NCBI RefSeq assembly: GCF_018917965.1
Contig: NZ_JAHLPP010000003.1
Span: forward strand, 1 to 64,000
Length of the DNA: 64,000 nt
Source: Pseudoflavonifractor sp. MSJ-37
Lineage (GTDB): Bacteria; Bacillota; Clostridia; Oscillospirales; Oscillospiraceae
Direction: 5' to 3'
Of this stretch, positions 1 through 64,000 are shown piece after piece. A program made the position numbers and the translations under genes. How positions within the stretch are numbered: the stretch's first letter is position 1; each line of letters starts with the position of its first letter. The notes beneath the pieces were generated by a model. The model had not been told where the DNA came from. It saw only the letters and a program-made list of their open reading frames with translations, and made no database searches.

Positions 1-26
1 AGCGAGAAAAGAGTAGAATAGAGGCA

Positions 27-141
27 GTCGGTGTTGATTGCGGTGAGGGTCCACCTGTACCCATCCCGAACACAGAAGTTAAGCTCACCTGCGCCGAAAA
101 TACTTGCCTGGAGACGGGCCGGGAAGATAGGTAATGCCGAC
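27..141 (+). rRNA. rrf: 5S ribosomal RNA
   Basis: Large-subunit 5S rRNA. The 5' and 3' ends (GTCGGTGT at 27-34 and ATGCCGAC at 134-141) pair as helix I, and the conserved internal stretch CCCATCCCGAACACAGAAGTT is present at about 60-80. An intrinsic terminator follows directly, so this is probably the last gene of an rRNA operon whose 16S and 23S lie upstream of the window. Confidence 0.95.
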
Positions 142-148
142 ACAAAGG

Positions 149-175
149 ACGGACAGTTTCGACTGTCCGTTTTTT
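149..175 (+). terminator. Intrinsic terminator after 5S rRNA
   Basis: A 9-bp stem (ACGGACAGT with ACTGTCCGT) and a short loop are followed by a run of T. It closes the rRNA operon. Confidence 0.93.
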
Positions 176-227
176 GCTTATTATATTGTCTTTCAACTGA
201 TATGACGAGAATAAGGAGGAACGACCC

Positions 228-557
228 ATGATCCTGGATTTTGCAAAGATGGAGACGAAGGAGATGGAGCACTTCAAGGGCGGCGAGAAGTTCTTGAAGG
301 CGAAGATGCTCACGGACGATTTGAACAAGGTCATGCTCAGCACACTGGTTCCCGGTGCTTCTGTGGGACTGCATACCCACGAGGACAGCAGTGAGATCAT
401 CTATATCCTGGAAGGGACTGGAAAGGTCCTCTATGACGGCGAATGGAGCGAGCTCCATCCGGGTCTGTGCCATTACTGCCCCAAGGGCCACTCCCATAGC
501 GTGGTCAATGACAGTGATAAGGATCTGACTTTCTTTGCTGTCGTCCCCAATCAGTGA
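228..557 (+). CDS. Small single-domain cupin protein
   Basis: A 109-residue single-domain cupin. The first cupin motif is visible as His49, His51 and Glu56, and the second carries His88/His90; together these normally bind one divalent metal. No signal peptide or extra domain is present, so it should be cytoplasmic. The start is preceded by AAGGAGG at about 213-219. It stands alone between the 5S gene and a convergent rhomboid gene, with a terminator after it. Small cupins of this kind act as dioxygenases, isomerases or sugar/ligand binders, and the sequence does not say which. Confidence 0.85.
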   Translation: MILDFAKMETKEMEHFKGGEKFLKAKMLTDDLNKVMLSTLVPGASVGLHTHEDSSEIIYILEGTGKVLYDGEWSELHPGLCHYCPKGHSHSVVNDSDKDLTFFAVVPNQ

Positions 558-577
558 TCTTCGAAACTCTGGATGAT

Positions 578-617
578 AAAAGGCCCGGTCCGCGATTGAA
601 AGAGCGGATCGGGCCTT
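578..617. terminator. Bidirectional terminator between convergent genes
   Basis: A long stem pairs AAAGGCCCGGTCCGC with GCGGATCGGGCCTTT, with T-rich ends on both strands. It can serve both the cupin gene and the opposing rhomboid gene. Confidence 0.88.
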
Positions 618-628
618 TCTATATGCGG

Positions 629-1201
629 TCAGTGCTGCCTGTGTCCTGCAAGATGGCCGAAGGCCGTGCCGCAGGCCCCTCCTACCAGATGCATGAAGTG
701 GGCCACGTCGTCCTGGATGAAGAGCGCGGAGTAGACCTCCTGCCCTAAATAGAGGATAGCCACCAAGATCAGCGTCAACGGGACGGAACCAGAGCGCATC
801 CCGGAGAGGGAGGAGAGCATCACCAGCATGAACACGATGCCGCTGGCCCCCAGCAGTGCTGTGTGGGGGAAGAAGAGACATTGCAGGACGCCGGAGATCA
901 GCGCTGTGGTCAGGATGCCCATCAGCAGGGCCCGACTGCCGTACTTCTCCTCCATAGGCGGACCGATCACCAGGAAGAGGACCATGTTCCCAGTGAAGTG
1001 AGCATATCCGCTGTGCCCCAGCACATGGCCGAAGAGCCGCAGAAAAAAGAGCGGGCTCAATGGACTCCGATAGACGGAGAACAGAGCGCGGGTGCTCAGG
1101 CCGTGGGTCAGTTCTCCTAAAAACAGAGAGAGCAGGGACAGGAAGAAGAAGGTCAGGACCACCGGGGAGTTGTAATGAATCTTTTTCAACAAGGTCTGCA
1201 C
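629..1201 (-). CDS. Rhomboid-family intramembrane serine protease
   Basis: A 190-residue polytopic membrane protein of the rhomboid family, which cuts transmembrane substrates inside the bilayer. The catalytic serine is in GASG (Ser120) and the catalytic His is in HLVGG (His171); the oxyanion-side His68 and Asn72 of the HFTGN motif are also present. About six hydrophobic segments span residues 13-185, the minimal six-TM rhomboid core with no soluble domain. The gene faces the cupin gene and diverges from the DUF815 gene. The substrate cannot be inferred. Confidence 0.9.
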   Translation of the reverse strand: MQTLLKKIHYNSPVVLTFFFLSLLSLFLGELTHGLSTRALFSVYRSPLSPLFFLRLFGHVLGHSGYAHFTGNMVLFLVIGPPMEEKYGSRALLMGILTTALISGVLQCLFFPHTALLGASGIVFMLVMLSSLSGMRSGSVPLTLILVAILYLGQEVYSALFIQDDVAHFMHLVGGACGTAFGHLAGHRQH

Positions 1202-1239
1202 GCTCCTTTCTTGGGAGACAGATGTCCCCCGACTCTCAC

Positions 1240-1268
1240 AGTATAGGACAGATCCACGCCGGAGTCGA
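1240..1268 (-). promoter_or_regulatory. Predicted promoter of the rhomboid gene
   Basis: Read on the minus strand, TCGACT (-35) and TATACT (-10) are separated by 17 bp, about 40 bp upstream of the rhomboid start. Confidence 0.6.
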
Positions 1269-1277
1269 GCTTTATCG

Positions 1278-1306
1278 TTGACAGATCGTCTGGGAATGTC
1301 TAAAAT
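1278..1306 (+). promoter_or_regulatory. Predicted sigma-A promoter of the DUF815 ATPase gene
   Basis: TTGACA and TAAAAT are separated by exactly 17 bp, about 65 bp upstream of the chosen start. It is divergent from the rhomboid promoter. Confidence 0.75.
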
Positions 1307-1369
1307 GGAAAAATAATATCCGCCCAGTCGTCCCTACGGCCCAGCGGGAAAAGAATGGAGAGAACACCG

Positions 1370-2572
1370 ATGGAATTGGACCTGCTGCGCGGCGCCCTGC
1401 GGGGGATCGCCGCCTATAAACATTTGATGGATGAGCCGGTGATGGCATTGACCATGTCCCTGCTGGATACCCTCCGGGAGGACAAGGGCGAGGAGGCAGT
1501 GGACCGATATACCCGCCTGTTCTATACCTTGGAGACCGAGGGGAGCGGCGGTCTGGGTGCCTGGATCCATGACGCGCTGCGCTATCAGGAGTCCCCCTAT
1601 GCCCGGATGGTGGAGCGGGGCGGGAACGACCCGGTCCTCACCGCCGCCGCTAAGCAGGACATCGAGACTTTGGGCAGGCTGGCCGAGCTGGAGTGTGGGC
1701 TGGTCATCCGTAAGATCGGTACCTGTGTCCCCTCGGAGTTGACCCCTGTGCTGGAGGGCCTGCCCCGCTGGTCCTGCGCCGCTCCCTTCGATTTCGAAGA
1801 GCTCACCGAGTTCTATCGGGCTCACGGCTCCGGGCGGTTCGCCCGCTATCACGCCTTCCTGTGGGAAGAGGGCCAGCTCTGGCCTGTGGAGGACCCGGAC
1901 AGCCATACCCCCGAGGAGATGCTGGGCTATGAGCGCCAGCGGGATCAGGTGATCGCCAACACCCGGGCACTACTGGAGGGGAAGCAGGTCAACAACGTGC
2001 TCCTCTATGGTGACAGCGGCACGGGCAAATCCGCCACCGTCAAGTCTCTGCTCTCTCTGCCCGGATTCGACGACCTGCGCCTGATCGAGGTGCAGAAGGA
2101 AGAAGTAGCTTCTCTGCCCGACCTGATCCGGACTCTGGGTGGCCGCCGCCGGAAGTTCATCCTTTTCATCGACGACCTGGCCTTCGATCAGGACGATCGG
2201 ACCTACTCCGTCCTCAAGACCATCCTGGAGGGCGGTCTGGAGCGCCGCCCCACCAATGTGGCCATCTATGCCACCTCAAATCGCCGTCATCTGGTACGTC
2301 AGACCTTCAGCGACCGGGCCGGAGATGAAGTGGATGCCTTCGAGACCATCCAGGAAAAGACTTCTCTGGCGGAGCGCTTTGGCCTGCGGATCCCTTATCT
2401 GGCCATGAGCAAGCCGGAATATTTGGACATGGTGGACCGGATGGCCGAGCTGACCGGCATCACCATGGACAAAGAGGCCCTCCACGCCGAGGCCGTCAAG
2501 TGGGAGATGCACCATCCCGGCCGTACGCCCCGCGTGGTACATCAGTTCATCGCCAGCCTCCAGCTGTCCTGA
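1370..2572 (+). CDS. DUF815-type AAA+ ATPase
   Basis: A 400-residue ATPase. The C-terminal half is an AAA+ module with Walker A (GDSGTGKSA, near residue 213) and Walker B (ILFIDDLAF, near residue 263), and an arginine-rich segment after the sensor region. The N-terminal 190 residues are helical and unassigned. This arrangement matches the DUF815 family, whose cellular role is not established. The start at 1370 is preferred over an in-frame ATG at 1355 because GGAGAG at 1357-1362 is well spaced for 1370. The gene is monocistronic, with its own promoter and a strong terminator. Confidence 0.88.
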   Translation: MELDLLRGALRGIAAYKHLMDEPVMALTMSLLDTLREDKGEEAVDRYTRLFYTLETEGSGGLGAWIHDALRYQESPYARMVERGGNDPVLTAAAKQDIETLGRLAELECGLVIRKIGTCVPSELTPVLEGLPRWSCAAPFDFEELTEFYRAHGSGRFARYHAFLWEEGQLWPVEDPDSHTPEEMLGYERQRDQVIANTRALLEGKQVNNVLLYGDSGTGKSATVKSLLSLPGFDDLRLIEVQKEEVASLPDLIRTLGGRRRKFILFIDDLAFDQDDRTYSVLKTILEGGLERRPTNVAIYATSNRRHLVRQTFSDRAGDEVDAFETIQEKTSLAERFGLRIPYLAMSKPEYLDMVDRMAELTGITMDKEALHAEAVKWEMHHPGRTPRVVHQFIASLQLS

Positions 2573-2593
2573 ACATCATCTGTTTGGCATTCG

Positions 2594-2635
2594 GAGCCGT
2601 CGGACGAGATCGTCCGACGGCTCTTTCGCTTTTTT
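2594..2635 (+). terminator. Intrinsic terminator after the DUF815 gene
   Basis: A 13-bp perfect stem (GAGCCGTCGGACG with its complement) and a 4-nt loop are followed by a T-rich tail. Confidence 0.93.
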
Positions 2636-2709
2636 GACCAGCTGAGACCGGCTCTGGATCCGCCCTTTTGTGCGGGAACGTACAAGAATGACAGATCTCC
2701 TGTTTTTTC

Positions 2710-2739
2710 TTGACAGCTGGGCTGAGAGCGGCTATAATA
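2710..2739 (+). promoter_or_regulatory. Promoter of the importer/molybdoenzyme operon leader
   Basis: TTGACA at 2710-2715 and consensus TATAAT at 2734-2739 are separated by 18 bp. The expected start lies just upstream of a palindrome at 2751-2769. Confidence 0.85.
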
Positions 2740-2750
2740 TGAAACAACAA

Positions 2751-2769
2751 ATAAACCTATTTGGTTTAT
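2751..2769. promoter_or_regulatory. Palindrome at the transcription start, possible operator
   Basis: ATAAACC at 2751-2757 and GGTTTAT at 2763-2769 form a perfect inverted repeat with a 5-bp centre. It lies about 5-25 bp after the predicted start site, where a repressor would block transcription. The binding protein is unknown. Confidence 0.5.
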
Positions 2770-2801
2770 ATGTTTATCAAGATGGAGAGGAGGAGCCGGC
2801 T

Positions 2802-2921
2802 ATGAGGAACGATCTTATCGAGATGATCCGGAGCAACTTCCGCTGTGGACGAATGTTGGATGACCGGGCTGATCGGATGGCCGGGCGCTTCCAGGCGCCT
2901 GTGGACCGCATGTGTATGTGA
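2802..2921 (+). CDS. 39-codon leader ORF upstream of an intrinsic terminator
   Basis: A short frame encodes a 39-residue arginine- and methionine-rich peptide (five Met after the start, Cys34-type residue near the middle and a Met-Cys-Met end). It is preceded by a strong GGAGAGGAGGAG ribosome site. It lies between a consensus promoter and an intrinsic terminator, all ahead of the importer operon, which is the layout of a leader peptide in a translation-coupled attenuator. I do not recognise the peptide. It may instead be a small independent protein or chance. Confidence 0.42.
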   Translation: MRNDLIEMIRSNFRCGRMLDDRADRMAGRFQAPVDRMCM

Positions 2922-2937
2922 TCCAAGCCTTCGAAGA

Positions 2938-2977
2938 GCCCGGAGACGTCCAAGGAAACGGCGTCCCGGGCATTTTT
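2938..2977 (+). terminator. Intrinsic terminator/attenuator before the importer operon
   Basis: GCCCGGAGACG pairs, with one bulge, with CGTCCCGGGC and is followed by TTTTT. No second consensus promoter is obvious between it and the binding-protein gene, so readthrough may control the operon. Confidence 0.7.
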
Positions 2978-3030
2978 ATACCTATCCAGACACGATATCT
3001 GCTTACGACTGAGAAATGAGGTCATCGAAT

Positions 3031-4155
3031 ATGAACAAGCTGAACAAGACTGCCGCTATCCTCTCCACCGCGCTCACCCTCTCCACGGTGCTGGCCGCCT
3101 GCGGAGACAGCGGCTCTGCGGGAGAGAGCACCGCTCCCTCTGCCAGCGCCGCCGGCGCCTCCGACGTGACCGCCGAGGAGAACACCATCCGCTTTGCCAC
3201 TCAGCCCGGCCAGATCCGCACGGCCATCAACATCCTGGCCGACCAGCTGGGTTACTACGAGGAAGAGGGCGTCAATGTGGAGTTCGTCAACGCCTCCAGC
3301 ACCGAGGCTCTCACCGCCATCACCACCAACAAGAAGGACGTGGACGTGCTGGGTACTGGCATCGTCCCCGACCTGACCTTCATCGCCAACGGCTCCGACC
3401 TGGTGGTCTTCGAGGGCACCGCCGCCGAGGGCGGTGCGATCATCTCCCGTCAGGATGATGTGGAAAAGTATAAGGACCTGAAAAACTATGCCGGCACCAC
3501 CGCAGCCATGGTCCGCGGCTCCTCCTCCTGGGTGATCACCCGGGCCAAGCTGGTGGAGAGCGGCGTGGACGTGGACAGCATCAAACTTCTGGAGGTGGAC
3601 AGCCAGGCCAATGTGGCTCAGGCGGTGGCCAAGGGCGAGGCGGACTTGGGCTTCCTCCCCATCGAGTACGCCAACTCCACTCTGGACTTGGGCACGGCGC
3701 TGGTCTATGAGGTGGGCGAGCTGGATCCCCAGTACGTCTGCTGCCGTCAGGTGACCTCCTCCCAGAAGCTCTCCGAGAAGCACGACGCCTTCGTGAAGTA
3801 CACGGTGGCCAACCTGCGGGCGTGGGAGTACTACGAGGACGAGGCCAACCGCCCGGAGATCATCAAGACCCTGGCCGACTTCTCCGGCCAGACCGAGGAC
3901 TATGTGGAGAACTACCTCTTCGTGAACCGGACCTTCCTGACGCTGGACCCCAACGAGAAGGGCATCGAGACCTTCTATGAGTCCCTGTCCGATTCCGGCT
4001 ACTTCGACGGCGACGCGGTGGATGTGGACGAACACATCGACACCGACATCTATGCTGAGGCCCTCCAGGAGGTCCTGGACCGCGATCCGGACGACGCCTT
4101 CTTCCAGGATAAGCTGGAGGTGTTCCGCACCTACAACAACGATGTCCAGATCTGA
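3031..4155 (+). CDS. ABC importer substrate-binding lipoprotein (SsuA/TauA/NMT1 type)
   Basis: A 374-residue extracytoplasmic solute receptor. A lipoprotein signal peptide ends in the lipobox LAAC with the anchor Cys at residue 24, followed by a Ser/Ala/Gly-rich linker to about residue 50. The mature part has the periplasmic-binding fold of the NrtA/SsuA/TauA/THI5 group, which takes up sulfonates, nitrate or thiamine precursors. The start at 3031 is chosen over the in-frame ATG at 3016 because GAGGT at 3018-3022 is correctly spaced. It is the first gene of an operon with an enolase-superfamily enzyme, ATPase and permease. The ligand is unknown; the neighbouring enzyme suggests an organic acid. 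Confidence 0.88.
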   Translation: MNKLNKTAAILSTALTLSTVLAACGDSGSAGESTAPSASAAGASDVTAEENTIRFATQPGQIRTAINILADQLGYYEEEGVNVEFVNASSTEALTAITTNKKDVDVLGTGIVPDLTFIANGSDLVVFEGTAAEGGAIISRQDDVEKYKDLKNYAGTTAAMVRGSSSWVITRAKLVESGVDVDSIKLLEVDSQANVAQAVAKGEADLGFLPIEYANSTLDLGTALVYEVGELDPQYVCCRQVTSSQKLSEKHDAFVKYTVANLRAWEYYEDEANRPEIIKTLADFSGQTEDYVENYLFVNRTFLTLDPNEKGIETFYESLSDSGYFDGDAVDVDEHIDTDIYAEALQEVLDRDPDDAFFQDKLEVFRTYNNDVQI

Positions 4156-4164
4156 CGGAGGCGC

Positions 4165-5355
4165 ATGGGAATGAAGATCCAAGCAGTCGATATCATCACC
4201 CTGAAGGCTCAGCCCACAGCGGGACAGACCCCTGTGCTGGCGCGGATCCGCACCGATGAGGGCGTCTACGGCTATGGTGAGGCGGGCGTATCCATCATGC
4301 ACTATTCTCTGGGCTGTGTGGAGCTCCTGAAGTCCTTTTCCCAGATGATCCTGGGGATGGACGCTCTGGCCAACGACGTGGTCTACACCAAGCTGCTGAA
4401 CTCCTTCTGGGCCAGAGGGAACGGCGGCGTGATCCTGGCGGCGGTGTCCGCCATCGACACCGCCCTCTGGGACATCAAGGGCAAGTACTTCGGCGTTCCG
4501 GTCTGTCAGCTCCTGGGCGGCAAGCACCGGGACAAGCTCCGCTGCTACGCCAGCCAGCTCCAGAACGGCTGGAAGTACCCCGACTTCCACGGGGCCCCCG
4601 GCGACCTCGGTTTCCTGAAGGAGGCCTGCCGCCGGGCGGTGGAGGATGACGGCTATGACTGCGTGAAGATCGACTTTCTGGCCAAGCATCCGGATAGCAG
4701 CCGTATCTCCGACTACGAGGCCCAGACCCATCTCTCCCCCGCCACGATGCGGGAGATCGACCAGAAGCTGGACGCGGTCCGGTCGGTGATTGGCCCTGAC
4801 GTGGAGCTGATCTTGGAAAACCATTGCCTCACCACCGCCCAGACCGCTATCCAGTTCGGCCGCCTGGCCCGGGACTACGATCCCATGCTCCTGGAGGAGC
4901 CCGCCAATCCGCTGGACATCCACGACTACCAGCGGATCCGGGAGGCACTGGATATCCCCATCGCCACCGGCGAGCGGAGCTACACCCGGCGGGGCTTCCT
5001 GCCTCTGCTCCAGGCGGGGGTGGTGGACACAGTCCAGCCGGATCTGGGCAACTGCGGCGGTATCACCGAAGGCCGGAAGATCGCCGATCTGGCGGAGAGC
5101 TTGGGAGCCACGGTGCAGACCCATACCTGCAACACGCCGATCAGCATCGCCGCCGCCCTCCAGCTGGAGGCGGCCATCCCCAATTTCATCATCCACGAGC
5201 ATCACACCAACAACACGCTGCCGTTCAACACCGGGCTGTGTGTGTATGACGACCAGCCGGTGGACGGCTGGTATACCGTCCCGGACCGCCCCGGTCTGGG
5301 CAACGAGCTGACGGAACAGGCGCTGGCCGAGGCCAGCATCCTCACCGTCCGCTGA
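4165..5355 (+). CDS. Enolase-superfamily enzyme, mandelate racemase / sugar-acid dehydratase type
   Basis: A 396-residue member of the mandelate racemase/muconate lactonizing branch of the enolase superfamily. The N-terminal capping domain is followed by a barrel with a VKID base position, metal-ligand acids in ELILEN, LLEEP and ATGER, a VQPDLGNCGG strand with GITE (as in galactonate and mannonate dehydratases) and a C-terminal HEHH cluster. Such enzymes abstract a proton alpha to a carboxylate, using Mg2+. The gene sits between the binding-protein and ATPase genes of an importer, so it probably acts on the imported compound. Dehydratase versus epimerase cannot be decided by eye. Confidence 0.85.
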   Translation: MGMKIQAVDIITLKAQPTAGQTPVLARIRTDEGVYGYGEAGVSIMHYSLGCVELLKSFSQMILGMDALANDVVYTKLLNSFWARGNGGVILAAVSAIDTALWDIKGKYFGVPVCQLLGGKHRDKLRCYASQLQNGWKYPDFHGAPGDLGFLKEACRRAVEDDGYDCVKIDFLAKHPDSSRISDYEAQTHLSPATMREIDQKLDAVRSVIGPDVELILENHCLTTAQTAIQFGRLARDYDPMLLEEPANPLDIHDYQRIREALDIPIATGERSYTRRGFLPLLQAGVVDTVQPDLGNCGGITEGRKIADLAESLGATVQTHTCNTPISIAAALQLEAAIPNFIIHEHHTNNTLPFNTGLCVYDDQPVDGWYTVPDRPGLGNELTEQALAEASILTVR

Positions 5356-5377
5356 CAGAGAGGAGAGGACCCGAACC

Positions 5378-6166
5378 ATGAGCAAGATCGACATACAGGA
5401 AGTGTCCTTCCACTATCCCGGGCAGCAGCCCCACGCGGCGCTGGAGGAGATCAGCCTCTCCATCGAAGAGGGCGAGTTCCTCTGCCTGCTGGGGCCGTCC
5501 GGATGTGGAAAGAGCACGCTCCTGAGCCTGCTGGAGGGCCTGGACCACGCTGACGGCGGCCAGATCCTGCTGGACGGGGCCCCTCTCACCGGGCCGGGGC
5601 CGGACCGGGCGGTGGTGTTCCAGCACTACTCTCTGTTCCCCTGGCTCACGGCCCGGAAGAACGTGATCTTCGGCATCCGGCAGAGCGGACAGAAGCGGTC
5701 CAAGCCGGAGCAGAAGGAGCGGGCGGACTACTACCTGTCCCGGGTTGGACTGTCCAACGTGGGGGACCGGTATCCCTCGGAGCTCTCCGGCGGCATGCAG
5801 CAGCGGGTGGCCATCGCCCGGGCGCTGGCCATGGAGACCGATGTCCTGCTGATGGACGAGCCCTTCGGCGCCATCGATCCCAAGCTCCGGCAGGAGCTCC
5901 AGGAGCTGGTGAGCCGCCTGAGCACCGAGCATCACAAGACCGTGGTGTTCGTGACCCACGACATCGATGAGGCCATCCTGCTGGCCGACCGGATCGTGGT
6001 CATGGAGCCAAAACAGATCCGGGCCGTGGAGCGGGTGGAGCTCCCCCGCCCCCGGAAGCGGGACGATCTGGTGGAACAGCCGGAATACCTCCAGCTCCGG
6101 AAGAGGCTCATGTCCCTCTTCTATGAGCAGGTGGCCAGTGAGATCGGAGACGAGGTGGTACTATGA
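5378..6166 (+). CDS. ABC importer ATPase (SsuB/TauB type)
   Basis: A 262-residue nucleotide-binding subunit. It has Walker A (GPSGCGKST), the Q-loop after FQHYSLFPW, the signature LSGGMQQRVAIARAL, Walker B (VLLMDEPFG) and the switch His in FVTHDIDEA. The FPW-containing Q-loop and DEPFGAID are typical of nitrate/sulfonate/taurine importer ATPases. It is preceded by GAGAGGAGAGGA and overlaps the permease gene by four bases (ATGA), so the two subunits are translationally coupled. Confidence 0.94.
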   Translation: MSKIDIQEVSFHYPGQQPHAALEEISLSIEEGEFLCLLGPSGCGKSTLLSLLEGLDHADGGQILLDGAPLTGPGPDRAVVFQHYSLFPWLTARKNVIFGIRQSGQKRSKPEQKERADYYLSRVGLSNVGDRYPSELSGGMQQRVAIARALAMETDVLLMDEPFGAIDPKLRQELQELVSRLSTEHHKTVVFVTHDIDEAILLADRIVVMEPKQIRAVERVELPRPRKRDDLVEQPEYLQLRKRLMSLFYEQVASEIGDEVVL

Positions 6167-7062
6167 GATATGTGCTCAACCGGGGGAACATCCTCTTCGC
6201 GGCCGCTCTGGCCGTGGCGGCCCTCCTGCCCTCCCAGCGGAAGCTGGACGCGGTGTGGCCCTATATCGTGGTGCTGTTCCTGATCGAGGCGGCATTCCTC
6301 TTCGCCTATCTCCGAAAAGGGAAGAAGAGCACGCTGGACATCGCCACGGCGGCCTTCGGCTTCCTGCTCCTGTGGGACGTGCTGAGCCGACTGGGCATGG
6401 CCCATCCGGTGTTGGCGCCTCCGCCGGAGAACGTGTTCTATGTGTTCGTCTCCCAGTGGGAGGACATGGTGGCGGGCATCTTCAGTTCCCTGCGCCTGCT
6501 GGTGCTGGGCGTGGGCCTGGCGATGATCGCCGGCGTGTTCCTTGGCCTGGCCGTGGGCTGGATCCCCCGCCTGCGGGAGGGCATCCTGCCCATCGCCAAT
6601 GTGATCAGTCCCATCCCGCCCCTGGTCTACACGCCCTATGTGGTGGCGGTGATGCCCACCTTCAAGGCCGCCTCGGTGTTCGTGATCTTCTGCGCCGTGT
6701 TCTGGCCCACGTTCCAGAACATGGTGGGCCAGGTGGCCGGCATGGACCGGAAGATCATCCAGGCGGCCCAGGTGATGAACGTATCCACCCCCACGATGCT
6801 GTTCCGGGTGATCCTGCCCTACTGCAAGCCGGGCATCCTGGCCAGCCTCACCGGCACGATCCGGGCGGCCCTCCTCTGCTTGACCGGCGCGGAGCTGCTG
6901 GGCGCCAGCTCAGGCTTGGGCTACTTCGTGAAAAAGTACTCGGATTACGCCGACTATACCAAGGTCATCGCCGGCATCATCCTCATGGGCATCGTGGTCA
7001 CCGCTCTGGTGGCGGGGATCCGTCTGCTCCAGCGGAAGCTGGTCAAATGGGAGAACATCTGA
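6163..7062 (+). CDS. ABC importer permease (SsuC/TauC type)
   Basis: A 299-residue inner-membrane permease of the binding-protein-dependent transport family. The N-terminal helices extend beyond the usual six-TM core. The EAA coupling loop appears around AAQVMNVSTPTMLFRVILP, which contacts the ATPase. It overlaps the ATPase gene by four bases. A perfect hairpin without a T-tract follows before the oxidoreductase gene, which may set relative transcript levels. Confidence 0.92.
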   Translation: MRYVLNRGNILFAAALAVAALLPSQRKLDAVWPYIVVLFLIEAAFLFAYLRKGKKSTLDIATAAFGFLLLWDVLSRLGMAHPVLAPPPENVFYVFVSQWEDMVAGIFSSLRLLVLGVGLAMIAGVFLGLAVGWIPRLREGILPIANVISPIPPLVYTPYVVAVMPTFKAASVFVIFCAVFWPTFQNMVGQVAGMDRKIIQAAQVMNVSTPTMLFRVILPYCKPGILASLTGTIRAALLCLTGAELLGASSGLGYFVKKYSDYADYTKVIAGIILMGIVVTALVAGIRLLQRKLVKWENI

Positions 7063-7081
7063 TAAGATGAGAAAGACGATG

Positions 7082-7110
7082 AGGGCGTATCCGGAGTTCG
7101 GATACGCCCT
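7082..7110 (+). other. Perfect 12-bp hairpin between permease and oxidoreductase genes
   Basis: AGGGCGTATCCG at 7082-7093 pairs perfectly with CGGATACGCCCT at 7099-7110 around a 5-nt loop. No U-tract follows, so it is more likely an mRNA processing or stability element than a terminator. Confidence 0.55.
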
Positions 7111-7158
7111 GGATCGAACGACGCGTTTGGAGAAGCGTGGAGAAAGGAAGGATGCGGC

Positions 7159-9270
7159 ATGGGAGAGCCGGAACGGAGAAAGACGGTCTGCGAGATCTGC
7201 CTGAACAACTGCGGTGTGGATGCCTGGGTCCAGGACGGGAAAGTCGTGAAGGTGGAAGGCTCCCCGGAATGTCCCGACCGGGGCCGCCTGTGTGTGAAGG
7301 GCTATGCCAGCCGGGACTATATCTACCGGGCCGACCGCATCAAGACCCCGCTGCGCCGGGTGGGCCGGCGGGGCGAGGGCAAGTTCGAGCCTATCAGCTG
7401 GGATGAGGCCTATACCGAGATCGCCCGGAAGCTCAACGGCTATAAGAAGGAGTTCGGCGCGGACAGCGTGGCCTTCTATACGGGTTATTCCAAGTGGTAC
7501 CGGACCATGTTCCATCGGTTCGTCCACTCCTTCGGGACACGGAACTACGGCACCGAGTCCAGCAGCTGCTTCCAGGCCATGCGGATGGCCAACATCCTTA
7601 CAGGAGGGAGCCTGAGCCGGCCGGACATCGCCCACGCGGAGCTGTTCCTGGCCTGGGCCTACGACCCCTTTTACAGCAGTGTGTTCCACTATGACATGAT
7701 CGAGAAACAGCGGGAGAAGGGCATGAAGGTCATCTGCATCGACCCGAAGGTGACTCCGTTCTCCCAGCTGGCGGATATCCATCTCCGGCCCAGGGCTGGC
7801 ACGGACGGGGCTCTGGCCCTCTACTTCGGCCAGTATCTGATCGCCCACGGAGCAGTGGATCAGGCGTACATCGACGCCCATGTCCACGGCTATCCAGAGT
7901 ATGCCGCCTATGTGAAGGAGTTCTCCGCCGAACGCACCGCCCAGCTCACCGGCATCCCGGTGGACCAGCTGGAGGCGGCGGGAGCCCTGCTGACGGAGGA
8001 CCGCCGCTTCGCCATCAGTCTGGGCGCGGCCCCGCTGACTCATCACCGGAACGGCGTGCAGAACATCCGGGCCCTTCTGGCCCTGTCCGCCATCAGCGGC
8101 AGCTATGACCGGGAGGGCGGCAATATCCCCACCGAGTTCGCCAATCCGAAGATGAACGCCGACTGCGATGTGGGGGACGAGCGCTTCATCGACGAGGTCC
8201 GGCCGGAGGGCGGCCGGCCCAAGATCGGCACCGACCGGTTCCCGGTCTGGTCCGAGCTGATCGACGAGTTCCAGGCCATGGACCTGTCCCGCCAGATCCT
8301 GGAGGGGACCCCCTATCCCATCCAGGCCGTGTTCAGCCTGGGCATGAACGCCCGGATGTTCCCCGGGGACGGAAAGCTCTTCCAGGCCCTGTCCCAAGTG
8401 GGGTTTTTCGTGGACGTGGACATCTTCCTGACCGATACCGCCAAGTACGCCGACATCGTGCTCCCCGCCTGCACCTCCTTCGAGCGGGCCCAGTTCCAGG
8501 GGGGATTCATGGGGCATTACTTCAATACGCCCACGGTCCGTTGGCTGGACCCGGTGATCGAGCCCCTCTATGAGTCCAAGTCCGACGCGGATATCCTCTG
8601 CGAGCTGGCCAACTATCTGGAGTTGGACGATCCGATTCTGCGGAAGGGCTATGAGGCATGCAGCCGGTATCTCCTGCGGCGGGTGGGTGTCACCTTCAGC
8701 GAGCTCCAGACCACGCACGCCACCACCCGGATCCCCGGAAAGGAGCCCTATCGTCCCGGCGACAACACCGCCCACGGCTACGCTACCCCCACCGGGAAGT
8801 TCGAGCTGACCTCAGAGGTCCTGCGCCGCCACGGCTTCGATCCCCTGCCCACCTACCGGCCCTCGGCGGACGAACACGATCCGGAGGAGTACCCCCTCCA
8901 GCTCACCGCAGGGGGACGCCTGCCCTATCATTTCCACTCCCGCTTCCAGAACAGCGCCCTGAAGAAGGTGTTCCGGCCGGAGTCCATGGCGGACATCAGC
9001 CCGGAGGATGCCAAGGCCCTCCGGATCCGGCAGGGGGATGCCATCGCCCTGACCACCGCCTATGGGACCATCCGGCTCAAGGCCAACGTGACCCACACGG
9101 TGGCCCCCGGCGCGGTGTTCGTCTATCAGGACTATCCGGACGCGGACGTGAACAGCATCATCGGACCGGAGCATCTGGACCCAATCTCCGGCTTTCCCGG
9201 CTACCGGAGCGTCCGGTGCCGGGTCGAGAAGGTCAAGCCTCAGAAGGAGACGGAAAGGAGGGACGCCTGA
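7159..9270 (+). CDS. Molybdopterin-dependent oxidoreductase, catalytic subunit (DMSO-reductase family)
   Basis: A 703-residue bis-MGD enzyme. The N-terminus carries the [4Fe-4S] motif C-x2-C-x3-C with a fourth Cys in RLCVKG. Central domains bind two molybdopterin guanine dinucleotides, and the region after FGTRNYGTESSSCF holds a candidate Mo ligand Cys. The C-terminal molybdopterin-dinucleotide domain begins near LTAGGRLPYHFHSRF. No twin-arginine signal is present, so it should work in the cytoplasm. The next gene, overlapping by one base, is its Fe-S partner. Substrate is unknown; position behind an importer and an enolase-type enzyme suggests reduction or hydration of the same imported compound or its product. 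Confidence 0.9.
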   Translation: MGEPERRKTVCEICLNNCGVDAWVQDGKVVKVEGSPECPDRGRLCVKGYASRDYIYRADRIKTPLRRVGRRGEGKFEPISWDEAYTEIARKLNGYKKEFGADSVAFYTGYSKWYRTMFHRFVHSFGTRNYGTESSSCFQAMRMANILTGGSLSRPDIAHAELFLAWAYDPFYSSVFHYDMIEKQREKGMKVICIDPKVTPFSQLADIHLRPRAGTDGALALYFGQYLIAHGAVDQAYIDAHVHGYPEYAAYVKEFSAERTAQLTGIPVDQLEAAGALLTEDRRFAISLGAAPLTHHRNGVQNIRALLALSAISGSYDREGGNIPTEFANPKMNADCDVGDERFIDEVRPEGGRPKIGTDRFPVWSELIDEFQAMDLSRQILEGTPYPIQAVFSLGMNARMFPGDGKLFQALSQVGFFVDVDIFLTDTAKYADIVLPACTSFERAQFQGGFMGHYFNTPTVRWLDPVIEPLYESKSDADILCELANYLELDDPILRKGYEACSRYLLRRVGVTFSELQTTHATTRIPGKEPYRPGDNTAHGYATPTGKFELTSEVLRRHGFDPLPTYRPSADEHDPEEYPLQLTAGGRLPYHFHSRFQNSALKKVFRPESMADISPEDAKALRIRQGDAIALTTAYGTIRLKANVTHTVAPGAVFVYQDYPDADVNSIIGPEHLDPISGFPGYRSVRCRVEKVKPQKETERRDA

Positions 9271-9788
9271 TGAGAGAGCCCATGGCGCTCCATGCCCATT
9301 TCAACTTCCTGCCGGAGCTCTGCGTAGGATGCGGCGCCTGTGTGGCCGCCTGCATGGACGAGCAGGGGGACTTCGAACGGACGCCTCTGCGCCGTCTGTA
9401 CCGGACGGAGCGGTTCCGGAACGGGAAGGGAAGCGTAGTCTGGTACTCCGTGGCCTGCCTCCATTGCGAGGCCCACGGCTGTCTCTCCGCCTGCCCCAAG
9501 GGGTGCTTCTCTCTGGAGGAAGAGACGGGCACCGTCCAGCTGGACAGCACCGCCTGCGTGGGGTGCGGCGCCTGCGCCAGAGCCTGCGCGCTGGGCGGCA
9601 TCGTCCTGGAGGACAAGAAGGCCCGCAAGTGCGACGGCTGTATCCAGCGCCTCCGGGAGGGGCAGCTCCCCCGCTGTGTGGGCGCCTGCCCCCGCTTCGC
9701 CATCACCATCGACGACCGTCCTGCCCTCCGCAGGGCGGAGCAGGAGAAGGTGGCCCGCGCGCTGGCCTCCGGAAAGCTGAAAGAGTAA
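9270..9788 (+). CDS. Four-cluster ferredoxin-type electron-transfer subunit (DmsB/NrfC-like)
   Basis: A 172-residue iron-sulfur protein with four Cys clusters, beginning with CVGCGACVAAC, continuing with CLHCEAHGCLSAC and CVGCGACARAC, and ending with CDGCIQRL and CVGAC. This is the layout of the electron-transfer subunits of DMSO-reductase-family complexes. Its ATG overlaps the TGA of the catalytic subunit, indicating stoichiometric synthesis. No membrane anchor subunit is encoded nearby, so electrons probably come from a soluble donor. It is the last gene before a strong terminator. Confidence 0.93.
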   Translation: MREPMALHAHFNFLPELCVGCGACVAACMDEQGDFERTPLRRLYRTERFRNGKGSVVWYSVACLHCEAHGCLSACPKGCFSLEEETGTVQLDSTACVGCGACARACALGGIVLEDKKARKCDGCIQRLREGQLPRCVGACPRFAITIDDRPALRRAEQEKVARALASGKLKE

Positions 9789-9800
9789 AGCATTGATGGA

Positions 9801-9843
9801 ATGCCCGCCGGTATCCAGCAAGGGATACCGGCGGGCATTTTTC
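9801..9843. terminator. Terminator of the importer/molybdoenzyme operon
   Basis: A 17-bp perfect stem (AATGCCCGCCGGTATCC with its complement) is followed by TTTTT on the plus strand. It lies between convergent genes. Confidence 0.92.
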
Positions 9844-9862
9844 GGTCCGGGAGAGCGCTGTA

Positions 9863-10657
9863 TCACCCGAGGGCCACGTCCAGGATCATCATCACCAGGA
9901 AGCCGCCCATGACGCCCAGCGTGCCCAAATTGGAATGCTCCCCCAGATGGGCCTCCGGGATCAGTTCCTCTACCACGACGTAGATCATCGCTCCGGCGGC
10001 GAAGGCCAGGAGCCAGGGCATCACCGACTCGATCGCCCCGGCGGCCAGGACCGTCAGAAGGCCGAAGATCGGCTCCACGATGCCAGAGAGACTGCCGCAG
10101 AGGAAGGCCTTCCAGCGTGGCATCCCCTCCTCCCGCAGAGGGATGGAGATCGCCGCGCCCTCTGGGAAGTTCTGGATGCCGATGCCCACGGCCAGGGCCA
10201 TGGCGGCGGCGTAGAGGGCGGGATCCCCATCGTGCTGGGCGGCCAGCGCGAAGGAGAGGCCCACCGCCATGCCCTCCGGGATGTTGTGGAGCGTCACGGC
10301 GAACACCAGCAGAGTGGTGCGCTTGAGCTTGGTGCGGGGTCCCTCCGGGGCCTCAGCGTCCGGATGCAGGTGGGGAAGGATCATGTCCAGGAGCAGGAGG
10401 AAAGCCCCGCCCAGCAGGAAGCCTCCCGCGGCGGGAATCCAGCCGATCCATCCGGCGGCCTCGGCCTCCTCGATGGAGGGGATCAGCAGGGACCAGACCG
10501 ACGCAGCGATCATGACCCCGGCGGCGAAACCCAGGAAGAGCTTCTGCATCAGGACGGAGCTCCGCCCCCGGAACAGGAAGACCACCGCCGCGCCCAGCGT
10601 GGTCATCAGGAAGGTGAAGCCGGTGCCCCCCGCGGCCCAGGATAGCGTTTCCAGCAT
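9863..10657 (-). CDS. ZIP-family metal transporter
   Basis: A 264-residue membrane protein of the ZIP family. The two metal-binding helices carry HNIPEG and NFPEG, and a later helix carries EELIPE; a His/Asp/Glu-containing loop (LPHLHPDAE) lies between helices 3 and 4. ZIP proteins import Zn2+, Fe2+ or Mn2+. A DtxR-type palindrome lies directly after its predicted promoter, and the neighbours are a DtxR regulator and feo genes, which favours iron or manganese. Start is supported by GAAAGGAG on the minus strand. Confidence 0.92.
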   Translation of the reverse strand: MLETLSWAAGGTGFTFLMTTLGAAVVFLFRGRSSVLMQKLFLGFAAGVMIAASVWSLLIPSIEEAEAAGWIGWIPAAGGFLLGGAFLLLLDMILPHLHPDAEAPEGPRTKLKRTTLLVFAVTLHNIPEGMAVGLSFALAAQHDGDPALYAAAMALAVGIGIQNFPEGAAISIPLREEGMPRWKAFLCGSLSGIVEPIFGLLTVLAAGAIESVMPWLLAFAAGAMIYVVVEELIPEAHLGEHSNLGTLGVMGGFLVMMILDVALG

Positions 10658-10686
10658 GGGATCCGCTCCTTTCTGTCTGATTTGTG

Positions 10687-10702
10687 GTTAGGCAAAACTA
10701 AC
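10687..10702. promoter_or_regulatory. DtxR-type operator at the ZIP gene
   Basis: GTTAG-N6-CTAAC, a perfect 5-bp inverted repeat with a 6-bp centre. It lies just downstream of the predicted -10 of the ZIP promoter. The same motif recurs at 11359 and 25979. Confidence 0.75.
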
Positions 10703-10712
10703 TCATGTGGAG

Positions 10713-10741
10713 AGTATACCGCAGGGAATGACAGACTGCAA
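10713..10741 (-). promoter_or_regulatory. Predicted promoter of the ZIP gene
   Basis: On the minus strand TTGCAG and TATACT are separated by 17 bp. The DtxR-type palindrome follows within 12 bp of the -10. Confidence 0.65.
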
Positions 10742-10751
10742 GGCCCAAAAA

Positions 10752-10794
10752 GAAAAAAACGCCTCCCCGCACCGGGCTTGGGTGCGGGGAGGCG
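10752..10794 (-). terminator. Terminator of the first DtxR-type gene
   Basis: A 13-bp G/C-rich stem (CGCCTCCCCGCAC with its complement) is followed on the minus strand by seven T. Confidence 0.92.
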
Positions 10795-10803
10795 CGGGAT
10801 GAG

Positions 10804-11181
10804 TCATCCCTGCGGGAGCGTCTTTTGGATGTGCTCCTTGAGCTTCTCGAAGGTCTCGGGGCTGACGGCGTGTTCCATGCGGCAGGCGTCGGCCTGTGCG
10901 GTCTCAGGCGCCACGCCCATGCTGATGAGCCAGGCCGTGATGACCCGGTGCCGCTCATAGATGGTGGCGGCGATCTCCGCGCCGGAGGGCGTCAGCTCGA
11001 TGAAGCCCTCCTTGTCCATGGTGATGTATCCGTTCTCCCGGAGCAGGCTCATGGCGCGGCTGACGCTGGGCTTGGAAAAGTTCATGTGATGGACGATATC
11101 GATCGAGCGGCAGACACCGCGCTCCTCCTTGATCATCAAGATCGTCTCCAGGTAGTTTTCCGCTGATTCCTGGATCTTCAT
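10804..11181 (-). CDS. DtxR/MntR-family metal-dependent repressor
   Basis: A 125-residue regulator. The N-terminal winged helix (from YLETILMIKEE to about residue 65) binds DNA, and the second domain carries metal-site residues including His and Glu in ERHRVI, the Cys-containing DACRMEH and the following His. It lacks the SH3-like third domain, as in MntR and short IdeR relatives. With iron or manganese bound, these proteins repress uptake genes. It is divergent from feoA. The start at 11181 is chosen because AGGAGG precedes it; an upstream in-frame extension has no ribosome site. Confidence 0.92.
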   Translation of the reverse strand: MKIQESAENYLETILMIKEERGVCRSIDIVHHMNFSKPSVSRAMSLLRENGYITMDKEGFIELTPSGAEIAATIYERHRVITAWLISMGVAPETAQADACRMEHAVSPETFEKLKEHIQKTLPQG

Positions 11182-11256
11182 AGTGAGAATGCCTCCTGTC
11201 ACTCCCAGGGGCCGGCGGTCCGATCTGCACAATTGCCTCCCTGGTATTTTCCCTCT

Positions 11257-11285
11257 ATTTTATCACAAAAGTCGTTTTGATACAA
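11257..11285 (-). promoter_or_regulatory. Predicted promoter of the first DtxR-type gene
   Basis: TTGTAT and TAAAAT on the minus strand are 17 bp apart. No GTTAG-N6-CTAAC copy overlaps it, so this regulator may be constitutive. Confidence 0.6.
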
Positions 11286-11313
11286 GGGACAGAGATTTTT
11301 TTCGGAAAGGGGA

Positions 11314-11342
11314 TTGACAAATGGAGTTAGTCGTAGTAAACT
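11314..11342 (+). promoter_or_regulatory. Promoter of the feo operon
   Basis: TTGACA and TAAACT are separated by 17 bp. A degenerate DtxR-type site (GTTAG-N6-TAAAC, 11326-11341) covers the spacer and -10, and a perfect site lies downstream at 11359. Confidence 0.75.
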
Positions 11343-11358
11343 AGCGCCGTTCATGGGG

Positions 11359-11374
11359 GTTAGAAGCTACTAAC
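11359..11374. promoter_or_regulatory. DtxR-type operator of the feo operon
   Basis: GTTAG-N6-CTAAC, positioned about 10-25 bp after the predicted feo transcription start. With the degenerate copy at 11326-11341 it makes a double site. Confidence 0.78.
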
Positions 11375-11433
11375 TCTCCGCTCTGCCCTGTACGGCAGAG
11401 GAGATAGACCGACGATAGTGAGGATGGGAGTGT

Positions 11434-11649
11434 ATGGCGATGCCGCTGACGATGGCGCAGGCCGGCGTGGAGACGACGGTCAAGAAGATCAATGGCAAGG
11501 ATGAGGTGCGCCGCCATCTGGAGAGCCTCGGATTCATCGAGGGCAGTCCGGTCACGGTGATCTCTCAGATCGGCGGGAACCTGATCGTCCATGTGAAGGA
11601 CACCCGTGTGGCTTTGGATGTGTCCATGGCCAACCGGATCATGATCTGA
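11434..11649 (+). CDS. feoA: FeoA domain protein (first copy)
   Basis: A 71-residue SH3-like FeoA protein. The characteristic core LESLGFIEGSPVTVIS and the C-terminal RVALDVSMANRI strand are present. FeoA is a small cytoplasmic partner of the ferrous transporter FeoB. It is the first gene of a feoA-feoA-feoB-small Cys protein operon behind a promoter with DtxR-type operators. Two FeoA copies beside one FeoB are common in Clostridia. Confidence 0.92.
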   Translation: MAMPLTMAQAGVETTVKKINGKDEVRRHLESLGFIEGSPVTVISQIGGNLIVHVKDTRVALDVSMANRIMI

Positions 11650-11735
11650 TCGGAGTCGGCTCCGTCTCTCCCGGCCGGCCGGTCGGGAGAGCATGGAGAC
11701 AAATGGATATGTGTGTGTTGGAAGGAGGAACCGAA

Positions 11736-11960
11736 ATGGCTACACTGAAAGAAGTGAAGTGCGGCGAGACCGTGAAGGTCACCAAGATCGCCGGCGAGGG
11801 CGCTCTGCGCCGCCGCATCATGGACATGGGCATCACCAAGGGCACCGAGATCTACGTGCGTAAGGTGGCTCCCCTGGGCGACCCTGTGGAGGTCACGGTC
11901 CGCGGATATGAGCTCTCCATCCGGAAGGGCGACGCGGAGAATATCCAGATCGAGCACTGA
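11736..11960 (+). CDS. feoA: FeoA domain protein (second copy)
   Basis: A 74-residue FeoA paralogue with the core RRIMDMGITKGTEIYV and the strand VTVRGYELSIR. The start at 11736 follows GGAAGGAGG, so an in-frame ATG at 11703 is not needed. It differs strongly from the first copy, so the two are old paralogues with possibly distinct roles on FeoB. About 110 bp separate it from feoB. Confidence 0.93.
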   Translation: MATLKEVKCGETVKVTKIAGEGALRRRIMDMGITKGTEIYVRKVAPLGDPVEVTVRGYELSIRKGDAENIQIEH

Positions 11961-12066
11961 GCTCAAATTTTTTTGACCAAAGGTTAGCCAGAGGCAACGA
12001 AAGTTACCGTCTGCTTCCGACTGGGTCGATATCGCGGAGCACGTCTCCGCAGAGGAGGTAAAAAGC

Positions 12067-14217
12067 ATGTCGATCAAGATCGCGCTTGCCGGCAACCCGA
12101 ACTGCGGCAAGACCACGATGTTCAACGCGCTGACCGGTACTGTCCAGTTCGTGGGCAACTGGCCCGGCGTCACCGTGGAAAAGAAAGAAGGACGGCTGAA
12201 GGGCAATAAGGACGTCATCGTGACGGATCTGCCCGGCATCTACTCTCTGTCCCCCTATACGCTGGAAGAAGTGGTGTCCCGGAACTATCTGCTCACCGAG
12301 CATCCCGACGCCATCCTGGACCTGGTGGACGGCTCCAACATCGAGCGCAACCTGTATCTGACCACGCAGCTCACCGAGATGGGCATCCCTGTGGTCATCG
12401 CCCTGAACATGATCGACGTCGTCCGCAAGAACGGCGACAAGATCGACACCAAGAAGCTGGGCGAGATGCTGGGCTGCGGCGTGGTCGAGACTGCCGCGGT
12501 CAAGGGCGAGGGTTGCCTGGAGGCCGCCGAGGCCGCCGCCAAGCTGGTCAAGAGCGGCCAGAAGACCACCCCCAAGCACGAGTTCTCCGCCAAGGTGGAG
12601 AGCGCTCTGGACCAGATCGCAGACCTGCTCCGCGGCGTGGTCCCTGCGGAGGGCATGCGCTGGTATGCCATCAAGTTCTTCGAGCGTGACGAGAAGGTCA
12701 TGGAGAACTTCAAGCTGGGCGACGATGTGAAGCGCCGCCTGGAGGATGTCATCAAAGCGGTGGAGACTGATCTGGACGACGACAGCGAGTCCATCATCAC
12801 CAACGAGCGCTATGAGTACATCGCCAAGGTGGTGGGCGCCTGTGTCAAGAAGAGCCGCAAGGGCATGTCCACCTCCGACAAGATCGACCAGATCGTGACC
12901 AACCGGATCCTGGCCCTGCCCATCTTTGCGGTGATCATGTGGGCGGTCTACTACATCTCCATCGGCACCATCGGCACCGCGGCCACGGAGTGGACCAACG
13001 ATGTGTTCGTGGCCGAGTGGCTCCAGGGCGGCATCGGTGACTTCCTCGCCAATGTGGGCTGTGCCGACTGGCTCAGCGGCCTGATCGTGGACGGCATCGT
13101 GGGCGGCGTGGGCGCCGTGTTGGGCTTCGTGCCTCAGATGCTGGTCCTGTTCTTCCTGCTGTGCATCCTGGAGGATGTAGGCTATATGGCCCGCGTCGCC
13201 TTCATCATGGACCGGATCTTCCGCCGCTTCGGCCTGTCCGGCAAGAGCTTCATCCCCATGCTGGTGGCCACCGGCTGCGGCGTGCCCGGCATCATGGCCT
13301 CCCGTACCATCGAGCAGGACCGTGACCGGAAGCTCACCGTCATGACCACCGGCTTCATCCCCTGCGGCGCCAAGATGCCCATCATCGGCCTGTTCGCCGG
13401 CGCTCTGTTCGGCGGTTCCGGCACCGTGGCCGTGTCTGCCTACTTCATCGGCGTGGCCGCCGTCATCGTCTCCGGCATCATGCTGAAGAAGACCAAGATC
13501 TTCGCCGGCGATCCCGCTCCCTTCGTCATGGAGCTGCCGGCCTACCACGTCCCCAAGCCCATGAACATCCTGCGGGGCACTTGGGAGCGCGGCTGGTCCT
13601 TCATCAAGCGCGCCGGCACCATCATCCTGCTCTCCTCTATCATCCTGTGGTTCCTGCAGGGCTTCGGCTTCACTGCGGACGGCTTCCAGATGGTCGAGGA
13701 CAACAACAACTCCCTGCTGGCCGCCATCGGCCATGTGATCGCCCCCATCTTCGCTCCGCTCGGCTTCGGCAGCTGGAAGCCCGCTGTGGCTACGATCACC
13801 GGCCTGATCGCCAAGGAGAACGTGGTCGCTACCTTCGGCGTCCTGTACGGCTTTGCTGAGGTCGCCGATGAGGGCAATGAGATCTGGGGCAACATCGCCA
13901 CGGACTTCACCGCGCTCACCGCTTACAGCTATATGATCTTCAACCTGCTGTGCGCTCCCTGCTTCGCCGCGATGGGCGCCATCAAGCGTGAGATGGGCAC
14001 CGCCAAGTGGACTCTGGGCGCCATCGGTTATATGTGTGTCTTCGCCTACGCCGTGTCTCTGATGGTGTATCAGTTCGGTATGCTGGCGCAGGGCCACTTC
14101 GGGATCGGCACCGTGGTCGCGGTCGTGGTCCTGGTGGGCATGCTGTACATGCTCTTCCGGAAGGGCTATCAGGGTGAGGGCAGCCGTCTGCGTGCGGTGG
14201 ATGCCGCCCGCGTCTGA
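12067..14217 (+). CDS. feoB: Ferrous iron transporter FeoB
   Basis: A 716-residue Fe2+ transporter of the cytoplasmic membrane. The N-terminal G domain has G1 (GNPNCGKTT), G3 (DLPGIYSL) and G4 (NMID). A helical guanine-dissociation-inhibitor-like linker follows to about residue 270. The membrane part contains the two Gate motifs, with the conserved Cys in VATGCGVPGIMASRTI and FIPCGAKMPI. Full family length. Codon bias is strong, suggesting high expression under iron limitation. GAGGAGG precedes the start. Confidence 0.97.
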   Translation: MSIKIALAGNPNCGKTTMFNALTGTVQFVGNWPGVTVEKKEGRLKGNKDVIVTDLPGIYSLSPYTLEEVVSRNYLLTEHPDAILDLVDGSNIERNLYLTTQLTEMGIPVVIALNMIDVVRKNGDKIDTKKLGEMLGCGVVETAAVKGEGCLEAAEAAAKLVKSGQKTTPKHEFSAKVESALDQIADLLRGVVPAEGMRWYAIKFFERDEKVMENFKLGDDVKRRLEDVIKAVETDLDDDSESIITNERYEYIAKVVGACVKKSRKGMSTSDKIDQIVTNRILALPIFAVIMWAVYYISIGTIGTAATEWTNDVFVAEWLQGGIGDFLANVGCADWLSGLIVDGIVGGVGAVLGFVPQMLVLFFLLCILEDVGYMARVAFIMDRIFRRFGLSGKSFIPMLVATGCGVPGIMASRTIEQDRDRKLTVMTTGFIPCGAKMPIIGLFAGALFGGSGTVAVSAYFIGVAAVIVSGIMLKKTKIFAGDPAPFVMELPAYHVPKPMNILRGTWERGWSFIKRAGTIILLSSIILWFLQGFGFTADGFQMVEDNNNSLLAAIGHVIAPIFAPLGFGSWKPAVATITGLIAKENVVATFGVLYGFAEVADEGNEIWGNIATDFTALTAYSYMIFNLLCAPCFAAMGAIKREMGTAKWTLGAIGYMCVFAYAVSLMVYQFGMLAQGHFGIGTVVAVVVLVGMLYMLFRKGYQGEGSRLRAVDAARV

Positions 14218-14258
14218 TCCGGACGAACAGACGAAACACATCAAAGGAGGGTATTTCG

Positions 14259-14426
14259 ATGCAGTCTATCATCGTGAATGGGATCCTGATCCTGATCATC
14301 GCCGCGCTGGTGGTGCTGGCGGTCCGCTCCCTGCGGAAGCAGAAGAAGTCCGGCGGCTGCGGATGCGGCTGTGAGGGCTGCGGCGGCTGTGGCAGTCAGT
14401 GTCATGAGAGCCATCCCTCCAAATGA
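14259..14426 (+). CDS. FeoB-associated Cys-rich membrane protein
   Basis: A 55-residue protein with one N-terminal transmembrane helix (residues 3-22), a basic stop-transfer segment, and a C-terminal tail with six Cys in a Gly-rich CGCGCEGCGGCG pattern plus a later Cys and His. Such small proteins follow feoB in many Firmicutes and are thought to handle iron or stabilise FeoB. AAAGGAGG precedes the start. Its last 30 codons belong to the 308-bp segment repeated at 24665, where they are fused to foreign sequence. Confidence 0.9.
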   Translation: MQSIIVNGILILIIAALVVLAVRSLRKQKKSGGCGCGCEGCGGCGSQCHESHPSK

Positions 14427-14473
14427 GTTTCCCATAAGAACACTTTTCTCCATTCTCCAAACTCCAAACTGTG

Positions 14474-14501
14474 GAACGGGCGCCGGTAACGGCGCCCGTT
14501 C
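14474..14501 (+). terminator. Hairpin after the feo operon (left repeat copy)
   Basis: GAACGGGCGCC and its perfect complement surround a 6-nt loop. The following T-tract is poor, so termination may be partial. The equivalent at 24806-24833 lies in the right repeat. Confidence 0.55.
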
Positions 14502-14574
14502 TGCGTCTTCTGAGGGTCGCCGCCGACGCGGCGCTGTGCTATCATAAGACCAAACGACTGCCGGAGGTGCTGTC

Positions 14575-14640
14575 ATACTGGACAAGCAGGGCGTGATCGC
14601 CTATTTGAAAGAGGAGGGCCTGGAATTCCGGGTCATCGAA
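14575..14640 (+). pseudogene. 5' fragment of the YbaK-type deacylase gene
   Basis: The first 22 codons of the gene found intact at 24907, interrupted at 14641 by foreign sequence. Its start codon has changed from ATG to ATA, so it is not expressed as such. Confidence 0.9.
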
Positions 14641-14882
14641 TATCAGGGTGGGATAACGATACTCCCACAAAGTCAGTAAGATCAATGGTTTGCGACAGCA
14701 GACGAGCGAATATGTAACGGGAAAAGCTGGATATGGCACGGCTCAGTAGGGCGCGGATACGAAAGATCAGCGCCCTTTTCCTATACTCATCCGAAAAATG
14801 TATCGATCAGGGTGCGAAAACCTCTGTTTTTTCCTCTCAGAGCGCCGCTCAAAAGGCGGCGCCGGATATAGCAGTTTTCCGC

Positions 14883-15065
14883 ATCGAAACGACCAGAGAT
14901 CACACGGTCATGTCCAACTACCACCTGCGGGACAGGTCGCTGTTGCTGAAAGCGAAGGGACTTTTATCTCTCATGCTGTCCCTGCCGGAGAGTTGGGACT
15001 ACACCATGAAGGGGCTTGCCCGTATCTGCAAGGACGGCATCGACCGCATCAGCGGCGGCCTCAAA
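14883..15065 (+). pseudogene. Remnant of an ICE-type replication initiator (N-terminal helix-turn-helix part)
   Basis: About 60 codons encode a segment (HTVMSNYHLRD, then LKAKGLLSLMLSLPESWDYT and KGLARICKDGID) typical of the N-terminus of replication-initiator/DnaD-like proteins in Firmicutes conjugative elements. Similarity ends abruptly after GGLKE. The open frame around it (14733-15251) is unlike any protein I know at either end. The stretch 14641-15247 otherwise holds no recognisable gene. Confidence 0.65.
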
Positions 15066-15182
15066 GAGAATGATTGCCCTCTACTACGATCCGAACATGG
15101 TGTTTTGGCCAGTTTCGGAGGATTTTTTTCAAAAAGCATCGATCTTATCCGCGACTTTTCTCTGAACACTTCGCCGGATGCC

Positions 15183-15211
15183 TTGTGTTTCTTCGAATAT
15201 TCGTATATAAT
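15183..15211 (+). promoter_or_regulatory. Predicted promoter of the HTH/sigma-factor operon
   Basis: TTGTGT and TATAAT are 17 bp apart, about 37 bp before the HTH gene, in a locally A/T-rich stretch. Confidence 0.65.
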
Positions 15212-15247
15212 ATATCGTGTTGAGTATTATCCATGCGGAGGTGCGGG

Positions 15248-15499
15248 ATGAACGGGATCAAGGGCTATATCTCCATTCGGGAGGCGTCTTACCGTTGGGG
15301 CGTGTCAGAGCGGCGGGTCAACCAGTATTGCGCCGAGGGGCGGATCCCCGGCGCGTCCCGGTTCGGGCGTTCATGGGCGATCCCGGAAAACGCGAAAAAG
15401 CCGTCCGACCCGCGCTTTCAGGAACAGCGCGCGATCCCGGCAGGACAAGCACCTGACGGATACCCCTCCGTATTGGAAGCATCCGCAAAAGGGAAGTGA
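15248..15499 (+). CDS. Small helix-turn-helix (excisionase/MerR-like) DNA-binding protein
   Basis: An 83-residue protein. Residues 4-50 form a MerR/excisionase-type winged helix-turn-helix, with the typical stretch SIREASYRWGVSERRVNQYC and the wing RIPGASRFGRSWAIP. Such single-domain proteins are common on Clostridial integrative elements. The start at 15248 follows GGAGGTG. Because it leads the sigma-factor operon it may be the local regulator rather than an excisionase; no integrase is present to partner with it. Confidence 0.8.
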   Translation: MNGIKGYISIREASYRWGVSERRVNQYCAEGRIPGASRFGRSWAIPENAKKPSDPRFQEQRAIPAGQAPDGYPSVLEASAKGK

Positions 15500-15504
15500 A
15501 CGCT

Positions 15505-16053
15505 ATGACCTGCGACGAGGTTTTTTACCGCCAATATTTGAGTGGTGACGACGCGGGGCTGGAGGCCCTGATGAAACAATACGGCGACCCGCTGACCCTG
15601 TATATCGATGGCTATCTGCACGACGTTCACGAGGCGGAGGAGCTGATGCTGGATGTTTTCGCCTATCTGTTCACCAAAAAGCCCCGCATCCGGGACGGAG
15701 GCTTCAAGGCATATCTCTATAAGGCGGCGCGGCACATGGCGCTGCGCCATAAGAGCAAGCGGAAGCCCTTGTTCGGCCTCGATGCGCTGACCGACGAGCC
15801 GGACAGACGGCTGCTGGCGGAGGAGGTCATCCAGACGGAGGAGCGAAACCGCGTCCTGCATTTCTGCATGGGCGAAATGAACCCGGACTATCGGGAGGTT
15901 TTATATCTCACTTATTTTGAAGGCATGAGCTACGCGCAGGCGGCGGAGGTCACGGGGAAAACGGTGAAGCAGATCACCAACATGGTGTATCGCGGAAAAG
16001 AAAGCCTGCGAAGGCTCTTGGAACGGGAGGGGATCACAAATGCGGAGTCATGA
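15505..16053 (+). CDS. ECF-like sigma-70 family sigma factor
   Basis: A 182-residue sigma factor with region 2 at about residues 15-85 (DVHEAEELMLDVFAYLF, then YLYKAARHMALRHKSK) and region 4 at about 115-175 (PDYREVLYLTYFEGMSYAQ followed by the recognition helix). Regions 1 and 3 are absent, as in ECF factors. GGGAA precedes the ATG at 15505; a GTG at 15496 is possible. It overlaps the next gene, a two-TM protein, by 14 bases, the usual sigma/anti-sigma arrangement. Its likely target is the giant surface protein gene downstream. Confidence 0.88.
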   Translation: MTCDEVFYRQYLSGDDAGLEALMKQYGDPLTLYIDGYLHDVHEAEELMLDVFAYLFTKKPRIRDGGFKAYLYKAARHMALRHKSKRKPLFGLDALTDEPDRRLLAEEVIQTEERNRVLHFCMGEMNPDYREVLYLTYFEGMSYAQAAEVTGKTVKQITNMVYRGKESLRRLLEREGITNAES

Positions 16054-16402
16054 GGAACGTGTTGCGGAGACGAAGCGGCGCATCGCCAAAATGGAACGGG
16101 AGGATCGGCTACGGCACAATACGATCACCATGGCTTCCGCTGTGGCGGCGTGCCTTGCACTGCTCATCGGCGCGTCCCTCGCCATGCCCGGCATTGCCGC
16201 AAACATCCAGACAGGGGATCATTCCGACTTTGAAACGGCGGCAAGCATCTTTCACAGCGGCGCTGCTTTGGGATACATCGTCATCGGGCTGCTGGCGTTT
16301 TTACTCGGCGTTTGCGTGACCGTTCTGTGCTTCCGACTGCGGCAGATGAGCCGCGAGGACGGGCAGGACAGGGAAAACGAGGATGTGCATGGAGCTGATT
16401 GA
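16040..16402 (+). CDS. Two-TM membrane protein, candidate anti-sigma factor
   Basis: A 120-residue protein with a charged cytoplasmic N-terminus (residues 1-27), a first membrane helix at about 30-52, an extracellular loop, a second helix at about 75-98 ending in LCFRLR, and an acidic tail. It overlaps the sigma gene, which suggests it binds that factor. The same two-helix layout with the LCFRLR ending occurs in the protein at 17801, so they are paralogues. No named anti-sigma motif is recognised; the role is inference from position. Confidence 0.65.
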   Translation: MRSHEERVAETKRRIAKMEREDRLRHNTITMASAVAACLALLIGASLAMPGIAANIQTGDHSDFETAASIFHSGAALGYIVIGLLAFLLGVCVTVLCFRLRQMSREDGQDRENEDVHGAD

Positions 16403-17015
16403 GAACCTGCTGCAATTACTGACCACGTTCGTCGGTGTGCTGCTTTCGGGTATCGCCTACCGCAAAAGCCACCGGCAGGCGTATTTTTTGCTGCTGTGCT
16501 TCTATGGCTGCTTTGCCCTCGGCGCGCTCTACTGGACGCTGTATCTGCTGCTGTTCGATACCACGCCCAGGGTCTTTTATGTGTCGGAGTTCGGCTGGGT
16601 GGCCAGCGTGGTCTTTTTACGCATTTTGCAGGCCACGCTCACCAGTCAGGACGAGCGCAGCTTTCGCTGCCGCAGGGCGTGGCTTGCGCCTGCGTTCGGC
16701 GTGCCGCTGCTGGCGTTCTACTGCACATTCGGGGACATCCTCTCCAACCTGATCTGGTGCGGCATGATGATATGGCTCTCCTTCTGCGCCATCCGGGGGC
16801 TGGTCTACGCCGATGGGCAGACGGGCGCGGCGCGGAATATGCGGCGCTTCCACATCGGCGTGCTGTGCTTTGCGTTCGCGGAGTACCTGCTCTGGACGGT
16901 GGGCTGCTTCTGGCCGGATACCTCACCGGCAAGCCCGACCTTCTGGTGCGATATGCTGCTGACACTCGCCATTCTGGGGCTGCTGCCCGCCACGAGAAAG
17001 GCGGTGGCTGCATGA
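16389..17015 (+). CDS. Polytopic membrane protein of unknown function
   Basis: A 208-residue protein with about seven predicted membrane helices and almost no soluble part. It overlaps the genes on both sides (14 bases upstream, 4 bases downstream), so it belongs to the same translationally coupled unit as the sigma factor and the PrsW-type protease. I do not recognise the family. A sensor role for the membrane signalling unit is possible but unproven. The ATG at 16389 is chosen because GAGG lies six bases upstream; 16383 is an alternative. Confidence 0.7.
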   Translation: MELIENLLQLLTTFVGVLLSGIAYRKSHRQAYFLLLCFYGCFALGALYWTLYLLLFDTTPRVFYVSEFGWVASVVFLRILQATLTSQDERSFRCRRAWLAPAFGVPLLAFYCTFGDILSNLIWCGMMIWLSFCAIRGLVYADGQTGAARNMRRFHIGVLCFAFAEYLLWTVGCFWPDTSPASPTFWCDMLLTLAILGLLPATRKAVAA

Positions 17016-17641
17016 CCTACATCGAGAATATTTTTATCTGCATGGTGTCCCCGCTGCTGGTGGCCGCTTTGTGCATGGGCAGGCGGCAGCTCCGCTTCTT
17101 CCTGTTCTGCATTGCCGGGATGGGGGTGTGCCTGCTCTCGGCCTATATCAACACCTTCCTCGCGGCGGTATGTCAGGCGGACGCCCTTGCCGCCACGGCG
17201 GAGATCGCGCCGGTGGTGGAGGAAATGATGAAGCTGTTGCCGCTGGTGCTCTATCTTCTGGTATTCGAGCCGGAGGGGGATAAGATCAAGCCCGCCGCCA
17301 TCACGGTCGCCCTCGCCTTCGCCACCTTCGAAAATGTGTGCTATCTCGTCCAGAACGGAGCGGAACGCTTCTCCTTTATCTTCTTCCGTGGCTTCGGCAC
17401 GGGAGCCATGCACGTCCTCTGCGGCCTGATCGTGGGCGGTGGCCTTGCATACACATGGCATCGGACGTGGCTGAAAATCGCAGGCACCTGCGGCCTGCTG
17501 GGCGCAGCCATCACCCTCCACGCTATCTATAATCTGCTCATCGCCCACGGCGGCGCGGCGCAGTACATCGCCTACGCCCTGCCGGTGCTGCTGGTGGCGG
17601 CGGGAAAATGGTCCGCGTTCAGATTATCGCGGAGGAAATAA
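17012..17641 (+). CDS. PrsW-type intramembrane protease
   Basis: A 209-residue polytopic protein with the PrsW/CPBP-like active-site pattern: VVEEMMK (two Glu and Lys), FENVCYL, RGFGTGAMHVLCG (His) and HAIYNLL (His, Asn), each in or beside a membrane helix. PrsW in Bacillus subtilis and Clostridioides difficile cuts anti-sigma factors to free ECF sigma factors. Encoded in the same operon as an ECF-like sigma factor and a membrane anti-sigma candidate, the same role is the natural inference here. A terminator follows. Confidence 0.85.
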   Translation: MTYIENIFICMVSPLLVAALCMGRRQLRFFLFCIAGMGVCLLSAYINTFLAAVCQADALAATAEIAPVVEEMMKLLPLVLYLLVFEPEGDKIKPAAITVALAFATFENVCYLVQNGAERFSFIFFRGFGTGAMHVLCGLIVGGGLAYTWHRTWLKIAGTCGLLGAAITLHAIYNLLIAHGGAAQYIAYALPVLLVAAGKWSAFRLSRRK

Positions 17642-17657
17642 CCGAATATCCACTCCC

Positions 17658-17692
17658 TGAGAGCTGCTTTTTGGCGGCTCTCAAATTTTTTT
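17658..17692 (+). terminator. Terminator of the sigma-factor/PrsW operon
   Basis: TGAGAGCTGC pairs with GCGGCTCTCA (one G-U) around a T-rich loop and is followed by TTTTTTT. Confidence 0.88.
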
Positions 17693-17800
17693 CAAAAATT
17701 TTGCGTTTTGGGTGAGAGTTTTTTCGATTTTTTGTACCTATATAAGTGAAGGGGTTTTTAAGCCGCATTTCAAAAAATCCAGAGAGGAGGTTCAAACGAA

Positions 17801-18154
17801 ATGTACGATACCGCAAGACGGGTCGCACTCGTCAAGCAGCGGGTGCGGGAAAACACCCGCCGAAAACGGCGGCGCGGCATCTATGGGCTGAGTGCCGCGT
17901 GTATGCTGCTGTTCGCGGTGCTGATGCAGGCGGTGGGCACGGCCGTCGGGCCGGGGCAGACCGCCGCATGGGGCGTGTTCGGCGCAATGCTGCTGCGGGA
18001 GGACGCGGGCGGCTATGTGCTGGTGGGCGTTGTATCCTTTACGGCAGCGGCAGTCATCACCGCGCTGTGCTTCCGGCTCAGAAACAGGGAAAATCAGAAA
18101 AAAGGCAGGGCAGACAAGCCTGACCCGCAAGAACAGGAGGGAAAAACGACATGA
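17801..18154 (+). CDS. Two-TM membrane protein, paralogue of the candidate anti-sigma factor
   Basis: A 117-residue protein with a very basic N-terminus (KQRVRENTRRKRRR), a membrane helix at about 28-48, a short outer loop, a second helix at about 66-90 ending in ALCFRLR, and a polar tail. Helix layout and the LCFRLR end match the protein at 16040. GAGAGGAGG precedes the start. It overlaps the giant surface-protein gene by four bases, so the two are co-translated; it may help display or sense that protein. Confidence 0.65.
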   Translation: MYDTARRVALVKQRVRENTRRKRRRGIYGLSAACMLLFAVLMQAVGTAVGPGQTAAWGVFGAMLLREDAGGYVLVGVVSFTAAAVITALCFRLRNRENQKKGRADKPDPQEQEGKTT

Positions 18155-21100
18155 AGAAACGAATCCTTAGCATCCTGCTCATGTTCTGCATGGTGATCGG
18201 CCTTTTGCCGACGACCGCCTTTGCCAACAGTGACGCCGCAAAAGCCATTCAGCTCGGTGCAAGTGGGATCAGCGGTTATGACAGCACAAACGGCAGCTAT
18301 GATTATATTCATTTTGGCACATGGAATAATAGTCCCATCAAATGGCGCGTGCTGGATACAAAAACCAATATGCCCAATGCTCAGGAGGGCGACGGATTTT
18401 TCCTGCTCTCCGATGCGCTGCTTGGGACAGGGGAATATGGCGGCGTAGAATTTGACTATACGACCCCATATACCAACGACTGGAAGGGCAGCCGTGGGCA
18501 GGACTGGTGTAACGGCTTTTACAGCAGAAACTTCAGCACTACGGAGCAAAAAGCTGTTTTTGCAACCAGCAAAAGTGATGATCCATACATTGATGGGTAC
18601 TTTATTGGTTCTGAAAACATCCTGAATGGCGACAAGGTGTTTTTCCTCTCGGCAGAGGAAGTGGGGAATGCAGCCTACGGATTTACCGATGACGATGCGC
18701 GTATCGCCAATTATGGTGATAGTGCGGGCGGGTGGTGGCTTCGTTCTCCTCACCGAGACTATGACGCTGCGGGCATGGTCAATGCTTCCGGTGATGTGGG
18801 CGCTTACTGGGTAAACGATACCAACGCAGCCCGTCCTGCGTTCAACTTGAAGCCGGACCCTGTCCTCCTTGTTTCCGCCGCCGTTGGCGGCAAAGGTGCT
18901 GTTGACGGAATTTTCAAAATCCCGGAATACAGCGGAAACGAATGGAAATTGACACTTTTAGACGATACCCGCACTTTTAAGGTAACGGAAACCGCCGCAG
19001 TAGGGAAACCAGGCGGTACTGTTACGCTGAATTTTTCCGGGGCGAGAACGGGACGAAATGAATACATTTCCGTGATCATCGAGGGCGAAAGCGGCGTGAC
19101 CCACTATGGAAGGATCATGAAGCCCACTGCCACAGACAGGCAGCTCAGCTTTACGATACCGTATGACCTTGCTAGCGGAAATTATAATCTCTATGTGTTC
19201 TCCGAGCAGTATAACGGCGATCACAAGACTGACTACGCCAGTAGATTTCAGAAGGTAGTGTTGACGGTAGAGGAGGCGGCCAACGAGCAGTTTGCCCTTA
19301 CACCCGGCGGCACCTATTACTTTGACCTCTCCGGCGCGGGCATTCCCGGCGCGGCGAACGGCAGCCTGCCGGATGCATCGCTGCACTATGTTCCCTTTAC
19401 CTACACCGGGATAGTGGATGCATACACGCTCACATCGGAGATGGCGACCACCGAGGAGTATGCACGGCAGAACGAATATGCCCACAGCCTATTTGTGGCG
19501 GATCATGTCGTAACGCATACGGTAAATTGGAATGCCTTAAACGATGCGAGCCTGATTTTCGGCAAAGGCTACGCCGCCGGCGGTGTGGAATATACTCTGC
19601 GCGCACCGTCCGTGGGAAGTGATGTTACAGCAGGCTCGGATGATTTAGAATGCGGCACGCCCCAAAGCAACGAATGGGACAGGATGCTGGACAAGAACAA
19701 CGGATATATCAAAAACTGGAGCGGGATGTCTTCGTGGGGACAAGATACTCCGAGCACCGAGGCATCGAGCCGTGCGGTTCGCGGGTGCGATTCGGCTCGC
19801 GGCTGGCACAATCGCATTGCTGCGACCTCCGACTCGAGCGTCGGCTTCCGCCCTGTCCTTGAAGTCCTGGACCCGGACACGCTGGGCTCCGACGGGCTGA
19901 AAGCTGTTGTCCTTGACCTTGGCGGCGGCAAGCTTGGGAATCGCTCCGAGAATATTCAAATCATTGTGAAAAGCGGCGAGAGCTTTACCGCGCCCGGCGG
20001 CGACGGTCTGACTCACCCGGACGGGAATACCGGCAGTTACTTTATGTGGCTTGGCAGCGATGGCGAGCTCTACGATTCGGGCGACAGTGTTCCAGCGGTC
20101 GTAAACAAGCTCACGGCGCGGTTTGCGCCCATAGAGCAGTTCAGCCTCGTTCCTGGCGGCACGTATTACTTTGACCTCTCCGGTACAGGCATCCGCGGCA
20201 CGGCGCACAGCAGACTGCCGGACAAAACATTGCATTATGTTCCCTTTACCTATGCCGGGACAGTGGACGCCTACAAGCTCACATCAACGATGGCAACTAC
20301 TGCGGCGTATGCGCAGCAGAACAAATATGCCCACAGCCTGTTTGTGGCGGATTATGCCATAACGCATACGGTAAGCTGGGAGAATCTGAATTCCGCAGGT
20401 CTGATTTTCGGAAAAGGCTACACCTCCGGCGGCGTGGAATATACGCTGCGTGCGCCGTCCGTGGGAAGTAGTGGCGTAGGCTCGAACTATTCCCAACACG
20501 GCATACCACAAAGCAACGAATGGGACAAGATGCTGGACAAGGACAACGGATATATCAAAAACTTTAGACAGATATATTCGTTTGGACAAGATACTACGAG
20601 CAGTTCGGAGTCGGGCCGTGCAAGCCGAGGGTACAATGCGCCCCGCATCTGGCACCGCACCGTTGCTACGCGTTCCAACGAGGCCCTCGGTTTCCGCCCT
20701 GTCCTTGAAGTCCTGAACCCGGACACGCTGGGTTCTGACGGGCTGAAAGTCGTTGTCCTTGACCTTGGCGGCGGCACATTGGGCAGCGGCAGATTGAGCG
20801 TCAGCTCGGATATCCAGATCATCGTAAAAAACGGCGAGAGCTTTACCGCACCTGCCTCCAATGGTCTGACCCGTCCCGACGGAAATACAGGCAGCTACTT
20901 TATGTGGCGCGGCAGCGACGGTGCGCTCTACGCACCGGGTGACAGCGTCCCGGCAAACGTGAACAAGCTGACGGCGCAGTTTGATTCCATAGAGCAGTTC
21001 ACCCTCGTTCCCGGCGGCACATATTGGTTTGACCTCTCCGGTGCGGGTATTCCCGGCACAGCGAACGGCAGCCTGCCGGATGCGTCGCTGCACTATGTTC

Positions 21101-24100
21101 CCTTTACCTACGCCGGGACAGTGGACGCCTACGCGCTCACGTCGGAGATGGCAACCACCGATGAGTATGCAGAGAAGCACAAATATCCCCACAGCCTGTT
21201 TGTAGCGGACTTTGCCGTAACGCATACGATAAGCTGGAAGGATTTGAATTCCGCAGGTCTGATTTTTGGAAAAAACTACACTGCCGACAGCGTGGAATAT
21301 ACAATGCGCGTGCCGTCAGCAGGACGTTCTTATAGAGGCTCTGGCGATTCTGTACGCGGCAACCCTCAAAGCAACGAATGGGACAAGATACTGGACAAAT
21401 ATGACGGATATATCAGAAACTGTAATGCGACAGATTCGTGGGGACAGGATGTTGCGCACAATTGGGCGCAGGGCCGTGCAATGCGTGGGTACAGCTCGGT
21501 TCGCAATTGGAATTTCACCAATGCTTCGGACTCCGGATCGCACCTCGGTTTCCGCCCCATCCTTGAAGTTCTGAACCCTGATACACTGAATCCTAATGGG
21601 CTGAAAGCCGTTACCCTCGACCTTGGCGGCGGGAAGCTGGGTAACAGCTCCGAGGATATTCAAATCATTGTGAAAAGCGGCAAGAGCTTTACCGCACCTG
21701 CGTCCGACGGTCTGACCCGCGCGGACGGAGATACAGGCAGCTACTTTATGTGGCGTGGCAGCAACGGTAAGCTCTACGCTCCGTACGATAACGTACCGGC
21801 GGATGTGACCAAGCTGACGGCACAGTTTGCTCCCAGCAGCCATAGCGTGACCATCAACACGGACACCCTGCCCGGCGGCAAGGTGGGCGAGGCGTACAGC
21901 CAGACCCTGATTGCCACCGGCATCGAGCCTATCACATGGAGCATTATCAGTGGCGAGCTGCCCAAGGACCTGACGCTGAAAGAAACCACCGGCGAGATCA
22001 GCGGCACGCCTACCACAGCGGGAACCTCCACCTTCACCGTCAAGGCTACCAACAGCGCGGGCAGCAATACGAAGGAGCTGTCTATTACGATAGCTAAAGC
22101 CGCGCCCACCGAGCATACCGTCACCGTGACCACAGAGGGCGGCGGAACGGCTTCCGCCGATCCCTCCACCGCTACCGCCGGTACGACGATCACCCTGACC
22201 CCAACGCCCGACGAGGGATACCACTTCAAGAAGTGGCAGGTCATGCGCGGCAATGTGACTATCAAGGACGATAAGTTCACCATGCCGGACAGCGAGGTGG
22301 AGATCAAGGCAATCTTCGAGGAGGACGCGCCTTCCGCAGAGGATCTGGTAGACCCTGTGATCCGGATCATTCCGAGCAAGCACGGCGGCTATCCTACGCA
22401 GGGCGGCATACGGACGGCGGCGGATTTCTTCAAGCCGGGGGAGGCGCCCAAGGGTGCAAAGATCACGGCCATCACACCGCCCGCGTCTCCATCCATTCTG
22501 GACAGCATCAGCGTAGATGATGACGGGCTTCTGAGCTATGCTAAAAAAAATGAGGCGGATGCCGAGCGGCTGAAAACAGACGTCTACACCGTCACCATCA
22601 CCAGCGATGACTACGCGCCCATTACCGCTCCGCTGACCGTGCGCCAGTATCTCTTTGCAGGCTTTAGAGCAGCACTCGATGTACGCGACTGGGTCTACGG
22701 AGATACCCGCACTTACAAGTGGAAGGCGATAAATCCCGGCGAAAACGGCACCTGGTCGGCGATCATGCAAGAGCAGGGGATCTTTGAAATTTACGAGGAA
22801 ACCGTCGATACGACCAGCGAGCCGGGAGTGTCCCACTATACGACGAAGGTCAGGGCGATCAAGGCGGGCCAGACCTTTATCGATATTCTCTATGTATCCG
22901 ATACCACGGCGTCGTGGTCGCCATGGACCCATAGCACTGTTTTCGCCGGTGGCAAGGTCGTTGTGCGAGGTCTCACCGTGACGGCAGGCAGTGCGACCAT
23001 CACCAAGGGCGATGCGCTGCCAACAGACCTTGTGAGTTGTACCGGCCTGCTGGATAGCGAAGGACGCACGGATGACCGAGATACAGTGCTGGACAACGCC
23101 CTTTCCTATCGGATGCTTAACGTAAACAACGAGGAAATCACGGCGGAAGCGGCACGCAATACCCCCGGAACCTACACCGTTGTTCCCGCTGCCACCCTCA
23201 AATCCGGCTGGGACGAGCGGTATTCGCTCAACAGGGTCAACGGTACGCTAACGGTGGAGGATAAGGTCATTGAGCAGTTTACCATCACCTATAATCTGGC
23301 CGGCGGCACTGCGGAGGGCAATCCCGGCACCTACACCATCGAGACAGGGGCTTTCACCCTCATGAATCCTACCAAATCCGGCTATACCTTCACCGGCTGG
23401 AGCGGCACGGGTCTGACGGGTGAGAACAACCTGACCGTCACCATCCCAACGGGCAGCACTGGCAACCGAATCTATACGGCACACTGGCGTTATAATGGCA
23501 GCGGCCATTCTTACAGTTACTACACCATCAAGGCAACTGCCGGGACTGGCGGCTCCATTTCTCCCTCCGGCAATGTCAGCGTCCGCGAGGGCCGGGATCA
23601 GACCTTCACCATCACCCCGGATAAGGGCTATGCTGTCGCCAACGTCAAGATCGACAGCAAGAGCATCGGCGCGGTGAAGTCCTACACCTTTGAGAATGTC
23701 CGCAGGACCCATACCATCGAGGTCATCTTTATGAAAGCCAACGGCGCCCCCCAGACCGGCGTGTTTGTGGATGTGGCGACCGGCAGTTATTATGAGGACG
23801 CTGTGGATTGGGCGGTGGAAAACGGTATCACCATGGGAACGGATGATACCCACTTCTCCCCAGACGGCATCTGCACCCGCGCGCAGGCCGTGACCTTCCT
23901 GTGGCGTGCCGCTGGCAGTCCCGAACCCGAAACCCGCGCCATGCCCTTCGCCGACGTCCCAGTGGGCAGCTACTACTACGATGCTGTGCTGTGGGCGGTA
24001 GAAAACGGCATCACCAAGGGCACCAGCGACACCACGTTCAGCCCGAACGCCACCTGCTCCCGCGCCCAGATCGTCGTGTTCCTGTGGCGTTCCGAGAAGT

Positions 24101-24282
24101 CCCCGGCAGCGGGTACCGCCAATCCCTTTGCCGATGTGAAGTCCACCGCCTACTATGCTGATGCGGTACTGTGGGCGGTCAGGGAGGATATCACCATGGG
24201 GACCACCAGCACGACATTCAGCCCCGACGCGGATTGCACCAGAGCGCAGATCGTGACCTTCCTCTGGCGCTGCAAGAAGTGA
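18151..24282 (+). CDS. Giant secreted SLH-domain surface protein with three long internal repeats
   Basis: A 2043-residue secreted protein. Residues 1-25 are a signal peptide ending TAFA. Residues about 45-235 form a DUF6273-type domain (GGWWLRSPHRDYDAAG). Three repeats of about 280-286 residues start near 379, 662 and 948, each opening with EQF-x-L-x-PGGTY-x-FDLSG and holding a GFRP-x-LEVL core. A putative Ig domain (near 1230-1315), InlB/Listeria-Bacteroides-type beta repeats (near 1315 and 1710-1860) and three S-layer homology domains (1869-2043) follow. The SLH domains would hold it on the cell wall. A role in adhesion is inferred. It is coupled to the small membrane protein upstream and may be the target of the island's sigma factor. 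Confidence 0.93.
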   Translation: MKKRILSILLMFCMVIGLLPTTAFANSDAAKAIQLGASGISGYDSTNGSYDYIHFGTWNNSPIKWRVLDTKTNMPNAQEGDGFFLLSDALLGTGEYGGVEFDYTTPYTNDWKGSRGQDWCNGFYSRNFSTTEQKAVFATSKSDDPYIDGYFIGSENILNGDKVFFLSAEEVGNAAYGFTDDDARIANYGDSAGGWWLRSPHRDYDAAGMVNASGDVGAYWVNDTNAARPAFNLKPDPVLLVSAAVGGKGAVDGIFKIPEYSGNEWKLTLLDDTRTFKVTETAAVGKPGGTVTLNFSGARTGRNEYISVIIEGESGVTHYGRIMKPTATDRQLSFTIPYDLASGNYNLYVFSEQYNGDHKTDYASRFQKVVLTVEEAANEQFALTPGGTYYFDLSGAGIPGAANGSLPDASLHYVPFTYTGIVDAYTLTSEMATTEEYARQNEYAHSLFVADHVVTHTVNWNALNDASLIFGKGYAAGGVEYTLRAPSVGSDVTAGSDDLECGTPQSNEWDRMLDKNNGYIKNWSGMSSWGQDTPSTEASSRAVRGCDSARGWHNRIAATSDSSVGFRPVLEVLDPDTLGSDGLKAVVLDLGGGKLGNRSENIQIIVKSGESFTAPGGDGLTHPDGNTGSYFMWLGSDGELYDSGDSVPAVVNKLTARFAPIEQFSLVPGGTYYFDLSGTGIRGTAHSRLPDKTLHYVPFTYAGTVDAYKLTSTMATTAAYAQQNKYAHSLFVADYAITHTVSWENLNSAGLIFGKGYTSGGVEYTLRAPSVGSSGVGSNYSQHGIPQSNEWDKMLDKDNGYIKNFRQIYSFGQDTTSSSESGRASRGYNAPRIWHRTVATRSNEALGFRPVLEVLNPDTLGSDGLKVVVLDLGGGTLGSGRLSVSSDIQIIVKNGESFTAPASNGLTRPDGNTGSYFMWRGSDGALYAPGDSVPANVNKLTAQFDSIEQFTLVPGGTYWFDLSGAGIPGTANGSLPDASLHYVPFTYAGTVDAYALTSEMATTDEYAEKHKYPHSLFVADFAVTHTISWKDLNSAGLIFGKNYTADSVEYTMRVPSAGRSYRGSGDSVRGNPQSNEWDKILDKYDGYIRNCNATDSWGQDVAHNWAQGRAMRGYSSVRNWNFTNASDSGSHLGFRPILEVLNPDTLNPNGLKAVTLDLGGGKLGNSSEDIQIIVKSGKSFTAPASDGLTRADGDTGSYFMWRGSNGKLYAPYDNVPADVTKLTAQFAPSSHSVTINTDTLPGGKVGEAYSQTLIATGIEPITWSIISGELPKDLTLKETTGEISGTPTTAGTSTFTVKATNSAGSNTKELSITIAKAAPTEHTVTVTTEGGGTASADPSTATAGTTITLTPTPDEGYHFKKWQVMRGNVTIKDDKFTMPDSEVEIKAIFEEDAPSAEDLVDPVIRIIPSKHGGYPTQGGIRTAADFFKPGEAPKGAKITAITPPASPSILDSISVDDDGLLSYAKKNEADAERLKTDVYTVTITSDDYAPITAPLTVRQYLFAGFRAALDVRDWVYGDTRTYKWKAINPGENGTWSAIMQEQGIFEIYEETVDTTSEPGVSHYTTKVRAIKAGQTFIDILYVSDTTASWSPWTHSTVFAGGKVVVRGLTVTAGSATITKGDALPTDLVSCTGLLDSEGRTDDRDTVLDNALSYRMLNVNNEEITAEAARNTPGTYTVVPAATLKSGWDERYSLNRVNGTLTVEDKVIEQFTITYNLAGGTAEGNPGTYTIETGAFTLMNPTKSGYTFTGWSGTGLTGENNLTVTIPTGSTGNRIYTAHWRYNGSGHSYSYYTIKATAGTGGSISPSGNVSVREGRDQTFTITPDKGYAVANVKIDSKSIGAVKSYTFENVRRTHTIEVIFMKANGAPQTGVFVDVATGSYYEDAVDWAVENGITMGTDDTHFSPDGICTRAQAVTFLWRAAGSPEPETRAMPFADVPVGSYYYDAVLWAVENGITKGTSDTTFSPNATCSRAQIVVFLWRSEKSPAAGTANPFADVKSTAYYADAVLWAVREDITMGTTSTTFSPDADCTRAQIVTFLWRCKK
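19285..21833 (+). repeat. Three tandem intragenic repeats of 849, 858 and about 842 bp
   Basis: Units start at 19285, 20134 and 20992, each at GAGCAGTT. They remain clearly alignable at DNA level with scattered substitutions and small indels, most variable in a window of about 150 bp before the GFRP-encoding stretch. Confidence 0.92.
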
Positions 24283-24339
24283 CCGGCTGACATATGGTCA
24301 AGCAGCAACGCCGCTGACATGACCACATAAGCGAACATC

Positions 24340-24390
24340 GGACAGCGCAATGGCCAGGCTTTTCGCCTTGACGTTGCGCTGTCCTCTTTT
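24340..24390 (+). terminator. Terminator of the giant surface-protein gene
   Basis: GGACAGCGCAA at 24340-24350 pairs with TTGCGCTGTCC at 24374-24384 and is followed by TCTTTT. Confidence 0.8.
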
Positions 24391-24459
24391 CGCCGCAGGA
24401 AACAAATCGATGACATTTTGAACTGCGCCGCTATCCCAGCGCGGCAAGGAGACAGCATT

Positions 24460-24758
24460 ATGAAAAGGATCACAAAAATCATTCGTCCGATCATCTCTGC
24501 ATGGCCGTCCTTCTCTTTGCCATGACCACGACAGTCATGGGTTGCTATCAGAAGGAGACGGAGCCTATCGACATTCCCGGCAGAACGCCTTCCGGCACAT
24601 CTGCGCCTCAGCCGTCAGCGGCTTCCGCGGGCGAAGTCATCCCCTCGGTGGACAGGCAGAGTTGGCGGAAGCAGAAGAAGTCCGGCGGCTGCGGATGCGG
24701 CTGTGAGGGCTGCGGCGGCTGTGGCAGTCAGTGTCATGAGAGCCATCCCTCCAAATGA
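24460..24758 (+). pseudogene. Frameshifted lipoprotein fused to the Cys-rich Feo tail
   Basis: AAGGAG precedes an ATG at 24460 that opens a signal-peptide-like start (MKRITKIIRPIIS) but hits a stop after 21 codons. A second frame from 24501 continues with a hydrophobic stretch, the lipobox VMGC and a Pro/Ser-rich segment, then runs in frame across the repeat boundary at 24665 into the last 30 codons of the Cys-rich Feo protein. So a one-base frameshift separates signal peptide and body, and the body is a chimera. Probably non-functional unless the frame is restored. Confidence 0.7.
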
Positions 24759-24972
24759 GTTTCCCATAAGAACACGTTTCTCCATTCTCCAAACTCCAAA
24801 CTGTGGAACGGGCGCCGGCGACGGCGCCCGTTCTGCATCCTCTGAGGGTTGCCGCCGACGCGGCGCTGTGCTATCATAAGACCAAACGACTGCCGGAGGT
24901 GCTGTCATGCTGGACAAGCAGGGCGTGATCGCCTATTTGAAAGAGGAGGGCCTGGAATTCCGGGTCATCGAA
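24665..24972 (+). repeat. Right 308-bp direct repeat bounding the island
   Basis: Copy of 14333-14640 with 7 substitutions and no gaps. It carries a truncated Cys-rich Feo gene, the intergenic hairpin and the intact start of the YbaK-type gene. Exact offset between copies is 10,332 bp. Confidence 0.97.
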
Positions 24973-25401
24973 CATACCGCCATGTATACCATGGAGGAGC
25001 TGGACGCCAGCGGGCTCTTCCCCAAGGGCCTGATCGCCAAGAACCTGTTCCTGCGCAACGCCCAGGGCAACCGCCATTTCCTGGTGGTGCTGGAGGGGAG
25101 CAAGCAGGTGGACCTGAAGGCCCTGCGGACGGCTCTGGGGACCTCCCGGCTGTCCTTCGCCTCAGCGGAGCGGCTGTGGGAGCATCTGGCCCTGAAGCCG
25201 GGCTCTGTAGGCCCCTTCGGCGTCCTCAACAACGAGGCCAAAGATGTGGAGGTCTGGTTCGACCGGGACCTGGCGGGCCGGGACGTGGGCTTCCATCCCA
25301 ACGACAATACGGCCACCGTGGTCCTGCCCTGCGAGAAGGCGGCGGAGCTGGTACGGAAGCATGGCAACCCCTTCTCTTATCTGGACTTGCCTCAGATGTG
25401 A
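24907..25401 (+). CDS. YbaK/ProX-type aminoacyl-tRNA deacylase
   Basis: A 164-residue free-standing editing domain related to the insertion domain of prolyl-tRNA synthetase (YbaK/ProXp group). These enzymes hydrolyse mischarged tRNAPro, such as Ala- or Cys-tRNAPro. The GLIAKNLFLRNAQG and KQVDLKALRTALG stretches, GSVGPFGVLNN and HPNDNTATV are characteristic, with Lys45-type and GPFG residues forming the active pocket. GGAGG precedes the start. The first 66 bases lie in the right 308-bp repeat, so a broken copy also exists at 14575. Confidence 0.9.
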   Translation: MLDKQGVIAYLKEEGLEFRVIEHTAMYTMEELDASGLFPKGLIAKNLFLRNAQGNRHFLVVLEGSKQVDLKALRTALGTSRLSFASAERLWEHLALKPGSVGPFGVLNNEAKDVEVWFDRDLAGRDVGFHPNDNTATVVLPCEKAAELVRKHGNPFSYLDLPQM

Positions 25402-25426
25402 GCCGGCCGCCCATGCAGGAAAAAAG

Positions 25427-25473
25427 AACGACCCCCCATCTGCGGACGGTTCCACAGGTGGGGGATCGTTTTC
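25427..25473. terminator. Terminator between YbaK-type and second DtxR-type genes
   Basis: AACGACCCCCCATCTG pairs with CAGGTGGGGGATCGTT, followed by TTTTC on the plus strand. It separates convergent genes. Confidence 0.88.
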
Positions 25474-25491
25474 GTCATTCGGTATCGGGAT

Positions 25492-25926
25492 TCAGGGCCG
25501 GGGACCGGGGCAGTCCAGACGGTCCCGGCGGGCCCGGGCGGCCTGGTCCCGCGTCCGCTCCCGGAGGGCGGGGAGGATCTCCTTGAGCCGCTGGAAGCTC
25601 TCGGCGCTGATCACGTGTTCGATCTCGCAGGCGTCCTGAGCGGCGGTCTCCGGAGAGATCCCCAGGAGCTGGAGCATCTCCCGCAGGACACAGTGGCGGT
25701 CATAAACGTCCTTGGCGACATCCAGACCCAGGTCGGTGAGATGGAGGCCCTTCTCCGGATCCACCCGAAGGAAGCCTCCCTTTTGCAGAAGAGCCACCGC
25801 AGAGCTGACGCTGGCGCGGGAATAGCCGAAATGGTCGGCCACGTCCACCGAGCGGACATGGCCCTTCTCCCGGGAGAGGACCAGGATGGCCTCCAGATAA
25901 TCCTCACCGGATTTGTGCAGAGTCAA
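25492..25926 (-). CDS. DtxR/MntR-family metal-dependent repressor (second copy)
   Basis: A 144-residue two-domain DtxR/MntR relative with an N-terminal winged helix (HKSGEDYLEAILVLSRE, FGYSRASVSSAVALLQK) and a metal-binding/dimer domain with DRHCVL and DACEIEHVIS. It resembles the regulator at 10804 but has a longer, Arg-rich C-terminus. A GTTAG-N6-CTAAC palindrome lies in its own promoter region, so it is probably autoregulated by metal. Which of the two regulators controls feo cannot be told from sequence. Confidence 0.92.
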   Translation of the reverse strand: MTLHKSGEDYLEAILVLSREKGHVRSVDVADHFGYSRASVSSAVALLQKGGFLRVDPEKGLHLTDLGLDVAKDVYDRHCVLREMLQLLGISPETAAQDACEIEHVISAESFQRLKEILPALRERTRDQAARARRDRLDCPGPRP

Positions 25927-25978
25927 GGGGCTTCGCCTCCTGTTCGGACCAGCCGGACGGCTTCGGTCCTCTAAAATA

Positions 25979-25994
25979 GTTAGCTCGAACTAAC
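25979..25994. promoter_or_regulatory. DtxR-type operator at the second DtxR-type gene
   Basis: GTTAG-CTCGAA-CTAAC, almost a full palindrome. It lies just downstream of the predicted -10 on the minus strand. Confidence 0.78.
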
Positions 25995-26001
25995 CTACAC
26001 G

Positions 26002-26030
26002 ATGGTATCAGAAAACCAGGCGGTTGTCAA
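26002..26030 (-). promoter_or_regulatory. Promoter of the second DtxR-type gene
   Basis: TTGACA and TACCAT on the minus strand are separated by 17 bp, with the operator directly downstream. Confidence 0.7.
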
Positions 26031-26126
26031 GTGCTAACTGAAAGAAAAAGGGAGCTTCCAGTCCTTGCGCGGGAGGGGAAAAGAGGATATCATGATAGAG
26101 ATAGGAACGAGGAAGGGGAGATATCC

Positions 26127-29100
26127 ATGCTGATCGCGGACCTGCACATCCATTCCCGATATTCCAGGGCCACCAGTCCGGACTGTGTTCCGGCGGCTCT
26201 GGACTTCTGGGCCCGCCGGAAGGGCATCCAGATCGTAGGCACCGGCGACTTCACCCATCCGGCCTGGCGGGCCGAGCTGGCGGAGAGTCTGGTCCCGGCG
26301 GAGGAGGGGCTCTATACCCTGCGGGAGGACCTGATCCGGCCCGGCGCCATCATCCGGGGAGAGGCGCCCCGCTTCGTGGTCAGCGGAGAGATCAGCTCCA
26401 TCTATAAGAAAAACGGGAAGGTGCGGAAGGTCCATAACCTGATCGTCCTGCCCGGTCTGGAGGCGGCAGAGGTACTGTCCCGGCGGCTGGAGGCCATCGG
26501 GAACATCCACTCCGACGGCCGGCCGATCCTGGGCCTGGACTGCCGGGACCTGCTGGAGATCACCTTGGAGGCCGCTCCGGACGCGATCTTCATCCCAGCC
26601 CATATCTGGACGCCCCACTTCTCCCTGTTCGGGGCCTTCTCCGGCTTCGATACGATCGAGGAGTGCTTCGAGGACCTGACGCCCCACATCTATGCCCTGG
26701 AGACCGGCCTCTCCTCGGACCCGCCCATGAACTGGCGGGTGTCCGCACTGGACCGGTATCATCTGGTGTCCCATTCGGACGCCCACTCCCCGGCCAAGCT
26801 GGGCCGGGAGGCAGACCTTCTGGATATCCCCCTGTCCTATCCGGCGCTGGAGAAGGCCCTGCGCACCGGACGGGGCCTGAAGGGCACGGTGGAGTTCTTC
26901 CCGGAGGAGGGCAAGTACCACTACGACGGCCACCGGAACTGTCATCAGACCCTCTCGCCCCAGGAGGCGGAGGCGCTGGGCGGTCTCTGTCCTGTCTGCG
27001 GAAAGCGGCTGACCACCGGCGTGCTCCACCGGGTGGAACAACTGGCGGACCGGCCGGAGGGCTATGTGCGGCCCCGTGCCCCCAAGTTCGAGCGGCTGGC
27101 GCCCTTGCCGGAGGTCCTCTCCGCCACACTGGGCGGCGGACCGGACTGCAAGAAGAACCAGCGGCGCTATGAGGAGCTGCTGGAAAAGCTGGGGCCGGAG
27201 TTCTACATCCTGCGGGAGGCACCGATCGAGGACATCTCCGCGGCGGCAGGTCCCTGCGTGGCTGAGGGCATCCGCCGGCTCCGGGCGGGGAAGGCCCAGT
27301 GGCATCCGGGCAGCGACGGGGCCTATGGTGAGATGACTCTCCTGACGCCCCAGGAGAAGGAGGCGTACAGCGGGCAGGTGAGCCTCTTCGGCTGTGACGC
27401 CCCCAAGGTCCGGAAGAAAACATCCACACGGGCGGTCCGTCCGGTGGAGAAGCTCCAAAAGACAGAGGAGGCGGCCGGCCTCCTGTCCCCGCCGGAGCTG
27501 GACCCGGACCAGACCGCCGCTGTCCGGAACGGGGATCGGGCTGTGGCGGTGATCGCGGGACCGGGCACTGGAAAGACCCGGACGCTGGTGGCCCGGATCC
27601 TGTGGCTCCTGGAGCAGGGGGAGCGTCCTTCGGAGATCGCGGCGGTGACCTTCACCAACAAGGCGGCGGAGGAGCTCCGGGAGCGGCTGGAGGCCAGTCT
27701 GGGAGACCGGCGGGCCATGAGCGGCATGACCATCGGCACCTTCCACTCCATCGCCCTGCGGCTCCTGAGCCGGGAGCGTCCCGTCCGGCTGGTGGGCGAC
27801 TATGAGGCACTGGAGCTGGCGGGGCAGGTCCTGCGGGCGCTGGGCATGACCGGTACGCCTCAGAGGCTCCTCCAGGCGGTGTCCCGGCGGAAGAACGGCC
27901 TCCCGGTGGAAGACCCGGAGCTGGAGGCGGCCTGTGCCTTCTATGACAGCCGCCTGGCCGAGCGGGGCATGGCAGACTACGACGACCTGCTGGTGGACTG
28001 TCTGGCCCAGTGGGAGGGCAGGAGCCGGCCGGATGCCCGGAAGTTCCGCCATCTGCTGGTGGATGAGTTCCAGGACTGCGACCCCATGCAGTACCGGCTG
28101 GTGCTGGCCTGGAACCGCCTGGGCCGGAGCCTCTTCGTGATCGGAGATCCGGACCAGTCCATCTATGCCTTCCGTGGGGCGGACGCCGCCTGCTTCCGGC
28201 GGCTGGAGGCGGACTTCCCGGACCTGCGGACGGTCCGGCTCCGACAGGACTACCGGTCCACGCCGGAGATCGTGGGCTGCGCGCTGGCGTCCATCGGCCA
28301 CAACGGGGGCGGGCCTCGGGAGCTCCACGCGGTGCGGCGGAGCGGGGCCAAAGTCCGGGTCCTCCATGCGGAGAGCGATAAGTCCGAAGCCATCTTCACA
28401 GCGAAGGAGATCGCCCGTATGGTGGGCGGCGTGGATATGTTAGAGGCCCAGAAGCGGGGGACGGAGCAGAGGCTCTGGAGTTTCTCGGAGATCGCGGTGT
28501 GTACCCGTACCCGGCATCAGCTCCAGGTGCTGGAGCGGTGTCTCCGGCGGGAGGGCATCCCCTGTGTGGTGGCCGGCCGGGATGACTTTTTGAACGACGA
28601 TATGGTCCGGGGAGCCCTGTGCTTCTTCCGGCTCCTGCTGGACCCGGAGGACATACTGTCTCTGGAGGTTTGCCTGCGGCTGGTGTGGTCAGTGCCGGCG
28701 GACCTGATCCGGGCAGTGGCCGGGACCTGGGGGCTGGCGGAGGGCGACGCGGCCCAGCGGGTGAAGGCGGTGGAGACCGCCTATGCCCAGATCGCCGTCC
28801 TGCGGCCCTGGCTGGAGCTGGCGGGCTTCTTCTGCCAGCAGGTGGACTGGGAGCGCCCCTGGCGGCTTTTGGAGCGCTGGGCGGAGTCGGCGGGCTGTAC
28901 GGCCTCCGAGCCGCTGGAGCACCTGCGGGGACTGGCGGCCTTCTATAGGACCATGCCGGATCTGCTGGAGGGCGTGGTCTTGGGCAGTGAGGGGGATATC
29001 CGGCGGAAGTCCGGGGACTATGAGTCCGGCGCTGTGACCCTGATGACCCTCCACGCGGCCAAGGGGCTGGAGTTCCCGGTGGTGTTCCTCTGCGGGATCC

Positions 29101-29330
29101 GGAAGGGCGTCCTGCCGCTGGAGTCGGAGCGCCATCCTGTGGACGAGGCGGAGGAGCGGCGGCTTTTCTATGTGGGCATGACCCGGGCCCGGGACGAGCT
29201 GCTCCTCCTCTGGTCCGGACAGGAGCCGTCCCCCTTCCTGGCGGAACTACCCGACCTGCTGGTGGAACGGGGAGAGGCCGGTCTCCGTCGGAAGGAGCGC
29301 CCCAGCGCCCAGCTCAGTCTCTTTTCCTGA
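26127..29330 (+). CDS. EndoQ-like PHP nuclease fused to a UvrD/PcrA-type helicase
   Basis: A 1067-residue fusion. Residues 1-270 are a PHP metallo-phosphoesterase domain with DLHIHSRYS, GTGDFTHP and SHSDAHSP metal ligands, followed by a zinc ribbon (NCHQ then CPVCGK) at about 270-300, the order found in endonuclease Q, which nicks DNA 5' of deaminated bases. From about 455 a superfamily-1 helicase begins: Walker A AGPGTGKT near 477, DEFQD near 646, QSIYAFRGA, and TLHAAKGLEF near 972. Likely role: excision of uracil or hypoxanthine lesions with coupled unwinding. The start at 26127 follows GGAAGGGGAG; a 32-codon upstream extension is rejected. Confidence 0.88.
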   Translation: MLIADLHIHSRYSRATSPDCVPAALDFWARRKGIQIVGTGDFTHPAWRAELAESLVPAEEGLYTLREDLIRPGAIIRGEAPRFVVSGEISSIYKKNGKVRKVHNLIVLPGLEAAEVLSRRLEAIGNIHSDGRPILGLDCRDLLEITLEAAPDAIFIPAHIWTPHFSLFGAFSGFDTIEECFEDLTPHIYALETGLSSDPPMNWRVSALDRYHLVSHSDAHSPAKLGREADLLDIPLSYPALEKALRTGRGLKGTVEFFPEEGKYHYDGHRNCHQTLSPQEAEALGGLCPVCGKRLTTGVLHRVEQLADRPEGYVRPRAPKFERLAPLPEVLSATLGGGPDCKKNQRRYEELLEKLGPEFYILREAPIEDISAAAGPCVAEGIRRLRAGKAQWHPGSDGAYGEMTLLTPQEKEAYSGQVSLFGCDAPKVRKKTSTRAVRPVEKLQKTEEAAGLLSPPELDPDQTAAVRNGDRAVAVIAGPGTGKTRTLVARILWLLEQGERPSEIAAVTFTNKAAEELRERLEASLGDRRAMSGMTIGTFHSIALRLLSRERPVRLVGDYEALELAGQVLRALGMTGTPQRLLQAVSRRKNGLPVEDPELEAACAFYDSRLAERGMADYDDLLVDCLAQWEGRSRPDARKFRHLLVDEFQDCDPMQYRLVLAWNRLGRSLFVIGDPDQSIYAFRGADAACFRRLEADFPDLRTVRLRQDYRSTPEIVGCALASIGHNGGGPRELHAVRRSGAKVRVLHAESDKSEAIFTAKEIARMVGGVDMLEAQKRGTEQRLWSFSEIAVCTRTRHQLQVLERCLRREGIPCVVAGRDDFLNDDMVRGALCFFRLLLDPEDILSLEVCLRLVWSVPADLIRAVAGTWGLAEGDAAQRVKAVETAYAQIAVLRPWLELAGFFCQQVDWERPWRLLERWAESAGCTASEPLEHLRGLAAFYRTMPDLLEGVVLGSEGDIRRKSGDYESGAVTLMTLHAAKGLEFPVVFLCGIRKGVLPLESERHPVDEAEERRLFYVGMTRARDELLLLWSGQEPSPFLAELPDLLVERGEAGLRRKERPSAQLSLFS

Positions 29331-29337
29331 ATGAAAT

Positions 29338-29388
29338 ACAGGGGACCCGGCGTGCCGATGAGATCCGGCAGCCGGGCCCTGTTTTTTT
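29338..29388 (+). terminator. Terminator of the EndoQ-UvrD gene
   Basis: ACAGGGGACCCGGC pairs imperfectly with GCCGGGCCCTGT, with a smaller inner stem, and is followed by seven T. Confidence 0.9.
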
Positions 29389-29451
29389 GCACAAAAAAGA
29401 GCGTTGCTATTGCACAAAAGGGAAAAATCAGCGAAAGGCCCTCCAATGCCC

Positions 29452-29480
29452 TTGCGTTTGTCGTACTAATGGGATATAAT
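29452..29480 (+). promoter_or_regulatory. Promoter of the GntR/molybdenum-hydroxylase operon
   Basis: TTGCGT and TATAAT are 17 bp apart, about 55 bp upstream of the GntR gene. Confidence 0.75.
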
Positions 29481-29487
29481 GATGACA

Positions 29488-29520
29488 CTGTCTTATAAGG
29501 ACAGCAAAGTACTTATAAAG
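29488..29520. promoter_or_regulatory. Repeated CTTATAA sites, probable GntR operator
   Basis: Two copies of CTTATAA (in CTTATAAGG and CTTATAAAG) lie 20 bp apart between the predicted start site and the GntR gene; the first sits in a near-palindrome TGTC-TTATAA-GGACA. Autoregulation by the adjacent GntR protein is the likely use. Confidence 0.55.
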
Positions 29521-29534
29521 AATCGGGGGATACC

Positions 29535-30272
29535 GTGGCGCACACCAACCTGAGTTCTTATCTGGCGGTCAAAAACCGCCTTCTGGAGATCTTCCGGACA
29601 GAGGAATTTCCCAACCACAAGCTCCCACCGGAGGACCAGCTTGCCAAACGTCTGGGCATCAGCCTGGTGACCTTGCGGGAGGCGCTGATGATGCTGGCTC
29701 TGGAGGGGTATCTCACCAAACGGCACGGGGTCGGGAACTTCATCCATCCCAGCGCCCTGGACCCAAAGGACCGGGTGGACCAGGGCTTTTCCTTCGCCGA
29801 CGCCTTCCAGCGTAACGGACGGCGGCCCGGGATGCAGATGCTCTTCCTGGGCGTGGAGGCGGCGGACGCTGTCCTGGCGGAGCGGCTGCGCATCCGGGAG
29901 GGGGACCTGCTCCAGCGGAACGAGACCCTCTATACCGCCGATGGGGAGCCCGGGGTCTTTACCGTCAGCCGACTGCCCGCGGCTCTGGTGAAGCGGCCCT
30001 TCCGTCTGGAGGAGAACAACTGGTATGTCCACGAGTGCATCTGGGACCACTGCGGCAGGAAGCTGGCCCACTCCCTGAACGACTACCGGGCCGTGGGGGC
30101 GGATGAAAAGGTGGCGGAGCTCTTCCGTCTGCATCAGGGGACCCCCCTCCTCTACTGCGAACAGCTCTTTTACGACGTGCAGGACCAGCCGGTGCTGCTC
30201 AACATCCACTATTTTCATCCGGAACACTACGGCATGCGTATCCTCCAGAACTGGGACGTGGGTACGGCGTAG
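29535..30272 (+). CDS. GntR/HutC-family transcriptional regulator
   Basis: A 245-residue regulator with an N-terminal GntR winged helix (residues about 5-72, KLPPEDQLAKRLGISLVTLR) and a C-terminal UTRA ligand-binding domain (about 95-240). HutC-type proteins release DNA when they bind a pathway metabolite. It starts with GTG after GGGGG, in front of the molybdenum hydroxylase genes, whose expression it probably controls. Repeated CTTATAA sites upstream are candidate operators. The ligand is unknown. Confidence 0.88.
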   Translation: MAHTNLSSYLAVKNRLLEIFRTEEFPNHKLPPEDQLAKRLGISLVTLREALMMLALEGYLTKRHGVGNFIHPSALDPKDRVDQGFSFADAFQRNGRRPGMQMLFLGVEAADAVLAERLRIREGDLLQRNETLYTADGEPGVFTVSRLPAALVKRPFRLEENNWYVHECIWDHCGRKLAHSLNDYRAVGADEKVAELFRLHQGTPLLYCEQLFYDVQDQPVLLNIHYFHPEHYGMRILQNWDVGTA

Positions 30273-30299
30273 CGGCAGAACGGGAAAGGAGAACATAAC

Positions 30300-30779
30300 A
30301 TGCGAGCCATTACACTCCATATCAACGGAACGGACCATCACCTGGAGATCGAGGACAACTGGACGCTGCTGTATGTGCTGCGGGAGGTGCTCGATCTGAC
30401 GGGCACCAAATACGGCTGCGGCACCAACGACTGCGGCGCGTGCAAGGTGCTGGTGAACGGCGAGCCCAAGAACTCCTGCGTCCTTCTGGCCCGGAACCTG
30501 GAGGGAGCCGACATCCTGACCATCGAGGGCGTCAGCCATGACGGCCATCTCCATCCGGTGCAGCAGGCCTTTGTGGACGCGGGGGCCATTCAGTGCGGTT
30601 ACTGCACGCCGGGCATGGTGATGACCTCTCTGGCCCTGCTGGATCAGGACCCGGACCCCACCGAGGAGGAGATCCTGAAGGCCCTGGAGGGCAACCTGTG
30701 CCGGTGCACCGGATATGAGAAGATCGTGGAGGCAGTCCAGCTCACCGCCCGCCGCATGCGGGAAAACGCCGAGTCCTGA
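30300..30779 (+). CDS. Molybdenum hydroxylase small subunit, two [2Fe-2S] (CoxS/XdhC-type)
   Basis: A 159-residue iron-sulfur subunit of the xanthine oxidase family. The N-terminal plant-ferredoxin-like cluster motif C-x4-C-x2-C with a later Cys (YGCGTNDCGACKVLVNG, NSC) and the C-terminal cluster C-x2-C and C-x-C (IQCGYCTPG, LCRCTGY) are complete. It passes electrons from the molybdenum site. AAAGGAG precedes the start. It is followed by the catalytic subunit, but no FAD subunit gene is present. Confidence 0.95.
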   Translation: MRAITLHINGTDHHLEIEDNWTLLYVLREVLDLTGTKYGCGTNDCGACKVLVNGEPKNSCVLLARNLEGADILTIEGVSHDGHLHPVQQAFVDAGAIQCGYCTPGMVMTSLALLDQDPDPTEEEILKALEGNLCRCTGYEKIVEAVQLTARRMRENAES

Positions 30780-30802
30780 TCGGAGAAGGAGGAAAAAAGA
30801 GC

Positions 30803-33049
30803 ATGAAGTACATCGGACAGCCCACCCCCATTCTGGACGCAGTGGAAAAGGTGACGGGAGAGGCGCTCTATACCGACGACCTGCGTTTTCCCGGGATGCT
30901 CCACGGAAAGGTCCTCACCAGCCCTGTGGCCCATGCCCGCATCCGCTCCATCGACACCAGCAAGGCCGAGGCTCTGCCCGGTGTGCGTGCGGTCATCACC
31001 TGGAAGGACGCCCCTGAGACCCGCTTCAACCGCATCATGCGCTGGGCCAAGGACGGTCTGCCCGCCACCGAGCGGGTGCTGGACAACGTGGTGCGCTTCG
31101 TAGGGGACGAGGTGGCCGCCGTGGCGGCTGATACCGAGGCCATCGCCCGGCGGGCGGCGAAGCTCATCGAGGTGGAGTATGAGGAACTTCCCGCCGTCTT
31201 TGATCCGGAGGAGGCCCTGAAAGAAGGGGCCCCCAAGGTCTATCCGGAGGGCAACCTGCTCAAAGCGCAGCGGGCCGAGTGCGGCGATGTGGACGCCGCT
31301 CTGGCAAATGCCGAGGTGGTGGTGGAGAATGCCCTGTCCACCGCTATGATCCACCATGGCGCCATCGAGCCCCACCAGTGCATCGCCCGCTGGGGCCGGG
31401 GGGACGAGCTGGAGATCTGGGAGCCCCAACAGGGCGTCCACCGGGTGCAGATCATGCTGGGCAAGATCTTTGACCTGCCCTATACCAAGATCAAACTTCA
31501 CGGCGAGCGCATCGGCGGCACCTTCGGCGGAAAGGACGGAGTCCTGCTGGAGCCCATCGCCCTGCTCCTCTCCAAAAAGGCGGGGGGCAAGGTGGTCAAG
31601 ATCCGCTATGACCGCACCGAGTCCATGATATCTACTTATACCCGGCACGCCATCAAGCTCTATGGAAAGATGGCACTCCGGCGGGACGGGACCATGACCG
31701 GCTTCGAGATCCGGTCCTTTATGAACTCCGGCCCCTACTGCGGCGGCAGCATCAACGTCCAGTCCGCCATGTGCGGCAAGATGTTCAAGGTCTATCAGGC
31801 CGAGAGCCAGCGCTTTGACGGCAAGGCGGTCTATACCAATACGCCGGTGGGCGGCGCCATGCGGGGCTTCGGCTCCCCCAAGGTCTTTACCACGCTGGAG
31901 CTTCTGGTGAACAAAGCCGCCGCCGCGGTGGACATGGACCCGGTGGACTTCCGGGCCAAAAACCTGGTGGAGCCCCACGGCTGGGACCCCGGGGCCAAAG
32001 ATACGCTGGGCAACGCCCGGGTGCGGGACTGTCTGCTCCAGGGCGCGGAGCGCTTCCGCTGGAAGGAACGGTGGGCGAAGCGCAAGGAAATGGAGACCGA
32101 CCGCTATGCCTACGGCTACGGCGTGGCCACCGCCCTTCACGGAAACGGCGTGGCCCCCTTTGCCCCTGATATCACGGTGGCCGAGCTGATGGTCCATGAG
32201 GACGGATCGGTGCTGCTGCGCACCGGCCTTACCGACCACGGCGCGGGGACCTATACCCTCATGAAGCAGATCGTGGCCGAGACGTTGGATATCCCCTTTG
32301 AAGAGATCGAGATGACCCACTCGGATACCCACAGCTGTCCCTACGACATGGGCTCCGGCGCCAGCCGGAACACCTGGTCGGGCGGCGCAGCGGTGGAGAC
32401 GGTCTCCCGGCAGATGGCCGCCACCCTTCTGGAAGTGGCCGGAGAGGCCCTGGGCTGTCCGCCGGATCAGGTCCGTCGGGACGAAGAGGGCCGCTACTGT
32501 GCGCCGGACGGAACGGCCGCCCTCAGCCGGGGAGATCTGGCCTGCTATGCCTACGAGCACCAGAAGAGAAAGCTTTTGGAGACGGTCTCCTACTGCTCGG
32601 ATCACAATGCGGGCTCCTACGGGGCTCACTTCGCCGAGGTCCGGGTGGACAAGGAGAGCGGCGAGGTAAAGGTCACCGACTACCTGGCGGTGTGCGATGT
32701 GGGCACCGCCCTCAATCCCATGCTGCTGGAGGGACAGATCCAGGGCGCCATCCTCATGGGCATGGGCATGGCTCTCTTCGAGGGGCTGAAACTGGACGAG
32801 AAGGGTCGGCCGGTAAATGCCAACCTGAAAAAATACCGTCTGCCCCGGTCCACCGACCTGCCCCCCATCGACATCCAGTTCGTGGAGGCATTTGAAGAGG
32901 GCGGACCCTACGGCGGCAAGAGTATCGGCGAGGCCTCCATCGTGCCGGTGGTGCCCGCCATCGTGGGCGCGGTGAACGACGCCCTCGACGCGGATCTGCA
33001 TATCCTTCCCCTGACGCCGGAACGGGTGAGAGAAGCCATCAAAAAGTAG
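30803..33049 (+). CDS. Molybdenum hydroxylase large (molybdopterin-binding) subunit
   Basis: A 748-residue catalytic subunit of the xanthine dehydrogenase/aldehyde oxidoreductase family. It has the N-terminal hammerhead domain (KVTGEALYTDDL), the GGTFGGK and GGAMRGFGSPK molybdopterin motifs, and the C-terminal active-site Glu in GGKSIGEAS. It hydroxylates an aldehyde or N-heterocycle using water. Substrate residues cannot be read reliably. With only the [2Fe-2S] subunit and no FAD subunit, the complex resembles two-component aldehyde oxidoreductases and needs another electron acceptor. Confidence 0.94.
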   Translation: MKYIGQPTPILDAVEKVTGEALYTDDLRFPGMLHGKVLTSPVAHARIRSIDTSKAEALPGVRAVITWKDAPETRFNRIMRWAKDGLPATERVLDNVVRFVGDEVAAVAADTEAIARRAAKLIEVEYEELPAVFDPEEALKEGAPKVYPEGNLLKAQRAECGDVDAALANAEVVVENALSTAMIHHGAIEPHQCIARWGRGDELEIWEPQQGVHRVQIMLGKIFDLPYTKIKLHGERIGGTFGGKDGVLLEPIALLLSKKAGGKVVKIRYDRTESMISTYTRHAIKLYGKMALRRDGTMTGFEIRSFMNSGPYCGGSINVQSAMCGKMFKVYQAESQRFDGKAVYTNTPVGGAMRGFGSPKVFTTLELLVNKAAAAVDMDPVDFRAKNLVEPHGWDPGAKDTLGNARVRDCLLQGAERFRWKERWAKRKEMETDRYAYGYGVATALHGNGVAPFAPDITVAELMVHEDGSVLLRTGLTDHGAGTYTLMKQIVAETLDIPFEEIEMTHSDTHSCPYDMGSGASRNTWSGGAAVETVSRQMAATLLEVAGEALGCPPDQVRRDEEGRYCAPDGTAALSRGDLACYAYEHQKRKLLETVSYCSDHNAGSYGAHFAEVRVDKESGEVKVTDYLAVCDVGTALNPMLLEGQIQGAILMGMGMALFEGLKLDEKGRPVNANLKKYRLPRSTDLPPIDIQFVEAFEEGGPYGGKSIGEASIVPVVPAIVGAVNDALDADLHILPLTPERVREAIKK

Positions 33050-33069
33050 GGCTGGGTACAAAAATAAGA

Positions 33070-33098
33070 TCGACAAAGTAGTGCAAAAAGAGTATACT
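33070..33098 (+). promoter_or_regulatory. Promoter of the flavodoxin-like gene
   Basis: TCGACA and TATACT are separated by 17 bp, about 55 bp upstream of the start. It makes the gene expressible apart from the hydroxylase genes. Confidence 0.7.
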
Positions 33099-33154
33099 TT
33101 ATCCGTGCGATATGTGCATATCATCCAAAATAGAGAAAAGGAGCGTGTGTAGTG

Positions 33155-33775
33155 ATGGTGAAGATCTTGGGCATTTGCGGAAGCCCCCGGAAGAAGTCTG
33201 CCTATACGGCCCTGAAAGCGGCGCTGGATGCGGCGGAGGCCACCGGCGACGTGGAGGTGGAGCTGATTGAGCTGAGGGGCAGGAAGCTCAATTTCTGCAT
33301 CCACTGCAATCAGTGTACGAAACAGGGAGTCACCTATTGCCCGGTGTATAAGAACGATGATATGACTGAGCTCTATGAAAAGGTCTATCAGGCGGACGGC
33401 TACATCATCGCCACGCCGGTCTATGAGATGAACATCACCGCTCAGCTGGCCACCTTCTTCAACCGATTCCGTCCGACCTGGACGATCCTGAAGGACGACC
33501 CTGATTTCTTCGCGCGGAAGGTGGGCGGCGCGATCGCGGTGGGCGGCACCCGCAACGGCGGTCAGGAACAGGCCATCAACGGCATCTTGGGCTTCTATCA
33601 CACCCAGGGCATCACCGTCTGCAACGGCGGCGTGTGTGTCTACGCGGGCGCCAGCCTGTGGAACCCCGGCGACGGCTCCGGCACCATGGACGATCCGGAC
33701 GGCATCGCCCGGGCGGAAGGGATCGGCCGCAAGGTGGCCAAGCTCACAAAATTGCTCGCGCCGAAGAACGAGTGA
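33155..33775 (+). CDS. Flavodoxin-like NADPH-dependent FMN reductase / iron-sulfur flavoprotein
   Basis: A 206-residue flavoprotein. The N-terminal FMN-phosphate loop GICGSPRKKSAYT and the fold of the NADPH-dependent FMN reductase family are clear. A Cys group C-x2-C-x2-C with a later Cys (FCIHCNQCTKQGVTYC) matches the iron-sulfur flavoprotein subgroup, which may bind a [4Fe-4S] cluster. It could carry electrons for the FAD-less hydroxylase upstream, but this is inference. ATG at 33155 gives the usual MVKILGI start; GTG at 33152 has better spacing to AAAAGGAG and is possible. Confidence 0.87.
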   Translation: MVKILGICGSPRKKSAYTALKAALDAAEATGDVEVELIELRGRKLNFCIHCNQCTKQGVTYCPVYKNDDMTELYEKVYQADGYIIATPVYEMNITAQLATFFNRFRPTWTILKDDPDFFARKVGGAIAVGGTRNGGQEQAINGILGFYHTQGITVCNGGVCVYAGASLWNPGDGSGTMDDPDGIARAEGIGRKVAKLTKLLAPKNE

Positions 33776-33873
33776 CGCAGCGGGGGATGATAGGCCGCTG
33801 TCCGGCAGGGGGCATTTCCTCCTTGATCTTGAGCTTTGACATGGCGCGAGACGCAAAATAAGGAGGACCGACC

Positions 33874-34701
33874 ATGCGCTATCGTACCCACCCTCTCCCG
33901 GCGTGGCCGGGGGGACCGGAAGGGGAGCTGGAGCTCTTCCTCTGGGACAATGCCCCCACAATCGAGGATGGACGGCTCCGGCCTATGGTGGTGGTCTGCC
34001 CCGGCGGGAGTTATGCCAAGCTGGCCGAGCGGGAGGGGGAGGCCGTGGCCCTGCGCTTCCTGGCCATGGGATGCCACACGGCGGTCCTGCGCTACTCCGT
34101 GGCCCCGGTGCGCTATCCCGCCGCCCTGTGCCAGCTGGCCCGGGCAGTAGAGCTGATCCGGGATCATGCGGCGGAGTGGTACGTGGACCCGGAGCAGATC
34201 CTGATCCAAGGCTCCTCGGCAGGCGGGCATCTGGCGGCCTGTCTGGGGGCCTTTTGGGACCGGGGCTTCCCTGGGACAGAGCTCCGGATGGATCCGGAGC
34301 GGATCCGTCCGGACGGCCTGATCCTCAGCTACCCGGTGATCGACATGACAGGTCCGCTGGCCCATCTCAGGAGCGTCCAAGGTCTGCTGGGAGATCGGAC
34401 GGAAGCGCTGGCGGAGGCCCTCTCCATCGAGGGGCAGGTGACAGCTGAGATGCCGCCGGTGTTCCTCTGGCACACCTATACCGATGAGAAGGTGCCGGTG
34501 GAGCATTCTCTCCGCTTCGTCCAGGCCCTTCGGGCGGCCGGGGTGTCCACGGAGTTCCATATGTATGCGGTGGGAGAGCACGGTCTGGGCACCGCCGGGC
34601 CCCTCACCGCCAAAGCCGATGGGAGCCGGGTCCAGCCTGAGTGCGCCGGCTGGCTGGAGCTGGCGGGGCATTGGATCTGGAGTCCGGCCCGCAGACGATG
34701 A
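33874..34701 (+). CDS. Alpha/beta-hydrolase esterase
   Basis: A 275-residue alpha/beta hydrolase of the BD-FAE/Axe-like acetyl-esterase group. The oxyanion stretch VVCPGGSYAKLAEREGE, the nucleophile elbow GSSAGGH, the acid in HTYTDEKVPVEHS and the His in GEHGLG complete the triad. No signal peptide, so cytoplasmic. Substrates in this group are short acyl or acetyl esters of sugars. AAGGAGG precedes the start; a bidirectional terminator follows. Confidence 0.9.
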   Translation: MRYRTHPLPAWPGGPEGELELFLWDNAPTIEDGRLRPMVVVCPGGSYAKLAEREGEAVALRFLAMGCHTAVLRYSVAPVRYPAALCQLARAVELIRDHAAEWYVDPEQILIQGSSAGGHLAACLGAFWDRGFPGTELRMDPERIRPDGLILSYPVIDMTGPLAHLRSVQGLLGDRTEALAEALSIEGQVTAEMPPVFLWHTYTDEKVPVEHSLRFVQALRAAGVSTEFHMYAVGEHGLGTAGPLTAKADGSRVQPECAGWLELAGHWIWSPARRR

Positions 34702-34712
34702 TGGATGAAGGA

Positions 34713-34759
34713 AAAAGGCTCCGTATGACGTCAAGAAAGCGTCATACGGAGCCTTTTCT
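34713..34759. terminator. Bidirectional terminator between esterase and folD
   Basis: AAAAGGCTCCGTATGACG pairs perfectly with its complement around an 9-nt loop, with A- and T-runs on both sides. Confidence 0.93.
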
Positions 34760-34778
34760 ATGGAAGGAAGCGGTGTGG

Positions 34779-35630
34779 TCAGCGGGAGGCGCGCTCTGCG
34801 GCGGTGACGACGTGCTCCACCAGCACACAGGTGGTCACGGAGCCCACGCCGCCGGGGACGGGGGTGATGGCGCCCACCACGGGCTCCACCTGATCGAAGG
34901 CCACATCGCCGCAGAGCTTGCCCTCTGCGTTGACGTTGATGCCCACGTCCACCACCACCTGACCGGGGGAGACATAGGAGGCATCCACCACGCCGGCCCG
35001 GCCAGCGGCGACTACCAGCACGTCCGCCTCTTTACAGCGTGCGGGCATATCCACGGTGCGGGTGTGGCAGATGGTGACGGTAGCGTTCTGCTTCAGGAGC
35101 ATCATGGCCACGGGCTTGCCGATCACCAGACTGCGGCCCATGACGACGGCCCGCTTGCCCTTCAGGTCATAGCCGTAGTGGGCCAGGATCTCCATGCAGG
35201 CCTGGGCCGTGCAGGGGGGGAAGCCGTGCTCAGTACCGGCGAACACGCCGGCCAGAGAGCCGTCGGTGATGCCGTCCACGTCCTTCTCCGGGGCCAGCGC
35301 CTGACGGATGACCTCGTCGTCGATCTGCTTGGGCAGAGGACGGAACAGGAGACAGCCGTGGATGCCGGCATCCTCGTTCACCTGACGGATGGTGTCCAGG
35401 AGGGCCTCCTGGGTGGTATCGGCGGGGAGAAGGAACTGACGCACGGCCACGCCGATCTTCTCACAGCGCTTCATGGCGCCGCGCTCATAGCTCAGATCGT
35501 CCTCGCGCTCACCCACCCGGACGATGGCGAGAGTGGGGGAGACGCCCTTGGCCTTCAGGGCCTCAGTGCGCTGGACCAGCGCGTCGGTGAGAGCGGCGGC
35601 GACTTCTTTGCCGGACAGGATAGATGCCAT
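34779..35630 (-). CDS. folD: FolD-type methylene-THF dehydrogenase lacking cyclohydrolase residues
   Basis: A 283-residue FolD relative oxidising 5,10-methylene-THF with NADP+. The cofactor-domain motif VVMGRSLVIGKPVA and the C-terminal PVPGGVGSVTTCVL are intact. In the catalytic YxxxK motif Tyr48 is kept but the Lys position is Ala52 (E. coli Lys54), and the catalytic Gln position is Phe96 (E. coli Gln98), while Asp119 is kept. Since Lys and Gln are required for cyclohydrolase activity, the enzyme is probably a monofunctional dehydrogenase. The adjacent upstream gene encodes an FchA-type cyclohydrolase that would supply the missing step. Confidence 0.93.
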   Translation of the reverse strand: MASILSGKEVAAALTDALVQRTEALKAKGVSPTLAIVRVGEREDDLSYERGAMKRCEKIGVAVRQFLLPADTTQEALLDTIRQVNEDAGIHGCLLFRPLPKQIDDEVIRQALAPEKDVDGITDGSLAGVFAGTEHGFPPCTAQACMEILAHYGYDLKGKRAVVMGRSLVIGKPVAMMLLKQNATVTICHTRTVDMPARCKEADVLVVAAGRAGVVDASYVSPGQVVVDVGINVNAEGKLCGDVAFDQVEPVVGAITPVPGGVGSVTTCVLVEHVVTAAERASR

Positions 35631-35678
35631 TTCAGATCAACCTTTCTTTCGTCGAGTCACATTGGAACGGAGCCGGCC

Positions 35679-36308
35679 TCAGCGCAGACGGCCCACCACC
35701 TGGGCATAGATCGTATCGGCCAGGGCGCAATACTGGTCCAGCATGGCGTCGGCCTCCTGCTCCAGACGCTGGGCCTTCTCCCGGTCCGTCATGGACTTGG
35801 TGTTGATGAACACGTTCAGGCTGGCGCCCTGGAGGGCGGCCTTGCAGAACACCACGCCCACGCCAACGTCGGAGATGGCGATGGCGGAGCCCATCCGGGC
35901 ATAGTCCTGATGGAGCTCGATCGCCTCGCAGACTGCCCGCATGATGTCCATGGGCACGGAGCAGGCGGCGTCCAGGGCTTTGGCCATGACCTGGGCCTTA
36001 TAGGCCTTCTGCTCCTCCGTCTCCTTGGGCAGACCGTAGGCCTTGGAGAGAGGCTCGAAGACCTCCGCGTCCGCGGCCACCAGATCCACCAGACGGGCCC
36101 GCAGAGCCTCCGCCTTCTGATCCAGGGCGATGATGTCGGCCTCCACATCGGAGTATTTCTTCTTGCCTACGGTGAGACTGCCCACCATATTGCCCAGGGC
36201 GATGCCCACCGCGCCCACCAGGGCGGAAGCACCTCCACCGCCGGGCACCGGGGCCTTGGAGGCCAGGACATCCAGAAAACCAGTACAAGTCTGTGTCGTG
36301 AGATCCAT
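35679..36308 (-). CDS. fchA: Methenyl-THF cyclohydrolase, FchA type
   Basis: A 209-residue helical protein of the cyclodeaminase/cyclohydrolase family (SKAPVPGGGGASALVGAVGIALGNMVGSL at its N-terminal glycine-rich motif). FchA converts methenyl-THF to 10-formyl-THF in acetogens and amino-acid fermenters; the related formiminotransferase cyclodeaminase is less likely here because no histidine-degradation gene is near. It is 48 bp upstream of folD on the same strand with its own promoter, giving a two-gene C1-folate unit. Confidence 0.92.
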   Translation of the reverse strand: MDLTTQTCTGFLDVLASKAPVPGGGGASALVGAVGIALGNMVGSLTVGKKKYSDVEADIIALDQKAEALRARLVDLVAADAEVFEPLSKAYGLPKETEEQKAYKAQVMAKALDAACSVPMDIMRAVCEAIELHQDYARMGSAIAISDVGVGVVFCKAALQGASLNVFINTKSMTDREKAQRLEQEADAMLDQYCALADTIYAQVVGRLR

Positions 36309-36373
36309 GATCGTTCCCTCCGTTTTATCGAGATATCCGACTGTTGGAGTCGATAGAAACTTACCTGTCTATA

Positions 36374-36402
36374 ATGATAACCGAAGAGTTTAGAAAATGC
36401 AA
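36374..36402 (-). promoter_or_regulatory. Promoter of fchA-folD
   Basis: TTGCAT and TATCAT on the minus strand are 17 bp apart, about 65 bp before fchA and after the terminator of the upstream operon. Confidence 0.65.
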
Positions 36403-36415
36403 GAGCCAGCGATGG

Positions 36416-36472
36416 AGAAAAACGATCCCCGTCCAGATCGACCGTCGAAAGACGGGACCGGACGGGGATCGT
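36416..36472 (-). terminator. Terminator of the serC-serA-DUF1015 operon
   Basis: ACGATCCCCGTCC and its complement form a 13-bp outer stem with an inner CGTC/GACG stem, followed on the minus strand by TTTTT. Confidence 0.88.
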
Positions 36473-36503
36473 ATCGTATGCAGTCAGAGACGGTCAGACC
36501 GGA

Positions 36504-37784
36504 TCAGCGGATCTTGCGGGCCTCCACATAGTAGCGCTTGTCCTGGGCATGGCCCATGGAGAAGGTCTTGCGGGGAAGCACGCCGTCGGCCATGACGGTC
36601 TTGAAGAGCTGCTCCTTGCCCATGGCGGGCAGGAGGAAGCCCATGTTGCCCTCCTTGCTGCCCAGCTCGCGGGTCACGTCGTCGCCGTGGATATAATCCA
36701 CCTCGCCGCCGTTCTCCTTCAGATACTGGTCCAGGAAGGACTGGAGGGTGCCCACGGCCAGCTGCATCTTGGGGTCGGGGACGGTGATGAAGCCGTCGTG
36801 GCCGGGCCACACGACCTCGATGGTCTGGCCCTCGCCCTTGCCCTCATGGGCGTTGGGATAGGCGGCCTGGAAGGCGGCCATGACCTTGGCGGGGTCCACA
36901 CCGAAGAGGACCCGGTGGATGGGCTCGAAGCCCAGCGCGTCATCATGGTTGTTGACGACCTCCACCAGCGCGTACCGGGCGGGCAGAGAGGCCCACTCGC
37001 TCTCGGGAGTGACCTTCTTCAGGTTCTCATAGCACTGCTTGGCGGTGGCGAGGGAGTGGTTGCCGTCGCCCACGGCGAAGAGCAGGGGAGCGGCGTCGGC
37101 CATGCCGTACTTTTTCTCCATGGCGGCGGGGCTAATCAGACCGGCCAGAGCGTCGGCCACAGCGTCCATCTGGCCCTCGGACAGCTTCCAGCCCTTCAGA
37201 TGGCCGCCGCCCTGCTGGAGATCGAAGTCATAGAGGGACTCCATGGAGCCGCTCTGCGCGGTCAGAGGCTCGATGACGGTGCCGTCGGGGTCGTCGATCA
37301 GGAGCATCACGTGGGGCAGCTCGATGGGAGCGTCCTCGCGGACCTTCACGCGGGGCGGGATGCGGGAGAGGACGGTGCCCTCGGTGGCGCGGATCAGAGC
37401 GCCGGAGCCGGGGGTGAAGTCGTACTGCTCCAGGTCCACCATGCCGATCAGGCCGTGGCGGATCTTGCCGTCGGACTGGGTGCGCTCCATGTAGATCAGG
37501 GAGCCGGGCAGGGTCTGGAAGACGCCCCGGTCCAGATAGTCCTTCATGGAGGCGTTGATGGCCTTGATGTCCTTGTCCACGTCGGGGCCGTTGAGCTTGG
37601 CCTCAGGCAGGATCAGGCGCAGCGTGGAGGGGGCATCGCCCACGGTCTTCTCCACGGCCTCCCAGTACTCGGGCTGAGAGGTGAACTGATCGCAGGCCAC
37701 CACGGCCCACTTGGTCATGTCCGCGTCCTTGGGGAGCAGGATGTCAGCGGGGTAGAACCCCAGCTTCTCGAATTTTTCCTTCAT
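36504..37784 (-). CDS. DUF1015-family protein of the serine operon
   Basis: A 426-residue soluble protein of the DUF1015 family. Conserved stretches AVVACDQFTSQPEYWE, GLIGMVDLEQYDF and FAVGDGNHSLATAK are visible. The family often accompanies serA and serC in Clostridia, as here, 15 bp after serA; some members have been proposed to have kinase activity on serine, but I cannot confirm that from sequence. No membrane segment. It is the last gene of the riboswitch-controlled operon, before a strong terminator. Confidence 0.87.
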   Translation of the reverse strand: MKEKFEKLGFYPADILLPKDADMTKWAVVACDQFTSQPEYWEAVEKTVGDAPSTLRLILPEAKLNGPDVDKDIKAINASMKDYLDRGVFQTLPGSLIYMERTQSDGKIRHGLIGMVDLEQYDFTPGSGALIRATEGTVLSRIPPRVKVREDAPIELPHVMLLIDDPDGTVIEPLTAQSGSMESLYDFDLQQGGGHLKGWKLSEGQMDAVADALAGLISPAAMEKKYGMADAAPLLFAVGDGNHSLATAKQCYENLKKVTPESEWASLPARYALVEVVNNHDDALGFEPIHRVLFGVDPAKVMAAFQAAYPNAHEGKGEGQTIEVVWPGHDGFITVPDPKMQLAVGTLQSFLDQYLKENGGEVDYIHGDDVTRELGSKEGNMGFLLPAMGKEQLFKTVMADGVLPRKTFSMGHAQDKRYYVEARKIR

Positions 37785-37799
37785 ATCGTCTCCTGCTCC

Positions 37800-38714
37800 T
37801 TACGCCTGGAAGTGCTCCACGATATCCACCAGCTCGGCGCCGATGCGCTTCTGGGCCTCCTTGGTGCCGGCGCCCACATGGGGGGTGCAGGACACGGAGG
37901 GATGCTGAGCCAGAGCCCAGTTGGGATCCTTCTCGCTCATCCAGACGTCCAGGCCGGCGGCCTTGACCTTGCCGCTGTTCAGGGCGTCCAGCAGGGCGGC
38001 CTCGTCCACGTTGGAGCCGCGGGAGACGTTGATGATGACCACGCCGTCCTTCATCTTGGCGATGGACTCAGCGTCCACGATGGCCTTGTCGCCGCCGGGG
38101 GCACACAGGCAGATCACATCGGACTTGCTCAGCAGCTCGTCCATGGAGACGAAGTGCATGGTGTCGCACTCACAGCCCTCGGGCTTGTTGCGATGGACCA
38201 CGGACAGCACGTCCATGCCCAGAGCCTGGGCCTTCTGGCCCACCATCTGGCCGATGCGGCCGTAGCCGACCACGCCGATGGTCTTGCCGGAGAGCTCGAA
38301 GCCCTTGGAGTAGGCCTTCTTCTCCCACTTGTTCTCACGCATGGTGTGACCGGCGATGGAGATGTTCCGGGCGCAGGAGAACAGCAGGGCGATGGCCAGC
38401 TCGGCCACGGCGTTGGAGGAGGCGCGGGGGGTGTTCTTGACCTGGATGCCGGCGGCCTCAGCGTACTTCACGGCGATGTTGTCCACGCCCACGCCGGCGC
38501 GGATGATCAGCTTCAGGCGGCTGCCCTTGGCAGCGTCGATCTGGGGCTCCTTGATCTTCGTAGCGGAGCGGATGATGACCGCGTCGAAGTCCCGCAGGGC
38601 GGTGCCCAGCTGGTCGGGCTCATAGAACTGCTCCACGACCTCGAAACCGTCCTTGCGCAGCTGCTCCATAGCGCCGGCGTCCATACCGTCAGTGACCAAG
38701 ACTCTCATAGACAT
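37800..38714 (-). CDS. serA: D-3-phosphoglycerate dehydrogenase
   Basis: A 304-residue NAD-dependent dehydrogenase catalysing the first step of serine synthesis. The NAD-binding motif GYGRIGQMVG, the Arg in LIIRAGVGVDNI and the catalytic His in TPHVGAGT are present. There is no C-terminal ACT domain, so no allosteric serine control is expected; control is instead by the upstream riboswitch. The start at 38714 follows AAAAGGGG; an upstream in-frame ATG at 38765 is rejected. Confidence 0.94.
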   Translation of the reverse strand: MSMRVLVTDGMDAGAMEQLRKDGFEVVEQFYEPDQLGTALRDFDAVIIRSATKIKEPQIDAAKGSRLKLIIRAGVGVDNIAVKYAEAAGIQVKNTPRASSNAVAELAIALLFSCARNISIAGHTMRENKWEKKAYSKGFELSGKTIGVVGYGRIGQMVGQKAQALGMDVLSVVHRNKPEGCECDTMHFVSMDELLSKSDVICLCAPGGDKAIVDAESIAKMKDGVVIINVSRGSNVDEAALLDALNSGKVKAAGLDVWMSEKDPNWALAQHPSVSCTPHVGAGTKEAQKRIGAELVDIVEHFQA

Positions 38715-38854
38715 AGCGATTACCCCTTTTCGTGATTTGATATTGCGATATCGGGTGATATCCATGCGGCACGTCTGCCCGCCGCCTCAGCGGAGACGGC
38801 GGGCAGGCCCCGCGAAGCGTTCGTTCAAAAACTCGTCCGGAGACGGGCACACGC

Positions 38855-39949
38855 TCAGGCGTGCTCCTCCTCGTACTTGCGCAGGAAGTCCACCAGAGCC
38901 TCCACGCCGTCCTTGGGCATGGCGTTGTAGATGGAGGCGCGCAGGCCGCCCACGCTCTTGTGGCCCTTCAGGTTGTCGAAGCCGGCGGCCTTGGAGGCGG
39001 CGACCACGGCGGCGTCCTCATCCTTGCTGGGGGAGACGAAGGGCACGTTCATCAGGGAGCGGTCCTTCTTGACCACGGCGCCCTTGAAGTACTTGCTGTT
39101 GTCCAGGAAGTCATACAGGATGGCGGCCTTCTCCTCGTTGCGCTTGTTCATGGCCTCCAGACCGCCGTTGTCCAGCAGGTACTTGAAGACCTTGCCGCAG
39201 CAGTAGATAGCCCAGCAGTTGGGGGTGTTGTACAGGGAATCGTTGTCCGCGTGGGTCTTGTAGCTCAGGTAGGTGGGGACGAACTTGGGCAGATCATCGC
39301 GGATCAGGTCCTCACGGATGATGACCACGGCCATGCCAGCGGGGCCCACGTTCTTCTGCACGCCGGCCCAGATCAGGCCGTACTTGCTCACGTCGCAGGG
39401 ACGGGACAGGAACATGGAGGACTGGTCGGCCACCAGCACCTTGCCCTTGGTGTTGGGCAGCTCATAGTAGGTGGTGCCGTTGATGGTCTCGTTCTCGCAG
39501 ATGTAGACATAGTCCGCGTCGTCGGGGATGTCCAGATCGGAGCAGTCGGGGATGTAGGAGAAGTTCTTGTCGGCGGAGGAGGCGACGATCTTGACCTCGC
39601 CGTACTTCTGGGCCTCCTTGATAGCCTTCTTGGACCAGGCGCCAGTCTCCACATAGCAGGCCTTGCCGCCCTCGTTCTTCATCAGGTTCATGGCGACCAT
39701 GGCGAACTGCACGGTGCCGCCGCCCTGGACGAACAGGACCTTATAGTTGTCGGGGATGCCCATCAGCTTGCGCAGGTCGGCCTCGGCCTCGTCGCGGATC
39801 TGCTGGAAGACCTTGGAACGATGGCTCATCTCCATGACGCACATGCCGCTACCGCGGTAGTTCATCATCTCGGACTGGATCTCCTCCAGAACAGGCTCAG
39901 GCATCATGGCGGGACCGGCGGAGAAGTTATAAGTACGACCGTATTTCAT
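38855..39949 (-). CDS. serC: Phosphoserine aminotransferase
   Basis: A 364-residue PLP enzyme converting 3-phosphohydroxypyruvate to phosphoserine. The N-terminal NFSAGPAMMPEPVLEE motif, the GGGTVQFAMVAMNL cofactor loop, and the PLP lysine in GVQKNVGPAG are typical. It is the first gene behind a tandem glycine riboswitch and is followed by serA and a DUF1015 gene. No phosphoserine phosphatase is encoded here. Confidence 0.96.
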   Translation of the reverse strand: MKYGRTYNFSAGPAMMPEPVLEEIQSEMMNYRGSGMCVMEMSHRSKVFQQIRDEAEADLRKLMGIPDNYKVLFVQGGGTVQFAMVAMNLMKNEGGKACYVETGAWSKKAIKEAQKYGEVKIVASSADKNFSYIPDCSDLDIPDDADYVYICENETINGTTYYELPNTKGKVLVADQSSMFLSRPCDVSKYGLIWAGVQKNVGPAGMAVVIIREDLIRDDLPKFVPTYLSYKTHADNDSLYNTPNCWAIYCCGKVFKYLLDNGGLEAMNKRNEEKAAILYDFLDNSKYFKGAVVKKDRSLMNVPFVSPSKDEDAAVVAASKAAGFDNLKGHKSVGGLRASIYNAMPKDGVEALVDFLRKYEEEHA

Positions 39950-40210
39950 CTTGCATTACCTCTGGACGATAAAGTAGTAGTGATTTACGTCCCTCTCCAA
40001 GGACGGCGCGGACGCGGCAGGTACAAGTGTGGTTCCATGTCCCGGACGAGGCGGGCTCGTCCCGTCAGGCATCAACTCCTCGATGTCGTTTTTCGGTCCC
40101 GGAGACCGGGGCCGATGGCCTGCATGATCGGTCCATATCGCTCACAGCCGGCGGACGGACCTCCGGCTGGTGGCGCCTGGGGCGGTGGGGCGCGTCCCTT
40201 TTTTGGACAG
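39950..40210 (-). other. Long 5' leader of serC, no gene seen
   Basis: Between the riboswitch terminator and serC lie about 260 bases without a plausible gene. Several G/C-rich hairpins are visible (for example GGTCCCGGAGACCGGGGCC near 40097 and GACGAGGCGGGCTCGTC near 40044). Confidence 0.6.
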
Positions 40211-40250
40211 CAAAAAAGAGGCGCAAAGTCCCCGTAGGACTTCGTGCCTC
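40211..40250 (-). terminator. Expression-platform terminator of the glycine riboswitch
   Basis: On the minus strand GAGGCACGAAGTCC pairs with GGACTTTGCGCCTC around a 5-nt loop and is followed by TTTTTT. Confidence 0.9.
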
Positions 40251-40402
40251 CGTCATCTGCCTGAGAGATTCCCTCATCGGTTGCCCCTTTGGCGTGCGGC
40301 CCCCGCCGCACTTTCCGAAGTATCGTCACAGCCCGGCCCTTTTACCTGAGAGTTTCTGCATACCCCTTCGGTGCCGCGCCGAACGCGGTCTCTCCCGGGC
40401 TG
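40251..40402 (-). promoter_or_regulatory. Tandem glycine riboswitch upstream of serC
   Basis: Read on the minus strand, the first aptamer has GGGAGAGACC, CACCGAAGGGG and AACTCTCAGGTAAAAGG; the second has GCCAAAGGGGCAACCGA and ATCTCTCAGGCAGATGAC. These are the conserved blocks of the two glycine aptamers in their usual order and spacing. The expression platform is the terminator just downstream. It controls serC-serA-DUF1015, an uncommon target compared with gcv or glycine transporters. Confidence 0.93.
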
Positions 40403-40503
40403 ATCATCCGATGATATTCAGTTCCACGCTCTCTGAGCGGAAAACATCATATGTCATACGGCCCCGTCAAAAACAGGGCAGGACAGTACCACCTATTTTT
40501 TAC

Positions 40504-40532
40504 AAACTACCATGATCAGACTTGGATGTCAA
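40504..40532 (-). promoter_or_regulatory. Promoter of the glycine riboswitch/ser operon
   Basis: TTGACA and TAGTTT on the minus strand are separated by 17 bp, about 95 bp before the first aptamer. Confidence 0.65.
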
Positions 40533-40603
40533 GTTTTTTTCACCTGTGGACAGGAGATCGATGGACCTTGCGTGTGGGATGGACATTTTGTCTGCCGGAG
40601 GGG

Positions 40604-40632
40604 TTGACAAAGGGCGGGAGGGACACTATAAT
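40604..40632 (+). promoter_or_regulatory. Promoter of the TrpXYZ-type importer operon
   Basis: Consensus TTGACA and TATAAT with a 17-bp spacer, about 118 bp upstream of the binding-protein gene. Confidence 0.85.
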
Positions 40633-40749
40633 GGACCACGATATAGGGCCCAGGGGCCGCTTTTTTGCGCCTTGTTTCTTCAATGCTTAAAAGTGTAAAA
40701 GCGGAAAGCGCTGAAGTGGGCAAAGGGTATTTTTTAGGAGGAACATGAA

Positions 40750-41775
40750 ATGAAGCATCTCAAGAAGATCTCCGCCGTGGCGCTCACCATGGCGATGGCC
40801 GCTTCTCTGGCCGCCTGCGGCGGTTCCGGCTCCGGCTCCGCTCCTGCCGCCAGCACCGCTCCCGAGGCCAGCGCCCCGGCCGGCGGCGACGCGGACAAGA
40901 CCTACACCGTGGGCGTGGTCCAGCAGATGCAGCACGTGGCGCTGGACGCCGCGACTCAGGGCTTCCAGGACGCCCTGAAGGAGAAGCTGGGCGATAAGGT
41001 GGACATCCAGGTCCAGAACGCCTCCGGTGACTCCAACAACTGCAACACCATCGTGAGCAGCTTCCTGTCCAACGGCGTGGACCTGATGATGGCCAACGGC
41101 ACTACCGCCCTCCAGGCCGCCGCCGCCGCCACCGAGGAGGTCCCCATCCTGGGCACCTCCATCACCGAGTACGGTGTGGCGCTGGACCTGACCGACTTCG
41201 ACGGCACCACCGGATTCAACGTCTCCGGCACCTCCGACCTGGCCCCGCTGGACCAGCAGGCCGAGATGATCCACGAGTGGTTCCCCGACGCCAAGACTGT
41301 GGGTCTGCTGTCCTGCTCCGCCGAGCCCAACTCCGCCTATCAGGTGAATACCGTCCAGGGCTATCTGGAGGACATGGGCTATACCTGCACCAGCTACACC
41401 TTCTCTGATTCCAATGACCTGGCCGCCGTGGCCGAGTCCGCCTGCGCCAACTCCGACGTGATGTACATCCCCACCGACAACACCGCCGCCCAGAATGCCG
41501 AGCTGATCGGCAACATCGCCGTGGCCGCCAAGACCCCCATCATCGCCGGCGAGGAGGGCATCTGCTCCGGCTGCGGCGTGGCCACCCTGACCATCAGCTA
41601 CTATGACATCGGCTATGCCACTGGCGAGATGGCCTATGAGATCCTGGTGAACGGCGCGGATCCCGCCACGATGCCCATCCAGTACGCCCCCCAGTTCACC
41701 AAGGAGTACAACCCCACCATCTGTGAGGAGCTGGGTCTGACTCCTCCCGAGGGCTATCAGGCCATCGGCGAGTAA
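40750..41775 (+). CDS. ABC importer substrate-binding lipoprotein (TrpX/DUF534 type)
   Basis: A 341-residue lipoprotein receptor. The signal peptide ends in the lipobox LAAC (Cys at residue 23) and is followed by a Gly/Ser/Ala linker to about residue 48. The mature domain (VGVVQQMQHVALDAATQGF, MANGTTALQAA, YDIGYATGEMAYEIL) belongs to the TrpX-like ABC binding-protein group used for tryptophan/tyrosine or related ligands. AGGAGG precedes the start. A terminator hairpin before the permease gene would keep receptor mRNA in excess. Confidence 0.92.
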   Translation: MKHLKKISAVALTMAMAASLAACGGSGSGSAPAASTAPEASAPAGGDADKTYTVGVVQQMQHVALDAATQGFQDALKEKLGDKVDIQVQNASGDSNNCNTIVSSFLSNGVDLMMANGTTALQAAAAATEEVPILGTSITEYGVALDLTDFDGTTGFNVSGTSDLAPLDQQAEMIHEWFPDAKTVGLLSCSAEPNSAYQVNTVQGYLEDMGYTCTSYTFSDSNDLAAVAESACANSDVMYIPTDNTAAQNAELIGNIAVAAKTPIIAGEEGICSGCGVATLTISYYDIGYATGEMAYEILVNGADPATMPIQYAPQFTKEYNPTICEELGLTPPEGYQAIGE

Positions 41776-41834
41776 ACGCATGGGAACGGCCTCAGCAAAG
41801 CCATGCGGCACTAGGCTGAGGAGAGATAAAACAG

Positions 41835-41873
41835 AAGCAGCGGAAGAGGTGGATGCCCTTTCCGCTGCTTTTG
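41835..41873 (+). terminator. Partial terminator between receptor and permease genes
   Basis: AAGCAGCGGAA pairs perfectly with TTCCGCTGCTT and ends in TTTT. It is followed by in-operon genes, so it likely attenuates rather than blocks. Confidence 0.75.
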
Positions 41874-41910
41874 GACGTTCTAAATAAAACGAAATGGAAG
41901 GACGAGGACC

Positions 41911-42834
41911 GTGGATATCACAGCTTTGCTCAACATGATGCCCGGCGCCGCGGCACAGGGGCTCATCTGGGGCGTCATGGCGATCGGCGTCTACATCACC
42001 TACAAGATCCTGGACGTGGCCGACCTGACGGTGGACGGTACCATGTGTACCGGCGGCGCCGTATTCATCATGCTCACCGTGCATGGAGCGCCCATGGCAG
42101 CGGCCCTGCTGGGGGCGTTCATCGCCGGTATGCTGGCGGGACTGGCCACCGGCCTGTTCCACACCTTCTGCGGGATCCCGGCGATCCTGGCCGGCATCCT
42201 GACCCAACTGGCCCTGTACTCCGTGAACCTGCGCATCATGGGCCAGGCCAACCAGCCCATCAGCTTCCGGAACTACGCCCTGCTGGTGTCCTCCCGGAAC
42301 GTGAAGGCCATGACGCTGGAGAACCCCATCCTGATCGGCGCCATCTTCTGTGCGGCGATCGTGGCGGTGCTGTACTGGTTCTTCGGCACGGAGTTGGGCA
42401 GTTCCCTCCGGGCCACCGGCGCTAACCCCAACATGGCCCGGGCCCAGGGCATCGACACCAACTTCACCAAGGTGCTGGGCCTGATGCTCTCCAACGGGCT
42501 GGTGGCCCTGTCCTCCGCCCTGCTGGCCCAGTATCAGGGATTCGCGGACGTGAACATGGGCCGCGGCGCCATCGTCATCGGCCTGGCCGCGGTCATCATC
42601 GGCGAGGTCCTGCTGAGCAAGGTCTTCCGCAACTTCGCTCTCCTGCTGGTCAGCGTGATCGTGGGCTCCATCCTCTACTATGTGGTGTACAACGTGGTCA
42701 TCTGGCTGGGCCTGAACACCGACGACATGAAGCTGATCACGGCACTGATCGTGGCGGTGTTCCTGAGCATCCCCTATTGGAAGGGCAAGTATTTCGACCG
42801 ACCGGGCAAGAAAGGAGCTGGCACGCATGCTTGA
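41911..42834 (+). CDS. ABC importer permease (TrpY type)
   Basis: A 307-residue permease with eight to nine predicted membrane helices, of the BPD_transp_2 family that serves TrpX-type receptors. AQGLIWGVMAIGVYITYKIL and ADLTVDGTMCTGGAV are typical. It starts with GTG after GGAAGGACGAGG and overlaps the ATPase gene by eight bases. Confidence 0.92.
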   Translation: MDITALLNMMPGAAAQGLIWGVMAIGVYITYKILDVADLTVDGTMCTGGAVFIMLTVHGAPMAAALLGAFIAGMLAGLATGLFHTFCGIPAILAGILTQLALYSVNLRIMGQANQPISFRNYALLVSSRNVKAMTLENPILIGAIFCAAIVAVLYWFFGTELGSSLRATGANPNMARAQGIDTNFTKVLGLMLSNGLVALSSALLAQYQGFADVNMGRGAIVIGLAAVIIGEVLLSKVFRNFALLLVSVIVGSILYYVVYNVVIWLGLNTDDMKLITALIVAVFLSIPYWKGKYFDRPGKKGAGTHA

Positions 42835-43621
42835 GATCAAAGGGGTCTGCAAGACCTTCAATGCTGGCACCGTGAACGAGAAGCGGGCCCTGAACGGCCT
42901 GTCCCTCACGCTGGCGGACGGGGATTTCGTCACCGTCATCGGCGGCAACGGCGCGGGCAAGTCCACCATGCTCAACGCGGTGGCCGGCGTGTTCCCCGTG
43001 GATGAGGGCAGCATCGTCATCGACGGTGTGGACGTGACCCGTCTGCCTGAGCATAAGCGTGCGCCCTATATCGGCCGGGTGTTCCAGGACCCCATGATGG
43101 GCACCGCCGCCACCATGCAGATCGAGGAGAACATGGCGCTGGCCGCCCGCCGGGGCCGCCCCCGTACCCTCCGTCCCGGTATCACCAAGAAGGAGCGGGA
43201 GGAGTACCGGGAGATGCTGAAGATCCTGGACTTGGGCCTGGAGGACCGGCTGACCTCCAAGGTGGGCCTCCTGTCCGGCGGCCAGCGGCAGGCTCTGACC
43301 CTGCTCATGGCCAGTCTGGTGAAGCCCAAGCTCCTCCTGCTGGACGAGCACACCGCCGCTCTGGACCCCAAGACCGCCGCCAAGGTCCTGGAGACCACAG
43401 AGAAGATCGTGGAGCGGGACCACCTGACCACCCTGATGATCACACACAACATGAAGGACGCCATCGCCCATGGTGACCGGCTGGTGATGCTGTATGACGG
43501 CCGCATCGTGCTGGACATCGCCGGGGAGGAGAAGAAGCGCCTGACCGTGGAGGATCTGCTGGAGCAGTTCACTAAGGTCAGCGGCGCGGAGTTCTCCAGC
43601 GACCGCGCCCTCCTGTCCTGA
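42827..43621 (+). CDS. ABC importer ATPase (TrpZ type)
   Basis: A 264-residue ATPase with Walker A (GGNGAGKST), Q-loop (FQDPMMGTA), signature LSGGQRQALTLLMA, Walker B (LLLLDEHTAALD) and switch His in ITHNMKDA. DEHTAALDPK replaces the usual DEPT and is typical of TrpZ-like subunits. Overlap with the permease gene indicates coupling. Confidence 0.94.
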   Translation: MLEIKGVCKTFNAGTVNEKRALNGLSLTLADGDFVTVIGGNGAGKSTMLNAVAGVFPVDEGSIVIDGVDVTRLPEHKRAPYIGRVFQDPMMGTAATMQIEENMALAARRGRPRTLRPGITKKEREEYREMLKILDLGLEDRLTSKVGLLSGGQRQALTLLMASLVKPKLLLLDEHTAALDPKTAAKVLETTEKIVERDHLTTLMITHNMKDAIAHGDRLVMLYDGRIVLDIAGEEKKRLTVEDLLEQFTKVSGAEFSSDRALLS

Positions 43622-43647
43622 GCGGGCCCCATCTCGATATCTGGATC

Positions 43648-43695
43648 ATGCCCCGCGCGTCAGACGGTACTCATGCCGCCTGACGCGCGGGGCAT
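43648..43695 (+). other. Strong hairpin after the importer operon
   Basis: ATGCCCCGCGCGTCA at 43648 pairs perfectly with TGACGCGCGGGGCAT at 43681. No T-run follows; it may protect the mRNA 3' end or terminate weakly. Confidence 0.6.
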
Positions 43696-43769
43696 ATGTG
43701 CTGTTGGGAGGTTTTGCACCGATATTTCCAGCCGGCCCGGGCCATACTGGTCCCGGGAGGTGGAACGCG

Positions 43770-44027
43770 ATGAGCGAGGTGAACGCGGACGGGGTCCTGC
43801 TGGACCCGGCGGAAGCGCTGCTCCGGGAGGCTCAGCATCTGGGGAGCGGCCTGATGGCGGAGCGTCCCGGAGGTCTGGAGGACTTCCAGAGCCGTCAGGA
43901 GGCAGTGGTGTCCGCTGACGGCATCCCGGCTGGGACCGTGGGCGGACAGCATATGCCGCCGAACCTGGAGGCCCGCCACAAGGGACTGACCTGGCCTGCC
44001 TGCCGGGACCGGCACAGGACGCGCTGA
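43770..44027 (+). CDS. Hypothetical 85-residue protein
   Basis: A small open frame preceded by GGGAGGTGG at good spacing. The product is hydrophilic, acidic at its N-terminus and basic at its C-terminus, with no recognisable domain, signal peptide or membrane segment. It lies between two hairpins, so it may be a single-gene transcript. In such GC-rich sequence a frame of this length can occur by chance, and I keep the confidence low. Confidence 0.4.
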   Translation: MSEVNADGVLLDPAEALLREAQHLGSGLMAERPGGLEDFQSRQEAVVSADGIPAGTVGGQHMPPNLEARHKGLTWPACRDRHRTR

Positions 44028-44030
44028 ATG

Positions 44031-44077
44031 AAAAAGCATGGCCCGTGCCGAGCGTCCTCGTGACATAGGCACGGGCC
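44031..44077. terminator. Hairpin before the SSB-like gene
   Basis: GGCCCGTGCC and GGCACGGGCC form a 10-bp stem. The better T-run (TTTTT) is on the minus strand, so orientation is uncertain. Confidence 0.5.
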
Positions 44078-44135
44078 TGTCTGCATATCATCGTTCCAGC
44101 GAAGGACCTATCTTATACACAGGAGTGTGGCAGAT

Positions 44136-44744
44136 ATGGAAACGAACTGGAACGAGAACCAGGCCGTCCTGCGGGGGACGGTCCTGCTGGACCCGGTCCT
44201 CTCCCATGAGAACCACGGCGTGTGGTATGAGGCGTTCCCGTTGAACGTCCGGCGCCTGTCCGGGACGGAGGACCGGGTGAACGTGATCGCCTCTCAGTCC
44301 CTGCTGGCCCAGCACCCGGTACAGGCGGGGCAGGAGGTGGAGATCGAGGGGGAGGTCCGCTCCTTCAACAACAAAAGCGGCCGGGGGAGCCGGCTGGTCA
44401 TCACCCTCTATGCCAAGTCCATCCGCCCGGCAGAGGGGGAGCACGGCAATGAGCTGATCCTGGCGGGGGCCCTGTGCAAGCCGCCGGTCTACCGCCGGAC
44501 CCCTATGGGCCGGGAGATCTGCGATCTCCTGCTGGCGGTGAACCGGCGGTACGGGCGGGCGGACTATCTGCCCTGCATCGCCTGGGGAGCGCTGGCCCGC
44601 CGGTGCGCGGATCTGGAGGTGGGGGACGCGGTGCGGCTCGCGGGCCGGTTCCAGAGCCGGACATACACCAAGGTGGAGAACGGAGAGAGCACCCAGCGGA
44701 CCGCCTATGAGATCTCGATCATGCAGATGGACCAGCTTGCGTGA
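44136..44744 (+). CDS. SSB-like protein with two OB folds
   Basis: A 202-residue protein with two successive single-stranded-DNA-binding OB-fold-like segments: residues about 8-90 (QAVLRGTVLLDP, EVEIEGEVRSFNN) and about 105-200 (NELILAGALCKPPVYRRTP, DYLPCIAWGALARRC, VRLAGRFQSRTY). It lacks the acidic C-terminal tip of replicative SSB, so it is probably a specialised paralogue and not the housekeeping SSB. AGGAG supports ATG at 44136 over GTG at 44127. It stands alone in front of a palindrome-rich repeat. Confidence 0.8.
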   Translation: METNWNENQAVLRGTVLLDPVLSHENHGVWYEAFPLNVRRLSGTEDRVNVIASQSLLAQHPVQAGQEVEIEGEVRSFNNKSGRGSRLVITLYAKSIRPAEGEHGNELILAGALCKPPVYRRTPMGREICDLLLAVNRRYGRADYLPCIAWGALARRCADLEVGDAVRLAGRFQSRTYTKVENGESTQRTAYEISIMQMDQLA

Positions 44745-44753
44745 ATGATGTGA

Positions 44754-45035
44754 GGGACAGCCTTCGGGCTGTCCCAGCGTGTCGAACCAGTTCGACACGC
44801 TTCTCAGAAATGGCAAAGCCATTTCTTCGAGAGGATGCAGGCCGCCGCGCGCACTCGCTTTGCTCGCACACTAGCGGCCTGAGAAGAGTTTTTTCTGAGG
44901 CGCATGTCCTCAGAAAAAACGCCTTACATCTGATTCCGTCACCTGCGGGTGACGGAACTCTGCGAGGCTCCTGCATCGCTCAACGTGAGGGATCACTTTT
45001 TGACCGTCTGTTTGGGACAGCCTTCGGGCTGTCCC
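44754..45035. repeat. Palindrome-rich intergenic repeat framed by two identical hairpins
   Basis: Two identical 22-bp hairpins (GGGACAGCC-TTCG-type) at 44754-44775 and 45014-45035 frame at least five others: 44776-44801, 44806-44826, 44838-44881 (long loop), 44888-44920 (13-bp stem) and 44934-44957. GATGCAGG near 44834 can also pair with CCTGCATC near 44970. No believable gene lies here. The layout suggests a MITE-like or REP-like repeat; other genomic copies would confirm it. Confidence 0.75.
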
Positions 45036-45127
45036 TATTTTGTCCGCTCAACGGGCATGGAAAAGGATGCCGGCGGCTGTGTGAGAGCACGCGGCACTGC
45101 CTCCTGTGGGGACGGCCGATCTTCCCC

Positions 45128-45156
45128 TTGACAATAGTGTCTCAAGCATATATACT
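45128..45156 (+). promoter_or_regulatory. Promoter of the GntR/ABC exporter operon
   Basis: TTGACA and TATACT with a 17-bp spacer. The -10 lies inside a perfect palindrome. Confidence 0.82.
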
Positions 45157-45180
45157 GTATATATCGAGTATACACGATAT
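45148..45180. promoter_or_regulatory. Two overlapping palindromes, YtrA-type operator
   Basis: ATATATAC-T-GTATATAT at 45148-45164 (8-bp perfect arms) covers the -10, and ATATCG-N8-CGATAT with a GTATAC centre at 45161-45180 covers the start site. Both resemble operators of YtrA-type GntR repressors, and such a repressor is the next gene. Confidence 0.75.
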
Positions 45181-45194
45181 AACAGAGGTGTACC

Positions 45195-45572
45195 ATGGAC
45201 ATCATCATCCGCAACACGGGAGAGGTCCCCATCTATGAGCAGATCGGCCGGCAGATCAAAGGGCTGATCCTCAGCGGGGAGCTGAAGGAGGGGGAGGCCC
45301 TGCCCTCCATGCGGGTGCTGGCCAGGGATCTGCGGATCTCGGTCATCACCACCAAGCGGGCCTATGAAGAGCTGGAACGGGAGGGCTTTCTGACCACCGT
45401 GCCGGGAAAGGGGTGCTTCGTGGCCCCCCGGGACCTGGAGCTGGAGCGGGAGGACGCCCTCCGGCGGGCCGAGGAGCATCTGGCACAGGCGGTGGACATC
45501 GCCCGGACCGGCGGGATCTGTCTGGAGGAGCTCCGCCAGACGCTGGATATCTTGTATGGGGAGGACATATGA
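45195..45572 (+). CDS. YtrA-subfamily GntR repressor
   Basis: A 125-residue regulator with a GntR winged helix (IYEQIGRQIKGLILSGEL, LPSMRVLARDLRISVITTKRAYEEL) and a short helical C-terminus, the YtrA size class. These usually repress an adjacent ABC exporter operon and respond to cell-envelope stress or antimicrobial peptides. The gene overlaps the ABC ATPase gene by four bases and follows two palindromes in its promoter. Confidence 0.92.
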   Translation: MDIIIRNTGEVPIYEQIGRQIKGLILSGELKEGEALPSMRVLARDLRISVITTKRAYEELEREGFLTTVPGKGCFVAPRDLELEREDALRRAEEHLAQAVDIARTGGICLEELRQTLDILYGEDI

Positions 45573-46438
45573 GCAGTTATGACGATGCGGTCTCGGTCAG
45601 CCATCTGACCAAGGACTATGGCGTATTCCGCCTGGAGGACGTGAGCATGACGGTGCCCAAGGGGACCGTCATGGGCCTGATCGGTGAGAACGGAGCGGGA
45701 AAATCCACCTTCCTCCGGTGCCTGCTGGGGCTGGCCCATCCCGACGCCGGGGAGATCCGGATCCTGGGCATGGATGCCGCCGGCCAGCGGAGGGAGGTGC
45801 TGGCCCGGACCGCTGTGGTGCTGGACGAGTGCCCCTTCCACGAGCGCATGACGCCGAGGATGGTGGGCGTGGTGCTGGGCGGGGCCTGCCCCGGCTGGGA
45901 TGAGACGGAGTTCCGGACCCTGCTGGAGGAGTTGGAGCTCCCGGCGGACAAGACGGTGAAGGAGTTTTCCCGGGGCATGAAGATGAAGCTGTCCATGGCG
46001 GCGGCCCTGGCCCGGCACCCCCAGGTCCTCCTGCTGGATGAGGCCACCAGCGGCCTGGACCCGGTGGTACGGGACCATCTGCTGGACAAGCTCCGGGACT
46101 TCATATCCGACGGGGAGCGGGCGGTGATCCTCTCCAGCCACATCACCAGCGACCTGGAGAAGCTGGCGGACTATGTGACCTATCTCCACCGGGGGAGGGT
46201 CACGGCCCAGGGCGCCAAGGACGAGCTACTGGAGTCCTATGGGCGGCTGGCCTGTACCAGAGCGGAGCTGGCGGAGGTGGATCCCGCCCTGCTGGCGGGG
46301 ACCCGGATCGGGCAGTTCCAGTGTGAGGCGCTGGTCCGGGACAAGGCGGCCTTCCGGCGGCGGTATCCCGGCCTTCCGGTGGATCCCGCCAGCCTGGAGG
46401 ATATCATGGTGTTCACTGCGGGGAGGGACGAGCGATGA
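45569..46438 (+). CDS. ABC exporter ATPase (YtrB/BcrA type)
   Basis: A 289-residue ATPase with Walker A (GENGAGKST), a degenerate signature EFSRGMKMKLSMAAAL, Walker B (VLLLDEATSGLD) and switch His in LSSHITSD. The C-terminal extension of about 75 residues is typical of exporters of the YtrB/BcrA group. It is coupled to the regulator upstream and the permease downstream. Confidence 0.92.
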   Translation: MSSYDDAVSVSHLTKDYGVFRLEDVSMTVPKGTVMGLIGENGAGKSTFLRCLLGLAHPDAGEIRILGMDAAGQRREVLARTAVVLDECPFHERMTPRMVGVVLGGACPGWDETEFRTLLEELELPADKTVKEFSRGMKMKLSMAAALARHPQVLLLDEATSGLDPVVRDHLLDKLRDFISDGERAVILSSHITSDLEKLADYVTYLHRGRVTAQGAKDELLESYGRLACTRAELAEVDPALLAGTRIGQFQCEALVRDKAAFRRRYPGLPVDPASLEDIMVFTAGRDER

Positions 46439-47064
46439 CCGGATTGTGTAAGAAAGAGCTGTATCTCCAGAAGCGCCAGCTCACGTCCTATGCCTGGATC
46501 CTGATCGTATACAGCATCCTGACCGGCGCGGGCGTGTGGGGACCTTATATCCTCACGGGCATGGTGGTGCTGGTGGGGCTCATGTGCCCCCTGAACGCCT
46601 TCGCGCTGGACCAGACCTGCCGGTGGGAGGCCTATGTCTGCACACTGCCGGAGGGCGGACGGAACGCCGTCCGGGCCCGGTACGGCGTCGTGGTGCTGAT
46701 GACGTTGGGGAGCATGGCCGTCGTGGCGGCCGATCTGATGCTCATGCGGGCCCTGGGTGTGATCCAGGAAGAGGCGGGAGCGCTCCTGATGGGCACGCTG
46801 GCCAGCGGCGGCATATGTCTCCTGCTGACGGCGGTGATCCTGCCGTTGTGCTACCGGTTCGGGATCGAGAAGGGCCGGGTGCTGATGATCGCGGTGGCGG
46901 CCGGCGCGGTGGGGACCCTGACCGCCGTGGGGTGGCTGACGGCCAGAGGCATGGGCAAGGTCTGCCTGCCCCCGCTGGCAGCGCTGCTGACGGCGGCGCT
47001 CCTGCTCCTCTTCTGGGGCTCTTGCCGCCTGTCCCAGCGGATCTTCCTGGCGAAAGAGCGTTGA
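46435..47064 (+). CDS. ABC-2 type membrane permease
   Basis: A 209-residue protein with six predicted membrane helices matching the ABC-2 permease family found with YtrA/YtrB genes. It overlaps the ATPase gene by four bases. A charged motif after the second helix (DQTCRWEAYVCTLPEGG) is typical of this family. The exported substrate is unknown; a detoxification or envelope-stress role is inferred from the family. Confidence 0.87.
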   Translation: MTGLCKKELYLQKRQLTSYAWILIVYSILTGAGVWGPYILTGMVVLVGLMCPLNAFALDQTCRWEAYVCTLPEGGRNAVRARYGVVVLMTLGSMAVVAADLMLMRALGVIQEEAGALLMGTLASGGICLLLTAVILPLCYRFGIEKGRVLMIAVAAGAVGTLTAVGWLTARGMGKVCLPPLAALLTAALLLLFWGSCRLSQRIFLAKER

Positions 47065-47109
47065 AAAAAGCCCTCTCCGTCCCCGTGAAGGGAGCGGAGA
47101 GGGCTTTTC
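47064..47109. terminator. Bidirectional terminator between convergent genes
   Basis: AAAAAGCCCTCTCCG pairs with CGGAGAGGGCTTTT, with A- and T-runs on the two sides. Confidence 0.9.
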
Positions 47110-47111
47110 AT

Positions 47112-49028
47112 TCATACGGGGAGCTCGTCGGCGGCCTCCAGCACCTGATAAAGCAGGTAGGCAGCCTCGCCTCGGGTGGCGGAGGCGGCGGGCTGGATGG
47201 CATCCGTCTCGTCCCAGAGGAGGCTGATCGTGTTGCCGAAGAAGCCGGTCTGGCTCTCGGTCAGGAGCCACAGGTCGCTCCGGACCCAGCCGGGCCAGGC
47301 GGACAGGGCGGCGTCGGACAGGGCGTCCGCCGGGATCTGGCGGGCTTTGTCGTAGAAGTCCATGTTCAGCATCCGGGCCATCCGGGCCAGGATGGAGCAG
47401 AGCTCCTGGTGGGTCACGGGATCGTCGGGGTGGAAAGCGCCCTTCCCGTCACCGGAGACCAGCCCCAGTTTAGCCAGTGCGTTGACGGCGGGACCGTACC
47501 AGCTGTCCATGGACACATCGGAGAAGGCGCTGTCTCCAGAGGGGACATTGCAGTTCAGGGCCACCGCCAGCAGGACAGAGAGCTCCGCCCGGCTGAGGCC
47601 CTCTTCTGGCCGATAGGACACGCCGTCCACGCCGGAGAGGATGCCGTAGGAGGCCAGCAGATCGATCGCCTGGGCGTAGGGACTGTCCGCCGTGTCATCG
47701 AAGGAGCGGTCCTCATAGGAGACGCCGCACTCCTGGGCGGCGGTGCGGGGGGAGATGGACTTCCAGCCGTCATTGCCCTTGCCGGTGCCCTCCCACAGCT
47801 TGGCAGTGGGGGGCAGGGCGGAGAGGAGCTCGGCAAAGGCCGTCTGATAGGCCGGATCGGAAGCGGTCTCCTTGGAGATGTACCACCGCCACTTCAGGTC
47901 CAGCCGGTAGTATCCGGTGTTCGCCGCGCCGGGAGTCCCGCCGCAGAGGAGATAGGCCACGTTCTCCGTCTGGCGGTCATCCACCAGCAGGTGGGGGATC
48001 ACGCCGATCGTGTCGGTGGTGGAGCCGGAGGAGGTGAAGAACCGGTGAGTGGTGATCTTCAGGGCATCCCCGTCGGGGAAGCAGTCGGGCTCGGTACGCT
48101 GGTCGAAGAGCGTCTGGGCCACGCCCTTGCCGTAGGTCCGGCCGCCGATGACGATGCCGGCGTTCCGGTCCCGGATGGCGGCGGAGAAGAGCTCGGAGGA
48201 GCTGGCCGTGTGCTCGTCCACCAGCACGATCACCGGCTCGATGGTCAAGGTGTCTGTGGAGGCCCGGAAGGCGGTATACTGGTCGGCGCTGTCCCGGAGG
48301 TAGCCGATGGTGCCGCTTCCGGTGAAGGCGCTGGCGGCCTTGACCGCCGCGTCGGTGAGGCCGCCGCCGTTGCCCCGCAGGTCCATGATCCAGTGGTCCA
48401 CCGAGGGCTTGTAGGCGGCGATGCCCTCCTGGATGTGGCCGTAGGTGTCATCGCCGAAGGTGGTACAGTCCAGATAGCCGATGTGGCCGTCCACCAGCGT
48501 CGTGGAGGTGGAGGGGACCACCACCTTGGTTCGGGTCAACACCGCCGAGCGGACATGGCCGTCCCGAAGCCAGCGGAGCTCCACCTGAGTGCCCTCCTCG
48601 CCCTGGATCAGAGCCACGGCGGCCTCGGGCGCCATGCCCACTACGGACTGGCCGTCCACATGGGTGAGGACGTCCCCGGCCTGGAGCCCGGCAGCCAGAG
48701 CGGGGCTGCCGTCCAGCACCCGGCTGACCACCAGGCCCTCCTCGGTGGACTGGGAGACCACACCGATGCCCACCAGCTCCTCATCCTCCATAGAGGCCAG
48801 GAACTGGGCGTACTCCTCGGCGGTGAAGTATTGGGTATAGCGGTCGCCCAGAGCCTCCAGCAGAGCGTCGAGGGTGGGCTGGTCCAGGACATCCTGATGG
48901 ATGGAGTCGATGTAGTTCTCCTCCAGGAGGACCTTGGCCTGATCTAGGGTCAGTGCCTGGGCCGGGAAGGCCAGGAACGAGCAGATGAGGATGCCCGACA
49001 GGAGGCGGGCGGGACGGCGGTGATGCAT
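47112..49028 (-). CDS. S41 carboxy-terminal processing protease with SLH domains
   Basis: A 638-residue exported protease. A signal peptide (residues 1-25) is followed by a CtpA-like N-terminal region, a PDZ domain at about 85-160 (VGIGVVSQ, AGLQAGDVLTHVDG) and the S41 catalytic core, with the Ser in TASSSELFSAA and the Lys in GGRTYGKGVAQT. The last 180 residues hold S-layer homology repeats (AIDLLASYGILSG, AVNALAKLGLVSGDG), which would anchor it in the wall. CtpA proteases trim envelope proteins; the wall-anchored form suggests a surface substrate. Confidence 0.92.
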   Translation of the reverse strand: MHHRRPARLLSGILICSFLAFPAQALTLDQAKVLLEENYIDSIHQDVLDQPTLDALLEALGDRYTQYFTAEEYAQFLASMEDEELVGIGVVSQSTEEGLVVSRVLDGSPALAAGLQAGDVLTHVDGQSVVGMAPEAAVALIQGEEGTQVELRWLRDGHVRSAVLTRTKVVVPSTSTTLVDGHIGYLDCTTFGDDTYGHIQEGIAAYKPSVDHWIMDLRGNGGGLTDAAVKAASAFTGSGTIGYLRDSADQYTAFRASTDTLTIEPVIVLVDEHTASSSELFSAAIRDRNAGIVIGGRTYGKGVAQTLFDQRTEPDCFPDGDALKITTHRFFTSSGSTTDTIGVIPHLLVDDRQTENVAYLLCGGTPGAANTGYYRLDLKWRWYISKETASDPAYQTAFAELLSALPPTAKLWEGTGKGNDGWKSISPRTAAQECGVSYEDRSFDDTADSPYAQAIDLLASYGILSGVDGVSYRPEEGLSRAELSVLLAVALNCNVPSGDSAFSDVSMDSWYGPAVNALAKLGLVSGDGKGAFHPDDPVTHQELCSILARMARMLNMDFYDKARQIPADALSDAALSAWPGWVRSDLWLLTESQTGFFGNTISLLWDETDAIQPAASATRGEAAYLLYQVLEAADELPV

Positions 49029-49098
49029 CAGGAAGGTCCTCCTTCATCGAAGATGGATGTGTCTTATGTCAACGAAAACTGATCTCATTCTACAACAA

Positions 49099-49135
49099 AT
49101 GCCGGGCGGGCACAATGGTCCCGCCCGGCATTTTT
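49099..49135. terminator. Hairpin terminator between two minus-strand genes
   Basis: ATGCCGGGCGGG pairs perfectly with CCCGCCCGGCAT; T-rich on both flanks. It ends the stalk-domain gene before the protease gene. Confidence 0.8.
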
Positions 49136-49143
49136 GAAAAAAT

Positions 49144-50091
49144 TCAGGTGTGATGGGAGAAATATGTCCCGGTCAGGCTCAGGATCCGGTCCAGAGGCAG
49201 GAAGGTGACACCGTCGGAGGCATAAGCGCCCCATTCCTCCTCGCCCAGCGGGATGCGGAAGGCCATGTCACCTTCCAGGACCACTGTGACCTCTCTAGGG
49301 CGGTCCGGATGCCAAAAGACCTGATCGCCCATGGCCTCCAGCACGGGGCGCAGGGGGAGCATCAGAGCGCCGTCCCGGATCTGAGGGAGGGACTGCGGCG
49401 TCAGCTCCAACGCGGTGCCGTCCACGAGGACGGAGCCGGTATCGGCGGCGATCCAGCCCCGATCTCCACCGGGGAGGATGGCTAGCTTCTCCGGCGCGGC
49501 TTGGGCCGGGATGGACTTGGTGGAGGAGGGATACCAAGCGGCCACATAGTCCCCGGGCTGGAGCTGCTCCAGTGTCCGGCGGCCCAGAAGCTCTGTGGAG
49601 GAGGAGACGTGGTAGGTCATACGTTCCGTATAGACGGTGAGGGCATCCGGCTCCCGGTCCACGGCGGTGACCCGCTCTGCCGCGGGAGCGGCGGCGTCTG
49701 CGGGGATCTGGGCCACGATGAGGGCGGCGCCGGCCTGGGCCGGCAGGCTCAGCATGACCATGGGCGGGCCGTACACATAGACCCCGTCCCCAGGCTGGAG
49801 CTGATCCAGCGTCAGGACTTCCCCGGAGAAGGAGAGGATCAGGCTGTCCTCTGAGAGGTGATAAAGGGTGTCGCCATCCTCTTCGGATACCAGTACGGAG
49901 GAGCCCTCCACGCTGGACACGGAGCCGTAGGAGCAGGACCAGTCCTCCTGCTCCGGAAGAGAGAAGGCGGCGGTCTGGATCGCCGACGGCACAGCGGAAG
50001 CGGAAGAGGAGGGCTCCGCCGCCTGACAGGCGGCAGCCAGTACGGCACAGCTGAGGGCGGCCCCGGCGAGGACACGGATGTTCGGTTTCAT
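49144..50091 (-). CDS. Lipoprotein with C-terminal copper-amine-oxidase-like stalk domain
   Basis: A 315-residue lipoprotein. The signal peptide ends in LAAAC with the anchor Cys near residue 22. A Ser/Ala-rich linker and two beta-rich segments (each containing LEQLQPGDY or LDQLQPGDG) follow. The last 95 residues match the stalk domain of copper amine oxidases (VDGTALELTPQ, LMLPLRPVLEAMGDQVFWHP), a wall- or sugar-binding module frequent in Firmicutes surface proteins. No catalytic domain is seen. It is on the same strand as the SLH protease. Confidence 0.82.
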   Translation of the reverse strand: MKPNIRVLAGAALSCAVLAAACQAAEPSSSASAVPSAIQTAAFSLPEQEDWSCSYGSVSSVEGSSVLVSEEDGDTLYHLSEDSLILSFSGEVLTLDQLQPGDGVYVYGPPMVMLSLPAQAGAALIVAQIPADAAAPAAERVTAVDREPDALTVYTERMTYHVSSSTELLGRRTLEQLQPGDYVAAWYPSSTKSIPAQAAPEKLAILPGGDRGWIAADTGSVLVDGTALELTPQSLPQIRDGALMLPLRPVLEAMGDQVFWHPDRPREVTVVLEGDMAFRIPLGEEEWGAYASDGVTFLPLDRILSLTGTYFSHHT

Positions 50092-50276
50092 GGTACGGTC
50101 TCCTTTCTGATGTCGTTCATCTGTTCAGACGAGCGGGAGCGGGAAAAGTTCCACCGGCGGTGGAAAAAAGCGGCCTGGACTGGTATGATGATAGGACACG
50201 GCCCGGACGGCCGCCGCCCGTGTTCCGCGGGCCGCCGCTCCGGGGACACGACGATCGGGGAACGGGAGGAGAAGCG

Positions 50277-51173
50277 ATGACACAGGGGGGACGGCGGGCT
50301 TTCCGCCCGGAGGGACCGGAGGAGCGGATACGGGAGCAGGCCTTCTCACGGATCGGATGGGGGCTGTTGGCCTTCCGGCTGTCGGCGGTCCTGCTGGGCG
50401 GGCTGTTGAGGACACTGACGGCGGGCCGGGCCGTCGGGCCGGTGCTGAGGCTGGCCGCAGAGCTGGTCTGGTATGGGGTCGGCCTGGGATCGGCTTGGCG
50501 GCTCATGGCTCCGCTGGAGCGGCAGCCGTTCGAGGCGCGGCCGGTCCGCCCTGGGCGGCTGGCGGAACTCTGGTGCATGGCCTTCAGCGGGGCGGTGGTC
50601 TGCTCCAGACTGACGGGCCTGCTGGAGGAGCTTTTGGAGCGGAACACCGGTCTGGTGAGCCGGGACCCGACGGAGGCCTTGCTCGCCATGCCGTGGCCGA
50701 TCCTGCTGGTCCAGACCTGCGTCCTGGCTCCCGTCGTGGAAGAGGTCCTGTTCCGCCGGATCGTCCTGGAGCGGCTCCGGCCCTGGGGGGACGCCTTCGC
50801 GGTGGGGCTGTCGGCCCTGCTCTTCGCCCTGCTCCACGGAGATCTGGCTCAGATGCTCTATGCCTGGGTGGGCGGCCTGGCACTGGGCTGGGCGGCGGTG
50901 GAGACCGGGCGGCTGAGGACCAGCATCCTGCTCCACGCCCTGTTGAACGGAGCCACGGTGGTCCAGGCCCTTCTGACCGGCCGGGCAGCGCTTTGGTACA
51001 CAGTCGTGCTGATGCTGGCGGCGGCGGTGGGGATGGTGCTCTGGCTGTTCCGGAGGGAGACCGTCCTGCGTCCCTGGGAACGGTCCTTCCGGCCGACAGA
51101 GCTCTTCTGCTGCCCGGGGATGCTGGCCTTCCTGCTGTGGACGGCGCTGTCATGCGTCAGCTATCTGGAGTGA
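50277..51173 (+). CDS. CPBP-family intramembrane metalloprotease
   Basis: A 298-residue membrane protein of the CAAX/CPBP family. The active-site motifs are visible: APVVEEVLFRR (two Glu, Arg), a middle motif HGDLAQMLYAWVGGLALG and the third motif HALLNG. About eight membrane helices. Members process prenylated-like or bacteriocin-related substrates, or act in immunity. GGGAGGA supports the start at 50277 over a longer frame from 50160. No bacteriocin gene is recognisable nearby. Confidence 0.88.
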   Translation: MTQGGRRAFRPEGPEERIREQAFSRIGWGLLAFRLSAVLLGGLLRTLTAGRAVGPVLRLAAELVWYGVGLGSAWRLMAPLERQPFEARPVRPGRLAELWCMAFSGAVVCSRLTGLLEELLERNTGLVSRDPTEALLAMPWPILLVQTCVLAPVVEEVLFRRIVLERLRPWGDAFAVGLSALLFALLHGDLAQMLYAWVGGLALGWAAVETGRLRTSILLHALLNGATVVQALLTGRAALWYTVVLMLAAAVGMVLWLFRRETVLRPWERSFRPTELFCCPGMLAFLLWTALSCVSYLE

Positions 51174-51521
51174 CCGGTTTCGATACGAGTGAGCGGCTCC
51201 GTCCATGAGATAGAGGAGGCTGAAAAACAGGACGGAGAGGAACGACAGTACCCCCGGCGCGTATATCACATGTCGCTTCCCCGGCGGAGGGCATAGGATC
51301 CCCATCCCCTCGGCCAAGTCGGAACGGCCCATCCGTCCGGGATAGGCCCAGCATACCGCGTTTTCCCTCCAGTGGATAGGGAAGATCGGGGGACGACCAG
51401 TTTTGGCGGTACGCCGGGCTCCGCCGCTTTCCAAATTTTAAGGATCTTTTGAAGAAAAATGCTCGAGACCATGCTATGATAACAGTGACGATCTGTGAGA
51501 TCTGTGACAGGAGGTGTGTCC
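51174..51521 (+). other. Intergenic region without a supported gene
   Basis: About 350 bases between the CPBP protease and the AAA+ gene. The last 90 bases are A/T-rich with TATGAT at 51475, a possible -10 without a convincing -35. No hairpin terminator and no convincing gene on either strand. Confidence 0.6.
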
Positions 51522-53561
51522 ATGAAGCGATTGGCGGCCCTTGGGGCCTTCCGGCTGTCCCTCTATCTCGAGCCACGGGTCAGCGATGACTTTTTCCGGA
51601 CGTACAGCAAGCTGATCTCTCCGGACGTGACGGAGGAGGAGATCGAGTCCTATCCGACGGAGCCGGAGGAGCTGTTCTTCGACAAGCCTGTGACCGCCGC
51701 TCGCTGGCAGGGCCTTCTGGAGCGGGTCGGCGGGGATCCCATCGCGGTCACGGCGGTCCAGCTCTATCTGCTGGCCCTGATGGAGGAGCGGACGGTGGAC
51801 CTGCTCCGGGAGGGATTGGGCCTGGCCGACGGGCTCACCATCGAGGCCGCCGGCCGGGTGGCCTGCCGGGAGGAGGAGAGCATCGACCTGGCGCCCCGGC
51901 TCCGGGCGGCCTATGACAAGGTGGAGCTGCTCCTCCAGGCCGAGCCGGACCGGGACTGGTGGAAAGCGCCCTTCCGGCTGGACGGGCGGCTGGCCGCGTG
52001 GCTGGCGGGGGATGACACGCCGGACCGGGCCCTCATGCCCGCCTGTACGGTGTTCCGGCCGAATGAGCCGCTGGCCTCCGCCGTCCTGACCGGCGGCCGG
52101 ATCCGGCAGACGGCCGAAACGCTGGCCGAGCGGACCGGCTTCTCTGTGGTCCATATCTCCGGCGATCCGGGGAGCGGCCGGCGGCACTTCGCCTGCCATG
52201 CGGCCCGAGATCTGGGGCGGGAACTGCTGATCGTCCCATTCGATGCCATAGCGCGGGATGGCGCCCTGCTGGACGGCCCTTGGCGGCGGGTCCTGCGGGA
52301 ACTGCTCCTCTCCGAGCGTCTGCTCTGCCTGAGCGATGTGGACTGCCCGGCCGAGAAGCGGACGGGGCGCCTGCCGCCGCTCCTGCGGCGGATGGAGGGA
52401 GATCTGACGCCCTTCGGCCGGCCGGTGTTCATGACGACGCCGCAGGCGGTGAAGGTGGTGCCCTTCCTGACCGCCCCGGTGGATGCCGTCCAGATCCCGC
52501 CGCCCACCATCCCCCAGAGCGCGGAGCTCTGGCGGGAGCTGACCACCGCCCTCCTGCCGGACGGCGGGGAGGGGTTCCCGGCGGAGGGACTGGCGGCCAA
52601 GATGACGCTCACCGCCGGACAGATGGAGCGCATCGTCCATCTGCTCCGGTACCGCAGGCCCAGAGGGCCCTGGCAGGAGCGGGACATCTTCCAGCTCTGC
52701 TATCAGGTGCTGGATGACGGCCGCTATGAGAACATCCGTTTCGTGGACAGCGCCTACGGCTGGGACGACCTCCGACTGGAGCCGCCCCTCAAGCGGACGC
52801 TGGAGGCGGTCTGCGCTCAGGTGGAGCACCAGGGCACCGTGCTGGACGAGTGGGGCCTGCGGCGGCGGTATCCCTATGGGCGCTGTGTGTCCGTGCTGAT
52901 GTCCGGCCCTCCGGGCACCGGCAAGACGATGACCGCTCAGGTACTGGCCTCCCGGCTGGGGCTGGAGCTCTACAAAGTGGACCTCTCTCAGATCGTGGAC
53001 AAGTACATCGGCGAGACGGAGAAGCGTCTGCGGCAGGTGTTCGACCAGGCGGAGAAGAGCGGCCTCATCCTCTTCTTCGACGAGGCCGACGCCCTGCTGG
53101 GCAAACGCAGTGAGGTCAAGGACGCCAAGGACAAGTACGCCAACACCGAAGTGGCCTATCTCCTCCAGCGGATGGAGGAGTACCAGGGCATCGTGCTCAT
53201 GGCCACCAATCAGGCTGGGAGCATCGACGCGGCTTTCGTCCGCCGCTTCCGCTATCATCTGGTGTTCACGCTCCCGGATGAGGACATGCGCCGGTCCATC
53301 TGGACGGACGCCCTGCGGGGGATCCCTGCGGCGGCGCTCCAGATCGACTATCTGGCCCGACAGTTCCAGCTCTCCGGCGCGCAGATCAAGAACGTGGTGC
53401 TCAACGGCGCGTACCGGGCCGCGGCGGACGGTGGTGTCCTGCGGATGGACCATCTGGTCCGTGCCATCTTCCAGGAGCTCCAAAAGGAGGGCAAGGTCCT
53501 GCTTGCCGGTGATTTCGGGGAGTACGGAGCCCTGCTGAGCGATTTTTTGTCAGGAGGCTGA
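51522..53561 (+). CDS. Two-module AAA+ ATPase paired with a kinase-fold gene
   Basis: A 679-residue ATPase. A first nucleotide-binding-like module has a degenerate P-loop (GDPGSGRRHF, near 209) lacking the canonical GKT. The second is a full AAA+ domain: Walker A SGPPGTGKT near 461, Walker B LILFFDEADALLG near 516, sensor ATNQ and an FVRRFR arginine finger near 570. N-terminal 200 residues are helical and unassigned. GACAGGAGG precedes the start. The stop overlaps by sequence context with the next gene's ribosome site, so the two are co-expressed. Possible unfoldase or remodelling role; partner specificity unknown. Confidence 0.88.
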   Translation: MKRLAALGAFRLSLYLEPRVSDDFFRTYSKLISPDVTEEEIESYPTEPEELFFDKPVTAARWQGLLERVGGDPIAVTAVQLYLLALMEERTVDLLREGLGLADGLTIEAAGRVACREEESIDLAPRLRAAYDKVELLLQAEPDRDWWKAPFRLDGRLAAWLAGDDTPDRALMPACTVFRPNEPLASAVLTGGRIRQTAETLAERTGFSVVHISGDPGSGRRHFACHAARDLGRELLIVPFDAIARDGALLDGPWRRVLRELLLSERLLCLSDVDCPAEKRTGRLPPLLRRMEGDLTPFGRPVFMTTPQAVKVVPFLTAPVDAVQIPPPTIPQSAELWRELTTALLPDGGEGFPAEGLAAKMTLTAGQMERIVHLLRYRRPRGPWQERDIFQLCYQVLDDGRYENIRFVDSAYGWDDLRLEPPLKRTLEAVCAQVEHQGTVLDEWGLRRRYPYGRCVSVLMSGPPGTGKTMTAQVLASRLGLELYKVDLSQIVDKYIGETEKRLRQVFDQAEKSGLILFFDEADALLGKRSEVKDAKDKYANTEVAYLLQRMEEYQGIVLMATNQAGSIDAAFVRRFRYHLVFTLPDEDMRRSIWTDALRGIPAAALQIDYLARQFQLSGAQIKNVVLNGAYRAAADGGVLRMDHLVRAIFQELQKEGKVLLAGDFGEYGALLSDFLSGG

Positions 53562-53604
53562 GCCATGGGGAAACGACTGCATTTGGATCCGTCGGCAGAG
53601 AGGG

Positions 53605-54909
53605 ATGATCCGCCAGCAGATGGACGGCGTCCTCGCAGTGAACGGAGATCCCGCCCAGTCCCCTGAGCTCCTGCGTGCCAAGATCGCGTGGGGAGCGCAG
53701 GCGGAGCGGGCGAAGGCCTATCACGATATGGCCGCCCTGCTGAAGATGGGGAGCAAGGCCCGGGTGAAAGCCCTGAAAGAGGCGGAGGAGGAACTGCTGA
53801 AGGCCGACCGGCTCCGGAAGGAGTACAAGGTAGCCTGTATGCCGGAGGGGAAGGAAAAGGAGCGGGAGGCCGCTACGATCGTCCGCCACGGGAGATATGA
53901 CCAGCTCAAGAGCATCTTCCGCACGCCCACCGAGTATTCCCGGGAGGAATCCGAGATCACCATCAAGAGTGAGAACGGACAGGAGCTCCGCCTGATCAAC
54001 GAGGGCCGGGCCACTATGGGCGGGACCAAGGCCATGTACCGTTTCCGGGACCTGGATCGGAACGGGGAGCTCGGCGGCCAGAGCTGGCTGTTCAAGGAGG
54101 CCACCAATTGCATCGGCATGGCCAAGCCGGAGGGTGCCGTCGTCACAGAGGAGGCCTCCCGGCTCCAGCAGGAGCTGCGGGGCGCGCTCTCCATCCCTGC
54201 CTACTGCATCCGGGATGAGAAAGGCAAGGTCATCGGCTCCATCCAAAAGGAACTCAAAAAGGTGGAGGGCGGCACGGATCTTTTCAAGTGGCAGGCCCAG
54301 AAGGACCTGGCGGTGGACGCGCCGGAGCAGGAGACCCTGAACGACCTGATGAGCGAGCATACGCTGGACTGGGTGCTCTGCAACTTCGACACGAAGGGCG
54401 AGAACTTCATCAACCAGGCGGGAGGACATGTGGTCTCCTTCGACAAGGAGGCCTCCCTCAACAAGCTCTTCGACCCGGAGGCTCAGGCGATGTCCTATAC
54501 CTATAAGCCCCACGCCAACGATACGATCTACAACACCATGTTCAAGGCCTATGTGGAGGGCAAGGTCCGTCTGGACCTCAACGCTAATTTCAAGACGATA
54601 CAGTACATCGAGGAGAAGCAGGAACAGGATCCGGACTACTTCGTGAAGATGTTCAAGAACACGCTGGACACCAAGTACGGCACGAAGGGCGAGGACCGGG
54701 ACAAGGCGGAACAGCTCCTGAGGGAACGGTTCCAGGACCTGCGGGAGACCTACCGCGCGTTCTACACGCAGCTCATCGACGGACGGATGAGCAAGTTCCA
54801 GGGCGACTCGGAAGATGATCTCTGGGAGCTGGAGATGCTGTCCCGGCTCCAGGACAAGCATGGGCGATACCGTTTCCCGGACGAGAACAACAACGGAGTC
54901 CGGGAATAA
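53605..54909 (+). CDS. Kinase-fold protein (HipA/phosphatidylinositol-kinase-like), 5' end uncertain
   Basis: A 434-residue protein with a helical N-terminal third and a kinase-like core: a Gly-rich loop (GGTKAMY, 139-145), a candidate ATP-binding Lys164 (WLFKEA), a following helix with Glu, a catalytic loop D255-x4-N-x-D262-x4-N267 (FDTKGENF) and Asp280. HipA- and PI3/4-kinase-like enzymes have D-x4-N-x-D-R-H-x2-N here; Arg-His is replaced by Thr-Lys. ATG 53605 has a poor ribosome site. A well-placed ATG at 53565 opens MGKRLHLDPSAER in another frame, so a one-base frameshift near 53600 may have split the true 5' end. Coupled to the AAA+ gene. Confidence 0.75.
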   Translation: MIRQQMDGVLAVNGDPAQSPELLRAKIAWGAQAERAKAYHDMAALLKMGSKARVKALKEAEEELLKADRLRKEYKVACMPEGKEKEREAATIVRHGRYDQLKSIFRTPTEYSREESEITIKSENGQELRLINEGRATMGGTKAMYRFRDLDRNGELGGQSWLFKEATNCIGMAKPEGAVVTEEASRLQQELRGALSIPAYCIRDEKGKVIGSIQKELKKVEGGTDLFKWQAQKDLAVDAPEQETLNDLMSEHTLDWVLCNFDTKGENFINQAGGHVVSFDKEASLNKLFDPEAQAMSYTYKPHANDTIYNTMFKAYVEGKVRLDLNANFKTIQYIEEKQEQDPDYFVKMFKNTLDTKYGTKGEDRDKAEQLLRERFQDLRETYRAFYTQLIDGRMSKFQGDSEDDLWELEMLSRLQDKHGRYRFPDENNNGVRE

Positions 54910-54920
54910 AACCAGGATAG

Positions 54921-54962
54921 AAAACGGGACCCGGTGCCAGTTCGGCACCGGGTCCCGTTTTT
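54921..54962. terminator. Bidirectional terminator after the kinase-fold gene
   Basis: AAAACGGGACCCGGTGCC pairs perfectly with its complement around a 5-nt loop. It separates convergent genes. Confidence 0.94.
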
Positions 54963-55028
54963 GCGGGGAGCGATGGGAGAGGAGCGGCTCCCCGCGGGGA
55001 TAAGAAAGAGGAAAGAGAGGAAGCGGAC

Positions 55029-56501
55029 TTACTTGGCCAGCTCGTGATCCACGTCGTCCTTATGGACGAGGAAGGTGCGCCACCAGAAGATGGCGAAGAA
55101 CACCACGGCGGTGAGGATGCCCACGGGATAGGCGATGGAAGTGGACAGATGCAGGCACTCAGGCGCCTGGAAGAAGTAGGTCACGGACACCGCGGACATG
55201 AAAGCGGCGGGGAGGGCGGCCATCAGGCAGGCGATAGGCGGATAGCCGTACTTGTGCAGGAACACGGCGCCGGTCCACAGGACCATCATGGCCAGCGTCT
55301 GGTTGGACCAGGAGAAGTATCTCCAGAGGACGCTCCAGGGGAACGCCAGCGCGATCACCGCGCCCACGCCCAGCAGGGGCACGGACAGGGCGGCGCGGGG
55401 CCCGACCTTGGACTGGTCGATGTGGAACCAGTCGGCGATGGTCAGACGGGCGGAGCGGTAAGCGGTATCGCCGGAGGTGATGGGGCAGGCGATGACGCCG
55501 ATCATGGCCAGCACACCGCCCACGGGGCCCAGCAGGGTGGTGGAGATCTCATACACCACGTCGCCGGCGCCGCCGGCATTCAGGGCGGCATTCAGGTTGG
55601 TCATGCCGTCCAGCAGGGAGCCGTGGTGGGTGTAGAAGGTGACGCCGGCGGCGGCCCAGATCAGAGCGATGATGCCCTCGGCCACCATGGCGCCGTAGAA
55701 CACGGTGCGGCCCTCTTTCTCACTCTTGATGCAGCGGGCCATCATGGGGGACTGGGTGGCATGGAAGCCGGAGATCGCGCCGCAGGCCACGGTGATGAAC
55801 ATCATGGACCACTTGGGCAGACCGGCGGGATGAGCGGTAGTCAGGGCGCTCAGGGTCAGCTCCGGCATATCGCCGCCCATCTGGACGAGGATACCGCCGC
55901 CGATGCCCAGCGCCATGACGATCAGGCACAGGCCGAACAGGGGATAGATCTTGCCGATGATCTTGTCGATGGGGAGGAAGGTGGCCAGCAGGTAGTAGAT
56001 CATGATCACCACCAGCCAGAACATCTTGTCCAGCGTGTCAGGGGTGAGCTTGGCCAGCAGGCCCGCGGGGCCCACGGAGAAGTTGACGCCCACCATGATC
56101 AGCAGGACCACGGAGAAGATCCGCATGATGAAGGAGATCACACGGCCCATGTGGCGGCCTACCACCTCGGAGATGGAGGCGCCGTCCTCACGCTCGCTCA
56201 TCATGCCGGAGAGGAAGTCGTGGACGCCGCCGCCCAGGATGGTGCCGAAGACGATCCACAGGTAGACGGAAGGGCCCCAACAGGCGCCGGAGAGCGCGCC
56301 GTAGATCGGGCCGAGCCCGGCGATGTTGAGGAGCTGGATCAGGAAGATGCGCCAGGTCTTCATGGGGATATAGTCCACGCCATCGGGATGGGCGACGGCG
56401 GGCGTCTGGCGGTCGTCGATGTGGAAGACCTTCTCGATCAGTTTGCTGTAGGTGAAGAAGCCTATGATCAGGATGAGCAGTGCCACAAAGAATGTGACCA
56501 T
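55029..56501 (-). CDS. cstA: CstA-family carbon-starvation transporter
   Basis: A 490-residue polytopic protein with about 13-14 helices. It matches CstA, a peptide or pyruvate importer induced by starvation: GLGPIYGALSGACWGPSVYLWI, GGGVHDFLSGMMSEREDG, FHATQSPMMARC and GDTAYRSARLTIADW are characteristic. Shorter than the 700-residue E. coli form, as is usual in Firmicutes. GGAGG precedes the start on the minus strand. Monocistronic. Confidence 0.94.
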   Translation of the reverse strand: MVTFFVALLILIIGFFTYSKLIEKVFHIDDRQTPAVAHPDGVDYIPMKTWRIFLIQLLNIAGLGPIYGALSGACWGPSVYLWIVFGTILGGGVHDFLSGMMSEREDGASISEVVGRHMGRVISFIMRIFSVVLLIMVGVNFSVGPAGLLAKLTPDTLDKMFWLVVIMIYYLLATFLPIDKIIGKIYPLFGLCLIVMALGIGGGILVQMGGDMPELTLSALTTAHPAGLPKWSMMFITVACGAISGFHATQSPMMARCIKSEKEGRTVFYGAMVAEGIIALIWAAAGVTFYTHHGSLLDGMTNLNAALNAGGAGDVVYEISTTLLGPVGGVLAMIGVIACPITSGDTAYRSARLTIADWFHIDQSKVGPRAALSVPLLGVGAVIALAFPWSVLWRYFSWSNQTLAMMVLWTGAVFLHKYGYPPIACLMAALPAAFMSAVSVTYFFQAPECLHLSTSIAYPVGILTAVVFFAIFWWRTFLVHKDDVDHELAK

Positions 56502-57044
56502 ATACGATCCCTCCTTTGAATCGTAGGCGGGGGAGATGACACACGAAAATTTCTCCCGGCCTGGACTTCAGGGCGGCGGGCCGGAGGCTCCTCTTCCCCG
56601 GCTCCATCCCTTTGGACGCCCCTATGATAGCACAGAAAGAACGGGATCGAAAGGAATGAAATACACATAAATATAGGAAAAAGTTCGACGAAACGACGAG
56701 ACGGAAGAGTTCAAAAAGAAGGCGGAGAGGCCAGAAACAGACTGAGACGATAGGAAAATAGAAAATAGGACAAAAGTTCCGTGTAGTCTTATAATGATGG
56801 CGGATCGATCAGATATGAGGATAAAAAGATGCCTGCGATGGGATGGGGAGGATGAACTGCGTCATGGCAGGAGCGGATGGACGGATCCGTCCGGATATAG
56901 TCGATGTCTGGGTGAATGAAATATCCATATTTTCGATCAAAATGACAGGAGAGCGGAAGACCGTTCGGATCATAGTGGAAATATGCCACGAGTTGGGGTA
57001 AAATAAACCTGTAATAAAACGCAACAGATAAAGGAGCGGTCACG
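56502..57044. other. Divergent intergenic region between cstA and the NYN gene
   Basis: About 540 bases with lower GC than its surroundings, especially 56630-57030. On the cstA side TATCAT (minus strand, about 56625) is a possible -10; on the other side TAAAAT at 56999 is a possible -10, both without strong -35 boxes. No gene or strong hairpin is seen. Confidence 0.55.
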
Positions 57045-57116
57045 ATGAGAGACATCGTTCGATATGAGATCATGGGACGGCCGGAGCGGACCGTGCTGGA
57101 AGGGGGGCGGCGCTGA
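57045..57116 (+). CDS. 23-codon ORF translationally coupled to the NYN gene
   Basis: A short frame (MRDIVRYEIMGRPERTVLEGGRR) preceded by AAAGGAG. Its stop overlaps the NYN start as TGATG, the classical coupling signal. It may be a leader peptide that sets translation of the next gene. No known family. Confidence 0.5.
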   Translation: MRDIVRYEIMGRPERTVLEGGRR

Positions 57117-58063
57117 TGGAGCAGACAGAACTGCGCCTGGCCGTCCTCATCGACGCGGACAACGCCCCCCGCACGGCCATCAAGGACGTGATGGCCGAGG
57201 TAGCGGTCTACGGGACCCCCACCATCAAGCGGATCTACGGGGACTGGACCTCCCCCAATATGTCCACCTGGAAGCCCCTCCTGCTGGAGAACGCCATCGC
57301 CCCCGTCCAGCAGTACGCCTATACCACCGGAAAGAACGCCACAGACTCCGCGATGATCATCGACGCGATGGATATCCTCTACTCCGGGCGGGTGGACGGC
57401 TTCGTGCTGGTGTCCAGCGACAGTGACTTCACCCGGCTGGCTACCCGGCTCCGGGAGGCGGGGATGAAGGTCTATGGCATGGGGGAGCGCAAGACACCGG
57501 GGCCCTTCATCGTGGCCTGCGACAAGTTCGTGTATATCGAGGTCATCCGGGCGGCAGGAGACCGGGCCCGGGCGGCGGCGAAGGCGGAGGCCCGGGCCGC
57601 GGAGCAGAAGCGGGCGGAACAGGCCCGACAGGAGAAGGAGCGGAAGGAGAAGGAAGAGCGGGAGCGTGCCGCCAAGGCCGCGGAACAGGCCAAGGCCGAG
57701 ACCGGCAAGAGCGGCGGTCGCCGGAAGAAGAAGGCGGCCGAGGCCCCCAAGGCCGACCCAGAACCTGCCCGTCCCGCCCCGGCCCAGGAGGAGAACGCCG
57801 GATCCGAGCGCCTCATCCCACTGGAAGTAGAGGCCCTGCTGGCTGATTCCGTGGAGGACATCGCCGACGAGGACGGCTACGCCTTCATGGGCGATCTGGG
57901 CAACCTGCTTGTGAAGAAGCAGCCCGACTTCGACCCCCGGAACTTCGGCTTCTCCAAGCTGACCAAGCTGGTGAAGGCGCTGGACCGGTTCGAGATCGAT
58001 GTGCGCTCTACCAACCTGCCCCATGTGAAGCACATCTTCGTCCGGGACAAGGAACGCAAGTGA
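57116..58063 (+). CDS. NYN-domain ribonuclease-like protein with C-terminal OST-HTH domain
   Basis: A 315-residue protein. Residues 5-140 form a NYN/PIN-like domain with acidic residues Asp13 and Asp15 (LIDADNA), Asp77 and Asp102/Asp104 (SSDSDFTRLA), the metal-binding set for RNA cleavage. Residues about 150-215 form a long charged Ala/Lys/Glu-rich helix or coiled coil. Residues about 230-315 match an OST-HTH/LOTUS domain (LGNLLVKKQPDFDPRNFGFSKLTKLV), an RNA-binding module. Possible roles are RNA decay or defence. It overlaps the 23-codon ORF. Confidence 0.9.
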   Translation: MEQTELRLAVLIDADNAPRTAIKDVMAEVAVYGTPTIKRIYGDWTSPNMSTWKPLLLENAIAPVQQYAYTTGKNATDSAMIIDAMDILYSGRVDGFVLVSSDSDFTRLATRLREAGMKVYGMGERKTPGPFIVACDKFVYIEVIRAAGDRARAAAKAEARAAEQKRAEQARQEKERKEKEERERAAKAAEQAKAETGKSGGRRKKKAAEAPKADPEPARPAPAQEENAGSERLIPLEVEALLADSVEDIADEDGYAFMGDLGNLLVKKQPDFDPRNFGFSKLTKLVKALDRFEIDVRSTNLPHVKHIFVRDKERK

Positions 58064-58078
58064 GGCACGATCCCATCG

Positions 58079-58124
58079 GGGCGGCCCGCTCTGCTGCAAA
58101 AAAACAGCACGGGCCGCCCATTTT
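58079..58124 (+). terminator. Terminator of the NYN gene
   Basis: GGGCGGCCCG with an inner GCTG/CAGC stem pairs with CGGGCCGCCC, followed by ATTTT. Confidence 0.85.
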
Positions 58125-58139
58125 CCGGTATCTTTGGAC

Positions 58140-58168
58140 TGGACAGTCGAAATACGGTGTGCTATAAT
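58140..58168 (+). promoter_or_regulatory. Promoter of hbd
   Basis: TGGACA and TATAAT separated by 17 bp, about 100 bp upstream of hbd. Confidence 0.75.
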
Positions 58169-58266
58169 ACCGCCAGTCGATAAGGCATTTTTATTTTGCG
58201 GCATGGACGGAATCTGGTTCCATATCGCGGAAGAACATATTCTTATGGAGAAATGGGGAGATCACA

Positions 58267-59163
58267 ATGGAGATTAAGAAAATCTTTGTGGTGGGCGCCG
58301 GCTTCATGGGCAGCGGCATCGCCCAGGTCGCCATCCAGAGCGGCTTCGACGTCACCATCAATGACCAGCGCGAGGCTGCGCTGGAGGGCGCGAAGGTCAA
58401 CATCGAGAAGCGTCTGACCCGTCTGGTCACTAAGGGCAAGATCACCGAGGAGGACAAGGCCATCGCCATGAGCCATCTGTCCACCTCCAGCAGCGTCCAT
58501 TCCGCTACGGACGCCGACCTGGTCATCGAGGCCATCTTCGAGAACCTGGACGCCAAGCGCGCTGTGTTCGAGCAGCTGGACAAGATCTGCGGCCGCAACA
58601 CCATCTTCGCGTCCAACACCTCTTCCATCTCCCTGACCAGTCTGGCCGCGGCCACCAGCCGTGCGGACCGGGTAGTGGGCATGCACTTCTTCTCCCCGGT
58701 GCCCGCTATGCGTCTGGTGGAGGTCGTTTACGGCCTGCGCACCTCTCAGGAGACCATCGATACCATCATGTCCATCGGCGACAAGATGAACAAGAAGATG
58801 ATCCTGGCCAAGGATAAGCCCGGCTTCATCGTCAACCGTATGCTCCTTCCCATGCTGAATGAGGCCGTCCAGATCCTGGACGAGGACATCGGCAGCGTCG
58901 AGGACACCGACGAGGGCATGAAGCTCGGCTGTAACCACCCCATGGGCCCCCTGGAGCTGGCCGACATGGTGGGCCTGGACATCCTGCTGGAGGTCATGGA
59001 GACCTTCTACACCGACCTGGGCGACACCAAGTACCGTCCCGCGCACCTGCTGCGCAAGATGGTGGCCGCCGGCTATCTGGGCCAGAAGTCCGGCGCCGGC
59101 TTCTACATCTACGACAAGGACCGCAAGAAGGTCGGTGTCAACCCCGTTCTGGACAAGCACTGA
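58267..59163 (+). CDS. hbd: 3-hydroxybutyryl-CoA dehydrogenase
   Basis: A 298-residue NAD(P)-dependent enzyme reducing acetoacetyl-CoA to 3-hydroxybutyryl-CoA in the butyrate pathway. The N-terminal Rossmann motif GAGFMGSGIAQV, the HFFSPVPAMRLVEVV motif with the catalytic His, and NRMLLPMLNEAV with the catalytic Asn are present. Strong codon bias suggests high expression. Here it stands alone with its own promoter and terminator instead of the usual crt-bcd-etf cluster. Confidence 0.96.
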   Translation: MEIKKIFVVGAGFMGSGIAQVAIQSGFDVTINDQREAALEGAKVNIEKRLTRLVTKGKITEEDKAIAMSHLSTSSSVHSATDADLVIEAIFENLDAKRAVFEQLDKICGRNTIFASNTSSISLTSLAAATSRADRVVGMHFFSPVPAMRLVEVVYGLRTSQETIDTIMSIGDKMNKKMILAKDKPGFIVNRMLLPMLNEAVQILDEDIGSVEDTDEGMKLGCNHPMGPLELADMVGLDILLEVMETFYTDLGDTKYRPAHLLRKMVAAGYLGQKSGAGFYIYDKDRKKVGVNPVLDKH

Positions 59164-59197
59164 GCCATCCTGAGATAACGGAGTCCCTAATAGGACC

Positions 59198-59235
59198 GAA
59201 GCCCACGCCGATTTTGGCGTGGGCTTCATTTTTTC
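59198..59235 (+). terminator. Terminator of hbd
   Basis: GAAGCCCACGCC and its complement form a 12-bp stem followed by ATTTTTT. Confidence 0.93.
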
Positions 59236-59255
59236 CACGGAAGAGAAGAAAAAGG

Positions 59256-59284
59256 TTCAAAAGGGCGGCGCGGCGTGCTATAAT
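59256..59284 (+). promoter_or_regulatory. Promoter of nrdR
   Basis: TTCAAA and TATAAT separated by 17 bp, 41 bp before the nrdR start. Confidence 0.65.
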
Positions 59285-59324
59285 AAAGTCCAAATAATGA
59301 CCCACGATGAGGGAGGGGACTCAC

Positions 59325-59795
59325 ATGAGATGTCCATACTGCGCCAATCCGGAGAGCAAGGTCGTGGATTCGCGGCCTTCGGACGAGGGGGCCAGCATCC
59401 GCCGCCGCCGGGAGTGTCTGGTCTGTCATAAGCGCTTCACCACCTATGAGACCATGGAGAGCCTGCCTCTGGTGGTCATCAAGAAGGACGGGAGCCGCCA
59501 GACCTTCGACAAGAGCAAGCTCCTCAACGGGATGCTCCGGGCCTGTGAGAAGCGGCCCGTGCCCTTCGACACGCTGGAGAGCATCGCCAATGAGATCGAG
59601 CAGACCCTCCAGACCGCTCTGGACCGGGAGGTCCCCTCGGCCCACATCGGCGAGCTGGTCATGGAACGCCTGCGCAATGTGGACGAGGTGGCCTATGTGC
59701 GCTTTGCCTCGGTCTACCGCCAGTTCAAGGATATCAGCACCTTCATGGACGAGCTGAACAAGCTCCTGAAAGAGAGCGGCGAGAAGCGGGGCTGA
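59325..59795 (+). CDS. nrdR: Ribonucleotide reductase repressor NrdR
   Basis: A 156-residue regulator with an N-terminal zinc ribbon (Cys3, Cys6, Cys31, Cys34 in CPYC and CLVC) and an ATP-cone domain ([17 protein letters not shown]) binding ATP/dATP. It represses nrd genes through NrdR boxes. MRCPYC is the family start; GAGGGGAC lies upstream, so the longer frame from 59307 is rejected. No nrd genes lie in the window. Confidence 0.97.
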
Positions 59796-59859
59796 AGCGG
59801 CACTGCCTGACGCATATCCAGCGTACGGATCAGGATCTCTGCCAAAAGCGGGAAAAATA

Positions 59860-59901
59860 AAAAGGACTGAGGGAGAGATGCTCTGCCCTCAGTCTTCTTT
59901 T
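59860..59901. terminator. Terminator between nrdR and the glycosyltransferase
   Basis: GACTGAGGG pairs with CCCTCAGTC around a 12-nt loop, with A-rich and T-rich flanks on both strands. Confidence 0.83.
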
Positions 59902-59920
59902 ACCCGAACGGGAAAAGGAA

Positions 59921-60892
59921 CTAGCCGGTCCGGTGCCTCCGACGGGGCTTCTTGGGCGCGGCAGGTCTGGGATGGTTCTGCGGGCTCTTGGAGTCGCCGC
60001 GGAACGCCCTTTTGGAGGTGGAGAGGCCGGGCGGATCCGGGACCGTATGCCGCTTGGAGGCGGGTGCGGGCGGGTCCGGGAAGGGAAGCCCATCCACGGC
60101 GCTGGAGAGCAGGTAGCGGTATACCTGAAGCTTCTGCTTCTCATACAGGTCCAGCTCCTGATAGAGCCGCTTGTAGTAGGCGAAGGTGATGCGCTTCATC
60201 TCGATGACCCGGCGGAGGGAGGTCTGGGTGTTCACTAGGCTGTCCTCGTGCTTCACATAATAGTACACCGGCTTGGGCACCGCCGCCGCCAGACGTACAT
60301 GGCGCAGATATTCCAGATTGAACAGGAAGTCCTCACACCAGCTCAGGTCGGCGGCACAGCGGAGATGGGCGGCCTCCACGACCGAGCGGCGGTAGAGCTT
60401 GTTCCACAGCACGCCGTAGTAGTAATTGGCCGGGGCCTTGCACATCTCCTGGGCATATTCCCCAAGAGTCAGCACCCGGCGGTCCCGGATATGGCCCTTT
60501 TGGACGGTCCGCTTCCCGGACACCCGGTAGAAATGAGCGACGGTCAGGTCGGCCCCGGTGGCCTCAGCCTCCCGGACCAGGATCTCGGTGGAGTCCGGCG
60601 GCAGGTAGTCATCTCCATCCACGAACTGGAGGTACTGGCCGGAGGCCCGGTCCATGGCGGCATTCCGGGCGGCGGACACCCCTCCATGGGGCAGGTCTAG
60701 CACCCGGAAGCGGTCATCCTCTCCAGCGAAGCGGCGGCAGATGGCCAGGCTTCCGTCGGGGCTGGCATCGTTGACCAGCCAGACCTCGATATCCGGCCAG
60801 GTCTGGGCGCGGATACTGTCCAGACAGCGCCCCAGATAGGCCTCGGCCTTGTAGACCGGCACGATGATGCTGACTAGGGGACGGCGTTCCAT
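59921..60892 (-). CDS. Family 2 glycosyltransferase
   Basis: A 323-residue GT-A enzyme. The N-terminal VSIIVPVYKAEAYLGRCLDSI, the nucleotide-sugar acids in VNDASPDGS and the metal motif FVDGDDYL are clear. The last 60 residues are Pro/Arg/Lys-rich and probably disordered. No membrane helix. The start at 60892 follows AGGAGG; a longer frame runs back into the tRNA gene and is rejected. It lies 80 bp downstream of tRNA-Gln. Acceptor likely a surface glycan, given the wall-related genes nearby. Confidence 0.92.
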   Translation of the reverse strand: MERRPLVSIIVPVYKAEAYLGRCLDSIRAQTWPDIEVWLVNDASPDGSLAICRRFAGEDDRFRVLDLPHGGVSAARNAAMDRASGQYLQFVDGDDYLPPDSTEILVREAEATGADLTVAHFYRVSGKRTVQKGHIRDRRVLTLGEYAQEMCKAPANYYYGVLWNKLYRRSVVEAAHLRCAADLSWCEDFLFNLEYLRHVRLAAAVPKPVYYYVKHEDSLVNTQTSLRRVIEMKRITFAYYKRLYQELDLYEKQKLQVYRYLLSSAVDGLPFPDPPAPASKRHTVPDPPGLSTSKRAFRGDSKSPQNHPRPAAPKKPRRRHRTG

Positions 60893-60934
60893 AGGGACCT
60901 CCTGTTCCAAAAGCGGCGAAAGCGGCAGGTGATA

Positions 60935-60970
60935 GAAAAAGGCTCTAAAGGCCGAAGCCTTTAGAGCCTT
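60935..60970 (-). terminator. Terminator of the tRNA-Gln gene
   Basis: AAGGCTCTAAAGGC and its complement (minus strand) form a 14-bp stem with a 4-nt loop, followed by TTTTT on the minus strand. Confidence 0.88.
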
Positions 60971-60972
60971 AC

Positions 60973-61046
60973 TGGCAGCGGGTGAAGGATTCGAACCCTC
61001 ACATACAGAGTCAGAGTCTGCTGTGCTACCCTTACACAAACCCGCT
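60973..61046 (-). tRNA. tRNA-Gln (anticodon CUG)
   Basis: On the minus strand the acceptor arms AGCGGGT and ACCCGCT pair, the D stem is GTGT/GCAC, the anticodon stem is GCAGA/TCTGT with loop CTCTGAC (anticodon CTG at plus 61012-61014), and the T arm contains GGTTCGAATCC. CCA is encoded. Confidence 0.95.
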
Positions 61047-61058
61047 AAATGCTTGTCT

Positions 61059-61087
61059 ATTATAAGTCGGGTATTCAGAAATGTCAA
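61059..61087 (-). promoter_or_regulatory. Consensus promoter of tRNA-Gln
   Basis: TTGACA and TATAAT on the minus strand with a 17-bp spacer, both perfect, 13 bp before the tRNA 5' end. Confidence 0.93.
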
Positions 61088-61142
61088 GAGGAAAGTTGAA
61101 AAAGTTTTTGAGAAAAGGGGATTTTTAGCGGATCCGGCTGAC

Positions 61143-61171
61143 TTGACGATCGGGTCCGGACGACATAAAAT
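61143..61171 (+). promoter_or_regulatory. Promoter of the LTA-synthase-like gene
   Basis: TTGACG and TAAAAT separated by 17 bp, about 54 bp upstream of the start. Confidence 0.75.
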
Positions 61172-61224
61172 AAATCGTTACGACATTCTGAGACCCTATA
61201 TACAAGGAAGGATGGACTCGGCCC

Positions 61225-63144
61225 GTGAGCATTCTGCACCAGATACGACGTATACGAGTTACGATACAGACATGGCCCTGGCGGCGCTGGCCATGGCTGA
61301 GAGCCCTCTTTGCCGCCTTTGCGCCCCTCGCCGTGATCTGGCTCTGTCAGCTCATCATCCTCCAGGACGGGGCGGCGGCCTCCGCCTGGATCGACGGACA
61401 CATGGAGGCCTTCTTCCTGACCTGGGGCGTGCTCTTCTTCACGGAACTGCTGGCGGCGGTCCTGACGGGCCGTCTCTTCGTAGGGACGGCCCTGATCGGC
61501 ATCCCCACAGTCCTCTTTTCTGTGGCGGACTATCTGAAAGAGATGCTGAACGGCACGCCGATCATGGCCAGCGATCTGGCCATGACGGGCCAGGCGGGGC
61601 AGATCGCCGGGTTCCTCCGGCCAGGCATGGATCTGGGAGCGGCCACGGTCCCGGCCCTGTGGTTGACCATCCTCCTGCTGGTCCTGGCTGCCCTGCTGTC
61701 CAAAGGGCCGGAGCGGAGCTGGAGCCTCCGGCGGCGGCTCTGTGCCGGGGGCGCGGCGCTGTCTTTGCTATGCAATGCGGCGTGGATGCCGGCCGCCCAG
61801 TCGCTCCTGGCCGATGGACCGGAGAATGAGAGTCAGGGGAGCCGGAACGACCGGCTGGGTCTGCTGGCGGGCATCTGGAGCGCCCTCCGGGCCAGCGCCA
61901 TGGAGGCTCCGGACGCTTACAGCGAGAACAATATGAACCGCATCCTACGCCAGCTCCAGGCGGATCAGGAGCCCGCGGGCGAGGCGGAAGTACGCCCCAA
62001 CATCGTGCTGATCCTGTCGGAGAGCTTTTTCGACGTGACCCGCCTGCCGGGAGTGACGTTCCGGGAGGACCCGATCCCCCACTTCCGGGCCTTGCAGGCC
62101 CAGTCCGGGGGACGGTTCCTGTCCTCCGCCTATGCCGGCGGGACCGGGAACGTGGAGATGGAGCTCTTCACCGCCATCCCCTCCGCCTTCCCCGGGGCCT
62201 CGGAGAGCCTGACGACGCTCAGCGACCGGGGTGCCTACCACCGGATGCCCTCGCTGGTGAAGGCGCTGGAGGGCCAGGGCTATGACACGGAGATGGTCCA
62301 CTCCTACAACGACAGCCTCTATGACCGGTCCTATGATATGCCGGCCATCGGCTTCGAGACCCGGATCTTCGACCGGGACTTCACTGTGGACAAGCGGTAC
62401 GCCGGAGGCTATCTCTCCGACGACTGTCTGGCGGATCAGCTGATCGAGCGGTTCGAACAGAAAGGGGACGGGCCTCTCTTCCTCTACGGCCTGACCATGG
62501 AAAACCATCAGCCCTATTTCGCCGGGAAGTTCACCGAGCCATCCGGGGTGGACTATGACTGTCCCACCCTGACCGGCTCCGACCTGGGGGCCTTCGATTC
62601 CCTGGTCCATGGCCTCCACGATGCCGACGCCATGCTGGGGAAGCTGGTGGACTACTTCGAGGACTGCGATGAGCCGGTGATGCTGGTGTTCCTGGGGGAC
62701 CATCTGCCGGGGCTCTATCTGGACGGGAAGGACACGGTGTATTCCCGGCTGGGCTATGCCTCCTCTCCGGACACCGAGGACTGGGACGCGGAGGAGCTTC
62801 TGAAAATGCACCAGACCGACTATGTGGTGTGGAACAATTACGGCGCGGATCTGACGGCCCCTGAGCGGGTGAGCGTCACTGACATGGCGGCCCAGATGCT
62901 GGACTGGGCGGGGCTGTGGAAGCCCCTCTGGTTCGACTGGGTGGAGCGGTCCGAGGCGGACATGACGCTCTACCGGGAGCGGCTTTTCGTAGATGGAGTG
63001 GGAGAGCCCTACGATGAGCCTACGGAGGAGAGCGCCGAGACGGTGTCTATCTACCGCAGTCTGGTCTATGATATCCTGTACGGGGAACACTACATCTCCG
63101 GGGCCCTCACCGACTACACGCCGGAGGACGACGCCGGGGACTGA
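61225..63144 (+). CDS. LTA-synthase/sulfatase-family membrane enzyme
   Basis: A 639-residue protein with about five N-terminal membrane helices (residues 25-195) and an extracellular sulfatase-fold domain from about 255. The metal-site Glu in ILSESFFD, the catalytic Thr in AGGTGNVEMELF and the GDHLPG motif are those of lipoteichoic-acid synthase relatives, which move glycerol-phosphate or phosphoethanolamine groups outside the cell. The GTG start lies 13 bases after GGAAGGA. It is followed by a muramidase gene 21 bp downstream, forming a cell-wall unit. Confidence 0.92.
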   Translation: MSILHQIRRIRVTIQTWPWRRWPWLRALFAAFAPLAVIWLCQLIILQDGAAASAWIDGHMEAFFLTWGVLFFTELLAAVLTGRLFVGTALIGIPTVLFSVADYLKEMLNGTPIMASDLAMTGQAGQIAGFLRPGMDLGAATVPALWLTILLLVLAALLSKGPERSWSLRRRLCAGGAALSLLCNAAWMPAAQSLLADGPENESQGSRNDRLGLLAGIWSALRASAMEAPDAYSENNMNRILRQLQADQEPAGEAEVRPNIVLILSESFFDVTRLPGVTFREDPIPHFRALQAQSGGRFLSSAYAGGTGNVEMELFTAIPSAFPGASESLTTLSDRGAYHRMPSLVKALEGQGYDTEMVHSYNDSLYDRSYDMPAIGFETRIFDRDFTVDKRYAGGYLSDDCLADQLIERFEQKGDGPLFLYGLTMENHQPYFAGKFTEPSGVDYDCPTLTGSDLGAFDSLVHGLHDADAMLGKLVDYFEDCDEPVMLVFLGDHLPGLYLDGKDTVYSRLGYASSPDTEDWDAEELLKMHQTDYVVWNNYGADLTAPERVSVTDMAAQMLDWAGLWKPLWFDWVERSEADMTLYRERLFVDGVGEPYDEPTEESAETVSIYRSLVYDILYGEHYISGALTDYTPEDDAGD

Positions 63145-63165
63145 TCGGAAGGGAGGTGTCCGGCC

Positions 63166-63933
63166 ATGGGGAAGATCCTTTGCAAGCTCATCCGTATGCT
63201 CCTGCGGCTGGTGCTAGCCGCGCTGATCCTGGCGGGACTGGCCGCGCTGACGGTCGGGCTCCTCCGCTGGCGGGGACACATCCTCTTCCGGGAGGAGCCG
63301 GATCCGAAGCAGTGGGAGGTGTTCGGCGTGGACGTGTCCACCTATCAGGGGGACGTGGACTGGACGGCTCTGGCGGATCAGGGGGTGGACTTCGCCTTCA
63401 TCAAGGCCACCGAGGGCAGCGGCCTCCGGGACGTGCGCTTTTCGGACAACTGGGTGGAGGCCCAGGCCGCCGGGCTCCGGGTGGGGGCCTATCACTTTTT
63501 CAGCTACGACAGCCCCGGAGCGGATCAGGCCGCCAACTTCATCGCCGCGGTGCCGGTGACGGAGGGGACTCTGCCGCCGGTGGTGGACCTTGAGTTTTAT
63601 GGACCTTACCTAGAACATCCGGCGGATCGGGACAAGACACGGGCCATCCTGGATCCGCTCCTGACGGCTCTGGAGGAGCGGTACAGGACGAAGCCGATCC
63701 TCTATGCCACCTACCGCTCCTACCAGCTCTACCTGTCCGGCGGGGCCTACCGGGACTATCCCCTGTGGATCAGCAGTCCCATGGTATCGCCGCTTTTCCA
63801 CGACTGGGACTTCTGGCAGTACAGCCACGGGGCCCATCTGGAGGGCTATCAGGGCGGTGTGGACCAGATCGACCTGGACGTGTTCCGGGGGAGCAGAGAG
63901 GAATTTGAGGCGTTCGGGAGAACAGGGACATAA
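63166..63933 (+). CDS. GH25 muramidase
   Basis: A 255-residue membrane-anchored lysozyme. One N-terminal helix (residues 10-33) is followed by a glycoside hydrolase family 25 domain: GVDVSTYQGDVDW, FAFIKATEGS, GAYHFFSYDSPG, VVDLEFYG with the catalytic acids, and DFWQYSHGA. It cleaves the beta-1,4 bond of peptidoglycan. Coupled to the LTA-synthase-like gene, suggesting wall remodelling. GGGAGG precedes the start. Confidence 0.94.
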   Translation: MGKILCKLIRMLLRLVLAALILAGLAALTVGLLRWRGHILFREEPDPKQWEVFGVDVSTYQGDVDWTALADQGVDFAFIKATEGSGLRDVRFSDNWVEAQAAGLRVGAYHFFSYDSPGADQAANFIAAVPVTEGTLPPVVDLEFYGPYLEHPADRDKTRAILDPLLTALEERYRTKPILYATYRSYQLYLSGGAYRDYPLWISSPMVSPLFHDWDFWQYSHGAHLEGYQGGVDQIDLDVFRGSREEFEAFGRTGT

Positions 63934-63972
63934 CGGGCCTGTTCCTGTTCCCGCCGCGTCCTGAAAAAGGGC

Positions 63973-63997
63973 AGGAGAGGGCCTCGTCCCCTCTCCT
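63973..63997. other. Hairpin at the window end
   Basis: AGGAGAGG and CCTCTCCT form an 8-bp stem. It may be the terminator of the muramidase gene, but the window ends before any T-run can be seen. Confidence 0.45.
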
Positions 63998-64000
63998 ACG

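Follow-up and report, generated by a model that had tools for sequence, protein, structure and literature searches.

The window, as we call the first 64,000 nucleotides of contig NZ_JAHLPP010000003.1 of the gut bacterium Pseudoflavonifractor sp. MSJ-37, harbors two direct repeats of 308 bp, spaced 10,332 bp apart, which enclose a set of genes between feoS and ybaK (Table 1). The positions and length ascribed to these repeats in the preliminary description were reproduced in full, as were the 7 substitutions in 308 positions and the zero gaps; homology ends at both edges of each copy, and chance is excluded as the source of the similarity (E 7e-150). Each copy comprises 94 bp of the feoS 3' end, an intergenic terminator and 66 bp of the ybaK 5' end, which bears out the earlier view that the host locus was duplicated at the ends of the insert. 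The assignment of one host part to the feo locus was likewise correct, although the gene concerned is feoS, downstream of feoB, and not feoB itself. The left ybaK fragment begins with ATA instead of ATG, and the right ybaK is whole. Across the genome (2.58 Mb), only two full copies of the repeat were found, a third match being restricted to 28 bases on the minus strand inside the left copy (14474-14501).

Table 1. Coordinates of the host genes, repeats, ICE-derived segments and cargo genes at the feoS-ybaK locus (positions in the window).
Feature	Positions	Strand	Remarks
feoB	12067-14217		just before feoS
feoS, intact FeoB-associated Cys-rich membrane protein gene, 55 aa	14259..14426	+	PF12669 6.5e-13
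Left repeat copy	14333..14640	+	
ybaK 5' fragment, 22 codons	14575..14640	+	cut by ICE left end
ICE left terminus AATATCAGGGTGGGATAACGATACTCCCAC, attL-like	14639..14668	+	same 30 bases in G258:C67 and G040:C28
ICE left-end region and DUF6017/HTH_36 gene remnant	14641..15116	+	
Small helix-turn-helix protein, first gene of the cargo operon	15233..15499	+	HTH_17, excisionase-like, both under curated cut-off
ECF-type sigma factor	15496..16053	+	PF08281 1.7e-13, TIGR02937 2.7e-19
Small membrane protein, 120 aa, candidate anti-sigma factor	16040..16402	+	kept in orthologous operons
Predicted membrane protein, 210 aa	16383..17015	+	
PrsW-family intramembrane protease	17012..17641	+	PF13367 1.6e-17
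Small membrane protein, 117 aa	17801..18154	+	resembles the 120-aa protein (cross-matches)
Surface protein, 2043 aa	18151..24282	+	
ICE sortase gene 5' remnant	24460..24672	+	cut at right repeat; frame changes near 24495
8-bp microhomology GCGGAAGC, ICE sortase gene/feoS	24665..24672 (= 14333-14340)	+	
Right repeat copy	24665..24972	+	
ybaK, intact, aminoacyl-tRNA editing domain	24907..25401	+	PF04073 (tRNA_edit) 6.5e-27

Six of the seven differences between the copies fall within 75 bp of intergenic sequence (14444-14518; P 0.018 for the clustering), and the coding parts hold one difference in 160 bp (coding versus intergenic, P 0.058), a distribution that may hint weakly at alleles from two strains. 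In the right copy, the six intergenic variants are located at 24776, 24819-24820, 24837, 24840 and 24850. The longest run identical between the copies measures 111 bp, which is less than a common short read, so that the repeats can be accounted for without invoking a collapsed assembly. The genome is a draft in 18 contigs, which leaves some room for an artefact of assembly or strain mixture; the shortness of this run, a completeness of 99.98 with a contamination of 0.18, and the biologically sensible nature of both edges (an ICE terminus and a microhomology) make such an artefact very improbable.

At the left edge, similarity to ICE sequences starts at 14636 in contig G258:C67 (91%) and at 14639 in G040:C28 (93%), and the left repeat ends at 14640. 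A search of 400 family genomes, in which up to three mismatches were permitted, recovered the 30-base terminus with zero mismatches in three genomes, the source genome counted, and the sequence outside it is unrelated in each. In G258:C67 and G040:C28 the terminus interrupts two different serine-recombinase genes, the Resolvase match beginning at profile position 48 of 145. We therein sought a target motif: 12 recombinase loci were found, and 10 of them were scanned (the interrupted copy L197 and L206 being left out), of which all except L202 contained it. When the ybaK site was compared with this recombinase-gene target through a nine-sequence matrix, an equally high score occurred at 1.1-1.4% of all positions, and 10-19% of the positions sharing the TT core equaled it; the score of the ybaK site itself was negative at three of four widths. 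The ybaK site may thus be said to resemble the recombinase-gene target only weakly. In the adjoining DUF6017 gene remnant, the ATG of the relatives is replaced by ATA, about 90 bp upstream are gone, and the 3' part is also gone. None of the viral contigs searched carries the terminus, and plasmids matched only the DUF6017 segment (17 records, 69-74%), the matching gene being named DUF6017 in 8 of 14 Enterococcus entries and in all three others.

The right edge is of a different nature, as it falls within a sortase gene and attR is absent. The sequence preceding it matches the first part of the sortase gene (90%) as found in G040:C5, G357 and G258:C51, and this match stops at GCGGAAGC, where feoS sequence takes over. 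An identity of at least 8 bases is expected at 0.0002 of random ICE/host junctions. A DUF4366/CD1107-type identity considered for the right-edge gene was dropped, since Pfam assigns it to the sortases, and the idea of a self-contained element with two ends of its own was abandoned because the relatives place the right edge inside the sortase gene. Scanning 13 stretches for additional copies of the terminus, inverted ones included, returned only the two known copies, and neither a right end for this subtype of ICE nor a left end for the G357 ICE was found; a related end repeat, CTCCTAATAAGAAAACAT, occurs among these 13 stretches only at both ends of the complete ICE in G040:C5. Both island ends occur just once in the source genome, where the missing right part, in its G357 version, produced three DNA matches, namely the remnant in the window, a 38-base match and one of 67% over 574 bases.

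These edges bear directly on the possibility, raised in the preliminary description, of a very long target duplication. A transposition event with a 308-bp target-site duplication would leave host DNA directly repeated on both sides, as is observed here. However, only the left repeat boundary coincides with an element terminus, the right one being an 8-bp microhomology in an ICE gene; no transposase was found, and the complete ICE relatives contradict this reading. Because the repeats meet an ICE terminus on the left but a microhomology within an ICE gene on the right, we reject a target duplication, whose likelihood we regard as next to nil.

Complete ICEs of 31-32 kb, delimited by a comparison of G295, G212 and G040:C5, carry a homologue of the island's left-end block at their own left end; they share 95-96% identity over the left 22 kb and 92-96% over the right 4.7-6.6 kb, with unrelated flanks. 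The G295 ICE encodes, in order, a DUF6017 protein, a VirD4-type coupling protein, a PrgI/TraG protein, NlpC/P60, a topoisomerase, a relaxase, a surface protein, a sortase and, at the right end, a serine recombinase. We take these relatives to be Tn1549-like ICEs of Firmicutes, a group with a DUF6017 gene and a large serine recombinase; G295 has the left-end DUF6017 gene, VirD4 and PrgI/TraG, the relaxase and the serine recombinase, whereas the window has retained no more of such an ICE than its left end, its cargo and the sortase gene start, together with a terminus variant of narrow distribution in the family. When the window was queried with ICE proteins (seven from G295 and three from G357, including recombinases and a relaxase), the remnants of the DUF6017 gene and of the sortase gene were the sole matches. 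The lack of a visible integrase or transposase reported for the insert was confirmed by Pfam, which found neither among the open reading frames of 14641-24664 taken as genes. The absence of recombinase and transfer genes from this interval indicates a remnant and not a functional ICE. Judged from sequence, the island is an ICE remnant, as its terminus lies at unrelated sites and it shows homology to complete elements in which T4SS, relaxase and recombinase genes are present; the foreign origin previously attributed to the insert is upheld. Elsewhere in the source genome, other serine recombinases yielded five matches of at most 42% identity, so that one acting on this terminus may exist. The repeats could in principle recombine with each other, as the preliminary description envisaged.

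Related genomes supplied half of the comparison that the preliminary description had called for. A FeoB match was present in all ten genus genomes (best, 78% identical), and the 491-bp feoS-ybaK region produced only short matches, in five of the nine other genus genomes. Six genus feo loci (L098-L103) lack the island, and tblastn found no YbaK match in the same loci. By eye, feoS is followed by an alcohol dehydrogenase and a flavodoxin in G001 and by other genes in G005. YbaK is patchy in the family, occurring in 17 of 150 genomes at E 1e-20, source genome included, and a pattern search of genome contigs found none. No conspecific genome was recovered, and neither the empty site nor a full ICE in ybaK was observed.

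We infer the following order of events. An ICE of the kind with a DUF6017 gene, VirD4, PrgI and relaxase genes and a serine recombinase would have entered ybaK at codon 22, with its left terminus toward feoS. A later single crossover at GCGGAAGC, between the sortase gene and feoS, would have linked this ICE to another, undamaged copy of feoS-ybaK, with the consequence that the right part of the ICE (recombinase and right end) was lost, a full ybaK was regained and 308 bp of host sequence were doubled. Separate deletions would have removed the transfer region and part of the left end, and the sigma/PrsW operon and the SLH protein would have been retained, so that the island would now represent immobilized cargo. 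The core of this scheme, namely an ICE in ybaK and a microhomology join to an intact copy, appears highly probable to us.

As for the source of the intact copy, it would most likely have been allelic DNA of another strain, the join being of the type made by homology-facilitated illegitimate recombination (HFIR). In PMC3240628, HFIR is described as having one microhomology join, mostly of 3-10 bp, with the opposite side homologous, and as rare, found chiefly in species with natural competence and accompanied as a rule by a deletion. The island resembles these products in the 8-bp microhomology at one junction; it differs in that they usually combined insertion with deletion of resident DNA under laboratory transformation, whereas here a duplication is deduced from one sequence. 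For HFIR with element-free DNA, an essay (PMC4795794) proposes that mobility genes are lost and the host keeps the cargo functions. The locus may accordingly be read as a fossil of partial chromosomal curing, in which element-free DNA of another strain repaired the ICE-split gene by an HFIR-type join, the recombinase was lost and the cargo became fixed; we regard this fuller reading as a serious possibility, somewhat short of an even chance. It would depart from chromosomal curing in being partial, as the target gene was regained and 10 kb of the element were retained.

Two rival explanations constitute alternative routes to the same core. In one, a sister chromosome carrying the ICE and a sister free of it would undergo an unequal exchange at a microhomology soon after ICE entry, or the ICE would insert into one copy of an existing tandem duplication. 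Either event would on structural reasoning yield the same product with no imported DNA and no other strain; a sister exchange, however, predicts copies that were identical at the start, against which the present concentration of differences in the intergenic segment speaks weakly, and we hold this route to be somewhat unlikely. In the other, which is the nearest version of the circle proposed in the preliminary description, a Campbell-type circle carrying the feoS end, the ybaK fragment and the left part of the ICE would integrate into an intact locus within the 308 bp, the circle having been produced in a cell that carried the ICE, when the GCGGAAGC of feoS recombined with that of the sortase gene. 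Its product would be identical to that observed, and PMC3240628 reports that a plasmid unable to replicate and bearing shortened homology, when conjugated in E. coli, gave single crossovers with duplications of 109-950 bp (14 sequenced clones). It nevertheless demands two separate steps, and the free circle of 10.3 kb would lack any known function for replication or transfer; we consider this route unlikely. If it were true, the insert would be a fragment of an ICE rather than an element that forms its own circle. The element is of a known kind, and its scar is unusually readable.

The cargo carried between the two ICE segments consists of reading frames that are still open, both in the sigma/PrsW operon and in the 2043-aa SLH protein. 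The latter bears DUF6273, three internal repeats of ~850 bp, Ig-like and InlB-like repeats and three C-terminal SLH domains. The helix-turn-helix gene occupies an equivalent position in G357 and G258, and of the 13 further sigma loci examined, out of 32 listed, 10 also have PrsW beside the sigma gene. In 14 loci of 6.6 to 19.5 kb each (L104-L117), 13 of which are sigma loci, 10 ICE proteins found no match, indicating that the operon is not regularly next to ICE genes. A defense function was considered and set aside, as PADLOC returned no match for seven proteins. In Bacillus subtilis, the SigW-RsiW-PrsW system couples a sigma factor to PrsW through regulated proteolysis. The island is similar in that an ECF sigma factor and a PrsW protease are encoded together with small membrane proteins; it differs in that its candidate anti-sigma proteins belong to no family above cut-off (the 120-aa protein included) and in that the operon precedes a giant SLH protein. 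The joint encoding of sigma factor and PrsW makes this a candidate PrsW-type regulated sigma operon. Among the matches listed for the SigW-RsiW-PrsW literature, none mentions "S-layer homology", and no entry in our literature search names the island locus.

If the proposed origin is true, the locus would be a base-by-base record of how mobility was lost, the target gene regained and the cargo retained. To our knowledge, based on a small literature search, there is no comparably plain genomic case of this essay-proposed route. The scar would also provide a signature searchable at scale, composed of long, slightly diverged direct repeats with an element terminus at one edge and, at the other, a microhomology inside the element. 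Finally, the island points to a module, shared among relatives of Oscillibacter, that comprises an ECF sigma factor, a PrsW protease and a giant SLH protein and is ICE-borne in at least one genome (G357).

The two 308-bp direct repeats that the preliminary description placed at the ends of the island proved to be real, both copies beginning with GCGGAAGC and ending with CGAA. They differ at seven positions, six of which fall within 14444-14518 and one at the third base of the ybaK start codon (14577), which reads ATA in the left copy and ATG in the right. A complete 55-aa FeoB-associated Cys-rich gene (feoS) runs into the left copy from upstream, and this copy stops 22 codons inside the aminoacyl-tRNA editing gene ybaK; the right copy starts within feoS and runs into a complete ybaK. 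Read directly from the sequence, the loop of the terminator hairpin is GTAA in one copy and GCGA in the other owing to a doublet difference, and both loops are of the GNRA type. In G001, a genome of the same genus, the feo region reads feoB, feoS, alcohol dehydrogenase, flavodoxin and PHP/UvrD (names past feoB assigned by eye), and it holds neither ybaK nor the island. G001 also carries an ORF 77% identical to the 1099-aa ORF of the window, as well as a DtxR/MntR-like gene that shares 78% identity with the left and 49% with the right member of the pair flanking the feo-ybaK locus.

Coordinates of the features discussed
Feature	Sequence	Position	Strand	Remark
DtxR/MntR-like gene, left	window	10804-11184	-	name by eye
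Left repeat copy	window	14333-14640		
Island	window	14641-24664		
Cargo	window	15233-24282		small HTH, ECF sigma, 120-aa membrane protein, 210-aa membrane protein, PrsW, 117-aa membrane protein, giant SLH protein
85-aa ORF	window	24501-24758		feoS/sortase fusion
Right repeat copy	window	24665-24972		
DtxR/MntR-like gene, right	window	25492-25926	-	name by eye
1099-aa ORF	window	26031-29330		apparent fusion, PHP-like domain and UvrD-like helicase (by eye)
VirD4-like conjugation genes	G000:C3 (same genome)	231372-243144		
VirD4-like conjugation genes	G000:C1 (same genome)	429919-470197		
L170 and L163, shortened copy	G258:C67	about 36.9-50.1 kb		
L163, serine-recombinase gene	G258:C67	49973-50410		
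L162, serine-recombinase gene	G040:C28	34166-35365		

The left boundary of the island is the terminus of an element, since the same boundary occurs in three unrelated surroundings. The 600 bases past the left repeat matched 68 of 400 family genomes (the window's included), and the best other matches, on contigs G040:C28 (93%) and G258:C67 (91%), start at 14639 and 14636, that is, at the repeat end. With up to three mismatches allowed, the 30-base AATATCAGGGTGGGATAACGATACTCCCAC occurred in three of the 400 genomes, the window's among them and all three exact; a 24-base part of it returned two records in a species-genome collection, most likely G258:C67 and G040:C28 again. Outside the terminus the sequence is unrelated, comprising ybaK in the window and two different serine-recombinase genes on the other contigs, in both of which the match to the Resolvase profile begins at position 48 of 145. 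The interruption of two different genes of this kind (L163 and L162) at one common point, with the terminus identical, suggests that an integrative conjugative element (ICE) with this end uses recombinase genes of other elements as its target.

In the family genomes G295 and G212 and on contig G040:C5, a 31-32 kb stretch has unrelated flanks, and the limits of the element can therefore be set. Identity between G295 and the other two amounts to 95-96% across the left 22 kb and 92-96% across the right 4.7-6.6 kb, and the left end of these complete elements is homologous to that of the window, with the common block AAAGTCAGTAA[A/G]ATCAATG and the DUF6017 gene. The element is an ICE, because the G295 copy encodes (Pfam) a VirD4-type coupling protein, a PrgI/TraG protein, NlpC/P60, a topoisomerase, a MobA/VirD2 relaxase, a sortase and a large serine recombinase, the last adjoining the right end. 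We presume that the label Tn1549 applies, which is supported here by the presence of the DUF6017 gene in Enterococcus records. The further VirD4-like genes in the window's genome, partly in pieces, represent other ICEs or remnants.

On the right, the island ends in an illegitimate join within the ICE, because ICE and feoS share GCGGAAGC at the break, which is rare at random: at least eight shared bases were found in a fraction of 0.0002 of 300,000 draws of random ICE/host junctions. At this point the ICE reads GAGTTGGCGGAAGCCAGAG, feoS TCCCTGCGGAAGCAGAAG and the window GAGTTGGCGGAAGCAGAAG, with the join within the common bases and the ICE similarity extending to 24672 before it ends. The final 382 bases before the right repeat, which include the 5' portion of the sortase gene of the ICE, match G040:C5, G357:C1 and G258:C51 at 90%, and any match to them was found in 10 of 400 genomes, the window's included. 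In G295, G212, G040:C5 and G357 the sortase is followed on its right by serine recombinases, and this explains the absence of one from the window. An 8.4-kb query with the missing right part as in G357 did not find this part elsewhere in the window's genome: of its three matches, one was the remnant in the window, another spanned 38 bases and the third covered the first 574 bases of the query at 67%. Other serine recombinases do occur in this genome, as five matches at most 42% identical to that of G040. The right feoS copy shares one open reading frame with the sortase remnant, probably by chance.

An ICE inserted in ybaK would be expected to give the order feoS, ybaK fragment, ICE and rest of ybaK. 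Because the cut ICE is instead followed by the feoS end, the intergenic region and a whole ybaK, an additional, intact copy of feoS-ybaK was involved, and a single microhomology crossover between the ICE and such a copy would suffice. The intact copy may have come from another strain, its DNA being joined as in homology-facilitated illegitimate recombination (HFIR): six of the seven differences lie within 75 bp of intergenic sequence (P = 0.018; coding versus intergenic, P = 0.058), a clustering that favors, suggestively and not as proof, the divergence of two alleles under selection at both coding ends. Against this origin, PMC3240628 presents HFIR, with junction microhomologies of 3-10 bp, as rare in described systems and usually accompanied by a deletion. 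Alternatively, a sister chromosome that the ICE had not yet entered may have supplied the copy, or the copy may have been the resident locus itself, which received a circle that arose through this crossover; all three routes lead to an identical sequence.

Further decay is visible within the element, as the window is without the ICE transfer region, roughly 90 bp ahead of the DUF6017 gene, and the ATG (which reads ATA) and 3' part of that gene, and the sortase remnant has a frame change near 24495. The points meeting near 15058-15082 are 21 kb apart in G295, the cargo side being placed by a 50-base match. On G258:C67 the same cargo operon adjoins the left end, with the junction at another base and other sequence retained, so that the two losses look independent. 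This contig (L170 and L163) runs directly from the ICE left end into the sigma/PrsW operon and a giant ORF, and apparently carries a second copy, shortened independently.

The cargo genes are open. G357 has the operon too (sigma 92% and PrsW 93% identical), beside ICE genes, with a relaxase-like ORF (by eye) on one side and a sortase and three serine recombinases on the other. The non-synonymous/synonymous ratios against G357, taken for the six genes ahead of the surface protein, span both lineages and give no date for the loss of mobility. They were 0.11 for sigma and for the 210-aa protein and 0.13 for PrsW, while the two small proteins had 0.31 and 0.25; the small helix-turn-helix protein gave 0.63, and against G258:C67, over 180 sites, 0.20. 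The sigma gene found a match (E 1e-12 or better) in 27 of 200 family genomes, including the window's. PrsW lay beside it in 10 of the 13 loci examined out of 32 other places listed, and since ten ICE proteins found no match in the stretches examined at these 13, carriage of the operon by an ICE is not the rule; the stretch examined around the sigma/PrsW locus of G126 held no ICE-protein match. In the window and at loci L158, L163 and L104, the ECF sigma/PrsW/small membrane protein operon precedes giant ORFs that vary by genome (2043 aa in the window; as mechanical ORFs, 2247 aa in G357, where the SLH part is in a separate further ORF, 2463 aa on G258:C67 and 1955 aa in G126). With the SigW-PrsW system as the model, the small membrane proteins are candidate anti-sigma factors, which PrsW may destroy on a surface signal, thereby turning on the surface protein.

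Together, known processes provide a coherent explanation for these long host-derived repeats, and the locus is best read as a clear scar of partial curing, whose novelty lies in the case and not in the type.
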